From an uncultured Lachnospiraceae bacterium (lineage in GTDB: Bacteria; Bacillota; Clostridia; Lachnospirales; Lachnospiraceae), in assembly GCA_947626745.1 (NCBI GenBank), contig CANQTF010000002.1, positions 62,001 through 126,000 of the forward strand: 64,000 nucleotides of DNA. The letters run 5' to 3'. The notes under the pieces are model-generated. The model searched no databases. It was given only the letters and a program-made list of their open reading frames with translations, and was not told where the DNA came from. The position numbers and the translations under genes were made by a program. This document shows, in pieces, positions 1-64,000 of this stretch (within the stretch, counting starts at the first letter, position 1; each line of letters begins with the position of its first letter).

Positions 1-19
1 AGTAGTCAGGCGCAGAGTC

Positions 20-1015
20 ATGAGAACAGGGAAAATATCGGAGAGCGTTCTGAAACGCTCCGTTTTACAGAAAATAGACGTACATAGACAAGAAGTGATA
101 AGCGGCGCAGGTGTGGGGACAGACTGTGCCGTTCTGTCGTTTGGGGACGGGTATGATATGGCGCTGTCCACCGCGCCCGTGACCGCCCCTGTTTCGGATA
201 TCGGCGTTTACGCGATACCGGCGGCGCTGAACAACGTAGCGGCGGCGGGGGCAGAGCCGGTGGGCGTCATGCTCTCGGTGCTCTTTCCGGAGGGCGTCGA
301 GGAAGCGCAGCTGCGGCACATGATAGAGCAGATGCGCGACCTATGCCGTGCGGGAAACGTGCAGATCATCGGCGGCCATACGGAAGTTATCCCCGCTATC
401 GCGCAGCCGGTGGTGACCGTGACCGGTGTGGGGAAGAAGGCTGCCGCCCGCGTCATGCAGGGCGTGGGGCCGGATCAGGATATCGTCGTCAGCAAATGGA
501 TCGGGCTGGAGGGAACGGTACGGCTCGCAAGGGAACGGCGGCGGGAGTTAAGCGCCCGCTATCCGGCGCGTATGCTGGACGAGGCCGCCGCCTATGACAG
601 ATATCTGTCTGTGATACCGGAGGCCGCTACCGCCGTGAAGTCCGGCGTCTGCGGAATGCATGACGTTTCCAAAGGAGGCATATTTGCAGCCTTGTGGGAG
701 CTGGCTGAGAGAGCGGGTGTCGGACTGAAGATCGATTTAAAGAAAATTCCCGTGAAACAGGAAACCATAGAGATCTGTGAGTTTTTTGCGCTGAATCCGT
801 ACGAGCTTTTGTCGGGAGGCTGTCTTCTCATGACGGCGCAAAACGGCGATGCGCTCGCAGCTGCGCTGGAGCAGGAGGATATCCCTGCCGTCTGCATCGG
901 GAGGACGACGGACGGCAATGACCGCGTCATCTTCAATGACGACGAGAAGCGCTATCTGGATAAACCGAAAGCGGATCAGATCTATTCTGTGAGAAACCAT
1001 AAAGAAAATCAATAG
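20..1015 (+). CDS. AIR synthase-related protein (PurM/HypE/ThiL superfamily)
   Basis: 331 aa. The N-terminal half has the ATP-binding AIR-synthase layout (GAGVGTDCAVL near residue 30, then IPAALNNVAAAGAEP, which matches the conserved NDxAAxGAxP-type segment, and IIGGHTEV near residue 115). The C-terminal half has the CGMHDVSKGGIFAALWE motif of the C-terminal AIRS domain. Members phosphorylate or dehydrate small substrates with ATP (PurM, HypE, ThiL, SelD); no hydrogenase genes are nearby, so the HypE label often given to such proteins would only be a family name. The ATG at 20 gives a complete N-terminus, but only 19 bases precede it and the frame stays open to the window edge. It is followed closely by the Lrp-type regulator and the aminotransferase, suggesting a small operon. 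The substrate is unknown. Confidence 0.8.
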   Translation: MRTGKISESVLKRSVLQKIDVHRQEVISGAGVGTDCAVLSFGDGYDMALSTAPVTAPVSDIGVYAIPAALNNVAAAGAEPVGVMLSVLFPEGVEEAQLRHMIEQMRDLCRAGNVQIIGGHTEVIPAIAQPVVTVTGVGKKAAARVMQGVGPDQDIVVSKWIGLEGTVRLARERRRELSARYPARMLDEAAAYDRYLSVIPEAATAVKSGVCGMHDVSKGGIFAALWELAERAGVGLKIDLKKIPVKQETIEICEFFALNPYELLSGGCLLMTAQNGDALAAALEQEDIPAVCIGRTTDGNDRVIFNDDEKRYLDKPKADQIYSVRNHKENQ

Positions 1016-1031
1016 AGAACGGAGGATCATC

Positions 1032-1514
1032 ATGAGAGAGGAATTGTTAGCGATCGTTGAGAAAAACAGCCGCATTGACTTAAAAGAGCTGGCGGTCATA
1101 CTGGGTGTGGAGGAGATAGACGTTGTCAATGAACTGGCGGCGCTGGAGGCCGAGGGCATCATCTGCGGGTATCACACGATGATCGACTGGGAAAAGACTT
1201 CCATTGAGAAGGTCTCCGCCCTCATCGAGGTGCGTGTGACGCCGCAGCGCGGACAGGGGTTCGACAATATTGCGGAGAGGATCTATAAATATCCGGAAGT
1301 GACTTCCGTGTACCTGATCTCCGGCGGCTATGATCTGCTTGTCACACTGGAGGGCAAGTCCTTAAAAGAGATCTCCGGCTTTGTGTCCGACAAGCTGTCC
1401 ACGCTCGATTCCGTCCTGAGCACGGCGACCCATTTTATCCTGAAGAAATATAAGGATCACGGTACGATCCTTGCCAAAAAATATGAAGATACAAGAGAGA
1501 AGGTGACACCGTGA
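1032..1514 (+). CDS. Lrp/AsnC family transcriptional regulator
   Basis: 160 aa, the usual length for the family. Residues 1-60 form a winged helix-turn-helix (RIDLKELAVILGVEE... ALEAEGIICGY), and residues about 70-150 form the RAM/AsnC ligand-binding alpha-beta sandwich (VTSVYLISGGYDLLVTLEG). Such proteins sense amino acids and regulate neighbouring amino-acid genes as dimers or octamers. Its stop overlaps the GTG start of the downstream aminotransferase (GTGA at 1511-1514), so the two are translationally coupled and the regulator probably responds to a product or substrate of that enzyme. A ribosome binding site (GGAGG) lies at 1021-1025. Family assignment is firm; the effector is unknown. 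Confidence 0.9.
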   Translation: MREELLAIVEKNSRIDLKELAVILGVEEIDVVNELAALEAEGIICGYHTMIDWEKTSIEKVSALIEVRVTPQRGQGFDNIAERIYKYPEVTSVYLISGGYDLLVTLEGKSLKEISGFVSDKLSTLDSVLSTATHFILKKYKDHGTILAKKYEDTREKVTP

Positions 1515-2683
1515 AAAAGATGTTGTCAGATCAGATCGTAGCGTTGAAGCCATCCGGTATCCGTAAGTTTTTCGATATCGTCAGCGAGATGGACGACGCG
1601 ATCTCGCTGGGCGTCGGCGAGCCGGATTTCGACACGCCGTGGCACATTCGGGACGAGGGTATCTATTCTTTGGAAAAAGGGCGCACTTTCTATACCTCCA
1701 ATGCCGGACTCAAGGAATTAAAGGAAGAGATCAGCAAATATCACAAAAGGAAACAGGGCGTTACATACGATCCGGCAAATGAAGTGCTCGTTACGGTGGG
1801 AGGCTCCGAGGCGATCGACATCGGTCTGCGCGCCGTCATCAATCCGGGCGACGAGGTACTGATCCCGCAGCCGAGCTTCGTGTCCTATGAGCCGTGTGCG
1901 ATCATGGCGGGCGGTGTGCCGGTCATCATTGAGCTGAAAGCGGAGAACGAGTTCCGTCTGACGGCGCAGGAGCTGGAGGACGCGATCACGGAAAGGACGA
2001 AAGTGCTCGTGCTGCCCTTCCCCAACAATCCGACGGGCGCGATCATGGAGCGGGCGGATCTGGAAGCGGTCGCCGAGGTGATCAGAAAGCACGATATCCT
2101 CGTGATGTCCGATGAGATCTACGCGGAGCTTACCTATAAGGAAAAACATGTGTCTATCGTGGAGATCGAGGGCATGCGGGAGAGGACGATCCTCATTAAC
2201 GGCTTCTCCAAGGCGTATGCCATGACCGGCTGGCGTCTCGGTTACGCGTGCGGGCCGAAGGAGATCATTCAGCAGATGACCAAGATCCACCAGTTTGCGA
2301 TCATGTGCGCGCCGACCACGAGCCAGTACGCGGCGGTGGAGGCGCTCAGAAACGGAGAGTCGGACGTGCAGGAGATGCGGGCGGCGTACAACCAGAGGAG
2401 ACGCTATCTGATGAATGCTTTCCGCGAGATGAAGCTGGAATGCTTTGAACCCTTCGGCGCCTTCTATGTGTTCCCGTGCATCAAGGAATTTGGAATGACG
2501 AGCGAGGAGTTCGCGGAGAGATTTCTGGCCGAGGAGAAGGTGGCCGTCGTGCCGGGCACGGCGTTCGGCGACTGCGGCGAAGGCTATCTCAGGATATCCT
2601 ACGCCTACTCCCTCGACAATCTGAAGGTGGCGATCGGCAAGCTGGCGGATTTCGTGGAGAAGCTGCGCGCCGAGAAGAAATAG
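1511..2683 (+). CDS. Class I/II PLP-dependent aminotransferase
   Basis: 390 aa, normal for fold-type I aminotransferases of the AspC/PatA kind. Visible motifs are FPNNPTGAIM (the NPTG substrate/PLP region), VMSDEIYAELTY with the PLP-nitrogen Asp, and INGFSKAYAMTGWRLGY, in which the Schiff-base lysine is about residue 234; an Arg that binds the substrate carboxylate is expected in the ...YLRISYAYS segment. It transfers an amino group between an amino acid and a 2-oxo acid in the cytosol. The GTG start at 1511 overlaps the stop of the Lrp-type regulator by four bases. Substrate specificity cannot be read from the sequence. Confidence 0.9.
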   Translation: MKKMLSDQIVALKPSGIRKFFDIVSEMDDAISLGVGEPDFDTPWHIRDEGIYSLEKGRTFYTSNAGLKELKEEISKYHKRKQGVTYDPANEVLVTVGGSEAIDIGLRAVINPGDEVLIPQPSFVSYEPCAIMAGGVPVIIELKAENEFRLTAQELEDAITERTKVLVLPFPNNPTGAIMERADLEAVAEVIRKHDILVMSDEIYAELTYKEKHVSIVEIEGMRERTILINGFSKAYAMTGWRLGYACGPKEIIQQMTKIHQFAIMCAPTTSQYAAVEALRNGESDVQEMRAAYNQRRRYLMNAFREMKLECFEPFGAFYVFPCIKEFGMTSEEFAERFLAEEKVAVVPGTAFGDCGEGYLRISYAYSLDNLKVAIGKLADFVEKLRAEKK

Positions 2684-2707
2684 CGCACAACGGCGCGGAG
2701 GATCGAC

Positions 2708-3202
2708 ATGCATATCGTACTGCATCAGCCGGAGATCCCGGCAAATACAGGAAATATCGGCCGTACCTGTGTCGCCACGGGTACGAGCCTCCACCTGATC
2801 GAACCGCTCGGATTCCGGCTGGACGAAAAGTCGATCAGGCGTTCCGGCATGGATTACTGGGAGCAGCTTGACGTCACGCGGTATATCAATTATGCCGCAT
2901 TTCAGGAGAAGCATCCGGATGTCAGGATCTGGTACGCGACCACGAAGGCCAGACGCACATACACGGAGGCGTCCTTCGGGCCGGACGATTATATCATGTT
3001 CGGCAAAGAGAGCGGCGGTATTCCCGAAGAGATACTGGTGGAAAATGAAGAGACCTGTATCCGGATCCCTATGCTGGACCGGATCAGGTCCTTAAATCTG
3101 TCAAATGCGGTGGCGATCGTCCTGTACGAAGCGCTCAGACAGAATCATTTCGACGGTATGCAGACACAGGGCGAACTGCACCGATTACAGTGGCGCGGTT
3201 AG
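2708..3202 (+). CDS. trmL: tRNA (cytidine/uridine-2'-O-)-methyltransferase TrmL
   Basis: 164 aa, typical of the short SpoU/SPOUT enzyme TrmL (YibK/CspR), which 2'-O-methylates the wobble nucleotide 34 of certain tRNA-Leu species. The protein starts HIVLHQPEIPANTGNIGRTC (motif 1 with the NTGNI signature), then IMFGKESGGIPEEI (motif 2) and IPMLDRIRSLNLSNAVAI (motif 3), which together form the knotted SAM-binding site. GGAGG at 2697-2701 precedes the ATG. The gene converges on the sensor kinase and the two reading frames overlap by four bases at 3199-3202, with no room for a terminator between them. Confidence 0.93.
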   Translation: MHIVLHQPEIPANTGNIGRTCVATGTSLHLIEPLGFRLDEKSIRRSGMDYWEQLDVTRYINYAAFQEKHPDVRIWYATTKARRTYTEASFGPDDYIMFGKESGGIPEEILVENEETCIRIPMLDRIRSLNLSNAVAIVLYEALRQNHFDGMQTQGELHRLQWRG

Positions 3203-4623
3203 TCGTCGTCCTCTATGTCGGACTTGGGCAGGGAGAAGATAAATTCCGTCCCGACGCCCTCGGTGCTGATCACGTTGATGTTCTCTCCGTGGGCGCGGAT
3301 GATCTCTTTCGTGATGGACAGGCCGAGCCCCGTCCCCTTTTTGTCTTTCCCGCGGGACAGGTCGGATTTGTAGAAGCGCTCCCAGATCAGCTTCAGATCG
3401 TCCTTCGGGATACCGATGCCGGAATCCTTGACACTGACGAAGACCTTGTTGTGTTTTTCCGTCGTTTCTATCTTGATGACAGAGTTGTGGTGGCTGAACT
3501 TAATGGCATTGTCCAAGAGGTTGTAGAGCACCTGCTGGATCTTGTCCACATCTGCCACCACATACATCTCCTCGCCCGTCAGCACCAGCTCGATAGCGAT
3601 CGTCTTGGCACGGCACGTGCCCTCAAAAGAAGCCGCGACACTGCGGATCGTCTTGTTGATGTCGAAATCCGTTTTGTTTAACATGATACCGTCGGTATTC
3701 AGATTGTTCAGGGTCAGGAGACTGTTGGTCAGTTTGCGCAGCCGTTCCGTCTCGTTCAGGACGATGGTAAGATATTTTTCATGCATCTCGGGCGGGATCG
3801 TGCCGTCGATCATCGCTTCCAGATACCCCTTGATAGAAGTGAGGGGAGAGCGGAAGTCGTGGGAGACGTTTGCGACGAACTTCTTCTGGTCGTCCTCGGA
3901 GCGGGCGATCTCGCTGGCCATGTAAGACAGGGTCGCGGCCAGATACCCCATTTCGTCCTCGCTCTCCACGCTGAATTCATAGTGCATATTGCCGCTGGCA
4001 TACTGCTCTGTGGCGAGCGTGATCCTGCGGAGGGGGATATAGACGATCTCCGTAAAAAAGATCAGTATGATCAGGGACAGCAGGAACAGGATGACCAGTG
4101 TGATGTACGAGATGTTGAGCAGATTGTCGGTCTCTGTGTGGAGGCTCTGCATGGAGCTGTGAATGACCACATATCCTTTTACCTTAAAGTCGGAAGTGAT
4201 AGGCGCGAAGACGCTCAGCATCTCCTCGTCAAAGGTGTGGAAAAAGTTTCCGGTCGTGTAGTAAGAGCCCTCGGTTATCGTCGGGTCGAAATTCTCGATC
4301 ACGATCTCATTCTCCACATCTAAAGGCGAGGAAGAATCCAAGATCATACGGCCCGAAGGGTTGATGATCCACAGCGTGGCGTTCAGGTACGCGTCCAGAG
4401 CGTCGAGCTGCGACTTCACGGCTTCCAGAGAGATCTCGTTATTGTAGAGCCCGCTCGCGTAGGTGTTGGCAATCAGGACGGCCTCCCGATAAAGAGAGTC
4501 CGCCCGCTCCTTTTTCAGATGATCGAAGGTCATGTTGGACACGAAAGTGGCCACCACCACGAAACCGAACAGGCCGAAGATGATATAGGCGAGTATTAGT
4601 TTGAGATACAGCGTTTTCCTCAT
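3199..4623 (-). CDS. Two-component sensor histidine kinase (HAMP, HisKA, HATPase)
   Basis: 474 aa membrane kinase. A transmembrane helix at about residues 9-32, an extracytoplasmic domain of about 135 residues (dCache/PAS-like in size), a second helix near residues 170-193, then HAMP. The HisKA box holds the phospho-accepting His in NVSHDFRSPLTSIKGY; the HATPase has LLDNAIKFS (N box), VKDSGIGIP (G1) and KGTGLGLSI (G2). It lies 8 bases after the response regulator on the same strand and forms a pair with it. This is the PhoR/ResE-type arrangement; the stimulus is unknown. Its last codons overlap the end of trmL. Confidence 0.92.
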   Translation of the reverse strand: MRKTLYLKLILAYIIFGLFGFVVVATFVSNMTFDHLKKERADSLYREAVLIANTYASGLYNNEISLEAVKSQLDALDAYLNATLWIINPSGRMILDSSSPLDVENEIVIENFDPTITEGSYYTTGNFFHTFDEEMLSVFAPITSDFKVKGYVVIHSSMQSLHTETDNLLNISYITLVILFLLSLIILIFFTEIVYIPLRRITLATEQYASGNMHYEFSVESEDEMGYLAATLSYMASEIARSEDDQKKFVANVSHDFRSPLTSIKGYLEAMIDGTIPPEMHEKYLTIVLNETERLRKLTNSLLTLNNLNTDGIMLNKTDFDINKTIRSVAASFEGTCRAKTIAIELVLTGEEMYVVADVDKIQQVLYNLLDNAIKFSHHNSVIKIETTEKHNKVFVSVKDSGIGIPKDDLKLIWERFYKSDLSRGKDKKGTGLGLSITKEIIRAHGENINVISTEGVGTEFIFSLPKSDIEDDD

Positions 4624-4631
4624 AGCGTTCC

Positions 4632-5330
4632 CTATCTTGACTCAAATTTGTATCCGATGCCCCAGATCGTCGCAATACGCCATTTCTCATGGTCGTTGAT
4701 CTTCTCGCGCAGCCGCTTGATATGTACGTCCACGGTGCGCGTGTCCCCGATATATTCATAGCCCCATATCTGATCCAAAAGCTGCTCTCTCGTAAAGACG
4801 TGGTTGGGCGAGGAAGCCAGAAAATAAAGCAGTTCCAGTTCCTTGGGCGGCATTTCGATCGTCTTGCCCATATAGATCACGGAGTAATTGGTCTGGTTGA
4901 TGATCAGGTCGGGGTATTCCACGCACTTGACGTCGGGAGCCTTCGACTCCGGGGCGGCGGGCTTGTAGCGGCGGAGGACCGCCTTGACTCTCGCCACAAG
5001 TTCTTTGGAGTCAAAGGGTTTCTCTATATAGTCGTCGGCCCCCAGCTCCAACCCCAGCACCTTGTCGAACACCTCGCCCTTGGCGGAGAGCATGATGATA
5101 GGCAGACTGGATTTCGAGCGGACCTCGCGGCAGACCTGATAGCCGTCGATGCCCGGAAGCATCAGATCGAGGAGCATCAGGTTCGGCTCGAAGCTGTCCA
5201 CTGCCGTGAGCGCCGACTCGCCGTCGCTTGCGATCATCGTCTCGAAGCATTCCTTTGTCAGGTAGAGGGAGATCAGTTCCGCAATGTTGTTGTCGTCGTC
5301 TACGATCAATATTTTCTGTTTGCTTACCAT
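4632..5330 (-). CDS. OmpR/PhoB family response regulator
   Basis: 232 aa. Receiver domain at residues 1-120: KILIVDDDNNIAEL supplies the acidic pocket, LMLLDLMLPGIDGY the phospho-accepting Asp (about residue 54), and IIMLSAKGE plus DDYIEKPF the conserved Thr/Ser-equivalent and Lys. The C-terminal winged helix (about 135-230, ending RIATIWGIGYKFE) binds DNA. It is the cognate partner of the kinase immediately downstream. The start is 48 bases after mutS2 on the same strand, so the three genes may share a transcript. Confidence 0.93.
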   Translation of the reverse strand: MVSKQKILIVDDDNNIAELISLYLTKECFETMIASDGESALTAVDSFEPNLMLLDLMLPGIDGYQVCREVRSKSSLPIIMLSAKGEVFDKVLGLELGADDYIEKPFDSKELVARVKAVLRRYKPAAPESKAPDVKCVEYPDLIINQTNYSVIYMGKTIEMPPKELELLYFLASSPNHVFTREQLLDQIWGYEYIGDTRTVDVHIKRLREKINDHEKWRIATIWGIGYKFESR

Positions 5331-5378
5331 AGTTTGATACCTCTTTCTTTTCTATGCATAGATCAGGCGGTCTGCAGC

Positions 5379-7754
5379 TCAGTCCTTGAATTCAGCGATC
5401 GTCACGCCGGCGTCGCCCTCGCCGAACTCCCCGAGCCGATAGCTCTTGATGAGTTTGCTGCGGCGCAGATAGTTTTGCACGGCGTTTCGCAGCGCGCCTG
5501 TGCCCTTGCCGTGGACGATGCGCACGCTTGGCAGATGCGCCAGATATGCGTCGTCCAAATATTTGTCCAGATCGGAGAGGGCCTCGTCCACCGTCTTGCC
5601 GAGCAGATTGATCTCCGTGGAGACGGCGTAGGACTTGGACATTTTGAGTCTGCCGGAGGAAGTGCGCTGCAGCCGGTCGGTCTTGATCGTCTCCTCCTCG
5701 GCCGGCACCAGATCGTCCAAGGATACCTGCGAGCGGATGATGCCGCACTGGACAAAAAGTCTGCCGTTTTTGTCGGGCAGGGAGCTGACGATGCCCTTGA
5801 GTCCCATGGAGACGATCTTCACACTGTCGCCGCGCTTGATCTGATCCGGCCTGAGAGTCTTGTGGGTGGGCTTGCCGCTGCCGAGCGTCAGTTTGTCATT
5901 TTTCTCGGAGATCTTGTCGCGCACCTTCTGACGGGATCTCTCCAGCTCCTTCATGGAGGCGTTCGCACCGGCCTTCTGGAAAGTGCGGATCGTCTCGTCC
6001 GCCACTTCTTTGGCGTTCTGCAGGATCTGGCGGGCCTCCTCGTTGGCCTCGCGCAGTATCCGCTCCTTCGACTGATCGAGTTTCTCCTGCTTGGCTTCCA
6101 ACTGTTGCCGGAGCGTTTGGATCTCCTGCTTATGCGACGCGATCTCCGCCTGTTCCTTCTCGATCATACGGCGGCTGTTCTCCAAGTCGGCGAGCAGATC
6201 CTCGAAGCTCTCCTTGTCCTCTGTGATGTGGCGCTTGGCATCCTCGATGATGTGATCGGGAAGACCGAGTTTGGCGGATATCGCGAAAGCGTTGCTCTTG
6301 CCGGGGATACCGATCAGGAGACGGTAGGTGGGGCGGAGCGTCTCGACGTCAAATTCACAACAGGCGTTTTCCACGAAATCCGTGGACAGCGCATAGACCT
6401 TCAGTTCGCTGTAGTGCGTGGTCGCCATTGTCCGGATACCGCGGCCGTGCAGATAGTCCAGAATAGAAATGGCGAGCGCCGCGCCCTCCGTGGGATCCGT
6501 TCCCGCCCCAAGCTCGTCAAACAGACAGAGCGAGTCGGTATCCGCCGCCTGCAAAACAGATACGATATTTGTCATGTGGGATGAAAAAGTGCTGAGACTC
6601 TGCTCAATACTCTGCTCATCACCGATATCCGCATACACTTCGCGGAAAACGGACAGTTCGGAGCGGTCCGCCGCAGGAATGTGAAGGCCCGCCTGTCCCA
6701 TTAAGGTGAGCAGACCGATCGTTTTCAGGGAGACGGTCTTGCCGCCCGTGTTGGGCCCCGTTACGATCAGCAGATCAAAATCCACGCCCAGAGAAATGTC
6801 TATGGGGACGACGCTCTTTTTGTCCAAAAGAGGGTGACGGCCCTGACGGATCCGGATCTGCCGCTGGGTGTTGAATATAGGCATCGCGGCGTTCTGCTCC
6901 ATGGCGAGAGAGGCTTTGGCGAAGATGAAGTCCAGTGCGGTCATCGCCTTCTGATTTTGTGTCAGGGCTTCTGTATGCTCGCCGGCCTGTGTACTGAGAT
7001 CCGCGAGGATCACGCCGATCTCCTCCTGTTCCCGGAGCTCCAGCTCCCGCAGCTCATTGTTCAGATTCACGACGGCAGCGGGCTCGATAAAGAAAGTAGA
7101 GCCGGTGGAAGACTGGTCGTGTACCATGCCCGGCACCTGCCCTTTGTATTCCGCCTTTACGGGAATGCAGTACCGGTTGTCGCGCATCGTCACAACGGCG
7201 TCCTGCAGATAGGTGCGGTACGAGCCGTTGATCATGGACGTAAGCTGTGTGTGGATGCGGTCATTGGTAATGGCCATGCTGCGCCTGATATGTTTGAGCG
7301 TCGGGCTGGCATCGTCTGCGATCTCCTCCTCGGACAGAATGCATCTACGGATCTCGTTTGCCAGCGGCGTAAGCGGTTCCAGCGCATGGAAATGCACATC
7401 CAGCGAATCGGCGGGAGAATCTTCCCGATCCTTCCTGCCGTAGGCTTTGATGCGGCTGACATTCTCCAGAAAAGCCGCGATGCGTAGAAGCTCGGGTACG
7501 GACAGGACGCTGCCCACCTCGAGGGAGCGGATGCACATGCCGAGATCCTTGTTGCCGCCAAAGGAAGTGGAACCCTTGCGGAACAGAAGGCTGAGCGCAT
7601 CGGCGGTTTCCGTCTGCGCCTTCATGATCTTTGAGACGTCCGTCATGGGAAGGAGCGCGGCGGCCAGCTTTTTGCCCTGCTCGGAGGTCGCCTTGTCCGT
7701 CAGCCTGTCGATGATTTTATTGTATTCCAGAACACGAAGCGCTTTTTCGTTCAT
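5379..7754 (-). CDS. mutS2: MutS2 (Smr-domain ATPase/endonuclease)
   Basis: 791 aa from the chosen start; MutS2 is usually about 785. The core and lever regions are followed by the ABC-type ATPase with Walker A GPNTGGKTVSLKTIG, the Walker B region SLCLFDELGAGTDPTEG and ATTHYSELK. A coiled coil spans about residues 510-600, and a C-terminal Smr domain contains VRIVHGKGTGALR, the HGxGxG nuclease motif. In Firmicutes MutS2 lacks the mismatch-recognition domain; roles in blocking recombination and in splitting collided ribosomes are reported for the family. The start at 7754 is preferred over an upstream in-frame ATG (7796) because AGAGGG sits about 7 bases before it and the family begins with a short MNEKALRVLEYNKI-like sequence. 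Confidence 0.95.
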   Translation of the reverse strand: MNEKALRVLEYNKIIDRLTDKATSEQGKKLAAALLPMTDVSKIMKAQTETADALSLLFRKGSTSFGGNKDLGMCIRSLEVGSVLSVPELLRIAAFLENVSRIKAYGRKDREDSPADSLDVHFHALEPLTPLANEIRRCILSEEEIADDASPTLKHIRRSMAITNDRIHTQLTSMINGSYRTYLQDAVVTMRDNRYCIPVKAEYKGQVPGMVHDQSSTGSTFFIEPAAVVNLNNELRELELREQEEIGVILADLSTQAGEHTEALTQNQKAMTALDFIFAKASLAMEQNAAMPIFNTQRQIRIRQGRHPLLDKKSVVPIDISLGVDFDLLIVTGPNTGGKTVSLKTIGLLTLMGQAGLHIPAADRSELSVFREVYADIGDEQSIEQSLSTFSSHMTNIVSVLQAADTDSLCLFDELGAGTDPTEGAALAISILDYLHGRGIRTMATTHYSELKVYALSTDFVENACCEFDVETLRPTYRLLIGIPGKSNAFAISAKLGLPDHIIEDAKRHITEDKESFEDLLADLENSRRMIEKEQAEIASHKQEIQTLRQQLEAKQEKLDQSKERILREANEEARQILQNAKEVADETIRTFQKAGANASMKELERSRQKVRDKISEKNDKLTLGSGKPTHKTLRPDQIKRGDSVKIVSMGLKGIVSSLPDKNGRLFVQCGIIRSQVSLDDLVPAEEETIKTDRLQRTSSGRLKMSKSYAVSTEINLLGKTVDEALSDLDKYLDDAYLAHLPSVRIVHGKGTGALRNAVQNYLRRSKLIKSYRLGEFGEGDAGVTIAEFKD

Positions 7755-7990
7755 GGTGATCCCTCTGCTCAAACGGAAACGATGCCCTGTCATCATGCAT
7801 CATATACCAATAGTCTACCATAAATCGGAGGAAATTGCCACGGGTAGTGGGAGGCTTACATGATTAAAATTCTGCAGAACGGCTTGATAGTGCAGGAAAA
7901 CGAAAGTACTTTTATAATCTTAAAAGGGTGTGATATAATAAATAACATTAGAAACATTGTGAGTGATGAAGGCTAGGAGGGGAGATACAC

Positions 7991-8950
7991 GTGAGTAAGC
8001 TGTATATTGTGAAATATCATTATGTGCGGGATTTAGGGCATAGCCGCTATTCCCGCATTAATGGGCTTGACATCGGATTGTTTCGTCAGCAGATAGATTT
8101 TCTGAAAGAGCAATTCTCTGTTGTCACAATGGAAGAAGTCATCTCTGTCGTAGGGGGGGGGTATAACCTACCGGACAATGCCGTGTTATTGACATTTGAC
8201 GACGGTTATATTGATAATTATACCTATGTCTTTCCTGCTTTGGAAGAAGCAGGAATACAGGGGAGTTTTTTTATTCCAGGGCAAACTTTTGCCGCACATC
8301 GCCTACTGGACGTAAATAAAATTCATTATATTCTGGCTAGCGCCGATTCTCAAAAACTTTTGACAGATGTATATGAAAGAATGGATTTTTATCGAGGATC
8401 GGAATACAAATACCCATCTAATAAAGAGTTATTTGACGAATACGCAAAGGAAAACCGTTTTGATACGAAGGAGATAATTTTCATCAAACGTATATTGCAG
8501 ACTGCCCTGCCAGAGGCAGTTAGGAATCAGATTTGCAGTGATTTGTTCAAGAAGTATGTGGGCGTGACGGAAGAACAGTTGGCATACGAACTATATATGT
8601 CAGAAGAACAGATCAGGACAATGAAACGGCATGGGATGTATATTGGCCTTCACGGATATGATCATTATTGGCTCGGAAATTTACCAGAGGAACAGATGAA
8701 GAGAGACATTACACAGGCATTGGAGGTTATGGATGAGTTCATAGACAGAAAGCGGTGGGTGATGAATTATCCGTATGGAAGTTATAATGACGAAGTACTG
8801 CAGTTCGTCAAAGGCCAGGGAGCAGTTCTCGGATTGACAATCAGAGCGGCGGTGGCAAATTTAGAAACGGACAGTCTGCTAGAATTGCCGAGACTTGACT
8901 GTAATGATTTTCCGCCAAAAAGCGAGCACTACAGAGAGATATGCAGATAA
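7991..8950 (+). CDS. Polysaccharide deacetylase family protein with in-frame poly-G tract
   Basis: 319 aa carbohydrate esterase 4-like protein. LLTFDDGYIDNYTYVFP (about residues 70-86) carries the catalytic and metal-binding Asp pair; MYIGLHGYDHYWL supplies metal-binding His residues, and MNYPYGSYND resembles the RxPYG motif. It would remove acetyl or related groups from a glycan. The GTG start has AGGAGGGG at 7975-7982. The gene is visibly more A+T-rich than its neighbours and stands alone between mutS2 and the HtrA-like gene. Codons 55-57 are three consecutive GGG in a run of nine G (8153-8161); the gene is in frame as sequenced, but a change of one base would truncate it before the active site. 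This links it by style to the glycan locus 30 kb away. Confidence 0.85.
   Translation: MSKLYIVKYHYVRDLGHSRYSRINGLDIGLFRQQIDFLKEQFSVVTMEEVISVVGGGYNLPDNAVLLTFDDGYIDNYTYVFPALEEAGIQGSFFIPGQTFAAHRLLDVNKIHYILASADSQKLLTDVYERMDFYRGSEYKYPSNKELFDEYAKENRFDTKEIIFIKRILQTALPEAVRNQICSDLFKKYVGVTEEQLAYELYMSEEQIRTMKRHGMYIGLHGYDHYWLGNLPEEQMKRDITQALEVMDEFIDRKRWVMNYPYGSYNDEVLQFVKGQGAVLGLTIRAAVANLETDSLLELPRLDCNDFPPKSEHYREICR
8153..8161. repeat. Poly-G tract (G9) inside a deacetylase gene
   Basis: Nine consecutive G bases in an otherwise A+T-rich gene, read as Gly-Gly-Gly. The tract is in frame here (ON). Runs of this length are prone to slipped-strand mispairing and are the standard substrate for phase variation in other bacteria. 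Loss or gain of one G would stop translation shortly after residue 57. Confidence 0.85.
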
Positions 8951-9067
8951 CGGAAATAAAATACAGTAATATGGTAAACTTGTTTTGTTGCTGTGTTCCA
9001 TACGCCATCTTTACAAGGAATCAGAAAAAAGATATACTTAAAAAGCAGTAGGAAGGCTGCCGGAGTT

Positions 9068-10426
9068 ATGGAAGAGCAGGAAAAACAACAACAGGAAATA
9101 AAGCAGGACGAGGTCAAGGAACAGGCGGAGTACACACCGCCCGTCCAGCCGGATTTCCTGCGGGAAACGATCAAGCAGAAGCCGGTCAATAAGAAAAAGC
9201 TCCTGCGGAGGACACTGATCACGGTGGCGATGGCGGTGGTCTTCGGGCTGGTCGCGTGTTTTACGTTCCTCGTGCTGGAGCCGGTCATCAGCAACCGCCT
9301 CTATCCGGAAGAAGAGGCGGAGGAAGTGCGGTTTCCGGAGGAGACGGCGACGGAGGAAATGAAACCGGAAGATATGATCGTCGAGGAAGAGGCGGATACA
9401 ACGGAAAACGCGCCGCCGGAGCTGGAAGATGAGCAGATCAAGGAGCTGCTGTCCCAAGTGCGGTTTGGGCTGAGCGATTACCGGATCCTCTATGAAGAGC
9501 TGGAGGAGCTTGCGCGGAGCGCAGAACGGTCCGTCGTCACGGTCACGAGCGTTGTGTCGGATGTGGACTGGTTTAACGATATCTATGAGAACGAGGCGTC
9601 GGCTTCGGGCATTATCGTGGCGAATAACAGCAAGTCCATTCTGATCCTTGTCAGCGCGGGTATGCTGGACGACGCGGACAGCATCATTGTGACCTTCTGC
9701 GACCAGACAAGGGTGAACGCGGAACTGGTGCAGAAGGATGCGGCCACGCAGCTGGCGATCCTGTCCGTGCCGCTTGTCGATATAGAGGAGGAGACGCTGG
9801 ACGTTATACAGATCGCGAGTCTGGGAAGTTCCAACAACGACAATCTGCTGGCCACTCCCGTGATGGCGCTCGGGAGCCCGATGGGAACAAGCGGCTCCGT
9901 GTGTTACGGCATGGTGACTTCCGTGGGCGCGGTGGTCGATCAGGCGGACGCCGCATATAAGACGATCGTGACGGATATCTACGGCAGCAGCAACGCGACG
10001 GGCGTGCTCATCAATATGGACGGCATGGTCATCGGTATCATCGACAACGTCCTTTCGAGCGGCGACAAGGGCAATCTTCTGACCGCATACGGGATATCGG
10101 AGCTGAAGCGGACGATCGAGAAGATGTCCAACGATAAAAAAAGAGCCTACCTCGGCATACACGGCGCGGACGTACCCTGGGAGATCCGGGAGGAACTTGA
10201 TATTCCCGAGGGCGTGTATGTCAGGGAAGTGGAGATGGATTCGCCCGCGATGGCGGCAGGTATCCAGAACGGCGACGTGGTCATACGCATAGGGGACACC
10301 CCCATTCTGACATACAACGGGCTGTTGGATATTTTGTATAACGCCGAGCCGGAGGACACATTGGAATTTGTGCTGATGCGTCAGGGGCAGGAAATGCATG
10401 CGAGCGTGGTGCTGGGAGTCAGATAA
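9068..10426 (+). CDS. HtrA/DegP-like membrane-anchored PDZ protein, protease triad lost
   Basis: 452 aa. A charged cytoplasmic N-terminus, one transmembrane helix (about residues 45-67), an acidic linker, a trypsin-like domain and a C-terminal PDZ domain (AYLGIHGADV to the end) match S1C proteases. The three catalytic positions are all changed when aligned by eye to Bacillus HtrA: the His of TNNHV is Gly (LVSAGML), the Asp of MDLAVL is Gln (TQLAIL), and the Ser of GNSGG is Ala (SNATGV). The fold and PDZ are kept, so it is probably a pseudoprotease or scaffold outside the membrane. The start at 9068 has AGGAAGG 11 bases upstream; an earlier in-frame ATG at 8993 lacks a good site. Confidence 0.85.
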   Translation: MEEQEKQQQEIKQDEVKEQAEYTPPVQPDFLRETIKQKPVNKKKLLRRTLITVAMAVVFGLVACFTFLVLEPVISNRLYPEEEAEEVRFPEETATEEMKPEDMIVEEEADTTENAPPELEDEQIKELLSQVRFGLSDYRILYEELEELARSAERSVVTVTSVVSDVDWFNDIYENEASASGIIVANNSKSILILVSAGMLDDADSIIVTFCDQTRVNAELVQKDAATQLAILSVPLVDIEEETLDVIQIASLGSSNNDNLLATPVMALGSPMGTSGSVCYGMVTSVGAVVDQADAAYKTIVTDIYGSSNATGVLINMDGMVIGIIDNVLSSGDKGNLLTAYGISELKRTIEKMSNDKKRAYLGIHGADVPWEIREELDIPEGVYVREVEMDSPAMAAGIQNGDVVIRIGDTPILTYNGLLDILYNAEPEDTLEFVLMRQGQEMHASVVLGVR

Positions 10427-10481
10427 CGATTCGAAAAGGTGATGCTGGGAGTCGCGAGAGCGCTCCGGAAAGGTGATGCAA

Positions 10482-11426
10482 ATGAAATATATCAAAGACT
10501 ACAAAGAGGGCGACAGAGTATTCGACATCTATCTGTGCAAGCACAAACAGTCGGCAGTCACGAAGAACGGCAAGCCCTACGACAATGTTATCCTGCAGGA
10601 CAAGACAGGAACAGTGGACGCCAAAATATGGGATCCCAACAATGCGGGCATCGAGGATTTCGATTCTTTGGATTATATAGAGGTGTACGGCGACGTCACC
10701 AGTTTTCAGGGCGCAAACCAGATCAATGTGAAGCGCATCCGCAAGTGCCGTGAAGGAGAGTATGATCCCGCGGATTATCTGCCGGTCAGCAGCTTCCCTA
10801 TAGACGATATGATGCGGGAGCTGACGGGCTTTATCGACAGTATCAGGAATCCGTATCTCAGGAAACTGCTGCAGGCGTTCTTCGTTCAGGATCAGGAGTT
10901 CATCAAGGCTTTTCGACAGTCCTCCGCCGCGAAGACCGTACACCACGGATTTGTGGGCGGGCTGCTGCAGCACACGCTGGCGGTCACGAAGCTGTGCGAC
11001 TTTTTCTGCACACAGTATCCTGTGCTGAACCGGGATCTGCTGCTGAGCGCGGCAATCTGTCATGACATCGGCAAGACAAAAGAGCTGTCGCTTTTTCCGC
11101 AGAACGATTACACGGACGACGGACAGTTCCTCGGGCATATCGTGATCGGCAGCGAGATGGTGGGCGAGAAGATCAAAGCGATAGAAGGATTTCCGCCGCT
11201 GCTGGCCGGTGAACTGAAGCATTGTATCTTAGCGCATCACGGCGAGTACGAATTCGGTTCGCCCAAGAAGCCCGCGATCGTGGAGGCGGTGGCGCTGACA
11301 TTTGCGGACAACACCGACGCCAAGATGGAGACATTCACAGAACTTCTGGAGAACAGCGCCGATACGGGCTGGCTGGGGTACAACAGACTGTTTGAGTCCA
11401 ATGTGAGAGCAACGAAGACAGAGTAA
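10482..11426 (+). CDS. yhaM: 3'-5' exoribonuclease YhaM-like (OB fold plus HD domain)
   Basis: 314 aa, the YhaM length. An N-terminal OB-fold (residues 1-90, KNGKPYDNVILQDKTG) binds nucleic acid. The HD domain follows, with the first His in HHGFVGGLLQHTLAV, the HD pair in SAAICHDIGKTKEL, and later metal ligands in LAHHGEYEFG and FADNTDAKM. YhaM trims the 3' ends of mRNA and single-stranded DNA in Firmicutes. The ATG at 10482 follows GGAAAGG with 8 bases of spacing; GTG 10473 and ATG 10476 in the same frame are less likely. It is 55 bases downstream of the HtrA-like gene and probably cotranscribed with it. Confidence 0.9.
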   Translation: MKYIKDYKEGDRVFDIYLCKHKQSAVTKNGKPYDNVILQDKTGTVDAKIWDPNNAGIEDFDSLDYIEVYGDVTSFQGANQINVKRIRKCREGEYDPADYLPVSSFPIDDMMRELTGFIDSIRNPYLRKLLQAFFVQDQEFIKAFRQSSAAKTVHHGFVGGLLQHTLAVTKLCDFFCTQYPVLNRDLLLSAAICHDIGKTKELSLFPQNDYTDDGQFLGHIVIGSEMVGEKIKAIEGFPPLLAGELKHCILAHHGEYEFGSPKKPAIVEAVALTFADNTDAKMETFTELLENSADTGWLGYNRLFESNVRATKTE

Positions 11427-11509
11427 CATACGGAGCTTGCACAGACGATCACAGGAGAAGCACAGACAACTTATATAGACAGGAACACGGACAGGCGGGG
11501 CGCAGCGGT

Positions 11510-13336
11510 ATGGTGAACGGCACGTATCAAAAAAATGACATCGTTACAGTTAGGATTGACGATATCGGAAACGACGGAGAAGGGATCGGCAAAGCCAATG
11601 GCTATACACTGTTTGTCAAAGATGCGGTCATTGGCGATACCGTGGAGGCACGGATCACGAAATGCAGGAAAACATACGGATATGCGAGAGTGGAGAAGGT
11701 GGTGACGCCTTCTTCTTTTCGTGCTGAGCCGAAATGCAGCCTATACAGACAGTGCGGCGGCTGTCAGATCCAGGCGATGCGCTATGACAGACAGCTTGCC
11801 TTTAAACAGGATAAGGTCAGGAATAACCTGATCCGCATCGGCAGGTTTGACGCGGAATATATCGACGCGGTCATGGAGCCTATCGTCGGTATGGACGAGC
11901 CGTGGCATTACCGCAACAAGGCGCAGTATCCGGTGGGATATGACAGGAACGGCAACCTTATCGCCGGCTTCTATGCGGGCAGGACGCACGACATCATCGC
12001 CAACACCGACTGCGCGCTGGGGGCGGAGGAAAACAAAGAGATTCTGGAGGCAGTGCTCTCCTATATGCGGGAAAATCAAGTGACGGCATACCGCGAGACA
12101 GACGGCAGCGGACTTGTCAGACATGTGTTGATCCGCACGGGATTCGCCTCCGGTCAGATCATGGTCTGCCTTGTCATCAACGGAAAAAAGCTGCCGGCGG
12201 AAGACAAGCTGGTGGAGAAGCTGCGGAGTCTGTCCTTCGGAAAATGCGGCGTACAGGGCGAGGACGGAACGGGAAACGAAAACGTCCCGAAAACGACAGG
12301 TGAGGTCACGGACGATGAAAACAGGGGCGGCGCGGCGGCAAGAAGGATCGTCAGCATCGCTGTCAGCGTCAATGAAGAACGCACCAACGTGATCATGGGA
12401 AAAGAGATCCGGGTACTCTGGGGAAGCGCGTATATCGAGGACAGCATCAGAATCCTGCAGACCGGCGAAAGGGTACACTTTCGAATCTCGCCGCTCTCCT
12501 TCTATCAGGTCAATCCCCTGCAGACAGAAAAGCTGTACAGTATTGCGCTCGACTATGCGGGACTGACCGGCAGAGAGACTGTGTGGGATCTGTACTGTGG
12601 CATCGGGACGATCTCTCTCTTCCTGGCAAAGAAGGCAAAACAAGTCTACGGCGTGGAAGTGATCCCGCAAGCCATTGAGGATGCCGAGGAAAACACGCGC
12701 ATCAACCGGATCGGCAACGCCAAGTTCTATGTCGGAAAGGCAGAGGAAGTGCTGCCCGCGTTCTATGAGGACGCTGGGAAGGCGGCAGAAGAAAATGATC
12801 TCGGCACAGCGCCGGATATGCGGCATCCCGATGTGATCGTGGTCGATCCGCCGCGCAAGGGCTGCGACGAAAAGTGTCTGGAGACGATGCTTGCCATGAA
12901 GCCCGCGCGGATCGTGTATGTGAGCTGTGACTCCGCCACACTGGCGAGGGATCTGAAAACGCTGGCAGTAGGCGGGTATGCGTTGCAGAAGATCAGGGCG
13001 GTGGACCAATTCGGGCAGAGCGTGCATGTGGAGACTGTCTGCTTATTGTCCAAACTCAATGTCGAGCATCATATTGAAGTGGAACTAAATTTGGATGAGA
13101 TGGATTTGACGGCGGCGGAGAGTAAGGCCAGCTATGAGGAAATCAAGGCGTATGTGCTGGAGCATAGCGGACTAAAGGTAAGTAATCTTTATATTGCGCA
13201 GGTTAAGAGGAAATGCGGGATTATTGAGAGGGAGAATTACAATAAGGAGAAGGCAGAAGGCGTGAAAGTGCCCAAGTGTCCGGAGGAAAAGGAGAGGGAA
13301 ATCAGGGAGGCGTTGAAACATTTTAGGATGATTTGA
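11510..13336 (+). CDS. rlmD: 23S rRNA (uracil-C5)-methyltransferase RlmD/RumA
   Basis: 608 aa, longer than the usual 450. An N-terminal TRAM domain (about 1-60) is followed by the iron-sulfur cysteines (CSLYRQCGGCQ near residues 75-86, with a further Cys in NTDCALG), a hydrophilic insert near 245-285, and the SAM domain: SFYQVNPLQTEKLY, LYCGIGTISLFLA, IVVDPPRKGCDE, and the catalytic Cys in VYVSCDSATLARDL. The extra about 85 residues at the C-terminus (MDLTAAESKASYEEIKAYV to the end) form a small added domain known from Lachnospiraceae RlmD-like proteins. The last 250 bases turn A+T-rich, leading into the island that follows. Strong family assignment; the exact rRNA target (U1939 or U747) is not decided. 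Confidence 0.9.
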   Translation: MVNGTYQKNDIVTVRIDDIGNDGEGIGKANGYTLFVKDAVIGDTVEARITKCRKTYGYARVEKVVTPSSFRAEPKCSLYRQCGGCQIQAMRYDRQLAFKQDKVRNNLIRIGRFDAEYIDAVMEPIVGMDEPWHYRNKAQYPVGYDRNGNLIAGFYAGRTHDIIANTDCALGAEENKEILEAVLSYMRENQVTAYRETDGSGLVRHVLIRTGFASGQIMVCLVINGKKLPAEDKLVEKLRSLSFGKCGVQGEDGTGNENVPKTTGEVTDDENRGGAAARRIVSIAVSVNEERTNVIMGKEIRVLWGSAYIEDSIRILQTGERVHFRISPLSFYQVNPLQTEKLYSIALDYAGLTGRETVWDLYCGIGTISLFLAKKAKQVYGVEVIPQAIEDAEENTRINRIGNAKFYVGKAEEVLPAFYEDAGKAAEENDLGTAPDMRHPDVIVVDPPRKGCDEKCLETMLAMKPARIVYVSCDSATLARDLKTLAVGGYALQKIRAVDQFGQSVHVETVCLLSKLNVEHHIEVELNLDEMDLTAAESKASYEEIKAYVLEHSGLKVSNLYIAQVKRKCGIIERENYNKEKAEGVKVPKCPEEKEREIREALKHFRMI

Positions 13337-13834
13337 TAATAGTATTGGATGAAATAATTACTTTTTAGTTTTTGTCACAATATTATAACCGAATTTTAAA
13401 ATTAAAAATTTTTTACAGTTTTACAGTAATTACTATTTATTAGTCATTAGCTATAATTTTTGCAAAATATACTTTTAAGAGTTATAATATTTTATAGTTT
13501 TATGTGCAAGATATTCTAAATGATATGGGTAGTATGCTAAAAGATATTTCATAGTTACGAGTATATGATTTTTATAAATAAAGTTCTTTTCGGAATTGTG
13601 GGTCTAACCAAGGCTTTATCCATTTTGGATAGTACCACAATAGGCATAACTGGTTTTATTTAAGATTTTCAAATTTTTTCAGTAGCTAAAATTAAGTGAA
13701 GTGTACAAAACATAGTATTGTTGTGGTATTTAAGTGGCGTTGTAGAAGTAGGGACACTTTTCCCAATAGGAATTAAATTAACGGGTGGTTTGATTTCCTT
13801 AGAGTAATTACGAGATTATTGAATGGAGGGGAAA
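13337..13834. other. A+T-rich intergenic region at the left edge of the defence island
   Basis: About 500 bases with no credible gene on either strand. Composition drops sharply to A+T directly after rlmD. It holds a promoter-like pair (13460-13488) about 350 bases before the Argonaute gene. No tRNA, direct repeat or integrase relic was recognised, so the island boundary is defined only by composition. Confidence 0.6.
13460..13488 (+). promoter_or_regulatory. Candidate sigma-A promoter upstream of the Argonaute gene
   Basis: TTGCAA (13460-13465), a 17-base spacer and TATAAT (13483-13488). It matches the housekeeping consensus well, but the region is so A+T-rich that chance matches are expected, and the implied leader to the start at 13835 would be about 340 bases. 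Confidence 0.35.
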
Positions 13835-16800
13835 ATGCAGACTATTAGCTTTGACCAGTTTTTAAGATCTATGAAACAAAATATGGATACTCCTCATGCT
13901 TTGCTATTAGGTGCAGGTGCTTCAGTAGAGTCCGGTGTTCCATCAGCAGTAGATTGTATTTGGGATTGGAAAAAAGAGATTTTTTTATCTCAAAACCCTG
14001 CATTAGTTGAGAATTATTATAATATAAAACTTGACAGCGTCCGATTTGCAATTCAAAAATGGTTGGATGCTCAAAAAATATACCCAATTTTAAATTCGGA
14101 TGCAGAATATTCGTTTTATGCAGAGAATGCATATCCAATTCCTGATGACCGTAGAAAATATTTTCAGCATTTGTTTGAGGGAAAAAATCCTAGTTTAGGT
14201 TATCATCTAGTAGCCATGCTTGCAGAAAAGGAATTGTTTAAAAGTGTATGGACAACGAATTTTGATGGCCTTATGGTAAAATGTGCATATCAATATAGCA
14301 TAACACCAATAGAAATTACCTTGGAATCGGTAGAACGTATATATCGTAATGATGTAAAAGGTGAACTATTGTGTATTGCACTGCATGGAGATTATAAATA
14401 TGGAGAGTTAAAAAATACAAATGAAGAATTAGATACTCAGAATGAGGTTTTTTCTCGTGTAATAAGTTATGAGTTAGTTGATCATGATTTGATTGTGTTA
14501 GGATATAGTGGACGTGACAAATCATTGATGGGTGCTTTGAAAAAGGCATATGAAAATAAGGGAACAGGAAAATTGTTTTGGTGTGGATATGGGAGCAACC
14601 CAAATAAAGAAGTTCAGGAATTAGTTGAATATGTAAATGAGGTAGGACGTATAGCTTATTATGTTCCTACAGATGGTTTCGACAAGACACTATATAGCCT
14701 GGCTCGGCATTGCATGAGCGAGGATAAGGATTTTATTCAAAATATAGAGAAACTAAAGCAAAAATTGGGCTCAGAAGTTAGTCTTTCAACAAAAGACTTT
14801 GTTTCTTGTTGCAATGTGATAGATAAAATAGTAGATACAAATATTTTTCCGATAGCATTTCCCAAAAGTTGCTTTCAGCTAGAAATTTCGTATAATAATG
14901 ATGAAAAACCTTGGGAATATTGCAAAATGCTCTTTGAAAATAATATTATGGCAGTGCCTTATAATGGCTGTTTATATGTGTGGGGGAAAAAAGAGCAAAT
15001 TCAACATATTTGTGGTAATAAGGTAAAAAGTGGAATAGTAGTGACACCATTTACTAGAGATGCACTTATTATCAGAAGTCAGTTTAAAGAACTTTTAATA
15101 AAAACTTTAACGGCATTATTAGGGCAAACACATTCGCTCATGTATTATAAGAACAAAGTATGGGATAAAAAACAGCAGATGACCGTACCAATTGGAGATA
15201 GGGCAATAACTATTTATAAAGGAGTCAGTTTCTCTTTGTTGTTTGACAATAAATATAGTTATATTACATTAATTCCAGAATTTGTGGCAGATAAGAATAT
15301 AGACTTAACGCATGATGAAAAAAAGCAATTGGCAGACGCTTTTAGTTCTAATATTAATTCGGGACAACCTAACTACAATATCCATGCATATATTAAGGAT
15401 TGGGCAGATAGATTATTTGGAACATCAGGCATAGAGTTTTCATATCCATTAAATAGTACAACAGGTTTTGTTTTCAAAATAATAAGAAATACTGCTGTTA
15501 TAGGGATTAATTCTGGTGCTAAAATGCAGATTAAGTTGCCATCTGCAATTTCAAAGGAAAGAATTATATTTAATGGAGTTGAATGTCACGACGCAGAGTT
15601 AATATTTTTTAATTCTAGGCAGAATCAAATGGTAAAAGATTTTCATCCAATGCGTGGATTGATAAATAATTTCCCATTTGATTATTTATTAAATGAAAAG
15701 GTACTGAAGTCATTTATTTCATTAGGAGTTATATGTCCTAATGGTTATGAGAATCAATTTTACGACTTTTTAAATCAATTAAATTGTAAGCAAAGTGTAA
15801 AGTATAATGCTGATTTTGTTATTCCGTTTCCAGGATTTTCACAGGCATTTAAGGCAGGGATAGATATTCCTACCTCTACTGAAAATAGGTGGATAAGTTT
15901 TCAATTAAAAAACACTATGAGTATTAAACAGGATGCTAAAGAATTAGGGCATATCTTGGCTCAAAAATTAGACCAATTAAATGCGACTGGAGTTGACGTG
16001 GTACTTATATATATTCCTAAAGAATATGAAATTTTTACTGGATATTCTGAAGTGGATGAGAAATATGACCTTCATGACTTTATTAAAGCATATGCAGCTC
16101 AAAGAAATATAGCCACTCAATTTATACGTGAGAAAACTATTGAAAGTGATATGTGTTGCCAAATTATGTGGGCTGTTTCACTAGCAATATACGTGAAATC
16201 TGGTCGAGTTCCTTGGACTATTTCAGGAGTACAAAAAGATACAGCATTTGCAGGAATTGGATATAGTGTAAATGAGCGCATGCATGGAGACAGTATTGTT
16301 GTTGGATGTAGCCATGTATATTCATCTGATGGACAAGGAATGAAATATAAACTTTCAAAAATTGATGAGATTACCTTTGATAGAAAAAGGAATCCATTTC
16401 TTTCTGAAAATGAGGCGTTTAGGCTTGGATTAAATATTAAAGAGTTGTTTTATAAATCCTTTACTGAATTGCCTAAAAGGGTTGTTATTCATAAAAGGAC
16501 ACCATTTAAATACGAAGAAATAAAAGGAATTACCGAAAGTCTTGCTAGTTCTGGAATACGGGATATTGAGCTTTTAGAAATAACGTATGCGGATGAAGTT
16601 CGATGTTTTGAATTTAATAAAAAAATGACAGATATTGATGGGTTCCCTGTCCGCAGAGGTTTATGCTTTCCGCTAAATAGAAATACGATGTATATATTTA
16701 CGCATGGCATTTCATCATCAATAAGAAATCCTCATTATAAATATATACAAGGCGGAAAAACAATTCCATTGCCACTTAAGATAGTGAAGCATTACGGAAA

Positions 16801-16978
16801 TGGAACATTGACACAGATTGCAACAGAAATTTTAGGATTGTCAAAAATGAATTGGAATAGCTTTGGCTTATATTCTAAGTTGCCCTGTACTATTGAGTCT
16901 TCAAATGAAATAGCCCGAATTGGTTGGTCGTTATCACAATATGAAGGGGCAGTTTATGATTACAGATATTTTATGTAA
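13835..16978 (+). CDS. Single-chain SIR2-APAZ-like-PIWI prokaryotic Argonaute
   Basis: 1047 aa. Residues about 20-300 are a SIR2-type NAD-binding/NADase domain: LLLGAGASVESGVPSA, VWTTNFDGL, CIALHGDY and IVLGYSGRD. The middle (about 310-600) fits the place and size of the APAZ region, though this is inferred from position. The last 450 residues are MID-PIWI-like: LGHILAQKLDQLN, FAGIGYSVNE, RVVIHKRTPFKYEEIKGI, and the C-terminal IPLPLKIVKHYGNG...EILGLSKMNWNS...LPCTI. In active Argonautes the first PIWI beta strand has Asp where this protein has Gly (GIGYS), so slicing is probably lost, as in short prokaryotic Argonautes. Known SIR2-APAZ/Ago pairs deplete NAD on invader recognition; here all modules are in one chain. 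ATG 13835 follows GGAGG by 5 bases; ATG 13823 is an alternative. A+T-rich, unlike the flanking genes. Confidence 0.82.
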   Translation: MQTISFDQFLRSMKQNMDTPHALLLGAGASVESGVPSAVDCIWDWKKEIFLSQNPALVENYYNIKLDSVRFAIQKWLDAQKIYPILNSDAEYSFYAENAYPIPDDRRKYFQHLFEGKNPSLGYHLVAMLAEKELFKSVWTTNFDGLMVKCAYQYSITPIEITLESVERIYRNDVKGELLCIALHGDYKYGELKNTNEELDTQNEVFSRVISYELVDHDLIVLGYSGRDKSLMGALKKAYENKGTGKLFWCGYGSNPNKEVQELVEYVNEVGRIAYYVPTDGFDKTLYSLARHCMSEDKDFIQNIEKLKQKLGSEVSLSTKDFVSCCNVIDKIVDTNIFPIAFPKSCFQLEISYNNDEKPWEYCKMLFENNIMAVPYNGCLYVWGKKEQIQHICGNKVKSGIVVTPFTRDALIIRSQFKELLIKTLTALLGQTHSLMYYKNKVWDKKQQMTVPIGDRAITIYKGVSFSLLFDNKYSYITLIPEFVADKNIDLTHDEKKQLADAFSSNINSGQPNYNIHAYIKDWADRLFGTSGIEFSYPLNSTTGFVFKIIRNTAVIGINSGAKMQIKLPSAISKERIIFNGVECHDAELIFFNSRQNQMVKDFHPMRGLINNFPFDYLLNEKVLKSFISLGVICPNGYENQFYDFLNQLNCKQSVKYNADFVIPFPGFSQAFKAGIDIPTSTENRWISFQLKNTMSIKQDAKELGHILAQKLDQLNATGVDVVLIYIPKEYEIFTGYSEVDEKYDLHDFIKAYAAQRNIATQFIREKTIESDMCCQIMWAVSLAIYVKSGRVPWTISGVQKDTAFAGIGYSVNERMHGDSIVVGCSHVYSSDGQGMKYKLSKIDEITFDRKRNPFLSENEAFRLGLNIKELFYKSFTELPKRVVIHKRTPFKYEEIKGITESLASSGIRDIELLEITYADEVRCFEFNKKMTDIDGFPVRRGLCFPLNRNTMYIFTHGISSSIRNPHYKYIQGGKTIPLPLKIVKHYGNGTLTQIATEILGLSKMNWNSFGLYSKLPCTIESSNEIARIGWSLSQYEGAVYDYRYFM

Positions 16979-17018
16979 GGGCATATTGTTATAAATATTT
17001 ATACGGGAAGATATAGTT

Positions 17019-18287
17019 ATGGCTAAGGTGTTTGTATCGTATTCATGGGATTCAGAAGAATATAAAAAGCAAATCAAACAGTTTGTACAACGATTAAAAC
17101 AACGTGGAATAGACATCATTTTTGATGGGGATGCACATCTTGGGGAACGTTTACCTGATTTTATGGAAACAAACATAAATATGTGTGATTATGTTTTAAT
17201 GTGTTGCACTCCTTTATATAAGGAAAAAGCTGACGCAAGATTACAAACTAATAAGCAACTTAGTGGGGTGGGGTATGAAAATACTATTATAACTGCTGAA
17301 ATATATAATAAAAATAATCAATGCAAATTTATTCCTATTTTATTTAAAGGAACTTGGGAGACATCTGTACCGCAATGGGCCACATCAAAACTAGGAATTG
17401 ATTTGACGAAAGATAATGAAGAAGAATTTGAGCGATTAGTTCAAACATTAGTTAGTAAAGAGAAAGAGGTATTAGTTGATAAAGCAGAAGAAGGCTTATC
17501 TGATATAATATCAGATAAGCCTAAGAAACCAAAAAATCAAAAAAACTTTGCTACTATTATTGCCATTGTTGCTGCAATAGCTACTATTATGGTTGCATTG
17601 TTTGGAGATGTCGGGAAGTTTGATATTGAAGTAGTGAGCGAGGCGGTCAGGGAGCACTATTACCTTTTATCAGGTGATTTTGAACATATTCAGGGCATTG
17701 TTGATGCTCCTTTTCTTGCAATGAACGGTGTGATCTATTTTAATGAGTGGGTAAAAGAGGACAGGAGGGCGGCAAGTAAGAAAATGATCGCACATTTAAG
17801 GAATCAGGGAAATCTGCTGTACTTTCTGGAAGGGACATGGAACTTGTCTCCCAATCTGCCGGTGCTGCCATGTTACTGGGGCATCATAGATGTTGCCCGA
17901 GAAGGCGGCGCTGTAATCATACCGATAGCTGCAGAACAATATGGAAAACATTTTGTTATCAATATCGGAAAAAATTTTAATGTGGCAAAATATGAACCGA
18001 CTACGGAAGGAAAATCAGGTGCGATAGCCGCGCTGCGGGATGTTCTGGCAACGCTTAAATGGGAGATCTGGGAACATGAACCGATCGTGGAACGTAGCCG
18101 TATCAGGGAAGGAGAGTGGAAACAGTATGTGGAGGACCGGCTTCATGAATGGCCGTATTTTACCATGGACTACATAGACAGCATGACCTATTCTCCCAAG
18201 AACGTGGCGAGACCGCAGGATGTCTTTGCATCGGTCATGGAATTGAAATGGAAAAAAGAAACGGCATTTCTGTTTGAAAAAGACTAG
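17019..18287 (+). CDS. Chimeric ORF: SEFIR/TIR domain, transmembrane helix, then 3' part of a PlsC-like acyltransferase
   Basis: 422 aa with two unrelated halves. Residues 1-140 are a SEFIR/TIR domain (KVFVSYSWDSEEYKKQI, GIDIIFDGD, CDYVLMCCTPLY, and SGVGYENTIITAEIY with a conserved Glu). A basic stretch and one hydrophobic helix (about 178-197) follow. From about residue 205 the DNA becomes GC-richer and the protein becomes an acyltransferase of the PlsC type: NGVIYFNEWVKEDRRAASKK, FLEGTWNLSPNLPVLP (the block III EGT motif) and GAVIIPIAAEQYGK (block IV). The N-terminal catalytic HxxxxD block expected of a full acyltransferase is absent. The left half is A+T-rich like the Argonaute gene 40 bases upstream. 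The simplest reading is that the island's right end recombined into an acyltransferase gene and the frames happen to join. Confidence 0.72.
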   Translation: MAKVFVSYSWDSEEYKKQIKQFVQRLKQRGIDIIFDGDAHLGERLPDFMETNINMCDYVLMCCTPLYKEKADARLQTNKQLSGVGYENTIITAEIYNKNNQCKFIPILFKGTWETSVPQWATSKLGIDLTKDNEEEFERLVQTLVSKEKEVLVDKAEEGLSDIISDKPKKPKNQKNFATIIAIVAAIATIMVALFGDVGKFDIEVVSEAVREHYYLLSGDFEHIQGIVDAPFLAMNGVIYFNEWVKEDRRAASKKMIAHLRNQGNLLYFLEGTWNLSPNLPVLPCYWGIIDVAREGGAVIIPIAAEQYGKHFVINIGKNFNVAKYEPTTEGKSGAIAALRDVLATLKWEIWEHEPIVERSRIREGEWKQYVEDRLHEWPYFTMDYIDSMTYSPKNVARPQDVFASVMELKWKKETAFLFEKD

Positions 18288-18694
18288 AAAATGCTGAAAA
18301 AGCAGCCGGTCATAGAACAGTAAATGTAGTCTGCAAATTAAAATTCTGCCATTTTAGAATTGGCAGATGTGACATGAAAAATGCTACCGGCGGCAGCGGG
18401 CGGATCATGCCTTGAAGATACCGGAATCTTACAGCGAGAGTGCAGGAGGGAGATCATTATGTGGAACAGAAGAAAGATACGAACTTACCTTCCCGCGTGG
18501 AAGCGGCGGACAGGGATGCTGATCTGCAGAAGTTTGCCGATTTTTTGTCGGAGATGATAGCAAGACATGCAGTATTGTGGAAAAGAGAAGAAAAAGTAAG
18601 TTTTTGTTACTGTTTCATGCCTTGCAAAAGAACTTTCGCCTTCTATTGATAATATTTCGGTATGCCGATATAATATATAGAAGAGGAAGAGGCA
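18288..18694. other. Intergenic region with a direct-repeat copy and a possible tiny ORF
   Basis: About 400 bases between the chimeric gene and the XRE regulator. It holds copy 1 of a 66-bp direct repeat (18363-18428), a 7-bp inverted repeat (TCTGCCA/TGGCAGA at 18345-18367), and an open frame from GTG 18461 to 18649 (62 codons, amphipathic start, behind AGGAGGG at 18445-18451). The frame has no recognised relative and may not be a gene. Confidence 0.4.
18363..18428. repeat. 66-bp imperfect direct repeat, copy 1
   Basis: Shares a 66-base unit with 23459-23524 in the same orientation, with a handful of mismatches by eye; the longest identical core is the segment around CATGAAAAATGCTACCGGCG. 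The two copies bracket the toxin-antitoxin and restriction-modification genes. GC-richer than its surroundings, so it may be a relic of one gene or element present twice. Confidence 0.75.
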
Positions 18695-19123
18695 ATGATA
18701 GAAAGGTTATTAAAGAAACAGAACATGACAAAATACCGACTTGCGGTAGAAGCGGGTATTCCTCACGCTACACTGAATGACATATGCAGCGGAAAAACCA
18801 GACTGGAAAAATGTAGTGCAGAAACGGTATATAAATTAGCAAAGGTATTGGGTGTTTCTATGGAGATGCTGACAATTACAGCAATACAGAATGCAGAAAG
18901 AGAACGTGCTTACGAGCATGGTCTGCCGGAATATCTGCAGCATGATTTAGATGCCTACAAGGAAGGCCTGAAAAGTAAATCTGATTTACTGGACTGTTTG
19001 TGGGGAGAATTGTACGGAAGCATTAACATAGCAGAAATTAATGATGGAGCAATTACGAAAGAACATGCAGAATTCTTGCGAAACAAATATCTTTTCGGAG
19101 GAAAACATGACAGGAACGATTGA
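18695..19123 (+). CDS. XRE-family HTH antitoxin-like regulator
   Basis: 142 aa. Residues 1-65 form a helix-turn-helix (MIERLLKKQNMTKYRLAVEA, then IPHATLNDICSGKTRLEKCS). The rest is the short helical domain (LPEYLQHDLDAYKEG, ITKEHAEFLRNKYLF) seen in XRE partners of HipA-like kinases in Firmicutes. Such proteins repress their own operon and neutralise the toxin. Here the toxin gene that should follow is reduced to a short remnant whose start overlaps the end of this gene, so the antitoxin is orphaned. GAGGAAGAGGC precedes the ATG. Confidence 0.78.
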   Translation: MIERLLKKQNMTKYRLAVEAGIPHATLNDICSGKTRLEKCSAETVYKLAKVLGVSMEMLTITAIQNAERERAYEHGLPEYLQHDLDAYKEGLKSKSDLLDCLWGELYGSINIAEINDGAITKEHAEFLRNKYLFGGKHDRND

Positions 19124-19214
19124 TTTTACAAACTGCAGGAAGATTTTAGGAAGGGCATGGGTTGAAATTTTTCGTCTTAATTATTGTACAAACATGGATT
19201 TTTGCGTATACTAA
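19107..19214 (+). pseudogene. 5' remnant of a HipA-like toxin kinase gene
   Basis: An ATG at 19107 behind GGAGG overlaps the antitoxin stop by 17 bases, the classic arrangement of a toxin-antitoxin operon. The product begins MTGTIDFTNCRKILGRA, which resembles the N-terminus of HipA-type kinases (an I-D-F-x-x-C start followed by a G-K/R-x segment). After about 17 residues the similarity ends and a stop comes at 19214; the remaining 300 or so codons are missing. A second toxin-antitoxin pair starts 30 bases later, so the deletion may have been caused by its arrival. The identification rests on a short stretch. Confidence 0.45.
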
Positions 19215-19243
19215 GGTTAAGAAAAGAAAAAGGAAGTGAGCGT

Positions 19244-19411
19244 ATGTTAGCTGCAAAGGCACAAAATACGGCAGAAGTGGATGATACAGCGAAACTGGAG
19301 TTTTACAGGCTGATCGGAGAAGGCTATAAAGCAATGCAGGATGGACGCACAAGTACAATAGAAGAAGTAAGAGAAAAAATAGACCAAAGGAGAAAAGGCC
19401 GGCGTGGCTAA
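19244..19411 (+). CDS. Small antitoxin of a RelE/ParE-type pair
   Basis: 55 aa, helical and charged (EVDDTAKLEFYRLIGEGYKA, then STIEEVREKIDQRRKG). AGGAAG at 19231-19236 precedes the ATG at 19244. It overlaps the toxin start by 8 bases, as is usual for such pairs. Short antitoxins of this sort bind the toxin with their C-terminal half; no DNA-binding motif is obvious in the N-terminus, so autoregulation cannot be asserted. Confidence 0.7.
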   Translation: MLAAKAQNTAEVDDTAKLEFYRLIGEGYKAMQDGRTSTIEEVREKIDQRRKGRRG

Positions 19412-19724
19412 TGTAGTGTTTACTGAACCGGCAGAGTATGACCTGCTGGATATAGAATACTATATTTTTGTTGATCTTAACAATCCACAGGCATCTGAAA
19501 GAATAATAGATGGCATATTGGACGCGGCAGAAAGTCTGAAAGATTTCCCGGGAGACCATCCGCTATTGGACGATGAGTTATTGTGTCGTATGGGATTACG
19601 GATGACGCGCTTTGATAATTACAACATTTTTTACTATTACAATGAGCAGCAGGATATAGTGTACATAATCAGAGTTTTATATAATAAAGCAGACTGGAAG
19701 AATATCCTAAAAAGGGAAATATAG
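19404..19724 (+). CDS. RelE/ParE family toxin
   Basis: 106 aa with the ParE/RelE fold layout: VVFTEPAEYDLLDIEYYI (first strand and long helix), ASERIIDGILDAAESLKDFP, and the C-terminal beta strands GLRMTRFDNYNIFYYYNE and DIVYIIRVLYNKADWKNIL, where the last strand carries the R-x-x-x-x-x-D/W residues typical of the family. RelE members cut mRNA on the ribosome and ParE members poison gyrase; the two cannot be separated here. The GTG start at 19404 lies inside the antitoxin gene and gives translational coupling. Confidence 0.85.
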   Translation: MANVVFTEPAEYDLLDIEYYIFVDLNNPQASERIIDGILDAAESLKDFPGDHPLLDDELLCRMGLRMTRFDNYNIFYYYNEQQDIVYIIRVLYNKADWKNILKREI

Positions 19725-20105
19725 TTTTTATAATATGACGCGAAAATGTCTCCAAGTCAAGAGTGTGATTTGGGGGCGTTCTTATATCAGCCTCAATATA
19801 CGAGTCACTTGAAAGAAAGTATACAATGGGCAATGCAGACTGGTTATGGCTGGTGAATGAGAAAAGATTTTACAATTCTTATCTTTTCTGTGGAAGGTGC
19901 ATCTTTATTGCACACCCAAGGCATGTAGAGACGGTAGTATTGATGTCACATCGAGGCCCTTGAAAATAAAGAAATTTTTGGTAACATCCAAATGAGACAC
20001 TCGTTCCAAAGTGTGTTTTATTATAATGAGGAAACATATTAATCACAACAATGTAAAGAAGATTGGGTTAGTGATATAAATGATAAGAGTTGCGAGGGAA
20101 AAAAG
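19725..20105. other. Intergenic region before the restriction-modification gene
   Basis: About 380 A+T-rich bases. No gene, RNA or clear terminator is seen. It presumably contains the promoter of the restriction-modification gene; no controller (C-protein) gene is present. Confidence 0.5.
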
Positions 20106-23100
20106 ATGATTACAGAATCCAATTTCAAAAAATTACTGTTCTTTCTAGGCTTCACAGTTAACGGTGAACTTTACGAGAAAAAGTTCCCGCATTTTGGAAC
20201 ATCTATGAGTGTGGATTTTTCAAATTCAAAAAAGAAACTTTATTATCCGGATGCTATAAAGGGAAAAGAACGGAATGACAGATTTGATGCTCCTGAGAAT
20301 TTTGTTGTTTTTGAATGTGTAAATCGTCTTCTTGAAAAAGGCTATCGTCCAGAACATATCGAGTTGGAGAGAGAATGGCATCTGGGGCATGATGCAAAAA
20401 GTGGACGTGCTGATATTTGCGTAACGGATGAAAAAGGCTCTATGCTTTTTATCGTTGAATGCAAGACTTGGGGCAGAGAGTTTGATAAGGCGTTAAGCGA
20501 TATGAAAAATGACGGTGCGCAACTATTCTCATATTGGCAGCAGGAGCAATCGTGTAAATGGCTTGTTTTGTATGCATCAGACTTAAAGAGTGATGTCATT
20601 GAATATAAGGCGCCGACCATTGACTGTTCGGATGACGAAAATATTCTCCTTCTTGCAAAGAAAGATAACTCCATAAAACTCTACCGTGATGCACATACTG
20701 CGCCAGAAAAGCACGAGGCGTGGAAGGAAACCTATGCCAGTCAAATTCATGATGATCTGATTTTCTCTGAAGATTCTATTGCATATAAAATTGGTGTTAA
20801 ACCGCTGCTGAAAAAGAAACTGCGCGATTTTACGCCGGATGATAAGATTGTAAATAGATTTGAAGAAATATTGCGACATAACAATGTCAGCGATAAAGAA
20901 AATGCCTTTAACCGTTTAATTGCTTTATTCATATGCAAACTTGTTGACGAAAGCACGAAAGGTAAAGATGACGAGGTTGAATTCCAGTATAAACAGGGAA
21001 CGGATACATACGAAACTTTGCAGGATCGTCTCCAGCGTTTACATCGTGACGGCATGGAGACATTCATGCGTGAAGAGATATATTATGTGTCTGCAGATTA
21101 TCCTGAGTGGCTGTTTTCAACCTATACCGGATCAAAGAGGAAAAAGGCCATAGAGGACTTACAGAATACGATTCGTATTTTAAAGTTCTATTCTAACAAT
21201 GATTTTGCATTTAAAGATGTCCATAATGAGGAATTGTTTTATCAGAATGGGAAAATACTCGTTGAAATGGTGCAGCTCTTCGAAAAGTACAGAATAGTTT
21301 ATCCATCAAAGCATCAGGTTCTTGGAGATTTATTTGAACAGCTTTTGAATAAAGGATTTAAGCAGAATGAGGGACAATTCTTTACACCGATACCGATTAC
21401 CCGTTTTATCTGGGATAGTTTGCCGATAGACCGTATGGTGAAATCTGAAAGAGGCACAGTATACCCAAAAGTGATAGATTATGCTTGTGGTGCGGGACAT
21501 TTTTTAACTGAGGCTATTGAAGCTATCAATTACTTTGTACAGTCGGATGGTAATAACGCGTGGGCCAGAGATCATATTTACGGTATTGAAAAAGACTATC
21601 GTCTCGCCCGAGTAGCAAAAATATCTCTGTTTATGAACGGTGCCGGAGAAGGAAACATCATTTTCGGCGACGGCTTAGAAAATGCCCCTGACAAGGGAAT
21701 AGAAAACGGAAAATTTGATATTTTGGTTGCCAATCCGCCCTATTCGGTAAAGGACTTCAAACAACATTTACAGTTAAAGAATAACAGTTTTAAACTCCTT
21801 GATTGTATCGGATTGAACGGTGGAGAAATTGAAACGTTGTTTGTGGAGCGTATTGCGCAGCTTTTGAAGCCGAAAGGGATTGCTGCTGTAATTCTTCCAA
21901 GTTCTATTCTCTCTAACGATAGCGCAAGCTATACCGGAGCACGGGAACAAATTTTAGAGAATTTCTATATCCGTGGGATTACGGCTTTTGGCTCTAAAAC
22001 TTTTGGCGCGACGGGAACAAATACTGTCGTGATGTTTTTGGAAAAATTCAATGAACCACCAAGACAGATTGATTTGTCTTTCGATTCCGTAGCGGCTATC
22101 CTCAGTGGGGCCGAGCTTACGGAATGGAAAGATAAGGAAATACTTGAAGATTACCTTGCGCAGATTGGAGTAGATGAGGACGTATACGGCGCGTTTTTAA
22201 ATAAATGTTATTCTTTGGCTGAACTGAATGATATAGATTATTTCAAAATGTATGTTAGTGCATTTGAGGCTTCTGCGGCTGCCAAAAACCTGCAAAAAAC
22301 GAAAACATATAAAAACAAGGGTGCTAGTGAGCAAGCTGCTGCATATCTTGAGAGATTTTATAATTATGCGCTCTCTATTGAGGAAGAAAAATTATTTTAT
22401 TTCTCCTTGGTATATCGCCAGACAACCGTTATCATAACTGCTCCGGCAGATAACAAGGCGCAAAAAGATTTTCTCGGATATGACTGGTCTAACCGAAAAG
22501 GCAATGAAGGTATTCAGATAATCAGGCCTGGCGGGAAAATGTACAATGATTCCGATCGCTCGGCGGTTGGGACTCTTGCTAATGCTATCAAACAATCTTT
22601 CAACGGAATTGTTCCATTGTTTAACGAAGAACAAAAAGCATACGGGGCGGTGGTAAACACAAAAGATATGCTTGACTTTTCTCATGTGAGTTTTAATAAG
22701 GCATTGAGGATTAATAGAGAATTGTCAAAGAAAACAGTAAGCAAGTATTCTGTTCAAAGTTTGGAGAGTTTACTTGTTCCAATATTTGGGAGCACCACAA
22801 AAATTTCCAAAGAGGATATTTTGGATAGCGGAGAAATCCCTGTAATTACGCAAGAAAGAGAAAAATATATTTCAGGATATATAAATGTATCAAACCCTAT
22901 TGAAGACTTGCCATTAATTGTGTTTGGTGATCATACTTGTGTATTTAAATATGTGGATTTTAAATTTGTGAGAGGTGCTGATGGAACTCAGTTATTGAAA
23001 TTTGATGATTCTGTTATCAAGGCGAAATATTCCTATTATTATTTGAAAACTATACAGATAACGAATCAAGATAAATATGAAAGACATATGAAGTATATAA

Positions 23101-23273
23101 AGAATATACAGATCCCCGTGCCACCTTTTGCAGTGCAACAACAACTCATTGATGAATGTGAAAAAATCGATGCTGAATATAACGCTACTCGTATGTCTAT
23201 TGAAGCCTATAAACAGAGAATTGAAAGGCTGTTTGTCGAGTTAGATATTGTTAACTCTGGGGATGGAAAATAA
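20106..23273 (+). CDS. Single-polypeptide restriction-modification enzyme (type IIG-like: nuclease, N6-adenine methyltransferase, TRD)
   Basis: 1055 aa. The N-terminal domain (about 1-200) is an HsdR-like PD-(D/E)xK nuclease: HIELEREWHLG, SGRADICVTDE, LFIVECKTWG. A helical linker leads to the N6-adenine methyltransferase (about 400-650): GQFFTPIPITRF, VIDYACGAGHFLTEA (SAM motif I) and ILVANPPYSVKDF (the catalytic NPPY). The C-terminal part (about 860-1050) resembles half of a type I HsdS subunit, with a target-recognition domain and a final coiled coil (IPVPPFAVQQQLIDECEKID). One chain can therefore recognise, methylate and cut DNA. GAGGGA precedes the ATG. No partner subunit lies nearby. The recognition site cannot be read from the sequence. 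Confidence 0.87.
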   Translation: MITESNFKKLLFFLGFTVNGELYEKKFPHFGTSMSVDFSNSKKKLYYPDAIKGKERNDRFDAPENFVVFECVNRLLEKGYRPEHIELEREWHLGHDAKSGRADICVTDEKGSMLFIVECKTWGREFDKALSDMKNDGAQLFSYWQQEQSCKWLVLYASDLKSDVIEYKAPTIDCSDDENILLLAKKDNSIKLYRDAHTAPEKHEAWKETYASQIHDDLIFSEDSIAYKIGVKPLLKKKLRDFTPDDKIVNRFEEILRHNNVSDKENAFNRLIALFICKLVDESTKGKDDEVEFQYKQGTDTYETLQDRLQRLHRDGMETFMREEIYYVSADYPEWLFSTYTGSKRKKAIEDLQNTIRILKFYSNNDFAFKDVHNEELFYQNGKILVEMVQLFEKYRIVYPSKHQVLGDLFEQLLNKGFKQNEGQFFTPIPITRFIWDSLPIDRMVKSERGTVYPKVIDYACGAGHFLTEAIEAINYFVQSDGNNAWARDHIYGIEKDYRLARVAKISLFMNGAGEGNIIFGDGLENAPDKGIENGKFDILVANPPYSVKDFKQHLQLKNNSFKLLDCIGLNGGEIETLFVERIAQLLKPKGIAAVILPSSILSNDSASYTGAREQILENFYIRGITAFGSKTFGATGTNTVVMFLEKFNEPPRQIDLSFDSVAAILSGAELTEWKDKEILEDYLAQIGVDEDVYGAFLNKCYSLAELNDIDYFKMYVSAFEASAAAKNLQKTKTYKNKGASEQAAAYLERFYNYALSIEEEKLFYFSLVYRQTTVIITAPADNKAQKDFLGYDWSNRKGNEGIQIIRPGGKMYNDSDRSAVGTLANAIKQSFNGIVPLFNEEQKAYGAVVNTKDMLDFSHVSFNKALRINRELSKKTVSKYSVQSLESLLVPIFGSTTKISKEDILDSGEIPVITQEREKYISGYINVSNPIEDLPLIVFGDHTCVFKYVDFKFVRGADGTQLLKFDDSVIKAKYSYYYLKTIQITNQDKYERHMKYIKNIQIPVPPFAVQQQLIDECEKIDAEYNATRMSIEAYKQRIERLFVELDIVNSGDGK

Positions 23274-23310
23274 AATGTAATAACTAGCATGAACAATAAT
23301 AGTATTAGAA

Positions 23311-23430
23311 GATCTCTTAGAGTTTTTGGGATCATGGAAGGCATTGCACAATCCCAATTTTAAACGTATCGAATTCGGTACATTTAAACAGGATGCCAGT
23401 TCAAACGCTTATGTGTTTTCTGTGCGGTAA
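23311..23430 (+). pseudogene. Fragment of a KilA-N domain protein
   Basis: An uninterrupted frame reads SWKALHNPNFKRIEFGTFKQ followed by DASSNAYVFSVR and a stop. This resembles the start of phage-type KilA-N domains, where an FKPIEF segment is followed by an F-K-x-x-A-G-x-N-x-F segment. No start codon with a ribosome site and no C-terminal two thirds are present, so it is a relic, probably of a prophage or mobile element. Confidence 0.45.
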
Positions 23431-23458
23431 AAGCAGAGATGGACAGGCTCTGGAAAGT

Positions 23459-23524
23459 GCAGATATGCCATGAAAAATGCTACCGGCGGCAGCGGGTGCA
23501 TCATGCCTTGAAGACAACGGAATC
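23459..23524. repeat. 66-bp imperfect direct repeat, copy 2
   Basis: Second copy of the unit at 18363-18428, same orientation. Here one frame running through the repeat stays open to 23574 (ending NFFELIALFEADADR), suggesting that the repeat derives from a coding sequence, but no family is recognised. Confidence 0.7.
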
Positions 23525-23919
23525 AAATTTTTTTGAGTTGATCGCATTATTTGAAGCTGATGCGGATCGATAATGTATGTAATAGAAAAGTGCAACGGCC
23601 GTGGCACAATTAGAGAGGATGGAGCGGAGTTCGCCCGTATGATGAAAGATATCAATAGACGATGATACAGATACTGGAAAAACAGAAGTATGGGTATATG
23701 TATCCTATCGGGTTTTAATCTAGCTTCCGGCCATGCCCTTCTCGTCTAATAGACTTTTCAGATTTTCCCTATTCCATGAACACAAATCTACCCTGTATTT
23801 CAACGATGATCACATAAATAAAATTATTTCCGTAGTTTATTTTTTAAACAGCAGGGATTATAATTGATATAAAGAAATATGAAGCAATAAACTTATTCAC
23901 AGAACTAAAGGAGGATACA
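23525..23919. other. Non-coding right edge of the defence island
   Basis: About 395 bases after the second repeat copy with no intact gene. Short open stretches with gene-like composition (for example around 23574-23664) suggest decayed coding sequence. The last 100 bases are A+T-rich and should hold the promoter of the deaminase gene, whose AAAGGAGG site is at 23907-23914. Confidence 0.5.
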
Positions 23920-25560
23920 ATGGACAAAAAAACAGAATTACAATGTGGTACAAACGGACAAACGCTGTGTTATCAGGCATGTAATGTGCAGTCTGCCGCT
24001 TCTTACAGAGAGTACAAAGAAAAACTCCGGCAGTATAAGGCAGCGGATGCAGCGAAAAACATGGCGGCGGACATTACGCTGAATGCGGCGGAGAAGAGAC
24101 TCGATGAACGCATGAACCGCCTTAGAGAGCAGATGATGAACAATAAGTATGTATATGCGGTCAGGGACGCATCTGTGCAGCCGCTGTACTATCCTCCGAT
24201 CCATCCGTTTTATGACGCCAAGCGACATCTTTTGGCGAATAAGAATGCGCCGGAGTATAAACTGTTTGACCTGTTCTCCCAAATGCCAAAGGGCGGCAAC
24301 CTTCACATTCATACATCGGCGACCTTAAGTGTGGAAGCCTTTGTACAGCTTTTGGAGGAGTTTGACACCGGAAAGTTCTCCGATAACGGCGTACATGATT
24401 GGGCGGTTTATGTCCTGCAGAAGAATCAGGACAGCGCGGTGAAAAATACGCTGTATCTTGCAGACAGCCATGAACAGCCGATCCCCGTATCTGCGGCTTA
24501 TAAAAGATATTCTCAGTTGAGCAGTCGTGAGAAGGCGGATCTGATGTCCGATCTGTGTTTTATGGACGAGAGAAAGGTAACAGATACGAAATATATATGG
24601 GATGCGTTCAATGACTGCTTTTCAAGGGTCAGTGCCATACTGAACGTGAGGGCATTCTATTTTGAATATTACGTCAGATCGTTCAAGGAACTGATACGGG
24701 ATAACATTGATTATGCGGAAGTGCGGTGCGGAATTCCGCATTTTGTTGACAATAACAACAGCAGGTTCCTGCCGGGGCAGGAAGATGAGCAGACGGCCGC
24801 GGAGGACTATCCGTTCCGGCTGATCTATGATGCCTATCAGGAAGCGAAACGTATCCGCCCGGACTTTACGGCGAAGCTGATCATCTCCGGCAGCAGAAAG
24901 AAGACGCCGGAGATTGTGAAAGACGAGGTAAAGAATGTAAGATCATGGATGCAGACTTCGCCGGAAGATATACCGAAAAATTTTATCGTCGGATACGATC
25001 TGGTGAGTGAAGAAGACAGAGGATACAAGACTGATGAGTATGCGGAGGCTCTGTATGGCTCCGGCTGTGTGGGAAGCGTACCGTTTTATTTCCATGATGG
25101 AGAGAGCTGCTGGGCAGATGATGATAACATCTATTCTGCGTTTACCCTCGGTACAAGACGGATCGGACACGGCCTCAATCTATTCCGCTTTCCGTCTATG
25201 GTTGACCAAATGGAGAAGAAGGGTGTGGCGCTGGAGGTGTGCCCCATCAGCAACCAGCTTCTCCGCTATACGTCCGATCTTCGTATGCATCTGATCGGAG
25301 AGTATATCAATCGCGGGATTCCGTGCGTGATATGCTCTGATGACCCGATGATCCTTGGAAATCCCGGATTGGCATATGATTTTTGGGAAATATATCTTGG
25401 CGGTCTTCTCGGATTGCGGGAGATAAAAAAGCTGATCTTAAATTCCTATCTTTACAGCGGGATGACGGAGGAAGAAAAACAGCTTAAGATAAATGTATGG
25501 AGTCTTAAGTGGGATAGATTTGTTTCAGGGGCGGCCCAGGCAACGCCGGACGATGTTTAG
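23920..25560 (+). CDS. Adenosine deaminase family protein (ADA2/ADGF-like)
   Basis: 546 aa. The metal-dependent hydrolase barrel begins after about 115 residues with PKGGNLHIHTSATLSVEAF (the HxH zinc ligands), continues with YFHDGESCW, RRIGHGLNL (the third His region), ALEVCPISNQLL, and ICSDDPMILG with the catalytic Asp pair. The long N-terminal segment (about 1-115) and the overall length resemble ADGF/CECR1-type deaminases rather than the short bacterial Add (about 340). It would deaminate adenosine or a related nucleoside; no signal peptide is visible, so it is cytosolic. A strong AAAGGAGG precedes the ATG. It marks the return to GC-rich chromosome after the island. Confidence 0.85.
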   Translation: MDKKTELQCGTNGQTLCYQACNVQSAASYREYKEKLRQYKAADAAKNMAADITLNAAEKRLDERMNRLREQMMNNKYVYAVRDASVQPLYYPPIHPFYDAKRHLLANKNAPEYKLFDLFSQMPKGGNLHIHTSATLSVEAFVQLLEEFDTGKFSDNGVHDWAVYVLQKNQDSAVKNTLYLADSHEQPIPVSAAYKRYSQLSSREKADLMSDLCFMDERKVTDTKYIWDAFNDCFSRVSAILNVRAFYFEYYVRSFKELIRDNIDYAEVRCGIPHFVDNNNSRFLPGQEDEQTAAEDYPFRLIYDAYQEAKRIRPDFTAKLIISGSRKKTPEIVKDEVKNVRSWMQTSPEDIPKNFIVGYDLVSEEDRGYKTDEYAEALYGSGCVGSVPFYFHDGESCWADDDNIYSAFTLGTRRIGHGLNLFRFPSMVDQMEKKGVALEVCPISNQLLRYTSDLRMHLIGEYINRGIPCVICSDDPMILGNPGLAYDFWEIYLGGLLGLREIKKLILNSYLYSGMTEEEKQLKINVWSLKWDRFVSGAAQATPDDV

Positions 25561-25723
25561 AGTGTCTGCTGCCTGACATATTCGTTCCTAAGTATAGGAG
25601 AAAATCTGTCCGTAATCCATTCTTGAAGTGACGGCGGCTAACTATTATAATTATATAGTAGGATCGTACATGAGATGAGATCCGTGATGCAGCCAAAGAC
25701 TTGGGATTACGAGGATAGGACAA

Positions 25724-26569
25724 ATGACCTTAACGATCGCATTACTCCAACTCCTTCCGGGGAAAGATACGGAGCAGCAGTTACAGATCGGCACGGACGC
25801 CTGTGTGCGGGCGAAAGAAATGGGCGCGGATATCGCTTTATTTCCGGAGATGTGGAGCGACGGATACGCCATACCGCAGGACGCGGCGCTGCTTGACCGG
25901 TTGGCGGTCGCGAATGACAGCGATTTTGTGCGGCGGTTTGGAGAGCTGTCTGCCCAGCTGCAGATGGCGATAGGGATCACTTTTCTGGAAAAGCACGACC
26001 CGAAGCCGCGCAATTCCATCGTGCTGTTTGACAGACACGGAGAGCGGAAGCTGCACTATTCCAAGGTGCATACCTGTGACTTTGATGCGGAGAGGATGCT
26101 TTCGCCGGGAGAGGACTTTCAAGTGGCAGACTTGGATATCGGCGCGGGCACGGTCAGGGTCGGGAGCATGATCTGTTTTGACAGGGAATTTCCGGAGAGC
26201 GCAAGGATCCTCATGCTCAAAGGGGCGGAGGTGATCCTTGCGCCAAACGCCTGTCCGATGGAGATCAATCGTCTCGCCGCGCTGCGCACCAGAGCATACG
26301 AAAATAAGCTCGCCGTCGTTACCTGCAATTATCCCAAAGGACAGCCGGACTGCAACGGACACTCTACGGTGTTCGACGGCGTTGCGTGGCTTCGGGATGA
26401 GCCGTGTACACGCGATATGTGTATATTGGAGGCGCCGGAGCAAGAAGGGATCTTTTTGGCAAAGATCGACTTGGATATGCTGCGGGAATACCGGCGGCAC
26501 GAGGTGATGGGAGACACGTACCGCCACCCGGAAAAGTATGCGATATTGGCGGCAAAACGATCGGAGTGA
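25724..26569 (+). CDS. Nitrilase-superfamily carbon-nitrogen hydrolase
   Basis: 281 aa, standard for the superfamily. The Glu-Lys-Cys triad is visible: Glu in ALFPEMWSDGY (about residue 44), Lys in LHYSKVHTCDFD, and Cys in SMICFDREFPES. It hydrolyses amides such as omega-amides, N-carbamoyl amines or similar cytosolic metabolites; the branch is uncertain. The gap to the deaminase gene is 163 bases and to the next gene 27, so it probably leads a short operon with the ArsC/Spx-like gene and perhaps the MATE exporter. Confidence 0.9.
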   Translation: MTLTIALLQLLPGKDTEQQLQIGTDACVRAKEMGADIALFPEMWSDGYAIPQDAALLDRLAVANDSDFVRRFGELSAQLQMAIGITFLEKHDPKPRNSIVLFDRHGERKLHYSKVHTCDFDAERMLSPGEDFQVADLDIGAGTVRVGSMICFDREFPESARILMLKGAEVILAPNACPMEINRLAALRTRAYENKLAVVTCNYPKGQPDCNGHSTVFDGVAWLRDEPCTRDMCILEAPEQEGIFLAKIDLDMLREYRRHEVMGDTYRHPEKYAILAAKRSE

Positions 26570-26596
26570 TTTTTTCTATGTATAGGGAGGAACGAA

Positions 26597-26956
26597 ATGT
26601 TATTTGTATGGTACCCGAAATGCACCACATGCCAGAAGGCGAAGAAATGGCTGGAGGAGAATGGATTTTCTTTCGAGGAGCGGCACATCAAGGAGGAGAA
26701 CCCGACGGCCGATGAATTGAGGGAGTGGCACAGGCTGAGCGGTGTGCCGTTGAAACGATTCTTTAACACGAACGGTCTGCGGTACAAGGAACTGCAGCTG
26801 AAGGACAGGCTTTCCGCCATGAGCGAGGAGGAGCAGTATGCGCTTCTGGCATCGGACGGGCTTTTGGTAAAGCGGCCGATCTTGGTCGGCCCTGCGTATG
26901 CGCTTGTCGGGTTTAAAGAGGACGAGTGGAAGAGAGCGTGCGGCGTACTTTCTTAG
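26597..26956 (+). CDS. ArsC/Spx-family thioredoxin-fold protein
   Basis: 119 aa. Thioredoxin-like fold with a CTTC motif in VWYPKCTTCQKAKKWLEE (Cys at about 9 and 12), the RHIKEENPTADELREWH segment, and GLLVKRPILVG, where the family keeps the cis-Pro and an Arg. It may be a thiol reductase or a Spx/MgsR-like RNA-polymerase-binding regulator; the CxxC favours a redox-active protein. GGGAGGA precedes the ATG. No other arsenic genes are near, so an arsenate reductase role is not supported. Confidence 0.87.
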   Translation: MLFVWYPKCTTCQKAKKWLEENGFSFEERHIKEENPTADELREWHRLSGVPLKRFFNTNGLRYKELQLKDRLSAMSEEEQYALLASDGLLVKRPILVGPAYALVGFKEDEWKRACGVLS

Positions 26957-26985
26957 GATAATGCGGCGGAGTAAAGACGATAACC

Positions 26986-28356
26986 ATGAGAGACATGACG
27001 ACAGGCAGCGCGTGGGGACATTTATGGCGTTACGCAGTGCCGATCCTTTTGGGAAATTGGCTGCAGCTGGCATATAACGCGATAGATTCTATGATCGCGG
27101 GCCGTTTTATCGGCAAAGAAGCGCTGGCTGCGGAAGGCATCGCCGGACCGTTGATGAATCTGGTGATTCTGGCGATCACCGGGCTGTGCATCGGGACGGG
27201 CGTGCTGATGAGCGAGTTTTTCGGCGCGGGAGATCTTGTGCGCTATCGGCAGAGTTTGGGAACAACGATAAGTATCGGGACGGCGGCAAGCGTCTCGCTG
27301 ATGGGCTTCTGTATTCTCCTCACACCGTTTATGCTGAAGCTGATGGCCGTTCCGCCGGAGATCTATGATATCACGACCCGGTATCTGCAGATCATCTTTG
27401 CGGGCATGCCGTTTACTTTTATCTACAATGCGCTGGCGTCGGGGCTCAAGAGCGCGGGGGATTCCAAGACGCCCCTCAAATTTCTGGCGTTTTCCTCTGT
27501 CTTGAACGCCGGCCTTGATCTGGTCTTTCTCGGGGTGTTACATTTCGGCATCGTGTGCAGCGCGGTGACGACCGTGGCGGCGGAGGCGGTCTCTGCGCTT
27601 ATGGTTACGGTCTATCTGCGCAGGAGATTCCCGGCGCTTTTTCCGGGTAAGGCGGAACTGCGGGCGGACAGGGCTCTTCTGCATCAGATCATGCGGTATG
27701 GCGGGCCCACCGCCTTCCAACAGGCCGTGCAGCCGATCGGCAAGATCCTGATACAAGGACAGGTAAATGCGCTGGGCGTGACGACGATCGCCGCTTTTAA
27801 CGCGGTGACACGGGTGGACGAGTTCGCCTTTATTCCGGAACAGGGGATCGCGGCGGCTATCGCCACTTTTATCGCGCAGAACAGGGGCGCAGGGAAAGAG
27901 GAGCGCATTCGGCCGGGCTTTCGCGCGGGGCTTCGGCTGGAGGTGTGCTATTGGGTCATGATCGGGACGGCCACGCTATTTTTGCGTGTGCCTGTCATGA
28001 GCCTTTTCGTGTCGGGGGAAGGCGCCGGGGAGGTCGTGCGGACAGGGAGCCGGTATCTGGGACTTATGGCGCTCTTTTATCTGTATCCGGCGTTTACCAA
28101 CGGTTTTCAGGGATTTTACCGAGGTATGGGGAAGATGTATACGACGATATTGGGCACGGCGATCCAGATTTCCGTGCGGACGCTTGGCACTTTTATCATG
28201 GCGCCGCATATGGGGATCGTCGGTATTGCCTATGCATGTGTCGCCGGGTGGACGGCTATGATGCTGTTTGAAGCGCCGTATTATTTCCGTACCGTGCGGA
28301 AGCGGGCGCTGCCGCGGACGTTTCCCCGGAGAAAAAATTTGGCCGATATGTGGTGA
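26986..28356 (+). CDS. MATE family efflux transporter
   Basis: 456 aa with about twelve hydrophobic helices in two homologous halves. The N-terminus WRYAVPILLGNWLQLAYNAI and IDSMIAGRFIGKEALAAEGI match the MATE start, with the second half beginning at RYGGPTAFQQAVQPIGKILI. It exports small cationic or organic compounds, driven by Na+ or H+. It lies 29 bases after the ArsC/Spx-like gene. The substrate is unknown. Confidence 0.93.
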   Translation: MRDMTTGSAWGHLWRYAVPILLGNWLQLAYNAIDSMIAGRFIGKEALAAEGIAGPLMNLVILAITGLCIGTGVLMSEFFGAGDLVRYRQSLGTTISIGTAASVSLMGFCILLTPFMLKLMAVPPEIYDITTRYLQIIFAGMPFTFIYNALASGLKSAGDSKTPLKFLAFSSVLNAGLDLVFLGVLHFGIVCSAVTTVAAEAVSALMVTVYLRRRFPALFPGKAELRADRALLHQIMRYGGPTAFQQAVQPIGKILIQGQVNALGVTTIAAFNAVTRVDEFAFIPEQGIAAAIATFIAQNRGAGKEERIRPGFRAGLRLEVCYWVMIGTATLFLRVPVMSLFVSGEGAGEVVRTGSRYLGLMALFYLYPAFTNGFQGFYRGMGKMYTTILGTAIQISVRTLGTFIMAPHMGIVGIAYACVAGWTAMMLFEAPYYFRTVRKRALPRTFPRRKNLADMW

Positions 28357-28430
28357 CGGTCTCCGAGATATGGTATCATTTTCATAGAAAAATAAACGGC
28401 GGGACAAAAGCCCGTTCGGGAGGTGCCGGT

Positions 28431-29267
28431 ATGAAGGCTGCTCTGGTCGCCTGCTCCGATCCCATGCTGTTATATCGGCGGGAAGATGTGGAGCGGTTGG
28501 AATCACTGTTGGAAAAAGAGAATGTCAGGGTCGTCCGCAGTCCGCATCTGTTTGACCGCATGGAGGATATTTCCGAAAAGGAAAAAGCCGACGATCTGAC
28601 GGGCTATTTCCGCGATCCGGAAATGGATCTTATTTTTGATATCTCCGGCGGCGATATCGCCAATGGGATCCTGCCGGAGCTGGATTATGAGGCAATCCGC
28701 GAAAGCAGGGCGGTGTTCTGCGGGTACAGCGATCTCACCACAGTGCTGAATGCGATCTATGCGAAGACGGGGCGCAGTACGATCAATTATCAGATCCGGA
28801 ATCTGCTGTACGATCATGCCGATGCCGCGAAGATATATTTTAAGGAGCATATTCTGACGGGGGATATCGGCGCGCGTGATCTGGCATGTCGTTTTCTGCG
28901 CGGAAACGCCATGAGCGGCAGGGTGCTTGCGGGCAATATACGCTGCTTTTTAAAGCTTGCGGGAACGCCTTATTTTCCCGATCTCACCGGAGCGATCCTT
29001 CTTCTGGAGGCGTGCAGCGGCACACCCATGAAGATGACGACTTATCTGCATCAGCTGAAGCAGCTTGGCGTATTTGAGAAGATAAACGGGATACTGCTCG
29101 GCAGGTTCTCCGAGATGGAGAAGAAGGGATATACGCCAACAGTGCAGGAACTTGTCGAAAAGATCGTCCCGCCGGAGATCCCGATCGCGGTGACGCCCTA
29201 TGTGGGACACGAGGCGGATGCGAGAGCCGTCTGCATTGGGCGGGAGTATTCCCTGAAGGAGGGCTGA
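28431..29267 (+). CDS. S66 family LD-carboxypeptidase-like serine peptidase
   Basis: 278 aa. The S66 triad is visible: nucleophile Ser in VFCGYSDLTTVLNAI (about residue 102), Glu in AILLLEACSGTP, and His in TPYVGHEADAR near the end. Family members cleave the L,D bond of muropeptides (LdcA) or hydrolyse microcin C-like peptides (MccF). The start at 28431 has GGGAGG at 28418-28423; an upstream in-frame start overlapping the MATE gene (28350) has none. Slightly short for the family. Confidence 0.85.
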   Translation: MKAALVACSDPMLLYRREDVERLESLLEKENVRVVRSPHLFDRMEDISEKEKADDLTGYFRDPEMDLIFDISGGDIANGILPELDYEAIRESRAVFCGYSDLTTVLNAIYAKTGRSTINYQIRNLLYDHADAAKIYFKEHILTGDIGARDLACRFLRGNAMSGRVLAGNIRCFLKLAGTPYFPDLTGAILLLEACSGTPMKMTTYLHQLKQLGVFEKINGILLGRFSEMEKKGYTPTVQELVEKIVPPEIPIAVTPYVGHEADARAVCIGREYSLKEG

Positions 29268-29270
29268 CAT

Positions 29271-29870
29271 ATGAAGCATATGGGGACAAGCGAACTGGAG
29301 ACCGACCGATTGCGCCTCAGAAGGTTCACGGCGGAAGATGCGCCCCTGATGTACCGGAATTGGGCGTCTGATGAAAATGTCACCAAATATCTGACATGGC
29401 CGGCCCACAAGAGCATCGACGTGACGCGGGGCGTCTTGGAGAGTTGGATCTCCGGATACAGCGAGCCGGATGTTTATAACTGGTGTATCGAGTTAAAGGA
29501 GATCGGCGAGCCCATCGGAAATCTGGCTGTGGTCTCGCACGATGACGCGACGGATTCCGCCACCATGGGTTGGTGCATGGGCGCGCGCTGGTGGGGACGG
29601 GGCATCATGCCGGAGGCGGGAAGAGCCGTTCTGCAATATCTGTTTGCGGAGGTGGGTTTTAACAGGATCGTGGCGAAACATGATGCAGAGAACCGCAAGT
29701 CGGGCAGGGTCATGCAGAAGCTGGGCATGGTGCAGGAGGGAACCTTCCGCCGAAGCGGCAGGAACAACCGCGGCATTGTGGATGAGGTGGTTTATTCGAT
29801 CCTGCGGGAAGATTATGAGAAAACGCAGTCACAGTCCGTACAGTTGACGTGGAGACGGAGAATTACATAA
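29271..29870 (+). CDS. GNAT family N-acetyltransferase (RimJ/RimL-like)
   Basis: 199 aa. It begins with the RimJ/L-type ELETDRLRLRRFTAEDAPLM, then ATMGWCMGARWWGRGIMPEA (the acetyl-CoA binding loop, RxxGxA-like) and NRIVAKHDAENRKSGRVMQK (motif B). It acetylates an N-terminal amino group or small amine; the target is unknown. An AAGGAGG site at 29257-29263 lies inside the end of the S66 gene, and the start follows 3 bases after that stop. Confidence 0.9.
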   Translation: MKHMGTSELETDRLRLRRFTAEDAPLMYRNWASDENVTKYLTWPAHKSIDVTRGVLESWISGYSEPDVYNWCIELKEIGEPIGNLAVVSHDDATDSATMGWCMGARWWGRGIMPEAGRAVLQYLFAEVGFNRIVAKHDAENRKSGRVMQKLGMVQEGTFRRSGRNNRGIVDEVVYSILREDYEKTQSQSVQLTWRRRIT

Positions 29871-29901
29871 AGTTTATTGTGGACGAGATCAAAAGGTCGC
29901 T

Positions 29902-29935
29902 CTGTCATCCGGCGGATGGCAGGGTGGAATTTTTA
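29902..29935 (+). terminator. Possible rho-independent terminator
   Basis: A 9-bp stem (CTGTCATCC/GGATGGCAG, one G-T pair) with a 3-base loop at 29902-29922, followed after six bases by AATTTTTA. The T run is not directly adjacent, so termination may be weak. Confidence 0.35.
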
Positions 29936-29959
29936 TCATGATCAAAGGAGGGATATGGT

Positions 29960-31098
29960 ATGATCTACACAGAATTTCAGGGAAAGAGATTGTCTGCGCT
30001 CGGCATGGGGAATATGCGTCTGCCGGTGCTGGACGGGGACGATGCCAGGATCGATGTCAAGGCGGTCGAAGAAATGTTTGACTGCGCCATGAAGGCGGGC
30101 ATCAATTACTATGATACGGCGTACGGATATCACGGCGGCAATTCGGAAACGGTGGTCGGTGAGACGCTGCGGAAATATCCGCGGGACAGCTTTTATCTGG
30201 CGTCTAAATTTCCGGGTTACGATCTGGCCAACATGCCGAAGGTGAAAGAGATATTTGAGGAACAGCTCAAAAATGTCAGGTGGAATATTTTGACTTCTAT
30301 TTATTCCATAACGTGTGTGAGATGAACGTGGACGCATATCTGGATCCGCAGTACGGGATATATGAATATCTGACGGCGCAGAAGAAGAACGGCCGTATCA
30401 GGCATCTCGGCTTCTCCGCGCACGGCGATATCGACTGCATGAAAAAGTTCCTGAACGCATACGGAAAGGACATGGAGTTCTGCCAGATCGAACTGAATTA
30501 CTTCGATTATAAATTCCAGAACGCCAAGGGCAAGGTGGAACTTTTGAACGAGTGGAACATACCGATCTGGGTCATGGAGCCGGTCCGCGGCGGACAGCTT
30601 GCGTCGCTCTCCGATGAGTTTACGGCAAAGCTCAAAGAGGCCAGGCCGGACGAAAAAGTGCCGGCATGGGCTTTCCGCTTCCTGCAGTCGATCCCGAATG
30701 TGGTCGTGACCTTGTCAGGCATGTCGGATATGCAGCAGCTTAAGGACAACATTGCCACTTATGAAGAAAAGAAGCCGCTGAATGAAAAGGAAATGGAGCT
30801 GATCCTCAGTGTGGCGGACGATATGATCGCCAAGACGACGGTCCCCTGTACGGGCTGCCATTACTGCGTGAGCCACTGTCCCAAGAAGCTGGACATTCCG
30901 TTCCTGTTAAAACTCTACAATGAGGCCGTAGTCGCAGGGTCGGGCGATTTCATCGCGCCCATGGGGCTTTCCTCCGTAGAGGCGGACAAACAGCCTGAGT
31001 GCTGCATCGGCTGCCATAGCTGCGCAAAAGTGTGCCCGCAGACGATACAGATCCCGGAAGCGCTGCATCGTTTCGCGGAGAGGATGGGAAGGGTGTGA
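29960..31098 (+). pseudogene. Frameshifted aldo/keto reductase with C-terminal 4Fe-4S domain
   Basis: The two parts together make one aldo/keto reductase of the ferredoxin-containing type, about 378 codons. The first frame (29960-30325) gives the barrel start with GINYYDTAYGYHGG (the catalytic Asp/Tyr region); the second (entered near 30274, to 31098) continues VEYFDFYLFHNVCEMN to the C-terminal clusters CTGCHYCVSHCPKK and CIGCHSCAKVCPQT. The join fits if one A is restored to the five-A run at 30269-30273, giving EEQLKKCQVEYFDF. A single-base deletion, or a sequencing error in the run, therefore splits the gene. AAAGGAGGG precedes the start. Confidence 0.85.
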
Positions 31099-31115
31099 TC
31101 ACCCTTCCTTATTCT
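31087..31115. terminator. Hairpin between converging genes
   Basis: Perfect 9-bp inverted repeat GGAAGGGTG/CACCCTTCC with loop TGAT at 31087-31108, followed on + by TTATTCTTT. It overlaps the stop of the aldo/keto reductase and lies directly after the carB stop, so it can serve both converging transcripts; the T tract is imperfect. Confidence 0.6.
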
Positions 31116-34100
31116 TTGTCCCGAATCTCCGCATGCAGCGTCTGCAGAGACTTCACATCGCTGTCCCCGTGTGTCCTGACATACTGAATACCGCTTGCGG
31201 AGGCTCTGGCCGCCGCGATCGTCGTCATATAAGGGATCTTCGCCTTGATGGCAGCCTTACGCAGATAACTGTCGTCGTGGATACTGTCTTTTCCCACAGG
31301 GGAGTTGACGATCAGATCGATCTTGCCGTTGGTGATCAGGTCGAGGATATTCGGTCTGCCTTCGTACAGCTTGTTGACCTTTTCCGCAGGAATGCCGGCC
31401 GCGGTGATCAGCTCGTATGTCGTGCCCGTCGCTATGATATGGAAGCCGCAGTCCGCAAACTGCTTCGCAACCTCCACCACTTCTTCCTTGTCCTTGCGGT
31501 TGACGGAGATGAGGACCGTTCCCGCAAGCGGCAGCTTGGATTGAGTCGCTTCCTGTGCTTTGTAGAATGCTTCGCCGTAAGAACGTGACAGTCCGAGCAC
31601 CTCGCCGGTGGAACGCATCTCAGGCCCGAGGATAGGGTCTACCTCCTGAAACATATTGAAAGGGAACACGGATTCCTTCACACCGTAGTTGGGAATGTCT
31701 TTTTCTTTCAGCGACGGTACGGGAGAAGGGCGGCCGGTCAGCTCCGTAGTGACGATCTCCGTTGCCAGAGGCACCATGCGGATATTGCAGACCTTGGATA
31801 CAAGAGGAACGGTGCGGGACGCGCGGGGGTTCGCCTCGAGCACGAACACCTTGCCGTTCTCGATCGCATACTGCATATTCATCAAACCCTTGACATGCAT
31901 CTCCTCGGCGATCCTGCGGGTATATTCTTTGATGGTCTCCACGTTCTCGTCGGAGATGTGGACGGACGGAATGATGCAGGCGGAGTCGCCTGAGTGGATA
32001 CCGGCCAGCTCTATGTGTTCCATCACGGCGGGCACGAAAGCGTGCGTGCCGTCGCTGATGGCGTCCGCCTCGCATTCCAGCGCGTGATTGAGGAAACGGT
32101 CGATCAGGATAGGACGGTCCGGTGTCACGCCGACCGCCGCTTTCATGTACTCGGTCATGCTTTCATCGTCGTATACCACTTCCATGCCGCGGCCGCCCAA
32201 TACATAGGAGGGGCGTACCATGACCGGATAGCCGATCTTGGCGGCGATCGACAGGGCGTCCTCCACCGTGGCCGCCATGCCGGATTCCGGCATGGGGATA
32301 TGCAGTTTCTCCATCATGGCGCGGAAACGGTCGCGGTCCTCCGCCAGATCGATGACGGACGGGGAAGTGCCGAGAATCTTTACGCCGTTTTTCTCTAAAT
32401 CAGCCGCGAGATTCAGGGGCGTCTGTCCGCCGAACTGGGCGATGACGCCGAGCGGCTTTTCTTTCTGATAGATGCTCAGAACGTCCTCCAATGTCAGAGG
32501 TTCAAAATAGAGCTTGTCCGAGGTATCATAATCCGTGGAGACCGTTTCGGGGTTACAGTTTACGATGATCGTTTCAAATCCCAGTTTTTTCAGGGCAAGA
32601 GAGGCGTGGACGCAGCAGTAGTCGAACTCGATGCCCTGCCCGATGCGGTTCGGTCCGCCGCCGAGGATCATGATCTTCGGCTTGTCGTTGACGGGGTTTT
32701 TGTCCGCCGCATTGTAGGTGGAGAAGTAGTAGGCGCTGTCCTGCGTGCCGCTCACGTGAACGCCCTCCCAAGCCTCCTCCACACCGAGACTGATGCGGCG
32801 TGTACGGATATCCGCCTCCGGCACTTCAAGTATCTGACTCAGGTATTTGTCGGAAAAGCCGTCCTTTTTCGCCGCGGTCAGAAGCTCGTCGGCGGGCAGA
32901 GAGCCTTTGGAGCGCAGCAGCGCTTCTTCCTCTTCCACCAATTCCTTCATCTGTTCGATAAACCATTTCTTGACATGGGTGATCTCATGGATCTCATCTA
33001 CGGCCGCGCCCTTGCGCAGCGCCTCATACATCACAAAATGGCGTTCGCTAGACGGCGTGATCAGCATTTTGAGAAGGTCTTCTTTGGATAAAGTGTCAAA
33101 GTTCTTGGCATGTCCAAGGCCGTAGCGGCCGGTTTCAAGGGAGCGTATCGCTTTTTGAAAAGCCTCCTTGTAAGTCTTGCCGATACTCATGACCTCGCCG
33201 ACGGCGCGCATCTGCGTTCCCAGCTTATCCTCCACGCCCTTGAATTTCTCGAAGGCCCAGCGGGCAAACTTGATTACTACGTAGTCGCCGTCCGGCACAT
33301 ACTTATCCAGCGTGCCGTATTTGCCGCAGGGGATCTCGTTCAGGGTGAGGCCGGAGGCAAGCATCGCTGATACCAGCGCGATCGGGAATCCGGTCGCCTT
33401 AGAAGCCAGCGCCGAGGAGCGGGAAGTACGGGGATTGATCTCAATGACCACGATGCGGTCGGTCTTCGGATCATGTGCGAACTGCACGTTTGTGCCGCCG
33501 ATGACCTGCACCGATTCCACGATGCGGTAGGCTTGTTTCTGCAGCCGCTTCTGCGTCTCTTCGGAGATCGTCAGCATGGGGGCGGCGCAGAATGAGTCGC
33601 CTGTGTGTACGCCCATCGGATCGATATTTTCAATAAAGCATACGGTTATCATATTGCCGTCCGCGTCGCGGACGACCTCCAGCTCCAGCTCTTCCCAGCC
33701 GAGCACGGACTCCTCCACAAGCACCTGGCCGACCAGACTTGCCTGCAGACCTCTGGCGCAGACGGTCTTAAGTTCGTCGCGGTTGTACACCAGTCCGCCG
33801 CCGGCGCCGCCCATCGTATATGCGGGGCGGAGCACTACCGGATATCCGAGCTGATCGGCGATCGCGAGCGCTTCGTCTATGCTGTAGGCGACTTCGCTCT
33901 TTGCCATCTCGATGCCGAGCGCGTTCATGGCATTTTTGAACTCAATGCGGTCCTCGCCTCTCTCGATGGCGTCAGCCTGTACGCCGATCACTTTTACATG
34001 ATATTTGTCAAGAATGCCTTCCTTATTCAGCTCCGCGCACAGATTCAGGCCGGACTGGCCGCCCAGATTCGGCAGGAGAGCGTCCGGACGCTCTTTGGCG

Positions 34101-34333
34101 ATGATCTGTTCCAGCCTGTGTACATTGAGCGGTTCGATGTAGGTGACATCGGCGATCTCCGGATCGGTCATGATCGTGGCGGGGTTGGAATTGACCAGCA
34201 CGATCTCGTAACCTAATTTGCGGAGCGCCTTACACGCCTGTGTGCCGGAATAGTCGAACTCGCACGCCTGTCCTATGATGATCGGACCGGAGCCGATGAT
34301 AAGTACCTTGTGAATGTCTTCTCTTTTTGGCAT
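31109..34333 (-). CDS. carB: Carbamoyl-phosphate synthase large subunit
   Basis: 1074 aa, the normal CarB length. Two homologous ATP-grasp synthetase halves: KVLIIGSGPIIIGQACEFDY with ALLPNLGGQSGLNL, and IMILGGGPNRIGQGIEFDY with GVIAQFGGQTPLNL, followed by the C-terminal MGS-like allosteric domain (about 940-1074). It makes carbamoyl phosphate from ammonia (delivered by CarA), bicarbonate and ATP for pyrimidine and arginine synthesis. The start at 34333 has AGGAGG 7 bases upstream (minus strand); an upstream ATG at 34387 adds 18 unrelated residues. carA and other pyr or arg genes are not beside it, so carB stands alone here. Confidence 0.97.
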   Translation of the reverse strand: MPKREDIHKVLIIGSGPIIIGQACEFDYSGTQACKALRKLGYEIVLVNSNPATIMTDPEIADVTYIEPLNVHRLEQIIAKERPDALLPNLGGQSGLNLCAELNKEGILDKYHVKVIGVQADAIERGEDRIEFKNAMNALGIEMAKSEVAYSIDEALAIADQLGYPVVLRPAYTMGGAGGGLVYNRDELKTVCARGLQASLVGQVLVEESVLGWEELELEVVRDADGNMITVCFIENIDPMGVHTGDSFCAAPMLTISEETQKRLQKQAYRIVESVQVIGGTNVQFAHDPKTDRIVVIEINPRTSRSSALASKATGFPIALVSAMLASGLTLNEIPCGKYGTLDKYVPDGDYVVIKFARWAFEKFKGVEDKLGTQMRAVGEVMSIGKTYKEAFQKAIRSLETGRYGLGHAKNFDTLSKEDLLKMLITPSSERHFVMYEALRKGAAVDEIHEITHVKKWFIEQMKELVEEEEALLRSKGSLPADELLTAAKKDGFSDKYLSQILEVPEADIRTRRISLGVEEAWEGVHVSGTQDSAYYFSTYNAADKNPVNDKPKIMILGGGPNRIGQGIEFDYCCVHASLALKKLGFETIIVNCNPETVSTDYDTSDKLYFEPLTLEDVLSIYQKEKPLGVIAQFGGQTPLNLAADLEKNGVKILGTSPSVIDLAEDRDRFRAMMEKLHIPMPESGMAATVEDALSIAAKIGYPVMVRPSYVLGGRGMEVVYDDESMTEYMKAAVGVTPDRPILIDRFLNHALECEADAISDGTHAFVPAVMEHIELAGIHSGDSACIIPSVHISDENVETIKEYTRRIAEEMHVKGLMNMQYAIENGKVFVLEANPRASRTVPLVSKVCNIRMVPLATEIVTTELTGRPSPVPSLKEKDIPNYGVKESVFPFNMFQEVDPILGPEMRSTGEVLGLSRSYGEAFYKAQEATQSKLPLAGTVLISVNRKDKEEVVEVAKQFADCGFHIIATGTTYELITAAGIPAEKVNKLYEGRPNILDLITNGKIDLIVNSPVGKDSIHDDSYLRKAAIKAKIPYMTTIAAARASASGIQYVRTHGDSDVKSLQTLHAEIRDKE

Positions 34334-34407
34334 TTGTTTCCTCCTGAGTCTTAAATTGAGATTGGCAGAAATATTGCAGAAAGGCAAAACCGCTCACCTT
34401 GTCTATA

Positions 34408-34435
34408 ATTATATAGAAAAATAAGAAAATCACAA
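34408..34435 (-). promoter_or_regulatory. Candidate carB promoter
   Basis: On the minus strand TTGTGA, a 16-base spacer and TATAAT, ending about 75 bases before the carB start. No PyrR-type antiterminator or other riboswitch fold was recognised in the short leader. Confidence 0.5.
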
Positions 34436-34573
34436 GGAAAAATAATGCAGAAAAAAGAAGTAGTAATAGATTTTTAGATTCTGCCGATATATAATTAAGA
34501 TAAGCGAGTTTATAGGATAAAAGCATGGAGTGCTGGAATTGTTGCATGGAGGCAGAATAGAAAACGGTAAGGG

Positions 34574-34607
34574 CCGCCACTGCATAGATTGCAGCGGCGG
34601 TTTTTTT
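34574..34607 (+). terminator. Rho-independent terminator just before the glycan locus
   Basis: CCGCC-A-CTGCA paired with TGCAG-C-GGCGG (one mismatch, 6-base loop) followed by seven T. There is no + strand gene between carB and this hairpin, so it either ends a short leader transcript (attenuation of the glycan locus) or is left over from a lost gene. Confidence 0.65.
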
Positions 34608-34638
34608 GATACATTACAGGCAAGAGGTATTTGGTTTT

Positions 34639-37197
34639 ATGCGCAAATATCATAAACAGCAGATATTAGACGTTTTTCAGAGTCTTCATACGCTGCACGG
34701 CCAGATCCGGGACAAGCTGAACGCCCACGGTTATGAAGCGGTTCAGGCGGCGTTGGCGGACTGTCAGGCGGCAGCCATTCAGGTAGGCGAGACGATAGAG
34801 CAGATCGAAGGCGAAGGAACGGACGCCGTGGCATATCTGGAGCAGTATTGCGAGAATGTGTATCAGGTCAACGTGCGGGCGGAGGAGATCAACGGCCAGA
34901 AAGCCTGTAAGCTTCTGGAAAACAGTCTGCTTAAAGCGGAAAATGCCGTAAAGCATATGTCCGAAAGAGTGGAGGCCGTATTCCTGCCTTATAAGGTGAG
35001 CATGTGGGACTCTCTGGAAAGTGTCTGGATGGCGGCAAACGACGATCCAAACTGCGATGCCTATGTGATACCTATTCCGTACTATGACAGAGAGCCCGAC
35101 GGCAGTTTGGGCGCCATGCACTATGAAGGAGACCGTTACCCTGATTATGTGCCGGTCACACATTATGAAGCATATGATTTCCGCAATCGTCATCCGGATA
35201 TGATCTTCTTTCATAATCCCTATGACCAGTTCAACAATGTGACAAGCGTGCATCCGTTTTTCTATTCCAAGAATCTGAAGGGATTTACAGACTGCTTGGT
35301 GTATATACCTTATTATTGTACGTCCGGCGGGATGTTGGAAGCGCAGGGATATGCGCTGGCGTATTATTACGCCGATTATATCGTGGTACAGGCGGAATCC
35401 TTCATTCCTTATTTTGATCCGAACCTGCCCCGGGAAAAATTCCTGCCGCTCGGCTCTCCGAAGTTTGATAAAGTGGTCAGGCTGTGCCAGAATCCGCCGG
35501 AGATACCGGCAGCCTGGAAGGACAAGATGTATTGCGCGGACGGCACAAAACGGAAGGTGTATTTCTACAATACCAGTATCAACGGCATGCTGGACAACAC
35601 GGAGATCTTTTTAAAAAAAATGGCATATGTCTTTCAGTGCTTTGCGGAGCATCCGGACGCGTGCCTGTTGTGGCGGCCGCACCCGCTGCTGGAGTCTACG
35701 CTTGATTCCATGCGCAAGTCCTACAGGCCGGTATATGACAAACTGAAACAGTACTTTTTTGAAAGCAATCTTGGTATCTATGATGATACGCCCGAGATCG
35801 AGACGACGATCGCGCTGTGCGATGCGTATATCGGGGACTCTGGAACTTCCGTAACGTCGCTGTTCGGTGTGGCGGGCAAGCCGGTGTTCATCCTGAATAA
35901 CCGGATCGACAGCAAGCCGGAGAAGGATGATTGGAGAGGGGAGATCATTAAAGAGATTCCGCAGCCCATGTATGGAGATTGCAGGTGGATGGTTACGCAA
36001 GGAAACTGCCTGTACCATTCCCCTGAAAATGATTTCCGTTATCGGTATTATTGCGATCTGCCGGGAAGAGTACTTGAATGCGATTATTCTTCGGTTCTGC
36101 ATATTAACGGCAAAGACTATGTGTGTCCTGCGCGGGCGCAAAAGATTCTGGTCGTCGCGGACGGCGGTATACGACAGATGATCGAACTGGAACAGCATGC
36201 CGAGTGCCATTGGGCGTTTCGTGCGGCTGCCGCATGCGGGAAGTATCTGTTCCTGATTCCCAATGATTATCCGGCGCTTGTCCGATATGACACGGAGAAC
36301 GGGCAGCTTCTGTATCTGCGGGAGCATATGGATATTGGCAGACAGCAGACGAACGAGGGCTGGAAAATCGGAGGCGTCTGTGTCTTGGCTGATCGTCTCT
36401 ATCTGGCCTCTCCTACAGATGACCGCATCGTTGTGGTCGATGCAGAGACGGGAGTCATGTCTGTGGCGAAAATCGGAGGCGAGAGTTATAGGGGCTGTTA
36501 TATCATTGTGCCGTATCAAGAGGAGCTCTGGCTTCTGCCCGATGAAGGGTACGTGGTCGGCCGCTGGGATCCGCAAAGCGGCGCGATGCGGGAATACCGG
36601 ATCGACATAGAGGGGCTGATCTGTAGGGATCCGATCCATAATGTCTTATGTGACCGGTATCCGTTTAGCTATCCGGCGTTTTCGGAAGAATATATATATC
36701 TGCCGCCCGGTTGGGGCAATCAATTTGTCCGTCTCCATAGGGAGAGCGGACAAATACAGAAATGGCAGCCGACCGTCACATGGACGGCCGATGTGCCAAA
36801 CGGCTATTACGACGCCGTGGCGGGTATGTACTTTATTCCGACGGCTGCAGACCCGAACGGGGAAGTACAGACGGCAGCCCCTTATCTGCTGTTTTCCAAT
36901 ACGGATCGTAAGCTGTACCGGGGAGATCCGGCGCAGAACCGATGGGAAGAGCTGCCTGTCGACTTTGTGGAGGAAGAGCTGCGGCAGCACATTCAGGGAT
37001 TTACGGAGGCCGCATCATTTCTGCGCTATGCGTGTATGGAGGATTCCCGGAACACGCTGGCAGATCTCTTGGAAGACGGAATCACAGGGGGCGCTTTCAG
37101 ACGGGAAGACGAACTGGAGGCGTACGGGCAGATCGCGGCGAATATTGACGGCACATGTGGTGAACAGGTTTATCATTTTGTAAGCAATCGATTATAA
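34639..37197 (+). CDS. CDP-glycerol glycerophosphotransferase-like protein with C-terminal propeller-like region
   Basis: 852 aa. Residues 1-125 are helical, probably coiled coil. The middle (about 150-445) resembles TagB/TagF-type transferases: FHNPYDQFNNVTSVHPFF, LVYIPYYCTSGGML, FLPLGSPKFDKVV, LLWRPHPLLESTL and DAYIGDSGTSVTSLFGVAGK, including the HP and GDS(G)-type motifs that bind the CDP-alditol phosphate. The last 350 residues are short beta repeats (KYLFLIPNDYPALVRYD, DRLYLASPTDDRIVVVDAET, EELWLLPDEGYVVGRWDP) suggestive of a beta-propeller. It may transfer a glycerol-phosphate-like group onto a surface glycan. ATG 34639 is chosen; a start at 34606 would lie on the T run of the upstream terminator. 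First gene of the glycan locus. Confidence 0.75.
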   Translation: MRKYHKQQILDVFQSLHTLHGQIRDKLNAHGYEAVQAALADCQAAAIQVGETIEQIEGEGTDAVAYLEQYCENVYQVNVRAEEINGQKACKLLENSLLKAENAVKHMSERVEAVFLPYKVSMWDSLESVWMAANDDPNCDAYVIPIPYYDREPDGSLGAMHYEGDRYPDYVPVTHYEAYDFRNRHPDMIFFHNPYDQFNNVTSVHPFFYSKNLKGFTDCLVYIPYYCTSGGMLEAQGYALAYYYADYIVVQAESFIPYFDPNLPREKFLPLGSPKFDKVVRLCQNPPEIPAAWKDKMYCADGTKRKVYFYNTSINGMLDNTEIFLKKMAYVFQCFAEHPDACLLWRPHPLLESTLDSMRKSYRPVYDKLKQYFFESNLGIYDDTPEIETTIALCDAYIGDSGTSVTSLFGVAGKPVFILNNRIDSKPEKDDWRGEIIKEIPQPMYGDCRWMVTQGNCLYHSPENDFRYRYYCDLPGRVLECDYSSVLHINGKDYVCPARAQKILVVADGGIRQMIELEQHAECHWAFRAAAACGKYLFLIPNDYPALVRYDTENGQLLYLREHMDIGRQQTNEGWKIGGVCVLADRLYLASPTDDRIVVVDAETGVMSVAKIGGESYRGCYIIVPYQEELWLLPDEGYVVGRWDPQSGAMREYRIDIEGLICRDPIHNVLCDRYPFSYPAFSEEYIYLPPGWGNQFVRLHRESGQIQKWQPTVTWTADVPNGYYDAVAGMYFIPTAADPNGEVQTAAPYLLFSNTDRKLYRGDPAQNRWEELPVDFVEEELRQHIQGFTEAASFLRYACMEDSRNTLADLLEDGITGGAFRREDELEAYGQIAANIDGTCGEQVYHFVSNRL

Positions 37198-37215
37198 GGA
37201 TATGGAAATACGGCT

Positions 37216-38559
37216 ATGACGAAAGTGATCACTTACGGGACCTTCGATCTGTTTCACGAAGGGCATTACAGATTATTACAGAGAGCAAAAGCGCTGGGCG
37301 ATTATCTGATCGTGGGCGTTACCACGGAAGCCTTTGACAGGACCAGAGGAAAGTTAAATGTGGTGGATTCCCTGTTGACGAGGATCGAGAATGTAAAGAA
37401 GACCGGATTCGTAGATGAGATCGTCATTGAGGAATCGTTTGGGCAGAAGGTCAGCGATATCAAAAAATATCAGGTGGATATCTTTACGGTAGGCTCAGAC
37501 TGGATCGGTCAGTTTGACTATCTGAAAGAATATTGTCAGGTGATATATCTGGAGAGGACTAAAAATATCTCCAGCACGATGCTGCGCGAGCAGAACAGGA
37601 AGATCCAGAGGATTGGCATCATCGGTACCGGACGGATCGCTCATCGGTTCGTACCGGAAGCCAAACTGGTCAGCGGCGTCAATACACAGGCGGTATACAA
37701 TCCGCATGTGGAGAGCGCGATGCGGTTTGCCAAAGAATGGGAGTTGGATTCTTATGAAGGGCTTGAAGATTTCTTCGCGGCGGTAGATTCCGTGTATATC
37801 GCATCGCCCCATGAAACCCATTACGGTTATATCAAAGCCGCCTTGGAGCATGGCAAGCATGTGCTGTGTGAAAAGCCCATGGTGTTGCGGAAAGCGCAGA
37901 CGGAAGAAGTGTTCCGCATGGCGAAGGAGAAAAACCTGATCCTGATGGAAGGGATCAAGACGGCATACTGTCCGGGTTTTAACCAACTGCTGGGAGTCGC
38001 AGGAAGCGGCATGATCGGCAGTATCAGAAATATTGAAGCGTGTTTTACCAAGCTGGAGAAGAAGGAGAACAGGGAACTGACCGATATGCAATATGGAGGC
38101 AGCTTTCTGGAACTCGGGAGTTATTGTATGCTGCCTGTCATGAAATTGTTCGGTGGCGACTATGCAGATGTCCGCTTTGACACGATCTGTGGGGATAACG
38201 GTCTGGATCTTTTCACCAAAGCGTCGTTTACTTATCCGAACGGTATCGCGACGGTAACCTGCGGATTGGGAGTCAAGTCGGAGGGCCGGCTGCTGATTGC
38301 CGGAACCAAGGGCTATATCGTGGCGGAAGCGCCTTGGTGGAAGACCACTTATTTTGAGGTACACCACGAGGATCCGGGTGAGGTGGAAAAATACTCCGAC
38401 CGTTTTCTGGGAGACGGTCTGCGGTACGAGATCAGCGATTTCCTGTCTATGATCAACGGCAGCAGTAAAAGTGAGTTCAAATTGACGCGCAGCGAATCGG
38501 TTGCTTTTGCGGATGTGATGGAGCGGTTTCTTAAGGAGAATCGGGGTCTTGCGGTTTGA
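37216..38559 (+). CDS. Cytidylyltransferase-Gfo/Idh/MocA oxidoreductase fusion
   Basis: 447 aa. Residues 1-130 are a TagD/glycerol-3-phosphate cytidylyltransferase-like domain: TYGTFDLFHEGHYRLLQRAK (HxGH), VGSDWIGQF and TKNISSTMLRE (the ISST motif). Residues about 135-447 are a Gfo/Idh/MocA dehydrogenase: IGIIGTGRIAHRFVPEA (NAD Rossmann), ASPHETHYGYIKAALEHGKH, and VLCEKPMVL with the conserved EKP Lys. One chain could both oxidise or reduce an alditol or sugar phosphate and activate it with CTP. It is 18 bases after the transferase gene and probably supplies its CDP-activated donor. Confidence 0.85.
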   Translation: MTKVITYGTFDLFHEGHYRLLQRAKALGDYLIVGVTTEAFDRTRGKLNVVDSLLTRIENVKKTGFVDEIVIEESFGQKVSDIKKYQVDIFTVGSDWIGQFDYLKEYCQVIYLERTKNISSTMLREQNRKIQRIGIIGTGRIAHRFVPEAKLVSGVNTQAVYNPHVESAMRFAKEWELDSYEGLEDFFAAVDSVYIASPHETHYGYIKAALEHGKHVLCEKPMVLRKAQTEEVFRMAKEKNLILMEGIKTAYCPGFNQLLGVAGSGMIGSIRNIEACFTKLEKKENRELTDMQYGGSFLELGSYCMLPVMKLFGGDYADVRFDTICGDNGLDLFTKASFTYPNGIATVTCGLGVKSEGRLLIAGTKGYIVAEAPWWKTTYFEVHHEDPGEVEKYSDRFLGDGLRYEISDFLSMINGSSKSEFKLTRSESVAFADVMERFLKENRGLAV

Positions 38560-38621
38560 CAGGCAGGGCATCTACCGGGATATAACGAGGCATCATGCCA
38601 TAAGGAAGGTAGAACATTATC

Positions 38622-39347
38622 ATGAAGATATGGGCGCACAGAGGATGCAGTCAGAGGTATCCGGAAAATACGCTGTTGGCCTTTGAAAAGGCATTGGAGA
38701 TCAAGGGGCTGGCGGGAATCGAGTTTGATATTCAGCTGACGAAGGATAGGCACATGGTCGTCCTTCATGATGAAAGAGTGGACAGAACCACAGAGAGTAT
38801 CGGCTATGTCAGAGATTATACACTGACGGAGTTAAAGAAGCTGCATATCTATGCGGATGTCCATCCGACGCAGCAGATCCCAACGATAGAAGAAGTGCTG
38901 GATCTGATAGAGTCTGCCATGAGGTCGGGACTGAAGCTGAACATCGAACTGAAAAACAGTGTGTATCCGTATGAAGGAATGGAAGATCAGATCGTAGATC
39001 TGATCCATGCAAGAGGACTGCAGGAGCAGGTGATTTATTCATCATTCAGTGCGCTCTCCCTGCAAAGAATAAGGGAATTGGATCCCGTGACGGAAATTGG
39101 AATCTTGGATACGAAGGTTTCAGACTGCCTTTATAAATTAGCGGGCGGCTGCGGCGCGAATGCGCTGCACCCTTATTGGCGAGGGATCGATCTGCAGCCG
39201 GAACGGCTGCGAGACTACACGGTCAGGGCATGGCTGTCGGGGCATCTGTATCCGGAGAAGCCGACCGGAACAAAATTGGATCTGGCTGCGTTGGAAAATC
39301 GGGGGATTACAGATGCGTTTTTAAATGAGCCGGAAGTGTATCTGTAA
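38622..39347 (+). CDS. Glycerophosphodiester phosphodiesterase family protein
   Basis: 241 aa. The GDPD barrel begins WAHRGCSQRYPENTLLAFEK (HRG with the ENT catalytic region) and continues IEFDIQLTKDRHMVVLHDER (ExD metal site and the catalytic His) and LNIELKN. No signal peptide or membrane segment is seen, so it is cytosolic. It would cleave glycerophosphodiesters to glycerol-3-phosphate plus alcohol, feeding the cytidylyltransferase, or trim such groups. It is the last gene before the locus turns A+T-rich. Confidence 0.9.
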   Translation: MKIWAHRGCSQRYPENTLLAFEKALEIKGLAGIEFDIQLTKDRHMVVLHDERVDRTTESIGYVRDYTLTELKKLHIYADVHPTQQIPTIEEVLDLIESAMRSGLKLNIELKNSVYPYEGMEDQIVDLIHARGLQEQVIYSSFSALSLQRIRELDPVTEIGILDTKVSDCLYKLAGGCGANALHPYWRGIDLQPERLRDYTVRAWLSGHLYPEKPTGTKLDLAALENRGITDAFLNEPEVYL

Positions 39348-39490
39348 TAATATTTTGGGGTAAGCGGCTTTGACTAATGAGTGGATATGTGGATACATAG
39401 TTACGATGTAATGCCCAATATTAGTTTTCCAACCAAATTTTTGACTATATTAAATGAAACGGGAGTTTGAATATTAGGAGGAGAAAAGCG

Positions 39491-39928
39491 ATGTGTTCTA
39501 AAATTTATTTTTGGGGGACAGGCAGATTAGCTGGAAAAGTTATTGGAAAGTATATTGCAATCGAAGCGATTGAAGCGTTTATTGATAATGATACATCAAA
39601 GCAAGAGTATATGGAGAAGCCGGTGATTACACCGGTAGCATTGACTACACGAGAATACGATGCCATTCTGGTGGCAACATTGTATCGGAAACAGATTTAT
39701 GAGCAATGTATTGCGCTTGACATTGATGTAAATAAAGTCATATTCTTATATGCTAACTTTGAGCTTGTGGATGTCAATAAAAATTATGCTCTGGCTGAGC
39801 GGGTACTTGGGAAAGAATATGTTCAAACTATAAAAAACAGATATCATGTTATCAGAGGCGTAGAGGCATTTGATAAACCGTTCGAATACTGTGAGGGCTG
39901 CTCGCAAGGGGGGGTATCAACACAGTGA
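39491..39928 (+). CDS. N-terminal Rossmann-like module of a methyltransferase gene (phase OFF)
   Basis: 145 aa as read. It begins KIYFWGTGRLAGKVIGKY, with AFIDNDTSK about 25 residues later: the small GxG...IDN module repeated through this locus. AGGAGGAG at 39476-39483 precedes the ATG at 39491. After a run of seven G (39908-39914) the frame ends at 39928, four codons past the tract. If the tract had six or nine G the frame would run straight into the TylF-type methyltransferase domain that follows (to 40493). As sequenced, only the module is made. Confidence 0.8.
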   Translation: MCSKIYFWGTGRLAGKVIGKYIAIEAIEAFIDNDTSKQEYMEKPVITPVALTTREYDAILVATLYRKQIYEQCIALDIDVNKVIFLYANFELVDVNKNYALAERVLGKEYVQTIKNRYHVIRGVEAFDKPFEYCEGCSQGGVSTQ

Positions 39929-40493
39929 TTATGTACGGACGGAGAGTTTTGAACTGGTTGTAAAAGAAATTTATAAAAAAGGGATAAAGGGCAATACGGC
40001 AGAACTTGGTGTATTCAGAGGCGAGTTTGCACAATATATTAATGCGGCATTTCCAGACCGTAAGTGTTATTTGTTTGACACCTTTGATGGTTTTGATGCC
40101 AATGAGGCATTACGTGAACTGAAAAGCGGGAACTGCACGGATGCGTTTGTACAGGCATATAAACAAACAAACCTTGTTGCGGTAATGAAACGTATGCGTT
40201 ATTTGGACAATATTGTCATTAAACAGGGATATTTTCCGAAATCATTGGAAGGACTGGAAGAAACATTTTGTTTTGTATCATTAGATGTGGATTTTGAAGA
40301 TTCGATTTATGAAGGATTGAAATACTTTTATCCGCGTATGGAACAGGGGGGATATATCTTTGTACATGATTATAATAGCGATTTGCGCGGTGTAGAGAAA
40401 GCAGTGGACAGATATGAGGTGGATATTGGGAAAGCGCTGTATAGGATGCCACTCTGTGATGCGAATGGAACATTAGTTATTATAAAGGGATAA
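39870..40493 (+). CDS. TylF/MycF-type methyltransferase domain, out of frame with its N-terminus
   Basis: The frame is open from 39870, but homology starts right after the poly-G tract (39915): SDYVRTESFELVVKEIY, NTAELGVFRGEFAQYI (the SAM-binding AELGV-x-G motif), CYLFDTFDGFD, FCFVSLDVDFED and YIFVHDYNSD. This matches macrocin-O-methyltransferase-like enzymes, which methylate sugar hydroxyls. The domain has no ribosome site of its own; an in-frame TTG (39870) exists but is implausible. It should be the second half of the gene starting at 39491. The stop is 2 bases before the LicD gene. Confidence 0.8.
   Translation: MINRSNTVRAARKGGYQHSDYVRTESFELVVKEIYKKGIKGNTAELGVFRGEFAQYINAAFPDRKCYLFDTFDGFDANEALRELKSGNCTDAFVQAYKQTNLVAVMKRMRYLDNIVIKQGYFPKSLEGLEETFCFVSLDVDFEDSIYEGLKYFYPRMEQGGYIFVHDYNSDLRGVEKAVDRYEVDIGKALYRMPLCDANGTLVIIKG
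39908..39914. repeat. Poly-G tract (G7) at a domain junction, frame OFF
   Basis: Seven G between the Rossmann-like module and the methyltransferase domain. The upstream frame needs six or nine G to stay open, so this allele is OFF. The tract lies exactly at the linker, so a slip switches the enzyme domain while leaving the module. Confidence 0.85.
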
Positions 40494-40495
40494 AA

Positions 40496-41302
40496 ATGAT
40501 ACAACTGGATGAAAAAACGTTACGGCAAGTACAACTGATACAGCTTGAAATGCTTGTCGAGGTTGACAGGATATGCAGAAAATGCGGGATACGATATAAC
40601 ATTATAGCGGGGACATTGCTTGGCGCTGTTCGTCACGGCGGATATATACCGTGGGATGACGATGCGGATGTAGCGTTGCTTAGACCTGAATATGAGAAAT
40701 TCCGAAAGGCGTGCAGGAAGGAACTGGATAAAAGCAGATTTTTATTTCAAGATCACAGGAACACAAAGGGGTATCGTTGGGGATATGGAAAGCTTCGCAG
40801 AAAAGGCACACTTTTTATGCGGGAACATCAGGAGCATATGCCATACATGCAAGGGGTATTTATTGATATTTTTCCACTTGATAATGTGCCTGATAATTAT
40901 ATGACGAGAAGTCTGCAGAATCTTGAATGTTTTTGTGTGCGCAAGATCCTGTGGGCGAGAGTAGGAAAAATTGCGGAGGATAACTTCTGGAGAAGGCAGA
41001 TATACAAGCTCTTAGACAAGATACCGGAAAAGGCTGTTTTTGCATATTATCATAAGATGATATGCAGAGCAAACAGGAAACAGACAAGAATGGTAAGGAT
41101 ATTGACATTTCCGACGCCGAACAATGAGTATGGGTATTATCGGTGTTGGTATGAAAACAGCACAGATACGGTATTTGAAGGCAGGATATTTCAGGGAATC
41201 AAGGATTATGACAGCTATTTAAGTTTTAAATTTGGAAATTATATGGAATTGCCGCCGGTCGAGAAGAGAAAAATACATCCGGTGAGCAGACTGCAGCTGT
41301 AA
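40496..41302 (+). CDS. LicD family phosphotransferase
   Basis: 268 aa. The LicD/fukutin nucleotidyltransferase-fold signature is clear: GIRYNIIAGTLLGAVRHGGY and IPWDDDADVALLR (the metal-binding Asp residues), then GVFIDIFPLDNVP. LicD proteins move phosphocholine or other phospho-alcohols from a CDP donor to glycans. With the cytidylyltransferases nearby, it probably decorates the polymer with such a group. It starts 2 bases after the preceding methyltransferase frame. Confidence 0.92.
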   Translation: MIQLDEKTLRQVQLIQLEMLVEVDRICRKCGIRYNIIAGTLLGAVRHGGYIPWDDDADVALLRPEYEKFRKACRKELDKSRFLFQDHRNTKGYRWGYGKLRRKGTLFMREHQEHMPYMQGVFIDIFPLDNVPDNYMTRSLQNLECFCVRKILWARVGKIAEDNFWRRQIYKLLDKIPEKAVFAYYHKMICRANRKQTRMVRILTFPTPNNEYGYYRCWYENSTDTVFEGRIFQGIKDYDSYLSFKFGNYMELPPVEKRKIHPVSRLQL

Positions 41303-41337
41303 GAGCTGCAAAGAGAAAAGCACCTTGATAAGTTCAT

Positions 41338-41351
41338 ACTTTATATCAGGA
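41338..41351. repeat. 14-bp inverted repeat, left copy
   Basis: ACTTTATATCAGGA, the exact reverse complement of 42617-42630. The pair flanks the Rpn nuclease gene and about 240 bases of non-coding DNA before it, so it may mark the ends of a small mobile unit. Confidence 0.55.
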
Positions 41352-41584
41352 ATCAAATGATTTTTGCGCCATAAACCGCTTGTAATTCATATGCGTATCT
41401 GCTATAGTGTTACTATCGGTAGCGGTCTTGCTGCCGGAAATCTTTTGGCACATGGATAGTTCTCATATTCGAGAGCAGATATCCCAACGAAAGAAACAGA
41501 CAACAGTATAGCAGAGCGTGGGATGGATTTTGTTTCTTCCTGACAGGATGAAGGTATCTTTCCTATGCGGAAAGAGAGGAAGGA

Positions 41585-42505
41585 TTGACACAAAAGAAAC
41601 GAAAAACCATTGTAAAAACCCCGGAGGCAGAATATAATAAAAGCAGACAGGGAAGCGCGGAACCGAAACCGTTCGAGGAGTTGACGCTGGCAGACCGCTT
41701 CATCTTCTACAAGGTGATGCGGGATAAGGAACTGTGTAAGCGGCTTCTGGAGATCATCCTGCATGTGGAGATCGAGCGCATCGAGTATCCGGAGGGTGAG
41801 AAGACCATCGAGGTCAAGAACGATGCCAAGGGTATCCGACTGGATATCTATGTGAAGGATGAGGAAGCAACGATCTACAATGTGGAGATGCAGACGGTAC
41901 ACACGGCGAACCTGCCCCAGAGGAGCCGGTATTATCAGAATCTGATCGATGTGAACCTGCTCGGTCGGGGTGAGGATTACCGAACGCTCAATCGGAGCTT
42001 TGTGATTTTCATTTGTATGGAGGATATCTTCCGCAAAGGCAGACACATCTATACCTTTGAGAATCGGTGCAGGGAGGATACAGATCTTGTGCTTGGCGAC
42101 GGAACGGTAAAGCTCTTCCTGAATCCCTGTTCTGAGATGAATGACGTTACGCCGGAGCTTAAGAACTTCCTGACGTATCTGGCGGAAAGAATAACGGCGG
42201 ATGAGTATACGAGAAAGGTGGAGGAAGCAGTGGAGACAGCGAAGAGAGACCCGAGACTGAGGGTGGAATATATGTCGTACTACGCGGATCAGGCAGATCA
42301 TAGAGCGGAACTTGAGGAAAGCCATGCGAAAGGGTTTGAAGAGGGAAGAGAAGAAAGTAGAGAAGAAGGGCTTTTGGCTCTTGTGGAAACTTTGAAGCCG
42401 ATACTTCCGGATTTCGAGGCGGTATACGCCGCCGTTATTAAGAATGAGGTGTATGCCGGATGCAGCCGCGAGGAAATCATGAAATATTATGAGAGTGCAG
42501 TGTAG
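41585..42505 (+). CDS. Rpn family PD-(D/E)XK nuclease / putative transposase
   Basis: 306 aa. The Rpn layout: LTLADRFIFYKVMRDKELCK at the start, then the nuclease core GIRLDIYVKDEEATIYNVEM with the D...ExQ-type active site, and a charged C-terminal helix (SHAKGFEEGREESREEG). Rpn proteins are DNA endonucleases that raise recombination and often appear as scattered mobile genes. The TTG start at 41585 follows GAGGAAGG-like bases and the protein opens MTQKKRKTIV. The gene is GC-richer than the A+T-rich glycan genes around it, a sign of separate arrival. A cargo or locus-shuffling role is possible. Confidence 0.85.
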   Translation: MTQKKRKTIVKTPEAEYNKSRQGSAEPKPFEELTLADRFIFYKVMRDKELCKRLLEIILHVEIERIEYPEGEKTIEVKNDAKGIRLDIYVKDEEATIYNVEMQTVHTANLPQRSRYYQNLIDVNLLGRGEDYRTLNRSFVIFICMEDIFRKGRHIYTFENRCREDTDLVLGDGTVKLFLNPCSEMNDVTPELKNFLTYLAERITADEYTRKVEEAVETAKRDPRLRVEYMSYYADQADHRAELEESHAKGFEEGREESREEGLLALVETLKPILPDFEAVYAAVIKNEVYAGCSREEIMKYYESAV

Positions 42506-42612
42506 GACTCTCTGAATTGAAAAGCAGTGCAGAGGCTGGAATGATTTGATGAGTAATCGACCGTAGATAATGGCGGTTGGGAAAATGCAAGCAGCTAGAT
42601 ATAGAATTTTTG

Positions 42613-42662
42613 AAACTCCTGATATAAAGTGTGGAATCGGCTTTATATGGGGAGTTTTGTTG
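42613..42662 (+). terminator. Long hairpin, possible terminator after the Rpn gene
   Basis: Arms 42613-42629 and 42641-42657 pair over 17 positions with two mismatches (AAACTCC...ATATAAAG), 11-base loop, followed by TTTTG. The left arm includes the right copy of the 14-bp inverted repeat that also occurs at 41338-41351. Confidence 0.5.
42617..42630. repeat. 14-bp inverted repeat, right copy
   Basis: TCCTGATATAAAGT, exact reverse complement of 41338-41351. It also forms part of the hairpin at 42613-42657, so it may have a structural rather than a mobile role. Confidence 0.55.
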
Positions 42663-42761
42663 TGATGTTATGATTTGGAGAGTACAATATAAAAAAGCAG
42701 AAAAAATGATGATGAAAATTAATGCTGTGAATAGGTATTTGACCAGATTGGAGTGTGTACG

Positions 42762-43751
42762 ATGAAAGAGACACGCTGTAACCCAAAGATATCGGTTATT
42801 GTGCCAATCTATAATGCTGACCGTTATCTTGAAAAGTGTATAGGAAGTATTATAAATCAAACATATAAGAATCTGGAAATTATTTTAATTGATGACGGTT
42901 CGACGGATCAGTCAAGTGAAATCGCCGAGTTATATGCACAAGAGGATTCAAGAATTATTTTGAAACGGCAAGTCAATGGCGGTGAGAGTGCGGCGCGTAA
43001 CAGTGGTTTAAAATTAGCGACAGGAGAGTACATTGCTTTTGCAGATTGTGATGACTGGATAGAGCCTGATATGTATGAGAGTCTTGTGCGAGAAGCGGTA
43101 AAAGAAAGAGCAGATATTGTTATCAGTGGCTGGTACAAGGATACAGAGTATCAAAGCAACAAAATAAGAAATGAAAAAAAAGTAAGAGAAAAAGTTTTTT
43201 CTGGAGAAACATTGCTGAGGTATCTGTATGAGCGAGATTCATACCGTGAGTTTGCGTACATGTGGGACAAGCTGTATAAAAGAGAATTGTTTTATGATGA
43301 AGACGGTGAAATGATACTGTTTGATATGGATTTAAAACTTGGCGGAGATGTACTTTGCCTTGGTAGAGTTGCTTTGAGAGTTAAAAGGGCTGTATATGTA
43401 GATGAGGCATTTTATCATTATGTACAAAGAAAAGAATCAGGCTGTCATACAGAAGATATAAGTCGACGGCTGGACTGGTTACAGGCCTATATTCGGCTTA
43501 TAGCGATATTTTATGAAAAAAGGATAAACGAAGAAATCATTGATTTGTTAAAGCGTTTTTTAGTATACCACAGTGCTGTGGTAGCAGATATGGCATATAA
43601 TCAGAAAGATCAGGCAGCATTGCTTTATTGCAAAGAGATCATTGTAAAATACAGGCAGGAATATGAAAGATTAAATATGGAAAAGCCTGAGAGAATTGAA
43701 TGGTTGAGCAAAATATTGGGATATAAACTAAAAGAGGGGATAGATATATGA
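42762..43751 (+). CDS. Glycosyltransferase family 2
   Basis: 329 aa GT-A enzyme. KISVIVPIYNADRYLEKCIG and IILIDDGSTDQSSEI form the nucleotide-binding start, and AFADCDDWIEPDMYESLV holds the DxD metal site. It transfers a sugar from an NDP donor to the growing glycan at the inner membrane face. ATG 42762 follows GGAG by 8 bases; a GTG at 42753 is in frame but lacks a site. One of the few proteins here without the Rossmann-like module. Its stop overlaps the next start (ATGA). Confidence 0.92.
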   Translation: MKETRCNPKISVIVPIYNADRYLEKCIGSIINQTYKNLEIILIDDGSTDQSSEIAELYAQEDSRIILKRQVNGGESAARNSGLKLATGEYIAFADCDDWIEPDMYESLVREAVKERADIVISGWYKDTEYQSNKIRNEKKVREKVFSGETLLRYLYERDSYREFAYMWDKLYKRELFYDEDGEMILFDMDLKLGGDVLCLGRVALRVKRAVYVDEAFYHYVQRKESGCHTEDISRRLDWLQAYIRLIAIFYEKRINEEIIDLLKRFLVYHSAVVADMAYNQKDQAALLYCKEIIVKYRQEYERLNMEKPERIEWLSKILGYKLKEGIDI

Positions 43752-44908
43752 AGTGGAAAAATCGCGGACATGAATATGATGAAATGTATTGCAATATAGA
43801 ACAGAAAAATATCTTTTATCTATTTGGAGCGGGCGATTATGGCAAGCAATTTTATCAAATATTCAAAGATGAGATCAATATAGCCGGCTATATAGACAAT
43901 AATAGTGAAAAGCAAGGAAGATTAATGGAGGGTAAGCCGTGTTGCGCATTAAATAAAATAAATGTCAGCCGGGATGTTGGGATTATTGTTACGATGTCCC
44001 AAATCGCCAGAGTAATGCCGATAGAACAACTGAAAACAGCAGGATATAAATATGGAGAAAATTTCTTCTTGATTGAAGAGTTTTTGTCTGTATATTACTT
44101 GTATAAGTATAGTAAAGTTTATTTTTCGAGTATTTCATTTTTGCCAAGCACGGCATGTAATTTAAACTGTAGGAACTGTTTGAACTTTAATCCTTTTGCA
44201 AAGCAGTTTTATGTAAGAGAGTGGAATGATTTAAAGAAAGATGTTGATTTATTTTTCTCCTGTGTAGATCGTATTATGCTGTTCCATGTGAGTGGGGGAG
44301 AACCAATGCTGTATAAGCATATAGCGGATTTGATAGAGTATATCAGCAAGAATTATGGAGATCGAATCGATACTCTGCGAACGGTAACTAACGGAACGGT
44401 TGTGCCTGAAGATGAAGTGTTGGAAAAACTTTCTCAAAGCGGAATTGAAATTACCGTGGATGACTATAGAGAGAGCGTACCATATTTTGATGAAAAATTT
44501 GATGAGTTGATTCGGAAATTAGAAGCGTATCATATCAAGTATTATATTAATAAGGCAGATAGCTGGATCGACTTGGCACCTGAAAGGACGGATTACTCAG
44601 GACTGTCCGATGAACAGTTGGAAAGACATAGAACAGACTGCAATCAATCATGGCAGGAGCTGCGAAACGGAAAGCTGTATAGTTGCAATTACGCCGCATA
44701 TGCTACGGTAGCGGGGATCGGGGGAGGAAAACAGGATGTAGAAGAAGCGTATGACTTGAGAGAATATACTCCAGAAAAGGCAAAAGAGTTGGTGGAGTTC
44801 AGATTAGGATATACGACAAAAGGATATACAGAATTTTGTAAAAAGTGTAGAGGTTTTACTGCTGAAAATCGTTTATATATAAAACCGGCTGAACAAATGA
44901 AATCATAA
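43748..44908 (+). CDS. Radical SAM protein with N-terminal Rossmann-like module
   Basis: 386 aa. Residues about 20-115 are the recurring module (NIFYLFGAGDYGKQFYQI, GYIDNNSEKQG). The radical SAM domain starts near residue 130 with TACNLNCRNC, cysteines at about 137, 141 and 144 (CX3CX2C for the 4Fe-4S cluster), then FHVSGGEPMLY (the GGE SAM motif) and TVTNGTVV. A Cys pair near the end (FCKKCRGF) and CNQSWQ/CNYAAY may bind a second cluster in a SPASM/twitch-like way. It could carry out a radical dehydration, epimerisation or similar change on a sugar or carrier. Starts inside the stop of the GT2 gene, so it is coupled to it. Confidence 0.88.
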   Translation: MKWKNRGHEYDEMYCNIEQKNIFYLFGAGDYGKQFYQIFKDEINIAGYIDNNSEKQGRLMEGKPCCALNKINVSRDVGIIVTMSQIARVMPIEQLKTAGYKYGENFFLIEEFLSVYYLYKYSKVYFSSISFLPSTACNLNCRNCLNFNPFAKQFYVREWNDLKKDVDLFFSCVDRIMLFHVSGGEPMLYKHIADLIEYISKNYGDRIDTLRTVTNGTVVPEDEVLEKLSQSGIEITVDDYRESVPYFDEKFDELIRKLEAYHIKYYINKADSWIDLAPERTDYSGLSDEQLERHRTDCNQSWQELRNGKLYSCNYAAYATVAGIGGGKQDVEEAYDLREYTPEKAKELVEFRLGYTTKGYTEFCKKCRGFTAENRLYIKPAEQMKS

Positions 44909-44957
44909 AAAAGCGCAGATTTGAAAATAAAGATATTAGACTAATGAGGTGATAATT

Positions 44958-46040
44958 TTGTCGGAAGAACGAATTAATTTTCCATATGTGGACGATATGA
45001 AAAATGATAGCATCAACCTTAAGAGTATAAGAACGATCTATGAAAAAATGGCAGATGATATTTCAAAAGACATTTATGTGTCCAGATTGTTATTAAGTTT
45101 AACGGGTAATCAAACGTATATGAAGAAAGCACTGAGTTATACGAAGGGGGGGGGCAAATTAATAGATATTGTTGATTCGAATCAAAACCGTACATACATT
45201 TATGGAGCGGGTATTCGGGGGAAAAGAATTGCAGAAACTTTTCCGGATTGTAAATGGGGCGGTTTTATTGACCAAAATAGTAAGGACAGTTCTTATCGCG
45301 ATATTCGCATTTTTAGTTTAAAAGAATTCTTAACACGGTATCGTTCGGGCGATATTGTCATTGTATCAAATATGCTTGATACAGAAAAAATTGTATCAGA
45401 CTTGTGCAGTAAGATGGACAAAAAGAATATATATATTTTAAATGATTTAGACAAAGAAAGCATGCAGGATATTTATTTTTCAATTGATGAAATAAGGCGG
45501 GGCATTCATGAGGATAGTATTTTTGTTGATGTAGGGTGTTTTGATGGAAAGGATGCTTTGAAATATCTTGAATGGATTGGAAATAAAAACGCGACGGTAT
45601 TTGCTTTTGAACCAGATGAGGATAATTATAAAGTTTGTGAAAATAATTTGCGAAAATATACTAATATAAGATTATGGAATGTTGGGTTAGATGATAAAGA
45701 GGAGCATGTGGGCATTAGCGGGAGTGGGGAAATGGCTCATTTTGAAAAGGAGGGGGATAAATATGTGAAGACACGTATTTTGGATAATATTGTAGTCGAT
45801 GAACAGATTGGATATATAAAAATGGACGTAGAAGGATTTGAAGAGCATGTTTTGCGTGGGGCTGAGCGTATTATTAAAATACAACATCCCGCACTTGCCA
45901 TATCTGTTTATCATAAAATATCGGATGTTTGGAAACTGCCAAATCTTATATTAGAATTATATGGCGGCTATCGCTTTTATATGAGGCATTATAGTGCAAC
46001 GAACAGTGATACTGTGTTATATGCAATTGCAAGTGATTGA
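44958..46040 (+). CDS. FkbM family methyltransferase with Rossmann-like module and in-frame poly-G
   Basis: 360 aa from TTG 44958 (AGGTG 7-8 bases upstream; GTG 44949 is the alternative). Codons for Gly-Gly-Gly near residue 65 lie in nine G (45146-45154). The module follows (TYIYGAGIRGKRIAE, GGFIDQNSKD). The C-terminal half is FkbM: DSIFVDVGCFDGKDALKYL, TVFAFEPDEDNYKVCENNL, GYIKMDVEGFEEHVLRGAER and PALAISVYHK. FkbM enzymes O-methylate sugars or polyketides. As sequenced the tract is in frame, so the gene is ON; a one-base slip would remove both module and enzyme. Confidence 0.88.
   Translation: MSEERINFPYVDDMKNDSINLKSIRTIYEKMADDISKDIYVSRLLLSLTGNQTYMKKALSYTKGGGKLIDIVDSNQNRTYIYGAGIRGKRIAETFPDCKWGGFIDQNSKDSSYRDIRIFSLKEFLTRYRSGDIVIVSNMLDTEKIVSDLCSKMDKKNIYILNDLDKESMQDIYFSIDEIRRGIHEDSIFVDVGCFDGKDALKYLEWIGNKNATVFAFEPDEDNYKVCENNLRKYTNIRLWNVGLDDKEEHVGISGSGEMAHFEKEGDKYVKTRILDNIVVDEQIGYIKMDVEGFEEHVLRGAERIIKIQHPALAISVYHKISDVWKLPNLILELYGGYRFYMRHYSATNSDTVLYAIASD
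45146..45154. repeat. Poly-G tract (G9), frame ON
   Basis: Nine G in the FkbM methyltransferase gene, read as part of Lys-Gly-Gly-Gly-Lys. In frame in this sequence. Same length as the tracts at 8153, 49347 and 52232. Confidence 0.85.
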
Positions 46041-46054
46041 GAGGTAATAATTGA

Positions 46055-47203
46055 ATGAAGAAAGTTGTCATTTGGGGAGCGGGTGAATGGGGAAAACTGG
46101 CATATCATTATTATTGTAACAATTGTGAAATTGTCAATTATGTAGATAATGATATTAATGTATGGAACACTGAGATTCATGGAATTTCGGTATGTTCTCC
46201 GGATATTTTGAAAAAACAGAAATATACGGTAATTATTGCTTGCAAATGGTATGAAGAAGAGATAAAAAAACAACTGGTAGAATCATACGGTATTGATGAA
46301 GTAATCAGTTTTCGGATTGTTGAAAAAATGCAGAAAATACCAATAGGTGCGAACAGTGATATCGGAGAAAATGAGGTGATAGTTTCTTTTTGCGATGGAT
46401 TGGGAAATCAAATGTTCCAGTATGCTTTATATAGAATTTTTCAGAAGCAGAAAAAAAATGTAACAGCAGATTTGTCTGCATATTTAAGACCGGATATGAG
46501 ACCGTTTATATTGCCAAAGGTATTTGAAAACATTGCATTACATGAATGTACACCTGAAAAAAAGGAATTGTATTTATCGCAGGGAAAAGTGTATATTGAT
46601 GAACCGCCAAAAGATGAGATAAAACAGACATTTAATCCAAATTTAATAGATTTTAATTATGGCTATATTGAAGGATGGCATTGTTCGTATCGATATCCTC
46701 AAATAGTGAGAGACGAATTGTTATATGATTTTCAGTTTCAACATATAAAAGATGAAAAACTTCGAGAGTTAGCAGAATTACTTGAACATGAAGAGTTTGT
46801 AGGAGTACAGGTTAGGAGAGGAGATTTCCTGATACCTAAATATAAAAGAGAATTAGGGGTTATTTGTGACGGTAATTATTATAAAAAGGCGTTTCAGTAT
46901 ATAAAGCGTATGGCTCCGAGAGCGGCTTTTTGCTTTTTTTCGGATGATATAGAATGGGTAAAAAATAACATGGAGGAAGAGAATGCTATATATATCGAGG
47001 TGCAAATGTTTGACACGTATTTTGATTGGTATGATATGTATTTAATGAGTTTGTGCAAGTATAATATAATTCCTAACAGTACGTTTGGCTGGTGGGGAGC
47101 GTGGCTGAATCGCAATCCAAATAAAATAGTAATAGCGCCAAAAAAATGGAGAGAAAACTGGAAAGCAAGTGACTGGTGCCCTCCGGAATGGATTAGATTA
47201 TAA
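46055..47203 (+). CDS. Family 11 (alpha-1,2-fucosyltransferase-like) glycosyltransferase with N-terminal Rossmann-like module
   Basis: 382 aa. Residues 1-95 are the module (KVVIWGAGEWGKLAYHYY, VNYVDNDINVW). The GT11 enzyme follows: SFCDGLGNQMFQYALYRI (GxGNQxFQYA motif), EEFVGVQVRRGDFL (the HxRRxD-like donor motif, here QVRRGD), FFSDDIEWVK and IPNSTFGWWGAWLN. GT11 enzymes add fucose or a related 6-deoxy sugar in alpha-1,2 linkage from GDP-sugar. No GDP-fucose genes are in view. Starts 14 bases after the FkbM gene. Confidence 0.92.
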   Translation: MKKVVIWGAGEWGKLAYHYYCNNCEIVNYVDNDINVWNTEIHGISVCSPDILKKQKYTVIIACKWYEEEIKKQLVESYGIDEVISFRIVEKMQKIPIGANSDIGENEVIVSFCDGLGNQMFQYALYRIFQKQKKNVTADLSAYLRPDMRPFILPKVFENIALHECTPEKKELYLSQGKVYIDEPPKDEIKQTFNPNLIDFNYGYIEGWHCSYRYPQIVRDELLYDFQFQHIKDEKLRELAELLEHEEFVGVQVRRGDFLIPKYKRELGVICDGNYYKKAFQYIKRMAPRAAFCFFSDDIEWVKNNMEEENAIYIEVQMFDTYFDWYDMYLMSLCKYNIIPNSTFGWWGAWLNRNPNKIVIAPKKWRENWKASDWCPPEWIRL

Positions 47204-47217
47204 GGAGTAAATGCAAA

Positions 47218-48267
47218 GTGTATCAAATATTAATTTGGGGAACGGGAACAATTGCGAGACATTTTTTAAAAAATGGCATTAATGGGTGTGTGATGGGGTT
47301 TGTGGAAACACACAAAACCGTGGATTCATATATGGATCTGCCTTTATATGGCATAGATGAGTTGCCGGACGGATACGATTATATTGTTGTGGCAAATGTG
47401 CATACTAATGAAATATATCGGACATGCCTTCAAAAAGGAATTGATTTGGAGAAAGTCATTTTTCTGAGAGGGGTAAAGAGCAACGTAGGGTTTCAGGATC
47501 TGACGGTAATTCATGATATTTTGGGTGAAAAAAATTATACCAATTACTGTGCAGAATACAGCTTGATGGAGGCTTCTTTTTTTCAAAAGGATAAGGAACG
47601 GTATGAGGCGTTAAACACGAGAGAGCACTTTCAAATTGAAGAGCACTTTATGTGGCCTATTATAAAGGATAAATATGACAGTGCAGGCACAGCGAATAAT
47701 TATTTTTGGCAGGATCTGTGGGCAGCGAAACTGATTCATCAGAGTGGGGTTAAAACCCATTTTGATATTGGTTCCAGAGTAGATGGATTCATAGCACATT
47801 TGTTGGCTATGGATATTGAAGTGACTCTGATTGATATCAGAGAATTTCCGGCGGAAGTTGAGCATTTACATACGTTGGTAGACGACGCGACAAGTTTGCG
47901 GCAGGTGGAAGACGGGAGCATTGACAGTCTGTCTGCGCTTTGTTCTTTGGAGCATTTTGGTCTTGGGCGTTACGGCGACCCGATAGATCCTGAGGCATGC
48001 TTTAAATGCTTTGCGGAAATACAGAAAAAAATAAAGGAGGAGGGTCATCTGTATATAGCAGTTCCGATAGGTAAAGAGCGGGTCGAATTTAACGCACATA
48101 GAGTCTTTTATGCGGAAACGATCATAAGGGAGTTTGACCGAATGAAACTATTAGAGTATTCCTGTACGGCTGATGGGAAAATGGAATACGATGTTGATAT
48201 TCATAAATACGATGAGGACAAGCATAACGGAAATTATCGATATGGATTGTTTCATTTTATAAAATAG
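47218..48267 (+). CDS. DUF268-like protein with N-terminal Rossmann-like module
   Basis: 349 aa. The module occupies about 1-95 (QILIWGTGTIARHFL, GFVETHKTVD). From about 165 the protein resembles the DUF268/SAM-methyltransferase-like group: THFDIGSRVDGFIAHLLA, VTLIDIREFP, SLSALCSLEHFGLGRYGDP and LYIAVPIGKERVEFN. This group is common in glycan loci and has no proven reaction. GTG start with AAGGAG upstream. The module is close to that of the 39491 gene, including the stretch after it (VIFL... then the ILGEKNY/VLGKEY-like segment). Confidence 0.78.
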   Translation: MYQILIWGTGTIARHFLKNGINGCVMGFVETHKTVDSYMDLPLYGIDELPDGYDYIVVANVHTNEIYRTCLQKGIDLEKVIFLRGVKSNVGFQDLTVIHDILGEKNYTNYCAEYSLMEASFFQKDKERYEALNTREHFQIEEHFMWPIIKDKYDSAGTANNYFWQDLWAAKLIHQSGVKTHFDIGSRVDGFIAHLLAMDIEVTLIDIREFPAEVEHLHTLVDDATSLRQVEDGSIDSLSALCSLEHFGLGRYGDPIDPEACFKCFAEIQKKIKEEGHLYIAVPIGKERVEFNAHRVFYAETIIREFDRMKLLEYSCTADGKMEYDVDIHKYDEDKHNGNYRYGLFHFIK

Positions 48268-48328
48268 TTATTTTTTAGGATTATTAGAGATACAGTTTTG
48301 CTGAGTTAATGTATGGGAGGAGTTAAGT

Positions 48329-49261
48329 GTGAAACAATTTATTATCTATGGAGTAGGCAGCTGTGGAAGAAAATGTTTTGAGTTTCTTGAATGGAAAGGA
48401 ATAGAAGACATTTATATCAGTGCATTTTGTGACAAAAAGTACAATAAAATAAGAGAAGTTTATAGCAGAAGATGCATATCGTATTCTGAGGCGATAAGTT
48501 TGAATATCCCCTTTTTGATTGCTTTGGTTGATGAAAAATCAGGCAATGAAGTTTTACATATGATAGAAAGTGATGGTGGGGAAGGATATTTATATAGTGA
48601 TTTTTATAAAATACTGGGCTGGGAGCAGCATGTATATTATAGAGAATATTGTGCATTTATTCATGCAAAATACAATGATAAATGGTTTGATGATGCTGAA
48701 CAAAAGGAAGCAGTCGATATATTTTGGAGTGATAATTCAAAGTTTTACCAGCATTTTAAACGATTAGACTTGAGTAATGTAATCGAACTTGCCTGTGGAC
48801 ATGGAAGACATGTGCCATATTATATAGACTCAGCTGAAAAGGTTACATTGGTAGATATATTGGAAGAAAATATGGAGATTTGCAGAGAGAGATTTAAGGA
48901 TTATGACAAAATAGAATATTACCAAAACAATGGCTACAATCTGGAGAGGCTTCCTGATGATAATTATACAGCATTATTTACATATGACTCTATGGTTCAT
49001 TTTGAGTTAATGGATATTTATGAATACTTGAAAGATATTTATAGAGTATTGTTAGAGGGAGGATATGCACTTTTTCATCATTCTAACTATGCATCTGATT
49101 ATAAAACTAATTTTACCAATTCACCTCATGCGAGATGTTTTATGAGTAAAGATATTTTTGCGTATCTGGCATATAGGACAGGCTTTAAAGTAGTTGATCA
49201 AAGTGTTATAGATTGGTATGGAACAAAAGGATTAGATTGTATTACTCTATTGAAGAAATAG
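48329..49261 (+). CDS. Class I SAM methyltransferase with N-terminal Rossmann-like module
   Basis: 310 aa. Module at 1-95 (FIIYGVGSCGRKCFEFLE, SAFCDKKYNK). SAM domain from about 145: VIELACGHGRHVPYYI (motif I), VTLVDILEENMEICRERF (motif II), LFTYDSMVHFE and GGYALFHHSNYASD. Substrate unknown but probably a sugar or glycan end group. GTG start behind GGAGGAG. The next gene begins about 106 bases later, after the poly-G at 49347. Confidence 0.85.
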   Translation: MKQFIIYGVGSCGRKCFEFLEWKGIEDIYISAFCDKKYNKIREVYSRRCISYSEAISLNIPFLIALVDEKSGNEVLHMIESDGGEGYLYSDFYKILGWEQHVYYREYCAFIHAKYNDKWFDDAEQKEAVDIFWSDNSKFYQHFKRLDLSNVIELACGHGRHVPYYIDSAEKVTLVDILEENMEICRERFKDYDKIEYYQNNGYNLERLPDDNYTALFTYDSMVHFELMDIYEYLKDIYRVLLEGGYALFHHSNYASDYKTNFTNSPHARCFMSKDIFAYLAYRTGFKVVDQSVIDWYGTKGLDCITLLKK

Positions 49262-49346
49262 TGCTGTTAATGGAAAACTGCAAAGTGACTATAAGAATTA
49301 AGTTTGTGGTTGTTATGCCTATAGAATATATATTTTCCTCAAAACA

Positions 49347-49355
49347 GGGGGGGGG
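49347..49355. repeat. Poly-G tract (G9) fused to a Shine-Dalgarno sequence
   Basis: Nine G followed by AGG, so that the last two G form the GGAGG ribosome site (49354-49358) nine bases before the ATG at 49368. A slip would not move the site from the start codon but would change the G-rich leader, its folding and the spacing to any promoter. With ten or seven G, an upstream ATG at 49315 would come into frame and add 18 residues, but it has no visible ribosome site. Confidence 0.8.
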
Positions 49356-49367
49356 AGGCATAGAAAT

Positions 49368-50624
49368 ATGGAACATATATTATGGCTAAGCTGTATTGTA
49401 TTGCCGGATTATGCACAGGAATTCGGGATTAGCCGGAATAGCCGTGCGGGCTGGATCAGCGGTATGCTGGCAGAACTGGATAGGAAAAAAGACTTTCAAA
49501 TTGATTTGTGTTTCCCAATCTATGACAGTTTCCGCATGAAAGATGGGAAGTGTAATGGGCACAGATATTATACATTTCATTGTAAAAGCATAGAAACCTA
49601 TGATGAAGAAATGATTGAGGAATTGGAACACATTTTAGAGTCTAGCAACCCAGATCTTGTACATATTTGGGGAGTAGAATTTTCTTTTGCAGCAGCGATG
49701 CTGCATGCCTGTCATCGTAAGGGATTGTTAAATCATGCTGTCGCCAGTATACAGGGGCTGACGTCAAATTATGTAAGACATTTTTATGCTGATATACCGG
49801 AAAAATATAGAAATATGCAGTGTGCCAATGCAAGAACAATAGAGCAGGATTGTGCGGCATATGAACGTCGCGGCCGATGTGAAATAGAGGCTATAGGCAT
49901 GTTACGGCATATTATGGGAAGAACAGATTGGGATCAAGCTATTGCGTTGGCGATTAATCCCGATATTCATTATTATTTCTGTGATGAGATTTTGCGGCCT
50001 GTTTTTTATGAAAATGCAGGGCGATGGAACTATGGAAGATGTCAGAAATATCGTATTTTTTTAAGTCAGGCCGGATATTCTGTTAAGGGTTTTCACTACT
50101 TACTGCAAGCGTTGCCTGTTGTGCTTAAAAAGTATCCTAATACGCATGTGTATGTGGCGGGGAAAAATATTATAGATACAGAAGAAAAAATACCATATGC
50201 ATGTTACTTGAATGAATTACTTGATGAAAACAATCTACGGGAACATGTTATTTTTATTGGAAACCAGGATGCGGAACAGATGATAACTCAATATCTTCAG
50301 GCAAATGTGTTTGTTTCGGCTTCAAGTATTGAAAATTCTTGTAATTCACTTAATGAAGCTATGCTGATAGGAGTCCCATCTATTGCATCTTATGTAGGAG
50401 GCACAAATAATAGATTGACTACGGAGATAGAAGGTTTTTTATACCCGCATGACGAACCAGTTTTGTTGGCATTCTATATTTGCAAAATATTTCAAAATGA
50501 AAATCAGCTGTGTGACCATCTTTCTGTTAATGCTGTTAGAAAAATGTCGAGCCTTATTGATCGGGAAGTAAATGTGAACAGAATGCGGGAGATATATAAG
50601 AAAATTATAGCGGATATAATATAA
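49368..50624 (+). CDS. Family 4 (GT-B) glycosyltransferase
   Basis: 418 aa. The N-terminus HILWLSCIVLPDYAQEFG is the usual GT4 start. The C-terminal domain has RIFLSQAGYSVKGFHYLLQA (K-G acceptor/donor segment), NTHVYVAGKNI, HVIFIGNQDAEQM and VFVSASSIENSCNSLNEAMLIGVPS (the Ex7E-like donor site, here with an S-I-E-N start). It adds a sugar with retention of configuration. No Rossmann-like module. Its expression may vary because of the poly-G leader. Confidence 0.9.
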   Translation: MEHILWLSCIVLPDYAQEFGISRNSRAGWISGMLAELDRKKDFQIDLCFPIYDSFRMKDGKCNGHRYYTFHCKSIETYDEEMIEELEHILESSNPDLVHIWGVEFSFAAAMLHACHRKGLLNHAVASIQGLTSNYVRHFYADIPEKYRNMQCANARTIEQDCAAYERRGRCEIEAIGMLRHIMGRTDWDQAIALAINPDIHYYFCDEILRPVFYENAGRWNYGRCQKYRIFLSQAGYSVKGFHYLLQALPVVLKKYPNTHVYVAGKNIIDTEEKIPYACYLNELLDENNLREHVIFIGNQDAEQMITQYLQANVFVSASSIENSCNSLNEAMLIGVPSIASYVGGTNNRLTTEIEGFLYPHDEPVLLAFYICKIFQNENQLCDHLSVNAVRKMSSLIDREVNVNRMREIYKKIIADII

Positions 50625-50677
50625 GAATGTAGTAGAAGAAAGCAGATGGAGATTATCTGAAAAGGAAATTAGGAAGA

Positions 50678-51898
50678 ATGAAGATTGGAACCGTATTATT
50701 CACGTGGCATAGAAGTGAGCATACACAAAAAGTGTTAGATGCTTTGGAACATAATACCGTAATGCCAGATAGATTATATATATTTCAAGACGGAATAAGC
50801 GAACGGACAAATTGTGAAGAATGGCATAAGGTTAATCGGATGATTCAAGATGTCGATTTTTGCAATACTACAGTAATTGTTTCAGATGTTAATAAAGGGT
50901 GTCGCAATTCAATTGTATCAGGCTTGAATTTGGTTTTGTCGGAATGTGATGCAGCGATTGTCTTGGAAGATGACTGCGTGCCGGAAAGTCAGTTTATCAA
51001 TTTTATGACAACAGCACTCGAAGCTTATCAAAACAGTGATAAAGTTTATTCGGTTAGCGGATATGCATGGGATGTTGTGTTGCAAGGTCAAGAGGATGAT
51101 GCATATTTTAATGGTAGAAGTTGTTCGTGGGGGTGGGGTACTTGGAAGGATAAATGGGCGGCTTATGAAGAAAATTATAATATTGTAAATGAGATTAAGG
51201 CGGATCCTATTGCAGTGGAACGACTGCGTATATGGGGAAATGATTTAGAAGAGATGTTGGCGGGGAATATACATGGAACTTGCGATGCATGGGATGTTTT
51301 TTGGGGTTTAAATATCATTAAAAGAAGTGGCTACTGCCTGAGCCCATATAAAACTTTAGTTCGAAATATAGGGTTTGATGGTTCCGGACTGCATTGCGGT
51401 TCAAGTGAATATTTTCAAGATTTGATTCAGACGCAGAAAACGGAAAATAAGGATAATTTTAAATTTCCTATGAGAATAGAGACTACAAAAGAATGCGAAG
51501 AGGAATTTCGCTTTCTATATGGCGGAAAGAGAGGAAAAGAAAAAGAAAGATATTACCGCAATTTGTTTGCCCGTTGGATTCAAATGAAACAGGCGGGAAA
51601 ACAGATAAAATTTTTAGATGAATGGAATGGCAGGGTGGCTGTTTGGGGTAAAAATGATGTATTTGACTTGTTGCTGGGAGAGTATGACGTGCTGCAAGAG
51701 CATGTTGCCTGTATTATGGAAAGTCGTCCCCGAGATTTAACATATAAGAATATACCTATTGTTACGCTGGACAAACTCCCAAACAACATTAAAAACATAA
51801 TTGTAATACCGTTTTTTGATATAGATGTCATTGCACCGAGAGTACATAAGATCAGGCCAGACATTAAACTGTGGGGAATTGACGAGTTGATTGGTTAA
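50678..51898 (+). CDS. GT-A glycosyltransferase with degenerate C-terminal Rossmann-like module
   Basis: 406 aa. TVLFTWHRSEHTQKVLDALE opens the GT-A fold; AAIVLEDDCVPESQFINFM holds the DxD-type EDDC motif, and RSCSWGWGTWKDKWAAYE is the acceptor-side motif of this glycosyltransferase group. Residues about 318-406 resemble the locus module but with a weaker glycine motif (GRVAVWGKNDVFDLLL, CIMESRPRD). ATG start; 53 bases separate it from the previous gene. Confidence 0.82.
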   Translation: MKIGTVLFTWHRSEHTQKVLDALEHNTVMPDRLYIFQDGISERTNCEEWHKVNRMIQDVDFCNTTVIVSDVNKGCRNSIVSGLNLVLSECDAAIVLEDDCVPESQFINFMTTALEAYQNSDKVYSVSGYAWDVVLQGQEDDAYFNGRSCSWGWGTWKDKWAAYEENYNIVNEIKADPIAVERLRIWGNDLEEMLAGNIHGTCDAWDVFWGLNIIKRSGYCLSPYKTLVRNIGFDGSGLHCGSSEYFQDLIQTQKTENKDNFKFPMRIETTKECEEEFRFLYGGKRGKEKERYYRNLFARWIQMKQAGKQIKFLDEWNGRVAVWGKNDVFDLLLGEYDVLQEHVACIMESRPRDLTYKNIPIVTLDKLPNNIKNIIVIPFFDIDVIAPRVHKIRPDIKLWGIDELIG

Positions 51899-51916
51899 AC
51901 AGAGAGGAGATTGTAG

Positions 51917-52411
51917 ATGTATTGTAATAATGATGTTGACTATTTGCATTTCTTGCAGGACAAACAAGTATATATTTTTGGCGCTGGTATCGTTGGAAGA
52001 CGGTTGTGCGCAGGCATAGAAAAGGCTGGTTGCAATGTGGCAGCTTTTATTGATAACAAAAAAAGTGGTACTTATTGTGACAAACCTGTCATAAGACTGG
52101 AGCAATACCAAGAACGGACTGAGGAGAATGCCTTTATTGTAATAAGCAGCAATAAGTATGAAAGCACAATCAAAATGCAGTTGTTGAATCAGAAGATATA
52201 TAATTTTATCTCTGTCTCTCAGATTGATTTCGGGGGGGGGAAAATTATTATGACGAAGCATATTTTGCCTTCCAAAAACCGCTTGGCGAGTTTGGTGGGA
52301 AGGTATCCGCCAGATTATTTTCACAGTATGTTGCGGAAGATGATGTGCTGGTGGAGTTTGGCTCGGGCGGAGGCTATCTGCTTAGAGAACTGCGAGCAAA
52401 AGAAAAAGTAG
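51917..52411 (+). CDS. N-terminal Rossmann-like module of a methyltransferase gene (phase OFF)
   Basis: 164 aa as read, of which the first about 107 are meaningful: KQVYIFGAGIVGRRLCAGIE, AAFIDNKKSG, then IVISSNKYESTIKMQLL. After the nine G (52232-52240) the frame becomes nonsense (KIIMTKHILPSKN...) to a stop at 52411. With ten or seven G, it would continue into YYDEAYFAFQKPLGEFGGK and the methyltransferase. GAGAGGAG precedes the ATG. Confidence 0.8.
   Translation: MYCNNDVDYLHFLQDKQVYIFGAGIVGRRLCAGIEKAGCNVAAFIDNKKSGTYCDKPVIRLEQYQERTEENAFIVISSNKYESTIKMQLLNQKIYNFISVSQIDFGGGKIIMTKHILPSKNRLASLVGRYPPDYFHSMLRKMMCWWSLARAEAICLENCEQKKK
52232..52240. repeat. Poly-G tract (G9) at a domain junction, frame OFF
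   Basis: Nine G between module and methyltransferase. The upstream frame needs ten or seven G to reach the downstream one, so this allele is OFF by one base. Confidence 0.87.
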
Positions 52412-52869
52412 GGATAGAGATTAATGATTTTGCACGTCAAAATGCAGAAATGCTGGGGGTTTCAAGTGTAAAACATATTTGTGATATACCGTGCGAGTAT
52501 GCAGATACAATTATATCTACAAATGTTTTGGAACATGTTGAAAATCCGTTGGGAATCTTGCGGGATTTACACCACAGATTAAAAGAAGGTGGCAAGGCAG
52601 TGTTCGTGGTGCCGAATGAATCTTGCGAAACAGAGTATACAAGAAGTGAAATTAATAATCATTTATATACATGGAATTGTCTAAATATTGGAAATCTTTT
52701 TAAAGCGGCAGGATATTTTGTACATAGTGTCAGCCGGATTCAGGAAGTATGGCCATCTAATTATATAAAAATCGCAGAAGAAGTATCTCCAACTATGTTT
52801 GATCTGCTGGCGGAATTGGGCGGTGCTGCATGTAATGAAAGCAGATGTCTGATCGTTGCTTATAAGTAG
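52240..52869 (+). CDS. Class I SAM methyltransferase domain, out of frame with its N-terminus
   Basis: The frame is open from the last G of the tract. It reads ENYYDEAYFAFQKPLGEFGG, then VLVEFGSGGGYLLREL (SAM motif I), VGIEINDFARQNAEMLG, TIISTNVLEHVENPLG and KEGGKAVFVVPNE. A GTG at 52345 lies inside the SAM site, so no useful product can begin there. It is the second half of the gene starting at 51917. This class of methyltransferase often accompanies sugar modification. It ends 40 bases before the WbsX-type gene. Confidence 0.8.
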   Translation, partial: ENYYDEAYFAFQKPLGEFGGKVSARLFSQYVAEDDVLVEFGSGGGYLLRELRAKEKVGIEINDFARQNAEMLGVSSVKHICDIPCEYADTIISTNVLEHVENPLGILRDLHHRLKEGGKAVFVVPNESCETEYTRSEINNHLYTWNCLNIGNLFKAAGYFVHSVSRIQEVWPSNYIKIAEEVSPTMFDLLAELGGAACNESRCLIVAYK

Positions 52870-52909
52870 TATGTATGGCTAGCATTGTGGAGAAGTATAA
52901 GGAGTTAAG

Positions 52910-54463
52910 ATGAAAGTTATTACGATGTATCTGCCTCAATTTCACCGTGTGAAAGAAAATGACGAATGGTGGGGAGAGGATTTCACGGAATGGACGGCGG
53001 TAAAAGGAGCAGAACCTCTTTTTGAAGGACATGATCAGCCACGTGTACCGCTACATGAGAATTACTATGACTTGTTGGATAAACGGACTATGCAATGGCA
53101 GACAGATCTGATGAAACAATATGGGATAGATGGACAATGCATTTACCATTATTGGTTCAAAGACGGACGGAAAATATTAGAAAAGCCGGCGGAGAATTTG
53201 CTGCAATGGAAAGATATAGATATGCCATTTTGTTTCTGTTGGGCGAATGAATCATGGGCACGCACATGGAGTAAATTAAGACCTGCTAATGTTTGGATGG
53301 TAACAGATAATAAAAAGGAAAATGATGAACAAAAAGCGGCTAAGGCTGAACTCTTGATAGAGCAGGCCTATGGTGATGAAAAACAATGGCGACTTCACTT
53401 TGACTATTTACTTCCGTTTTTTAAGGATGACAGATATATTCGAATAGAAAACAAACCTGTTTTTGTCATATATCAATCGGCGCAGATATCATGTTTGGGA
53501 GAAATGATAGATTGTTGGAACAGATGGAGCCGAGAAGCGGGAATGGAGGGAATATATATAATCGGAGCAAACAGTGATGTCAGAAGCAATCGTTGGCTAG
53601 ATGGTTTGCTGCAGCATGAACCACAGTTTTCTATTAGACAAGTTGCAAACTGCAAATGGGGCGACTTGGTGAAAACAGATTATGATAGAATATGGAAAGC
53701 ATTGTTGGAACGATATTCATATGTACCCACAACTTTTTATGGTGGGTTTGTTGGATATGACAGTACGCCTAGATGTGGTGACAAGGGAATCATAATAGAA
53801 AATGATAATCCCATAAAGTTTAGAAATTATTTGTCTGAATTATTGGCCAAGAATGCGACAAGCGGTAGGAATATAGTCTTTGTAAATGCATGGAATGAAT
53901 GGGGAGAAGGCATGTATCTGGAACCAGATAAAAAATATGAATATGGATATTTGGAAGCTGTTCCCTACGCAAAAGAGCATTACAAAGAATATATGACTAA
54001 ATATAAAAAAGATACTGAAAAAGAGAATCAATATTTAAAAAGGGAATTAGAAATCATTGCTGAAAAGACCATGCGTTATCAGGAATACTGGGAAATTATG
54101 GACGCATGGATGACACTGAAAGAAAATGATATACCAATTATAGATTTTTTTCGCATAAACCATATAAAATCCATTAATATATATGGCATTGGTATGTTGG
54201 GTCAACATTTGATAAAAGAACTGGAAAATCAAGATATAGAAATTGTTGGACTTATTGACCGTAATGCACAAAGAGCTGCTAAGTTAATAAGGGCAGGAGT
54301 TTATTTGCCGGAAGACCAATTACCTGAAAGCGATATGATTGTAGTCACGGTGGATTATGCATATGAAGATATTAGAAGGCAACTTCATGAGAAAGGGTAT
54401 AGAAATATTATATCTTTAAGGCAAGTTATTGAAAAATTAGGTGAAAAACTTTGTGATATGTAA
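52910..54463 (+). CDS. WbsX-type glycosyltransferase (GH99-like) with C-terminal Rossmann-like module
   Basis: 517 aa. The WbsX/GH99-like barrel is plain: ITMYLPQFHRVKENDEWWGE, FTEWTAVKGAEPLFEGH, YHYWFKDGRKILEKP, FCFCWANESWARTW and NAWNEWGEGMYLEPD. Proteins of this family are found in O-antigen and rhamnan loci. A helical linker (about 350-410) leads to the module (SINIYGIGMLGQHLIKELE, VGLIDRNAQ). It may cut or transfer a mannose-like sugar; the activity is not established for most members. Confidence 0.9.
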   Translation: MKVITMYLPQFHRVKENDEWWGEDFTEWTAVKGAEPLFEGHDQPRVPLHENYYDLLDKRTMQWQTDLMKQYGIDGQCIYHYWFKDGRKILEKPAENLLQWKDIDMPFCFCWANESWARTWSKLRPANVWMVTDNKKENDEQKAAKAELLIEQAYGDEKQWRLHFDYLLPFFKDDRYIRIENKPVFVIYQSAQISCLGEMIDCWNRWSREAGMEGIYIIGANSDVRSNRWLDGLLQHEPQFSIRQVANCKWGDLVKTDYDRIWKALLERYSYVPTTFYGGFVGYDSTPRCGDKGIIIENDNPIKFRNYLSELLAKNATSGRNIVFVNAWNEWGEGMYLEPDKKYEYGYLEAVPYAKEHYKEYMTKYKKDTEKENQYLKRELEIIAEKTMRYQEYWEIMDAWMTLKENDIPIIDFFRINHIKSINIYGIGMLGQHLIKELENQDIEIVGLIDRNAQRAAKLIRAGVYLPEDQLPESDMIVVTVDYAYEDIRRQLHEKGYRNIISLRQVIEKLGEKLCDM

Positions 54464-54539
54464 TGGTACAGTATTTTTTAGGGTAGGCTAATGATAGGAA
54501 TAACTAGATCAGATAGATTATACAGAAGGCGATACCATC

Positions 54540-55769
54540 ATGGAAAATATTTATACAATCAGAGATAAAAAACAACATATATATATATTGTCAGAAGCAG
54601 AAAATAATGGGCACACAATAAGTTGGGATGATAGAGTAACCGTAATTATTAATTTATATTACATTGATCAGTTGGAAGATAATATGCGATTTATAGAAGG
54701 ATTGGATGAATGCAGCATTAAGATGATTTTGATATCATCGAATCCTGATATTATAGAATATTTAGAAGATTATAAGGTTACAAAGCAAAAAGGAAGTTGG
54801 GTGGTAGTATCCAAAAAAAACCGTGGCAGAGATATTAGTGCGTTGTTGGTTGCAGGGAGGATGTGGATAGAGAACAGTACCTACATATGCTTTGTACATG
54901 ATAAAAAAGCGCATAGTGAGCAACTCAAGGAGGAAACAGCATTTTGGCATAAAAATCTTTGGATGAATATGATAGGCAGCAAAAACTATATTCAAAATGT
55001 TATGGAGATTTTTGCTAAACATCCGGAAATAGGGATACTGACAACTCCGGAGCCAATAGGAAGGGATATCAATGCATGGTATTGCAATGCGTGGGGTGAT
55101 GACTATAAAGCGGTATGTGCTTTAGCCAAAGAGTTAGGGATAAATGTGCCGATTACTGACGAGTATCCACCGGCGACAATTGGCACGGCATTTTGGTGCA
55201 GAACAGATGCAATTAGGGATGTGTTAAAAAAACAATGGAAATATGAAGACTTTGATGAGGAGCCGCTGGCTGATGATGGCACGATAAGTCATGCAATTGA
55301 AAGAATTTGGGCTTATGCAGTACAAAATGCAGGTTATGAAATGGGTACGGTCATGCACACTGATTATGCCAGAGAAAGCTATATTGTGATACAGGATCTG
55401 GTGAGGGAAACTTACAAGTATTTGGACAGGATGGGAATGGGAAATTTTCGTTTATTGGAGTTGATGATAAAGCGAATGGATTGTATTCGTGAAATTTGTT
55501 CTTCTTATGAAAAAGTATATTTATATGGGGCGGGAAAAATCGGACGTATATGTCTGCATATTATGCAAAATCTAGGCCATACACCGGCGGCTTTTATTGA
55601 AACAATTAAAAGTGATGATTATTGTCAGGGAATACCGATTATAGGGTTGGAAGATATGGCAGATCGGTCCGCGTGCATTATTATTTCCGTGGGAGCGAAA
55701 GATCAGAGTAAACTGGCGGAAAATTTAGAGAAACGAAATCTTATGAATTACAGAAAGATTCCGGTGTAG
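54540..55769 (+). CDS. RgpF-like glycosyltransferase with C-terminal Rossmann-like module
   Basis: 409 aa. It resembles the rhamnan synthesis protein F family: VVSKKNRGRDISALL, YICFVHDKKAH, EIGILTTPEPIGRD, PPATIGTAFWCRTDAI and TISHAIERIWAYAVQNAGY. RgpF enzymes add side-chain or backbone sugars in rhamnose-rich cell wall polymers. The module fills about 322-409 (KVYLYGAGKIGRICLHIMQ, AAFIETIKSD). ATG start behind an AAGGCGA-like site. Confidence 0.87.
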   Translation: MENIYTIRDKKQHIYILSEAENNGHTISWDDRVTVIINLYYIDQLEDNMRFIEGLDECSIKMILISSNPDIIEYLEDYKVTKQKGSWVVVSKKNRGRDISALLVAGRMWIENSTYICFVHDKKAHSEQLKEETAFWHKNLWMNMIGSKNYIQNVMEIFAKHPEIGILTTPEPIGRDINAWYCNAWGDDYKAVCALAKELGINVPITDEYPPATIGTAFWCRTDAIRDVLKKQWKYEDFDEEPLADDGTISHAIERIWAYAVQNAGYEMGTVMHTDYARESYIVIQDLVRETYKYLDRMGMGNFRLLELMIKRMDCIREICSSYEKVYLYGAGKIGRICLHIMQNLGHTPAAFIETIKSDDYCQGIPIIGLEDMADRSACIIISVGAKDQSKLAENLEKRNLMNYRKIPV

Positions 55770-55885
55770 ATTATATAAGTGTGGAGGAATATTGTAATAT
55801 ATGTAACGATTAGTAATAATGGTTATATATTAGATTTATTTGATTATACAGATCAAAGAAAGAGTAAGAAGAAAAGGTAGCGCTT

Positions 55886-57295
55886 GTGAGATACATTATT
55901 TTTGGAACAGGACGGTTTTATCATAACCGAAAAGAAAAAATAAAGATATATGATGAGAAAAGCGAAACAGTTTTTTTCTTCGATAATGCGGCGATAGAGC
56001 AACAAGAGCTGGAAGGCGTTCCGGTCATCAGGCCGGTTTACATTGTTAGAGAGCAATATGATAAAATATTGCTGATGAGTTTAAAAGCGCATGAGATGTG
56101 GGAACAGCTTTTGCTGCTTGGATTTGTTCAGGAAGATATATGGAGTTGGCAGGATTTCCAGAATCATTTTATGCTAGGGCTTTTTATTGGTAGCCGCCGT
56201 CGGCGGTCTTATCGAAGAAGGATCCTGCTTATCACTACAGATATGGGATATAACGGGGGAACATTGGCCATAACCTATGCGGCTAGGGCGCTGAACGAGG
56301 AGAATGAGGTGCTGATTATGACGCCCGGTATAGATGCAAAGCTGGCAGCAGAGTTGGTCACAGACGGTTTGAATATTATGGTTTGCCCGTCGTTGCCTTT
56401 TATCAGTTCCAAAGAAGAATATATTATTTGCGGATTTGATGCGGTGATTGTCAACGTGTTTCAGATGCTTCCGGCAGTATTTCGGATTGCCGCTTTTCAA
56501 TCGGTAGTATGGTGGATTCATGAATATAAAGAACTGTATGCGGAAATTATGTCAAAATACGGATATATGGTTGATGATTCGGTTATGGGCAATATTTATG
56601 CTTATGCAGTGAGCGATATTCCGAGAAAGTATTTTAATCGGATTTTTCCTGATAAGATTAGGAAGACATTACCGTATGGTATACCAGATTGGCGAGAGAA
56701 GAATTTGATGTTTCGGACAAAGCAAAAAAAGATTTTTGCTGTTGTAGGTTATGTATCGGAACTCAAGGGTCAGGACATATTTGCACAGGCAGTTGAAAGG
56801 CTGTGTACAAAATGGACATTAGAACAGGCAGAATTTTGGCTTATTGGAAGTGTGGGAAAGGATGCATATTTAAAAGAGATTTTACGATTATCCGGAGGCA
56901 ATATTGAAGTGAAAGGGGCTATGAACAGAAAGCAAATTATGTCGGCTTATCAGGAGATCGATGTGGTTGTCTGCCCTTCTAGAGAAGATTCTTTGCCTAT
57001 CGTGATGACAGAAGGTATGATGTATGGAAAAGTGTGCATTGCTTCGGACAGAACGGGAACGGCGGATCTGATCCGGGAGAAAGAAAACGGACTGGTCTGC
57101 CGCGCTGAGGATGTTGACAGTCTGGCGGATGCTATGGAATGGGTGCTGACGCATCCGGAGGAATGTGTAGCGATCGGAAAAAAAGCAAGAGAAACCTACG
57201 AAAGTATTTTTACGATGGATGCTTTTAGAGAGCGATTGGAAGACGCGATAGAAAAAGCCCTCGGATCGGATGGAGGCAGGATACATGGGGTATAA
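55886..57295 (+). CDS. Family 4 glycosyltransferase with N-terminal Rossmann-like module
   Basis: 469 aa. Residues 1-95 are the module (YIIFGTGRFYHNRKEKI, VFFFDNAAIEQ). The GT4 enzyme follows, with ILLITTDMGYNGGTLAITYA (donor-side Rossmann), FAVVGYVSELKGQDIFAQA and VCPSREDSLPIVMTEGMMYG (the Ex7E motif). GTG start at 55886. Its last 11 bases overlap the next gene. Base composition rises toward GC within its 3' third, which marks the right edge of the A+T-rich core. Confidence 0.88.
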   Translation: MRYIIFGTGRFYHNRKEKIKIYDEKSETVFFFDNAAIEQQELEGVPVIRPVYIVREQYDKILLMSLKAHEMWEQLLLLGFVQEDIWSWQDFQNHFMLGLFIGSRRRRSYRRRILLITTDMGYNGGTLAITYAARALNEENEVLIMTPGIDAKLAAELVTDGLNIMVCPSLPFISSKEEYIICGFDAVIVNVFQMLPAVFRIAAFQSVVWWIHEYKELYAEIMSKYGYMVDDSVMGNIYAYAVSDIPRKYFNRIFPDKIRKTLPYGIPDWREKNLMFRTKQKKIFAVVGYVSELKGQDIFAQAVERLCTKWTLEQAEFWLIGSVGKDAYLKEILRLSGGNIEVKGAMNRKQIMSAYQEIDVVVCPSREDSLPIVMTEGMMYGKVCIASDRTGTADLIREKENGLVCRAEDVDSLADAMEWVLTHPEECVAIGKKARETYESIFTMDAFRERLEDAIEKALGSDGGRIHGV

Positions 57296-58598
57296 GGTAT
57301 CGGTGATCGTGACAGTACATAATGCGGAACGAACGCTGCGGCGGTGTATGGATAGTCTGCTGGCACAGAAATTTCCAGAGATGGAGATCTTATGTATAGA
57401 TGGAGGAAGCACGGATGCAAGCCCGGATATTCTGCGCGAGTATGAGAAAAAGGATCAGAGGATCCGCATCATCAATGATCCCAACTGTAGCTACGGGCAC
57501 AAGATCAATCGCGGTATTGCGGAAGCACAGGGGGAATATATTGCGATATTAGAGTCGGATGACCGGATGAAAGAGAATATGATAGAAACCTTATACGGAT
57601 ATGCTGAAACGTATCAGGCTGATTATGTGGATGCTGATTATGAGGCGGTTTGTCAGGTTGAAACCGCTTATGGTAAGATTCCGATACGAAAATATGGAAG
57701 CGATGAGTGTTATGAGAAGGTGATTCCCTATGAGGAACGGGGAAAACTGCTGTTGTGTGCAACGGGAGCCATTTGGACAGGCTTATACCGTACGGCTTTT
57801 CTGAAGGAACATCAGATATGGATGTATGAATCTCCCGGTGCGTCGTTTCAGGATACATCGTTTCGTTTTCTGGTGGCAATGTATGCTCGGAAGAGTTATC
57901 ACAGTCATGATCTTGTATATGAATATACGATGGATAATCCGGGGTCTTCTATCCGTGATCCCGGCAAGATCTATGCCATGCCGAAGGAGTATGAATTTCT
58001 GTATCATGAATTAACCAAACGACAGGCGGGGGATAAAGAATGGAAAGCCTATTGGAAATGGAAGTACGAAGGGTATTACTGGAACGCCTCCCGGCTTACA
58101 GGGCAGACAAGGGATGAGTTTCTTGCGTATTATAAGAAGGAGTTGAGAAAAGATATCCAAGGGGAAAAATTTTGCCGGGAGCAGACAGACGGCATGCTGT
58201 ATCAGACCACGTTCTTTTTTATAGAAAAAGAGAGTGATTTTTTAATGTGTATACAGGGAAAATATGAGCGCGGCAATCTGAATGTCAATGTGATAGCTGA
58301 TTTTTTAAAGACGGCAGTCGATCGCAGGATCGTGGTGTTTGGAAGCGGAGTCAGGGGTCAGAATTTTATGAAACAATTTAAAAACTCTAATATACAGATC
58401 GCCGGGATTTGTGACAACGATCCGGATAAGAATGGCAGTGCGCTGATGGGGATACCGATATGTTCTCCGGCGGAGACCCTGGAGCAGATACCGGGCGCAT
58501 TGTATGTGATACCGGAAGGAAAGTATGCGGATGCGATGGAGAGCCAGCTTAGAGAACTGGGTGTAAAAACGGATAATATTTTCAAATTTTCCGCATGA
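57285..58598 (+). CDS. Glycosyltransferase family 2 with C-terminal Rossmann-like module
   Basis: 437 aa. KVSVIVTVHNAERTLRRCMD and ILCIDGGSTDASPDIL open the GT-A fold; YIAILESDDRMKENMIETL holds the metal-binding acidic pair. The module fills about 345-437 (RIVVFGSGVRGQNFMKQF, AGICDNDPDKNG, then GIPICSPAETLEQ). ATG 57285 follows GGAGG by 8 bases; an in-frame ATG at 57270 has no site. It overlaps the preceding gene by 11 bases. GC-rich, like the rest of the locus to the window edge. Confidence 0.9.
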   Translation: MGYKVSVIVTVHNAERTLRRCMDSLLAQKFPEMEILCIDGGSTDASPDILREYEKKDQRIRIINDPNCSYGHKINRGIAEAQGEYIAILESDDRMKENMIETLYGYAETYQADYVDADYEAVCQVETAYGKIPIRKYGSDECYEKVIPYEERGKLLLCATGAIWTGLYRTAFLKEHQIWMYESPGASFQDTSFRFLVAMYARKSYHSHDLVYEYTMDNPGSSIRDPGKIYAMPKEYEFLYHELTKRQAGDKEWKAYWKWKYEGYYWNASRLTGQTRDEFLAYYKKELRKDIQGEKFCREQTDGMLYQTTFFFIEKESDFLMCIQGKYERGNLNVNVIADFLKTAVDRRIVVFGSGVRGQNFMKQFKNSNIQIAGICDNDPDKNGSALMGIPICSPAETLEQIPGALYVIPEGKYADAMESQLRELGVKTDNIFKFSA

Positions 58599-58654
58599 AG
58601 ACACGCTGCAAGGTGTTTTTTGTGAAGAAGGATTAAGGACGGATGTAAAGAGGT

Positions 58655-60856
58655 ATGGAGCAAAAGATCGATAAGGAGAAAGAAGCGGCGCTGCTTAAAG
58701 AGCTGCCGGAGGCGCTGACGGGGTGGTATCCTGTTATCGGCGTAAAAAGGGTGCTTCAAAGCAGGGAGGAGTTGGCGGATTTTCTGGAAGGTGATGAAAT
58801 CTGCGGTACGGTGCTGCTCACTTCTTTTATAGAGAAAGAACAGGATATCGGCAAGATCATAGAAAACGTGTACGCGAAGCTCCCGGCTGACGGGAAAATG
58901 CTGCTTGCGCTCAATAACCGTCTGGGAATCCGTTATTTCTGCGGGGACAGGGATCCTTATACGGAGAGGAATTTTGATTCGGTTGAAGATTATCGAAGGG
59001 TTTATTCCAAAGAGCAGGACCGGTTTGACGGTAGGCTGTATTCTTATGCGCAGATCAAAGAGATGCTTACTGACGCCGGCGTTCATGCGTTTCAGTTTTT
59101 TTCGGTATTTTCAGATCTGTCAAATCCTTTTTTGATCTATGCGGAGGATTATGATCCCAGAGAAAATCTGACGACACGTGCGGTTCCTTCTTACCATTAT
59201 CCGGACACGGTATTTCTGGAAGAAGAGTTCCTTTACAGCGGGCTGATCGCCAACGGGTTGTTCCACCGGATGGCCAACGCGTTTCTGGTAGAATGCGCCA
59301 GGGACGGTAAGCTGTCGGATGTGCAGCATGTGACGGCCTCTGTGGAGCGGGGGCATGAGAACGGCATATACACGCTCATACATAGAACGGGGATGGTAGA
59401 GAAACGGGCTATTTATCCGGAAGGCAGAGAGCGCCTTCGGAATTTGGCCGAGAATACCGTGGCTCTGCAGACACGGGGGATCCGGGTAGTGGAGGGCAGT
59501 ATGCGTGAAGATGCCTATTGGATGCCGTATGTAGAAGCGCCGGTGGGTCAGGTATATCTGCTGGATCTGCTGCGCAAGGATAAGGAAGCGTTCTTGGAAG
59601 CCTTGGATCATTTTCGGGATCTGATCCTGCAGTCCTCTGAAATAAAAGAAGATGAGGAATACGGACAGGTATTTAGCAAGGCCTATGTGGATATGGTACC
59701 TTTAAACAGTTTTTATATAGATGGGGAATTTGTATTCTTTGATCAGGAGTTTGTGCTTCCGGACTATCCGGTGAAGGTAGTGCTGTATCGGATGATATGT
59801 ACGCTTTTGGCGGGTGGTGATGTGGTGGGTATTATCGATTCGGATGAGCTGTATGAAAGGTACGGACTGAAAGAGGAGCTTAAGAAATGGGTAGGGCTGG
59901 AACGTGAATTTATGATCCGGCTGCGCAATGAAGATCAATTGCGTATTTATCATGAGAAAATACGGCGCAATGATACAGTGCTTAACAATAACAGGCAGCG
60001 CCTGAATTTTTCCGAAGAGGAATTTAGGCGGCGATTTGTCGATATCTTTCATAACCTGCAGGGGAAGAAGCTGATCGTATTCGGCTCCGGACGGTTTGCG
60101 GAGCATTTCATGGAGTGGTATGGCAAGGATCATCCGGTGGCGGCGATCGTGGATAACAATGAGAAGGCATGGGGGAAGGAGCTGCATGGGATCAAAGTCA
60201 CTTCTCCGCAAATGCTGTCGGCTGTTGACAGGGGAGAATACCGCGTGGTCGTTTGTATCAAGAATTATCTGTCGGTGATGAAGCAGCTACAGGATATGGG
60301 CATAGACGATTATGTCTTTTATGATATGAACAAATTGTATGACACGGCTCCACGTATTGTCGTGGCAGCGGGAACGGCTGATGAAGCGGGAAACGGTATT
60401 ACAGCGGCTCTCCGGAATGATGCTTCAGAGAAAAAATACCATGTGGGATATGTGGCGGGAGTTTTCGACATGTTTCATGTAGGACATCTAAATCTGTTAA
60501 AGAAAGCTAAGAGCATGTGCGACTATCTGATCGTGGGGGTCGTGTCGGACGAGGGGGTATATCGGCAGAAACAGAAGTATCCCATGGTTTCTTGCGCAGA
60601 TCGATGCGAAATAATCCGTGCTTGCCGCTATGCGGATCAGGTGGAGGAATTGCCGCCGAAATATGACGGAATCAGGGACGCATACAGGAGATATCGGTTT
60701 GACGTGCAGTTTTCCGGAGACGATCACAGCGACAGCGTAGAATGGCAAGCTACCAGAGAGTTTTTGAAAAAGAATGGGGCGGACATTGTCTTTTTCCCAT
60801 ATACGCAGGGGGTCAGCTCGACAATGCTGCGGGCGAAACGGGAGAATATGGACTGA
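58655..60856 (+). CDS. Multidomain protein: methyltransferase-like, kinase-like, Rossmann-like module, cytidylyltransferase
   Basis: 733 aa. The first about 170 residues look like the C-terminal half of a SAM methyltransferase-type fold (GKMLLALNNRLGIRYFCGDR, YSYAQIKEMLTDAGVHAFQF). Residues about 170-450 have a phosphotransferase-like feel (YVDMVPLNSFYIDGEFVFFD QEF: an Asp/Asn catalytic loop and a later Asp), a weak inference. The module lies at about 470-560 (KLIVFGSGRFAEHFMEWYG, AAIVDNNEKAWG). The C-terminus (about 595-733) is a cytidylyltransferase: GYVAGVFDMFHVGHLNLLKK (HxGH), DYLIVGVVSDEG and TQGVSSTMLR. It probably makes a CDP- or NDP-activated alditol or amino alcohol for polymer decoration. 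Confidence 0.75.
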   Translation: MEQKIDKEKEAALLKELPEALTGWYPVIGVKRVLQSREELADFLEGDEICGTVLLTSFIEKEQDIGKIIENVYAKLPADGKMLLALNNRLGIRYFCGDRDPYTERNFDSVEDYRRVYSKEQDRFDGRLYSYAQIKEMLTDAGVHAFQFFSVFSDLSNPFLIYAEDYDPRENLTTRAVPSYHYPDTVFLEEEFLYSGLIANGLFHRMANAFLVECARDGKLSDVQHVTASVERGHENGIYTLIHRTGMVEKRAIYPEGRERLRNLAENTVALQTRGIRVVEGSMREDAYWMPYVEAPVGQVYLLDLLRKDKEAFLEALDHFRDLILQSSEIKEDEEYGQVFSKAYVDMVPLNSFYIDGEFVFFDQEFVLPDYPVKVVLYRMICTLLAGGDVVGIIDSDELYERYGLKEELKKWVGLEREFMIRLRNEDQLRIYHEKIRRNDTVLNNNRQRLNFSEEEFRRRFVDIFHNLQGKKLIVFGSGRFAEHFMEWYGKDHPVAAIVDNNEKAWGKELHGIKVTSPQMLSAVDRGEYRVVVCIKNYLSVMKQLQDMGIDDYVFYDMNKLYDTAPRIVVAAGTADEAGNGITAALRNDASEKKYHVGYVAGVFDMFHVGHLNLLKKAKSMCDYLIVGVVSDEGVYRQKQKYPMVSCADRCEIIRACRYADQVEELPPKYDGIRDAYRRYRFDVQFSGDDHSDSVEWQATREFLKKNGADIVFFPYTQGVSSTMLRAKRENMD

Positions 60857-60911
60857 GAAAGTTTTTGGGTATGAAGTATAAGTTCGTATTGTGACAAGCA
60901 GAGGAGGATAT

Positions 60912-62000
60912 ATGAGAGATTTTGACAGAACAGCAGAAGAGATCATGCAGCGATCCGTGGAAATAAAGGGCGCGATGCTTGCAAAGATCCAGGGGAAAGG
61001 TGCGCCGGTCATCTTCGGGGCAGGAAACTGCGGCCACAGAATATATGATCTGCTTCGGGAATACCATATTGAGGTGGGGGCTTTCTGTGATAACAGGATG
61101 GCAGGGAATACCGATCAGGCGACAGGGCGCAAGATCGTAAGTCCTGAAGAACTGCGGGATGCGTTTGCTGCGTCTCCGATATTGCTCTGTGTGGATAATG
61201 AAGAAGCCTGTCGGGCCATAGAAGGACAACTGCAGCAGCTGGGCGTTGACATTTCACGTCTTCATCGGATGCACAGGTTTTTTTATTGGAAGACGGAACA
61301 GTACTTTGCGGCGAACAGAGAGCGGTACAGGAACGTATACGGAATGCTGGAGGATGAACGGTCCAGACAGGTATACTTGAAAAAGCTTGAGAAAACTTTT
61401 TTGCTGCGGAGTATGGGGGACGCGGTCAGTTCGGCGGAAGAAGAATATTTTGATGAAAAAGTAGCGCTGACGGATCAGGAGGTCTTCATCGACTGCGGAG
61501 GCTATGACGGAGATACTTCGGTCAGCTTTATCAAGCATTGCAAGGGAAGATACAGGGACATCGTGATCTTCGAGCCAGAGTCCTGCAAGAAAGAGAAGAT
61601 TGCAGGGAACATGGGAGAACATCCGTATACGCTGTGTCAGTACGGCGTGTGGAGCGGTCATCAGAAGCTCTCTTTCAGCGCTTTTGGTACGGCAGCTTCC
61701 CAGATATCGGAGCACGGGACCGGCGGGAGTGTGATCGAGACAGTCTCTCTCGACGAGACGGTCTATGACAGGCAGCCGACTTATATTAAGATGGATATAG
61801 AAGGCGCGGAGCAGGAGGCTCTGAAAGGGGCGGACAAGATCATACGGGATTACAGGCCGAAGCTGGCGGTCTGTATTTATCACAAGCCCGAGGATATGTT
61901 TGTGATTCCGGAAATGGTCAAAGCGCTCAACCCGGACTACAGACTGTATGTGCGGCAGTACACGGACGCCTGGTACGATACGGTCCTGTATGCGCTGTAA
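60912..62000 (+). CDS. FkbM family methyltransferase with N-terminal Rossmann-like module
   Basis: 362 aa. Module at about 25-115 (APVIFGAGNCGHRIYDLL, GAFCDNRMAG). FkbM domain: EVFIDCGGYDGDTSVSFI, IVIFEPESCKKEKIAGNM, TYIKMDIEGAEQEALKGADK and KLAVCIYHKPEDM. It has the same architecture as the A+T-rich 44958 gene but no poly-G, and is clearly diverged from it. Start at 60912 because AGAGGAGG lies 5 bases before; an upstream GTG at 60891 is in frame but would include that site. Confidence 0.9.
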   Translation: MRDFDRTAEEIMQRSVEIKGAMLAKIQGKGAPVIFGAGNCGHRIYDLLREYHIEVGAFCDNRMAGNTDQATGRKIVSPEELRDAFAASPILLCVDNEEACRAIEGQLQQLGVDISRLHRMHRFFYWKTEQYFAANRERYRNVYGMLEDERSRQVYLKKLEKTFLLRSMGDAVSSAEEEYFDEKVALTDQEVFIDCGGYDGDTSVSFIKHCKGRYRDIVIFEPESCKKEKIAGNMGEHPYTLCQYGVWSGHQKLSFSAFGTAASQISEHGTGGSVIETVSLDETVYDRQPTYIKMDIEGAEQEALKGADKIIRDYRPKLAVCIYHKPEDMFVIPEMVKALNPDYRLYVRQYTDAWYDTVLYAL

Positions 62001-62038
62001 GGAAAGTGACGGTTTAAGCCGCAGAAAGGATATTGGCA

Positions 62039-63376
62039 ATGCAGATCATCAGTATCATCCGCTCTATAATCGATCCGAACCGTCCAAGACAGGGAATAAC
62101 GGATCTTCTCCGATCCGGCTGTGACAACGCCCTGCTGGATTTTGCGGCAGTCTGCCCGCCCGACATATTGGAAAAAGTGGGAAAGTCTGATTTTAAGAGC
62201 ACGCGTTACACGGCCGCTGCAGAAGATCCGAAGCAGTTGGGCGGGCTCATGAGGGGGCTGACGGAGCAGGGCAGGGCGGCAGGACTGACTTTTCCCATTG
62301 CCAAAGCGCCGTATACGGCAGTCGATACGAAGCGTAACGATCTGACGGACAGGCTGTTGGCACTGGCGTTGGAATGCATTAAGATCTGCGGCGCGCAAGG
62401 CTGCAGTTATCTGATCGTCAGGCCGCCTATGGCGGCTGTCGGGCCTACAGCAAAAGAGGGCAGCGATGATCCGTTAGAGGATGCTTATAGCGGATTCTAC
62501 CTCACCCTTGCCCGGACCGCCCGCGAGAACCGTGTCACGATCCTTCTGGAAAATCAGTGCAGGGATATAGGCGGACATCTGGTGCGTGGATTCTGCGCGG
62601 AAGAACGGGAAGCGGCGGTTCTGGTGGACGAATTGAATCGCTTGGCAGCGGAGCGGTATGGCTCTTGGACCGGACAGCAGGACGACTATTTCGGCTTCTG
62701 CATGAATGTGGGCATCTGCAATCTCTGCGGACAAAATATGTATGATTTTGCCACAGCTTTGGGCGATCGGATCAAGGCAGTCATATTGCGCGACTGCGAC
62801 GGCAGCAGCGATGCATCTCAACTCTCCTTTACATGTGTGAAAAAGGGCCAGCCGCAGACAGACTGGCTGAATCTGATCCGCGGACTTAGGCGGATCCGGT
62901 TTGACGGCTGTCTGATCATGGATTACGCGGATACGGCGGCGGCCTGTTCGCCGATCCTCAAGCCGCAGCTGCTTGCTCTGGCAAAAGCACAGGGAGATTA
63001 TTTCGCATGGCAGATCGGCATGGAGCGGATGCTTGCACAATACTCTTCCCGGGTGCTCTTCGGCGCGGGGAATATGTGCCGAAATTATATGAAAAATTAT
63101 GGGGAGGCCTATCCGCCGCTTTTTACTTGCGATAATAATAAATCTTTGTGGGATACAGATTTTTGCGGCCTGACGGTCAGATCGCCGGAGGCGCTTAGGA
63201 GTCTGCCGTCTGATTGCGCGATCTTTATTTGTAATATTTATTACAGGGAGATAGAAGCGCAGTTGAAGGATATGGGGCTTCCGAATCCGATCGTATATTT
63301 TAATGACGAGTATATGCCGACTTTTTATGTGGACAGGCTTGATGCGGTGACGAGAAAGTACGATGGGCAGGTATGA
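62039..63376 (+). CDS. TIM-barrel sugar isomerase/epimerase-like protein with C-terminal Rossmann-like module
   Basis: 445 aa. The first about 300 residues match the xylose-isomerase-like AP-endonuclease/TIM barrel: ALLDFAAVCPPDILEK, GCSYLIVRPP, RVTILLENQCRDIGGHLVRG (the Glu metal ligand), GFCMNVGICNLCGQNMYDFA and IKAVILRDCDG. The module fills about 340-435 (SRVLFGAGNMCRNYMKNYG, FTCDNNKSLW). It may isomerise or epimerise a sugar or sugar-phosphate precursor. ATG 62039 has AAAGGA 8 bases upstream; TTG 62033 is less likely. Confidence 0.82.
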   Translation: MQIISIIRSIIDPNRPRQGITDLLRSGCDNALLDFAAVCPPDILEKVGKSDFKSTRYTAAAEDPKQLGGLMRGLTEQGRAAGLTFPIAKAPYTAVDTKRNDLTDRLLALALECIKICGAQGCSYLIVRPPMAAVGPTAKEGSDDPLEDAYSGFYLTLARTARENRVTILLENQCRDIGGHLVRGFCAEEREAAVLVDELNRLAAERYGSWTGQQDDYFGFCMNVGICNLCGQNMYDFATALGDRIKAVILRDCDGSSDASQLSFTCVKKGQPQTDWLNLIRGLRRIRFDGCLIMDYADTAAACSPILKPQLLALAKAQGDYFAWQIGMERMLAQYSSRVLFGAGNMCRNYMKNYGEAYPPLFTCDNNKSLWDTDFCGLTVRSPEALRSLPSDCAIFICNIYYREIEAQLKDMGLPNPIVYFNDEYMPTFYVDRLDAVTRKYDGQV

Positions 63377-63472
63377 CGCCTGATATCGATTGAAGGATGC
63401 GCATTTCTGTCCGGATCCGGAGCGGGCGATGCGCGCCAAATGCGGAAAACATGGGAAAAGAGGACATGGCGG

Positions 63473-64000
63473 ATGACAGGGATCGGCGTACAGACCAAAA
63501 ATGTGATAAGCGATGAGAACCCACAGGACGGATTCCGGCTGCTGAAACAGGCGGGTTTTTCCGACGTTGATTTCAGCCTGAACGGATACCTTCTGAATAC
63601 GGACTTATATCGCAATTCGTTAAACCAATTTTTTGACAGAAGCGCTGCAGAGCTGGAGGCGTATTTTACACCGCACAAACGGGCGGCCAAGGAGGCCGGT
63701 ATCTCGATCAGCCAGATGCATATGCCGTATCCGGCCTATATCCCTACGGCGAAAAAAGAGGTCAATGAATACCTGTGGAATGAGGTGGCGCCTAAGAGTA
63801 TGCAGGTCTGTCATTTTTTAGAGTGTCCCTATATCGTGATACACGGCTTCAAGCTGGCCAGATATCTTGGCTCGGAGGATGCGGAATGGGAGCGGACGGA
63901 GAGGTTCTTGGATCATCTTGCGCCGACGGCTAAAGAAATGGGGATCACGGTCTGTATCGAGAATTTATATGACAATGTCGGCGGTCATCTGGTGGAAGGG
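63473..64000 (+). CDS. Second TIM-barrel sugar isomerase/epimerase-like protein (cut by the window edge)
   Basis: The frame is open from ATG 63473 to the last base (176 codons seen, 3' end missing). AGAGGA at 63459-63464 precedes the start; an in-frame ATG at 63440 adds 11 residues without a site. Visible parts are GIGVQTKNVISDE, GFRLLKQAGFSDVDFSLNG, HFLECPYIVIHGFKLA and ITVCIENLYDNVGGHLVEG. The last segment parallels LLENQCRDIGGHLVRG in the preceding gene, so the two are paralogues and may act on related substrates. Confidence 0.82.
   Translation, partial: MTGIGVQTKNVISDENPQDGFRLLKQAGFSDVDFSLNGYLLNTDLYRNSLNQFFDRSAAELEAYFTPHKRAAKEAGISISQMHMPYPAYIPTAKKEVNEYLWNEVAPKSMQVCHFLECPYIVIHGFKLARYLGSEDAEWERTERFLDHLAPTAKEMGITVCIENLYDNVGGHLVEG

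Follow-up and report, generated by a model that had tools for sequence, protein, structure and literature searches.

In Campylobacter jejuni NCTC11168, 29 loci carry G or C runs of at least seven, as given in excerpts of PMC4965091, and the slippage rates stated in part of PMC8224891 favour gain over loss up to a length of nine and loss over gain from ten. A poly-G run lies between the -35 and -10 boxes of porA in Neisseria meningitidis, and in Treponema pallidum a poly-G run upstream of tprL, a putative surface gene, affects transcription (excerpts of PMC7864442). G-run slippage in pilus genes of Bifidobacterium has been measured by deep sequencing; excerpts of that study describe two sortase-pilus clusters in B. 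breve, with bbr_0113 being mainly G11 and G12, as well as pilus clusters of other species (PMC9187656). Within the Lachnospiraceae, the capsule promoters of M. gnavus are reported, in the part of PMC13121745 used here, as not bimodal, so that any phase variation in them would be very infrequent, and not every Lachnospiraceae capsule appears to be switched. Among the full-text literature matches listed, none dealt with phase variation by poly-G in this family. The family is one of the main bacterial groups of the gut, and the bacterium studied here is probably a gut member of it, as judged by the names of its relatives.

The window, i.e. the whole stretch of 64,000 nucleotides that was analysed, contains five runs of seven or more G (Table 1), which reproduces exactly the list of the first-pass annotation; no run of more than five C was found anywhere in the window. 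Four G or C runs of nine or longer were seen, as compared with a mean of 0.03–0.17 in sequences simulated by Markov models of order 2–4 trained on the window itself (60 sequences each). At a threshold of seven the result is less exceptional, with five runs seen and a simulated mean of 1.6–2.7 (maximum 7). The annotation had held that such runs should be rare by chance, and this stands for the four G9 runs, whereas the single G7 (39908) could by its length be explained by chance. The A+T-rich surroundings it described agree with a G+C content of 0.378 in the glycan region, compared with 0.488 for positions 1–38500 of the window. Two genes are open through the run (8153 and 45146) and two shift frame there (39908 and 52232), just as proposed. 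The remaining run, at 49347, had been placed in a ribosome site; it ends 12 bases before the ATG of a glycosyltransferase gene and lies 5' of the AGG, so that its length would not alter the AGG-to-ATG distance. No G run of the promoter-spacer type, between TTGACA and a -10 box, was found within the window.

Table 1. G tracts and neighbouring genes in the window
Feature	Position	Strand	Remark
Polysaccharide deacetylase gene (Polysacc_deac_1)	7991..8950	+	In frame (ON) through G9
G9 tract, coding, ON, in deacetylase gene	8153..8161	+	Run scan, frame check
Upstream reading frame ending just past the G7 tract	39467..39928	+	No Pfam match
TylF-type O-methyltransferase, downstream part	39870..40493	+	Profile match starts at profile position 75
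G7 tract, frame change (OFF)	39908..39914	+	Run scan; sole G7 of the genome
LicD-family gene of glycan locus	40496..41302	+	No tract
Glycan locus genes GT2, radical SAM, FkbM, GT11, DUF268	42753..48267	+	Tract in FkbM
FkbM-type methyltransferase	44949..46040	+	ON through G9 at 45146
G9 tract, coding, ON, in FkbM gene	45146..45154	+	
G9 tract in leader	49347..49355	+	Adjoins 5' side of ribosome-site AGG
Group 1 glycosyltransferase	49368..50624	+	3' of leader tract
Methyltransferase, upstream part	51917..52411	+	Frame lost at tract
G9 tract, coding, OFF in window, methyltransferase gene	52232..52240	+	
Methyltransferase domain (Methyltransf_23), downstream part	52345..52869	+	
Glycan locus genes WbsX, RgpF, GT1, GT2	52910..58598	+	No tract

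The five runs belong to a set of 51 runs of at least seven G in the 2.69 Mb draft genome (49 contigs, probably a MAG). They had been assigned to a glycan locus, but the set reaches beyond it and extends genome-wide. One of the 51 runs is a G7, four are G8, 45 are G9 and one is a G10, giving 88% G9. In 365 kb of sequence from the same genome (the window plus stretches chosen around the runs), G or C runs of 4, 5, 6, 7, 8, 9 and 10 number 1074, 146, 2, 1, 4, 45 and 1, respectively. This distribution is bimodal with G6 and G7 almost missing, indicating that the G9 set did not arise as the extreme end of a random spread of lengths; together with the Markov null, it rules out a simple chance tail as the source of the G9 runs, the lone G7 excepted. 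In a class-level sample of 196 genomes, 108 were without any run of nine or more G and the present genome came top with 46, followed by one with 23. Some congeners exceed it in tract number (87 in G069).

By manual reading, in which several gene starts are uncertain (e.g. L039:8637 and L062:6971), 20 of the 51 runs are coding in frame, 11 are coding with a frame change, eight are promoter spacers and the remaining 12 count as leader, intergenic, antisense or unclear. A change in length would alter the frame or the promoter at about 31 coding and eight promoter runs. The G9 share in the four classes is 20/20, 9/11, 7/8 and 9/12, respectively; since G9 predominates in ON, OFF and promoter runs alike, frame selection does not set the length and was ruled out as the cause of G9. 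Intergenic runs are few, and a single run is antisense. Many of the runs fall within or ahead of genes for glycosyl-, acyl- and methyltransferases, deacetylases, CotH, chemoreceptor, pilus and lipoprotein families, and the set reaches beyond glycan genes to chemoreceptors, a c-di-GMP gene, pilus assembly and lipoproteins, and in relatives to sugar transporters. Judged by name, many families would fit a role at the surface or host interface, and some (SDR, KAS III and AlkZ-related) would not. For ten tract genes that Pfam left unnamed, one of them with only a sub-threshold Pfam match, NCBIfam gave no match.

An ON counterpart of the gene that is OFF at 52232 was found in P0226, an intact 317-aa version in which the tract is read through in frame. 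The 208 aa downstream of the run are 100% identical to those of the window, and the 105 aa before it, a segment absent from the query, differ at one position. P0226 occurs on four contigs, the longest of 147446 bases (the contig of the window has 272894 bases), and as judged by sequence the two genes apparently come from one species. At 90% and 87% identity the database has entries with a length of 172 aa, which start where the downstream reading frame of the window starts. Several relatives of this methyltransferase keep Gly-Gly-Gly at the tract place, and a protein constraint may lie behind part of the run. The FkbM gene with the tract at 45146 has a database counterpart of 99% identity that is likewise ON, and relatives at 78–80% identity have Gly-Gly-Ser at the tract place. 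The deacetylase cluster P0001 is a single sequence across seven contigs. ON and OFF alleles among near-identical copies were thus seen at one of the three loci compared (52232), the other two being ON only.

Of 235 relatives in the deacetylase family, the scan took in the 80 best (79 loci), and the tree comprised 62 of these loci and the window (identity of at least 38%, 250 residues covered). A run at about the same codon as that at 8153 is present in nine of these 63 rows, i.e. in eight of the 62 other loci, and the loci sharing it span several distant lineages, across phyla. In rows L144 and L153 the gene is split between frames at the run, while members L094, L132 and L112 have runs elsewhere, inside or before the gene. 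The run state changes six times on the tree, five of these changes being forced by well supported branches. The run label is also somewhat clustered (3 of 500 shuffles were as low), so part of the pattern reflects inheritance or transfer. The intact copy of the OFF gene, the recurrence within the deacetylase family and the many surface-related targets together give good support to the proposal of the first-pass annotation that poly-G slippage drives phase variation here.

Eight runs of this genome separate a perfect TTGACA from a -10 box. Among 77 congeneric genomes the arrangement was found in 37 (109 matches, 89 places), whereas the reversed pattern gave four matches. At least seven G were required in the genus search and at least eight in the family search; a perfect TTGACA was demanded in both, leaving others uncounted, and where several -10 boxes fitted, the better TATAAT match was chosen and then the spacer closer to 17.5 bp. 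Poly-C was rejected as an equal partner in promoters (six matches in 5 of 77 genomes, against five in the reversed control). The spacers with a G run concentrate at 19 and 16 bp: 47 of the 89 places had 19 bp and nine had 17 bp, 30 of 53 had 19 bp after similar flanks were merged, and none of the eight runs of the present genome had a spacer of 17 or 18 bp. Ordinary TTGACA–TANAAT pairs without a G run, a small control drawn from loci chosen for G runs, had 17 bp in 7 of 14 cases and 19 bp in none, and with a looser -10 box 17 bp in 13 of 36 and 19 bp in one. Promoters with a G10 also total 19 bp (13 of 21), owing to a shorter flank. Outside the genus (at least eight G, n = 29) the 19-bp peak was weaker, with seven spacers of 19 bp, six of 18, five of 20, four of 16 and one of 17.

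For the promoter runs only, these spacings could also be read as fixed functional elements, in which the G run, by shortening or twisting the DNA, lets a spacer of 19 bp act like an ordinary one of 17, with the length under selection instead of being switched. The promoter of the DUF4854 lipoprotein gene, for instance, has G9 and a spacer of 19 bp despite differing flanks in all seven species, which were selected by their promoter-pattern match. A total of 19 bp is moreover commonest in G9 and G10 promoters alike, and it is the coding strand that carries G, not C. However, such an element leaves unexplained why coding and out-of-frame runs are of equal length, and promoters with like flanks differ between species, G9 versus G10 or G10 versus G11 (G011/G012 versus G052/G054; G013/G018 versus G016). 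We consider this explanation unlikely. Five of these species have a second DUF4854 run, which follows the lipobox and is G9 throughout. Of 30 loci fetched with the DUF4854 protein, those read on a strand that opened with the gene were judged: three had the runs, and in 12 others no run of at least six G stood close to where the gene starts. Such lengths are unusually constant for hypermutable runs, which counts against switching by slippage.

The favoured run length varies by species, being 8, 9 or 10, with 9 in the present genome. This comparison counted 42 of the 77 genomes, 38 of them with at least 20 tracts; G074 (3, 12 and 6 tracts of 8, 9 and 10 or more; mode 9) is a further genome with at least 20 tracts, outside the count, and G075 showed a tie between 10 and 11 or more. 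The C. jejuni equilibrium does not suffice to explain the sharp G9 peak of this genome, since its rates lead to an expected share of 43% (p about 2e-11 in a rough test). A preferred length that is identical across run classes would also be produced by a neutral mutational attractor, whereby a G run reaching about eight grows to that length and persists where harmless, without any switching benefit, and the few intergenic runs and the antisense run fit such a process. In contrast, the many named tract genes for surface, sensing or uptake functions (as judged by family name), the repeated hits on one deacetylase codon across phyla and the concentration of spacers at 19 and 16 bp point to selection, making a neutral origin quite improbable. 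That miscounted homopolymers produced the frameshifts as a sequencing or assembly artefact is hardly credible: the genome is a draft, another genome has runs next to N gaps (L206, L217) that look like artefacts and a miscount could account for 52232 alone, but the lengths are bimodal with one sharp mode, runs are conserved in several species and miscounting could not create the promoter architecture.

We therefore favour, with considerable confidence, slipped-strand phase variation: the runs would form a genome-wide set of contingency loci, and those in promoters would rest at a spacing that is presumably weak. Gs would be gained or lost at the runs by replication slippage, which in coding runs would shift the frame and turn the gene on or off, and in promoter runs would change how far TTGACA lies from the -10 box. 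The balance of gain and loss would bring runs in any gene back to the length preferred by the species, which is 9 in this genome and 8 or 10 in relatives, and the promoter flanks would set the total spacer mostly to 19 (or 16) bp at this resting length. A spacer of 19 bp would presumably be weak or OFF, one or two slips away from the optimum of 17–18 bp. The runs with their lengths, frames, spacers and recurrence are observed, as is one ON/OFF pair within apparently a single species; we infer slippage as the cause, the rate of switching, the weakness of 19 bp and the benefit, a varied surface facing phage and host. More tentatively, one species-specific resting length (8, 9 or 10) and evolved flanks might together make shared default-off promoters whose genes are opened by one or two slips, so that one replication or repair property would tune phase variation genome-wide; this is conceivable, though somewhat less likely than not.

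If slippage switching of this kind is true, one species can show very many surface types, with consequences for phage resistance, immune recognition and strain tracking, and genes annotated as broken in such genomes may be OFF alleles. A species-specific resting length moreover brings within reach of a test the old question of whether slippage balance or selection sets the length of contingency tracts.

Compared with the known systems, the runs resemble the G-tract pilus genes of Bifidobacterium in involving G-run slippage in a Gram-positive gut commensal, although slippage is here deduced from sequence; the Bifidobacterium account, in the excerpts cited, is without the genome-wide set and the promoter form that are both present here (PMC9187656). 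As in T. pallidum tprL, poly-G stands ahead of putative surface genes, but according to the cited part of PMC7864442 the tprL run overlaps the -10 region and leaves the box spacing unchanged, whereas the promoter runs here sit between the boxes. Dozens of G or C runs of at least seven are shared with the contingency loci of C. jejuni, as far as the excerpts describe them; what differs here is the G9 share of 88% instead of the 43% expected from its rates, the species-dependent preferred length and the promoter spacers, which make up at least 8 of the 51 runs. With N. meningitidis porA the present promoters share a G run that separates the two boxes, but porA, as excerpted, concerns one gene with an optimum of 17, whereas the form found here recurs across many genes and many species, and its spacer as assembled is mostly 19 or 16 bp. 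Overall, the runs look like slippery on/off switches of the Campylobacter and Neisseria kind, and what is unusual about them is the fixed length and the recurring promoter form.

The five G runs announced by the first-pass annotation (at 8153, 39908, 45146, 49347 and 52232) lie at the positions claimed and make up all runs of at least seven G in the window, which has no run of more than five C. A frame check of all five runs also bore out that two are ON (reading frame open through the run), two are OFF (frame changing at the run) and one is in a ribosome site. Four runs of at least nine G or C were observed against a mean of at most 0.17 per window in chance models. The glycan region has a G+C content of 0.378. 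The chance models gave a mean of 1.6–2.7 runs of at least seven (maximum 7) against five observed, so the lone G7 is not exceptional by itself.

The window represents 64 kb of a 2.69-Mb draft genome (estimated completeness 83.5%) that contains 51 runs of at least seven G: one of 7, four of 8, 45 of 9 and one of 10, with none above 10. In the own-genome stretches examined, G and C run counts drop from 1074 at length 4 and 146 at length 5 to one at length 7, and then climb to 45 at length 9. G6 is nearly absent (2, against the 146 G5, with G and C pooled over own-genome loci L031–L063 and the window), as if slippage-prone short runs had been purged. Each of the 46 runs located elsewhere than in the window is on the G-rich strand of its own locus. 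In a sample of 196 genomes of the class, this one has the most runs of at least nine G (46; the runner-up has 23) and 108 have none at all; congeneric genomes can exceed it: G069 has eight G8, 81 G9 and six longer runs.

By our own inspection of the 51 loci, the runs fall into four classes: coding and in frame (20), coding but shifting frame at the run (11), between the -35 and -10 boxes (8), and leader, intergenic, antisense or unclear (12). G9 dominates in all four (20/20, 9/11, 7/8 and 9/12, respectively), and therefore reading frame does not set the length. Preferred length also varies among the 38 congeneric genomes with at least 20 tracts (one more, G074, with mode 9, was inadvertently left out), the mode being 9 in 18, 10 in 12 (one tie), 8 in seven and at least 11 in one. 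These between-genome differences are strong (chi-square 1318, 111 df), the rows being related and not independent. Read directly, G004 has G10 at 28 of its 44 runs of at least eight G, and part of the remainder adjoins N gaps; the runs touching such gaps (L206 and L217; lengths 9, 15 and 18) have the appearance of scaffold artefacts. The best supported mechanism is slippage with a balance-point length, which would alter the reading frame at coding runs or the spacer at promoter runs.

With regard to promoters, the pattern TTGACA, at least seven G and TANNNT was matched 109 times, at 89 places spread over 37 of the 77 congeneric genomes, compared with four matches for the reversed pattern; a poly-C version gave six matches in five genomes against five for its own reversed control. 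The run abuts the -10 box at 60 of the 89 places; over all 89, spacers are 19 bp (47), 16 bp (13), 17 bp (9), 18 bp (9) or other (11); once similar flanks were merged, 19 bp accounted for 30 of 53. A total of 19 is found for 30/49 G9 and 13/21 G10 promoters alike, because the flank offsets the difference in run length. For ordinary TTGACA-TANAAT pairs from the sequences retrieved, the commonest spacer is 17 bp (7/14, none at 19 bp), and a looser -10 box gives 13/36 at 17 bp and 1/36 at 19 bp. Judged by these ordinary promoters and by the porA precedent, for which excerpts of PMC7864442 give an optimum of 17, a 19-bp spacer would represent a weak state; alternatively, the G run may let a 19-bp spacer function as 17 bp does. 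Outside the genus, with at least eight G demanded, the promoter form occurs in 21 of 198 genomes of the family sample (reversed control, 0 in 200), with a wider spread of spacers (n = 29: 19 bp 7, 18 bp 6, 20 bp 5, 16 bp 4, 17 bp 1).

Likely ORFs follow 28 of 30 promoter-run loci inspected. The 20 scanned with Pfam comprise five BspA-like/DUF285 proteins, one RCC1-repeat protein, four ABC permeases, two solute-binding proteins, DUF6056, GH77, a zinc-ribbon protein and five without a Pfam match. The promoter of a DUF4854 lipoprotein has G9 and a 19-bp spacer in 7/7 species, all pre-selected by pattern match; among more distant homologues, the 12 that allowed a judgement have no run at this site. 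This gene has a second G9 (L031:4186, right after the lipobox cysteine codon) besides that in the promoter spacer (L031:4010); five of the seven species have G9 at each of these sites, and the remaining two have the promoter run only.

By Pfam, genes with a run inside or just upstream include those for glycosyltransferases, Acyl_transf_3 and MBOAT acyltransferases, TylF, FkbM and other methyltransferases, polysaccharide deacetylases, two chemoreceptors, an EAL/GGDEF protein, a protein kinase, CotH, a TadZ-like protein, a solute-binding protein and DUF6056; a PGA_cap gene lies immediately downstream of one tract gene. A surface role is not obvious for SDR, KAS III, an AlkZ-related gene (run near the 3' end) and a Mur ligase starting 196 bases past the start of one run. 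At L051:4021, the two arms of a G+C-rich inverted repeat (judged by eye) flank a G9 that stands directly 5' of a gene pair including a large glycosyltransferase; this run might influence transcription or the folding of RNA. At L055:3963, the reading frame with the better score has C9 in its coding strand, the G9 being antisense to it.

For the methyltransferase at 52232, which the window has out of frame, we used the downstream piece as sole query and found P0226, a 317-aa protein on four contigs that is open in frame through the tract, identical to that piece at 208/208 residues and different at one of the 105 residues ahead of Gly-Gly-Gly. Its longest contig (147446 bases) differs from that of the window (272894). 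Intact copies thus occur in what sequence identity marks as most likely the same species. P0228 and P0229 (90% and 87% identity; 172 aa) begin at the start of the window's downstream ORF, as an OFF allele or a truncated gene call would. The deacetylase and FkbM gene are ON in the near-identical copies examined.

Relatives of the deacetylase gene at 8153 were compared at 62 of the 79 loci obtained, and eight have a G9–G12 run that is either at the same codon or no more than about three codons away.

Deacetylase loci with a G run at or near the codon of the run at 8153
Locus	Lineage	State of gene at run
L097	Bacillota	
L144	Bacillota (groups with Hungatella)	broken into two frames
L156	Bacillota	
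L147	Treponema	
L149	Gastranaerophilales	
L150	Gastranaerophilales	
L151	Gastranaerophilales	
L153	Gastranaerophilales	broken into two frames

On the deacetylase tree the run label needs six changes, five of them forced by well supported branches, and is somewhat clustered (3/500 shuffles need as few); some of the recurrence may reflect transfer between lineages. A run lies elsewhere within the gene at L094 and L132, and about 50 bases upstream at L112. The genomes of L149, L150, L151 and L153 (Gastranaerophilales), L143 and L147 (Treponema) and L156 (a Eubacterium sp. MAG) each have 25 to 127 runs of at least eight G. Contingency by poly-G runs may be widespread in several phyla.

Among the matches listed from full-text literature that lacks most subscription papers, none dealt with poly-G phase variation in Lachnospiraceae, and a term search of the review PMC11868660 did not return "poly-G". 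The closest gut example among those listed is Bifidobacterium breve (PMC9187656). The C. jejuni rates excerpted from PMC8224891 predict 43% of tracts at length 9, whereas 88% of those in the present genome are G9.
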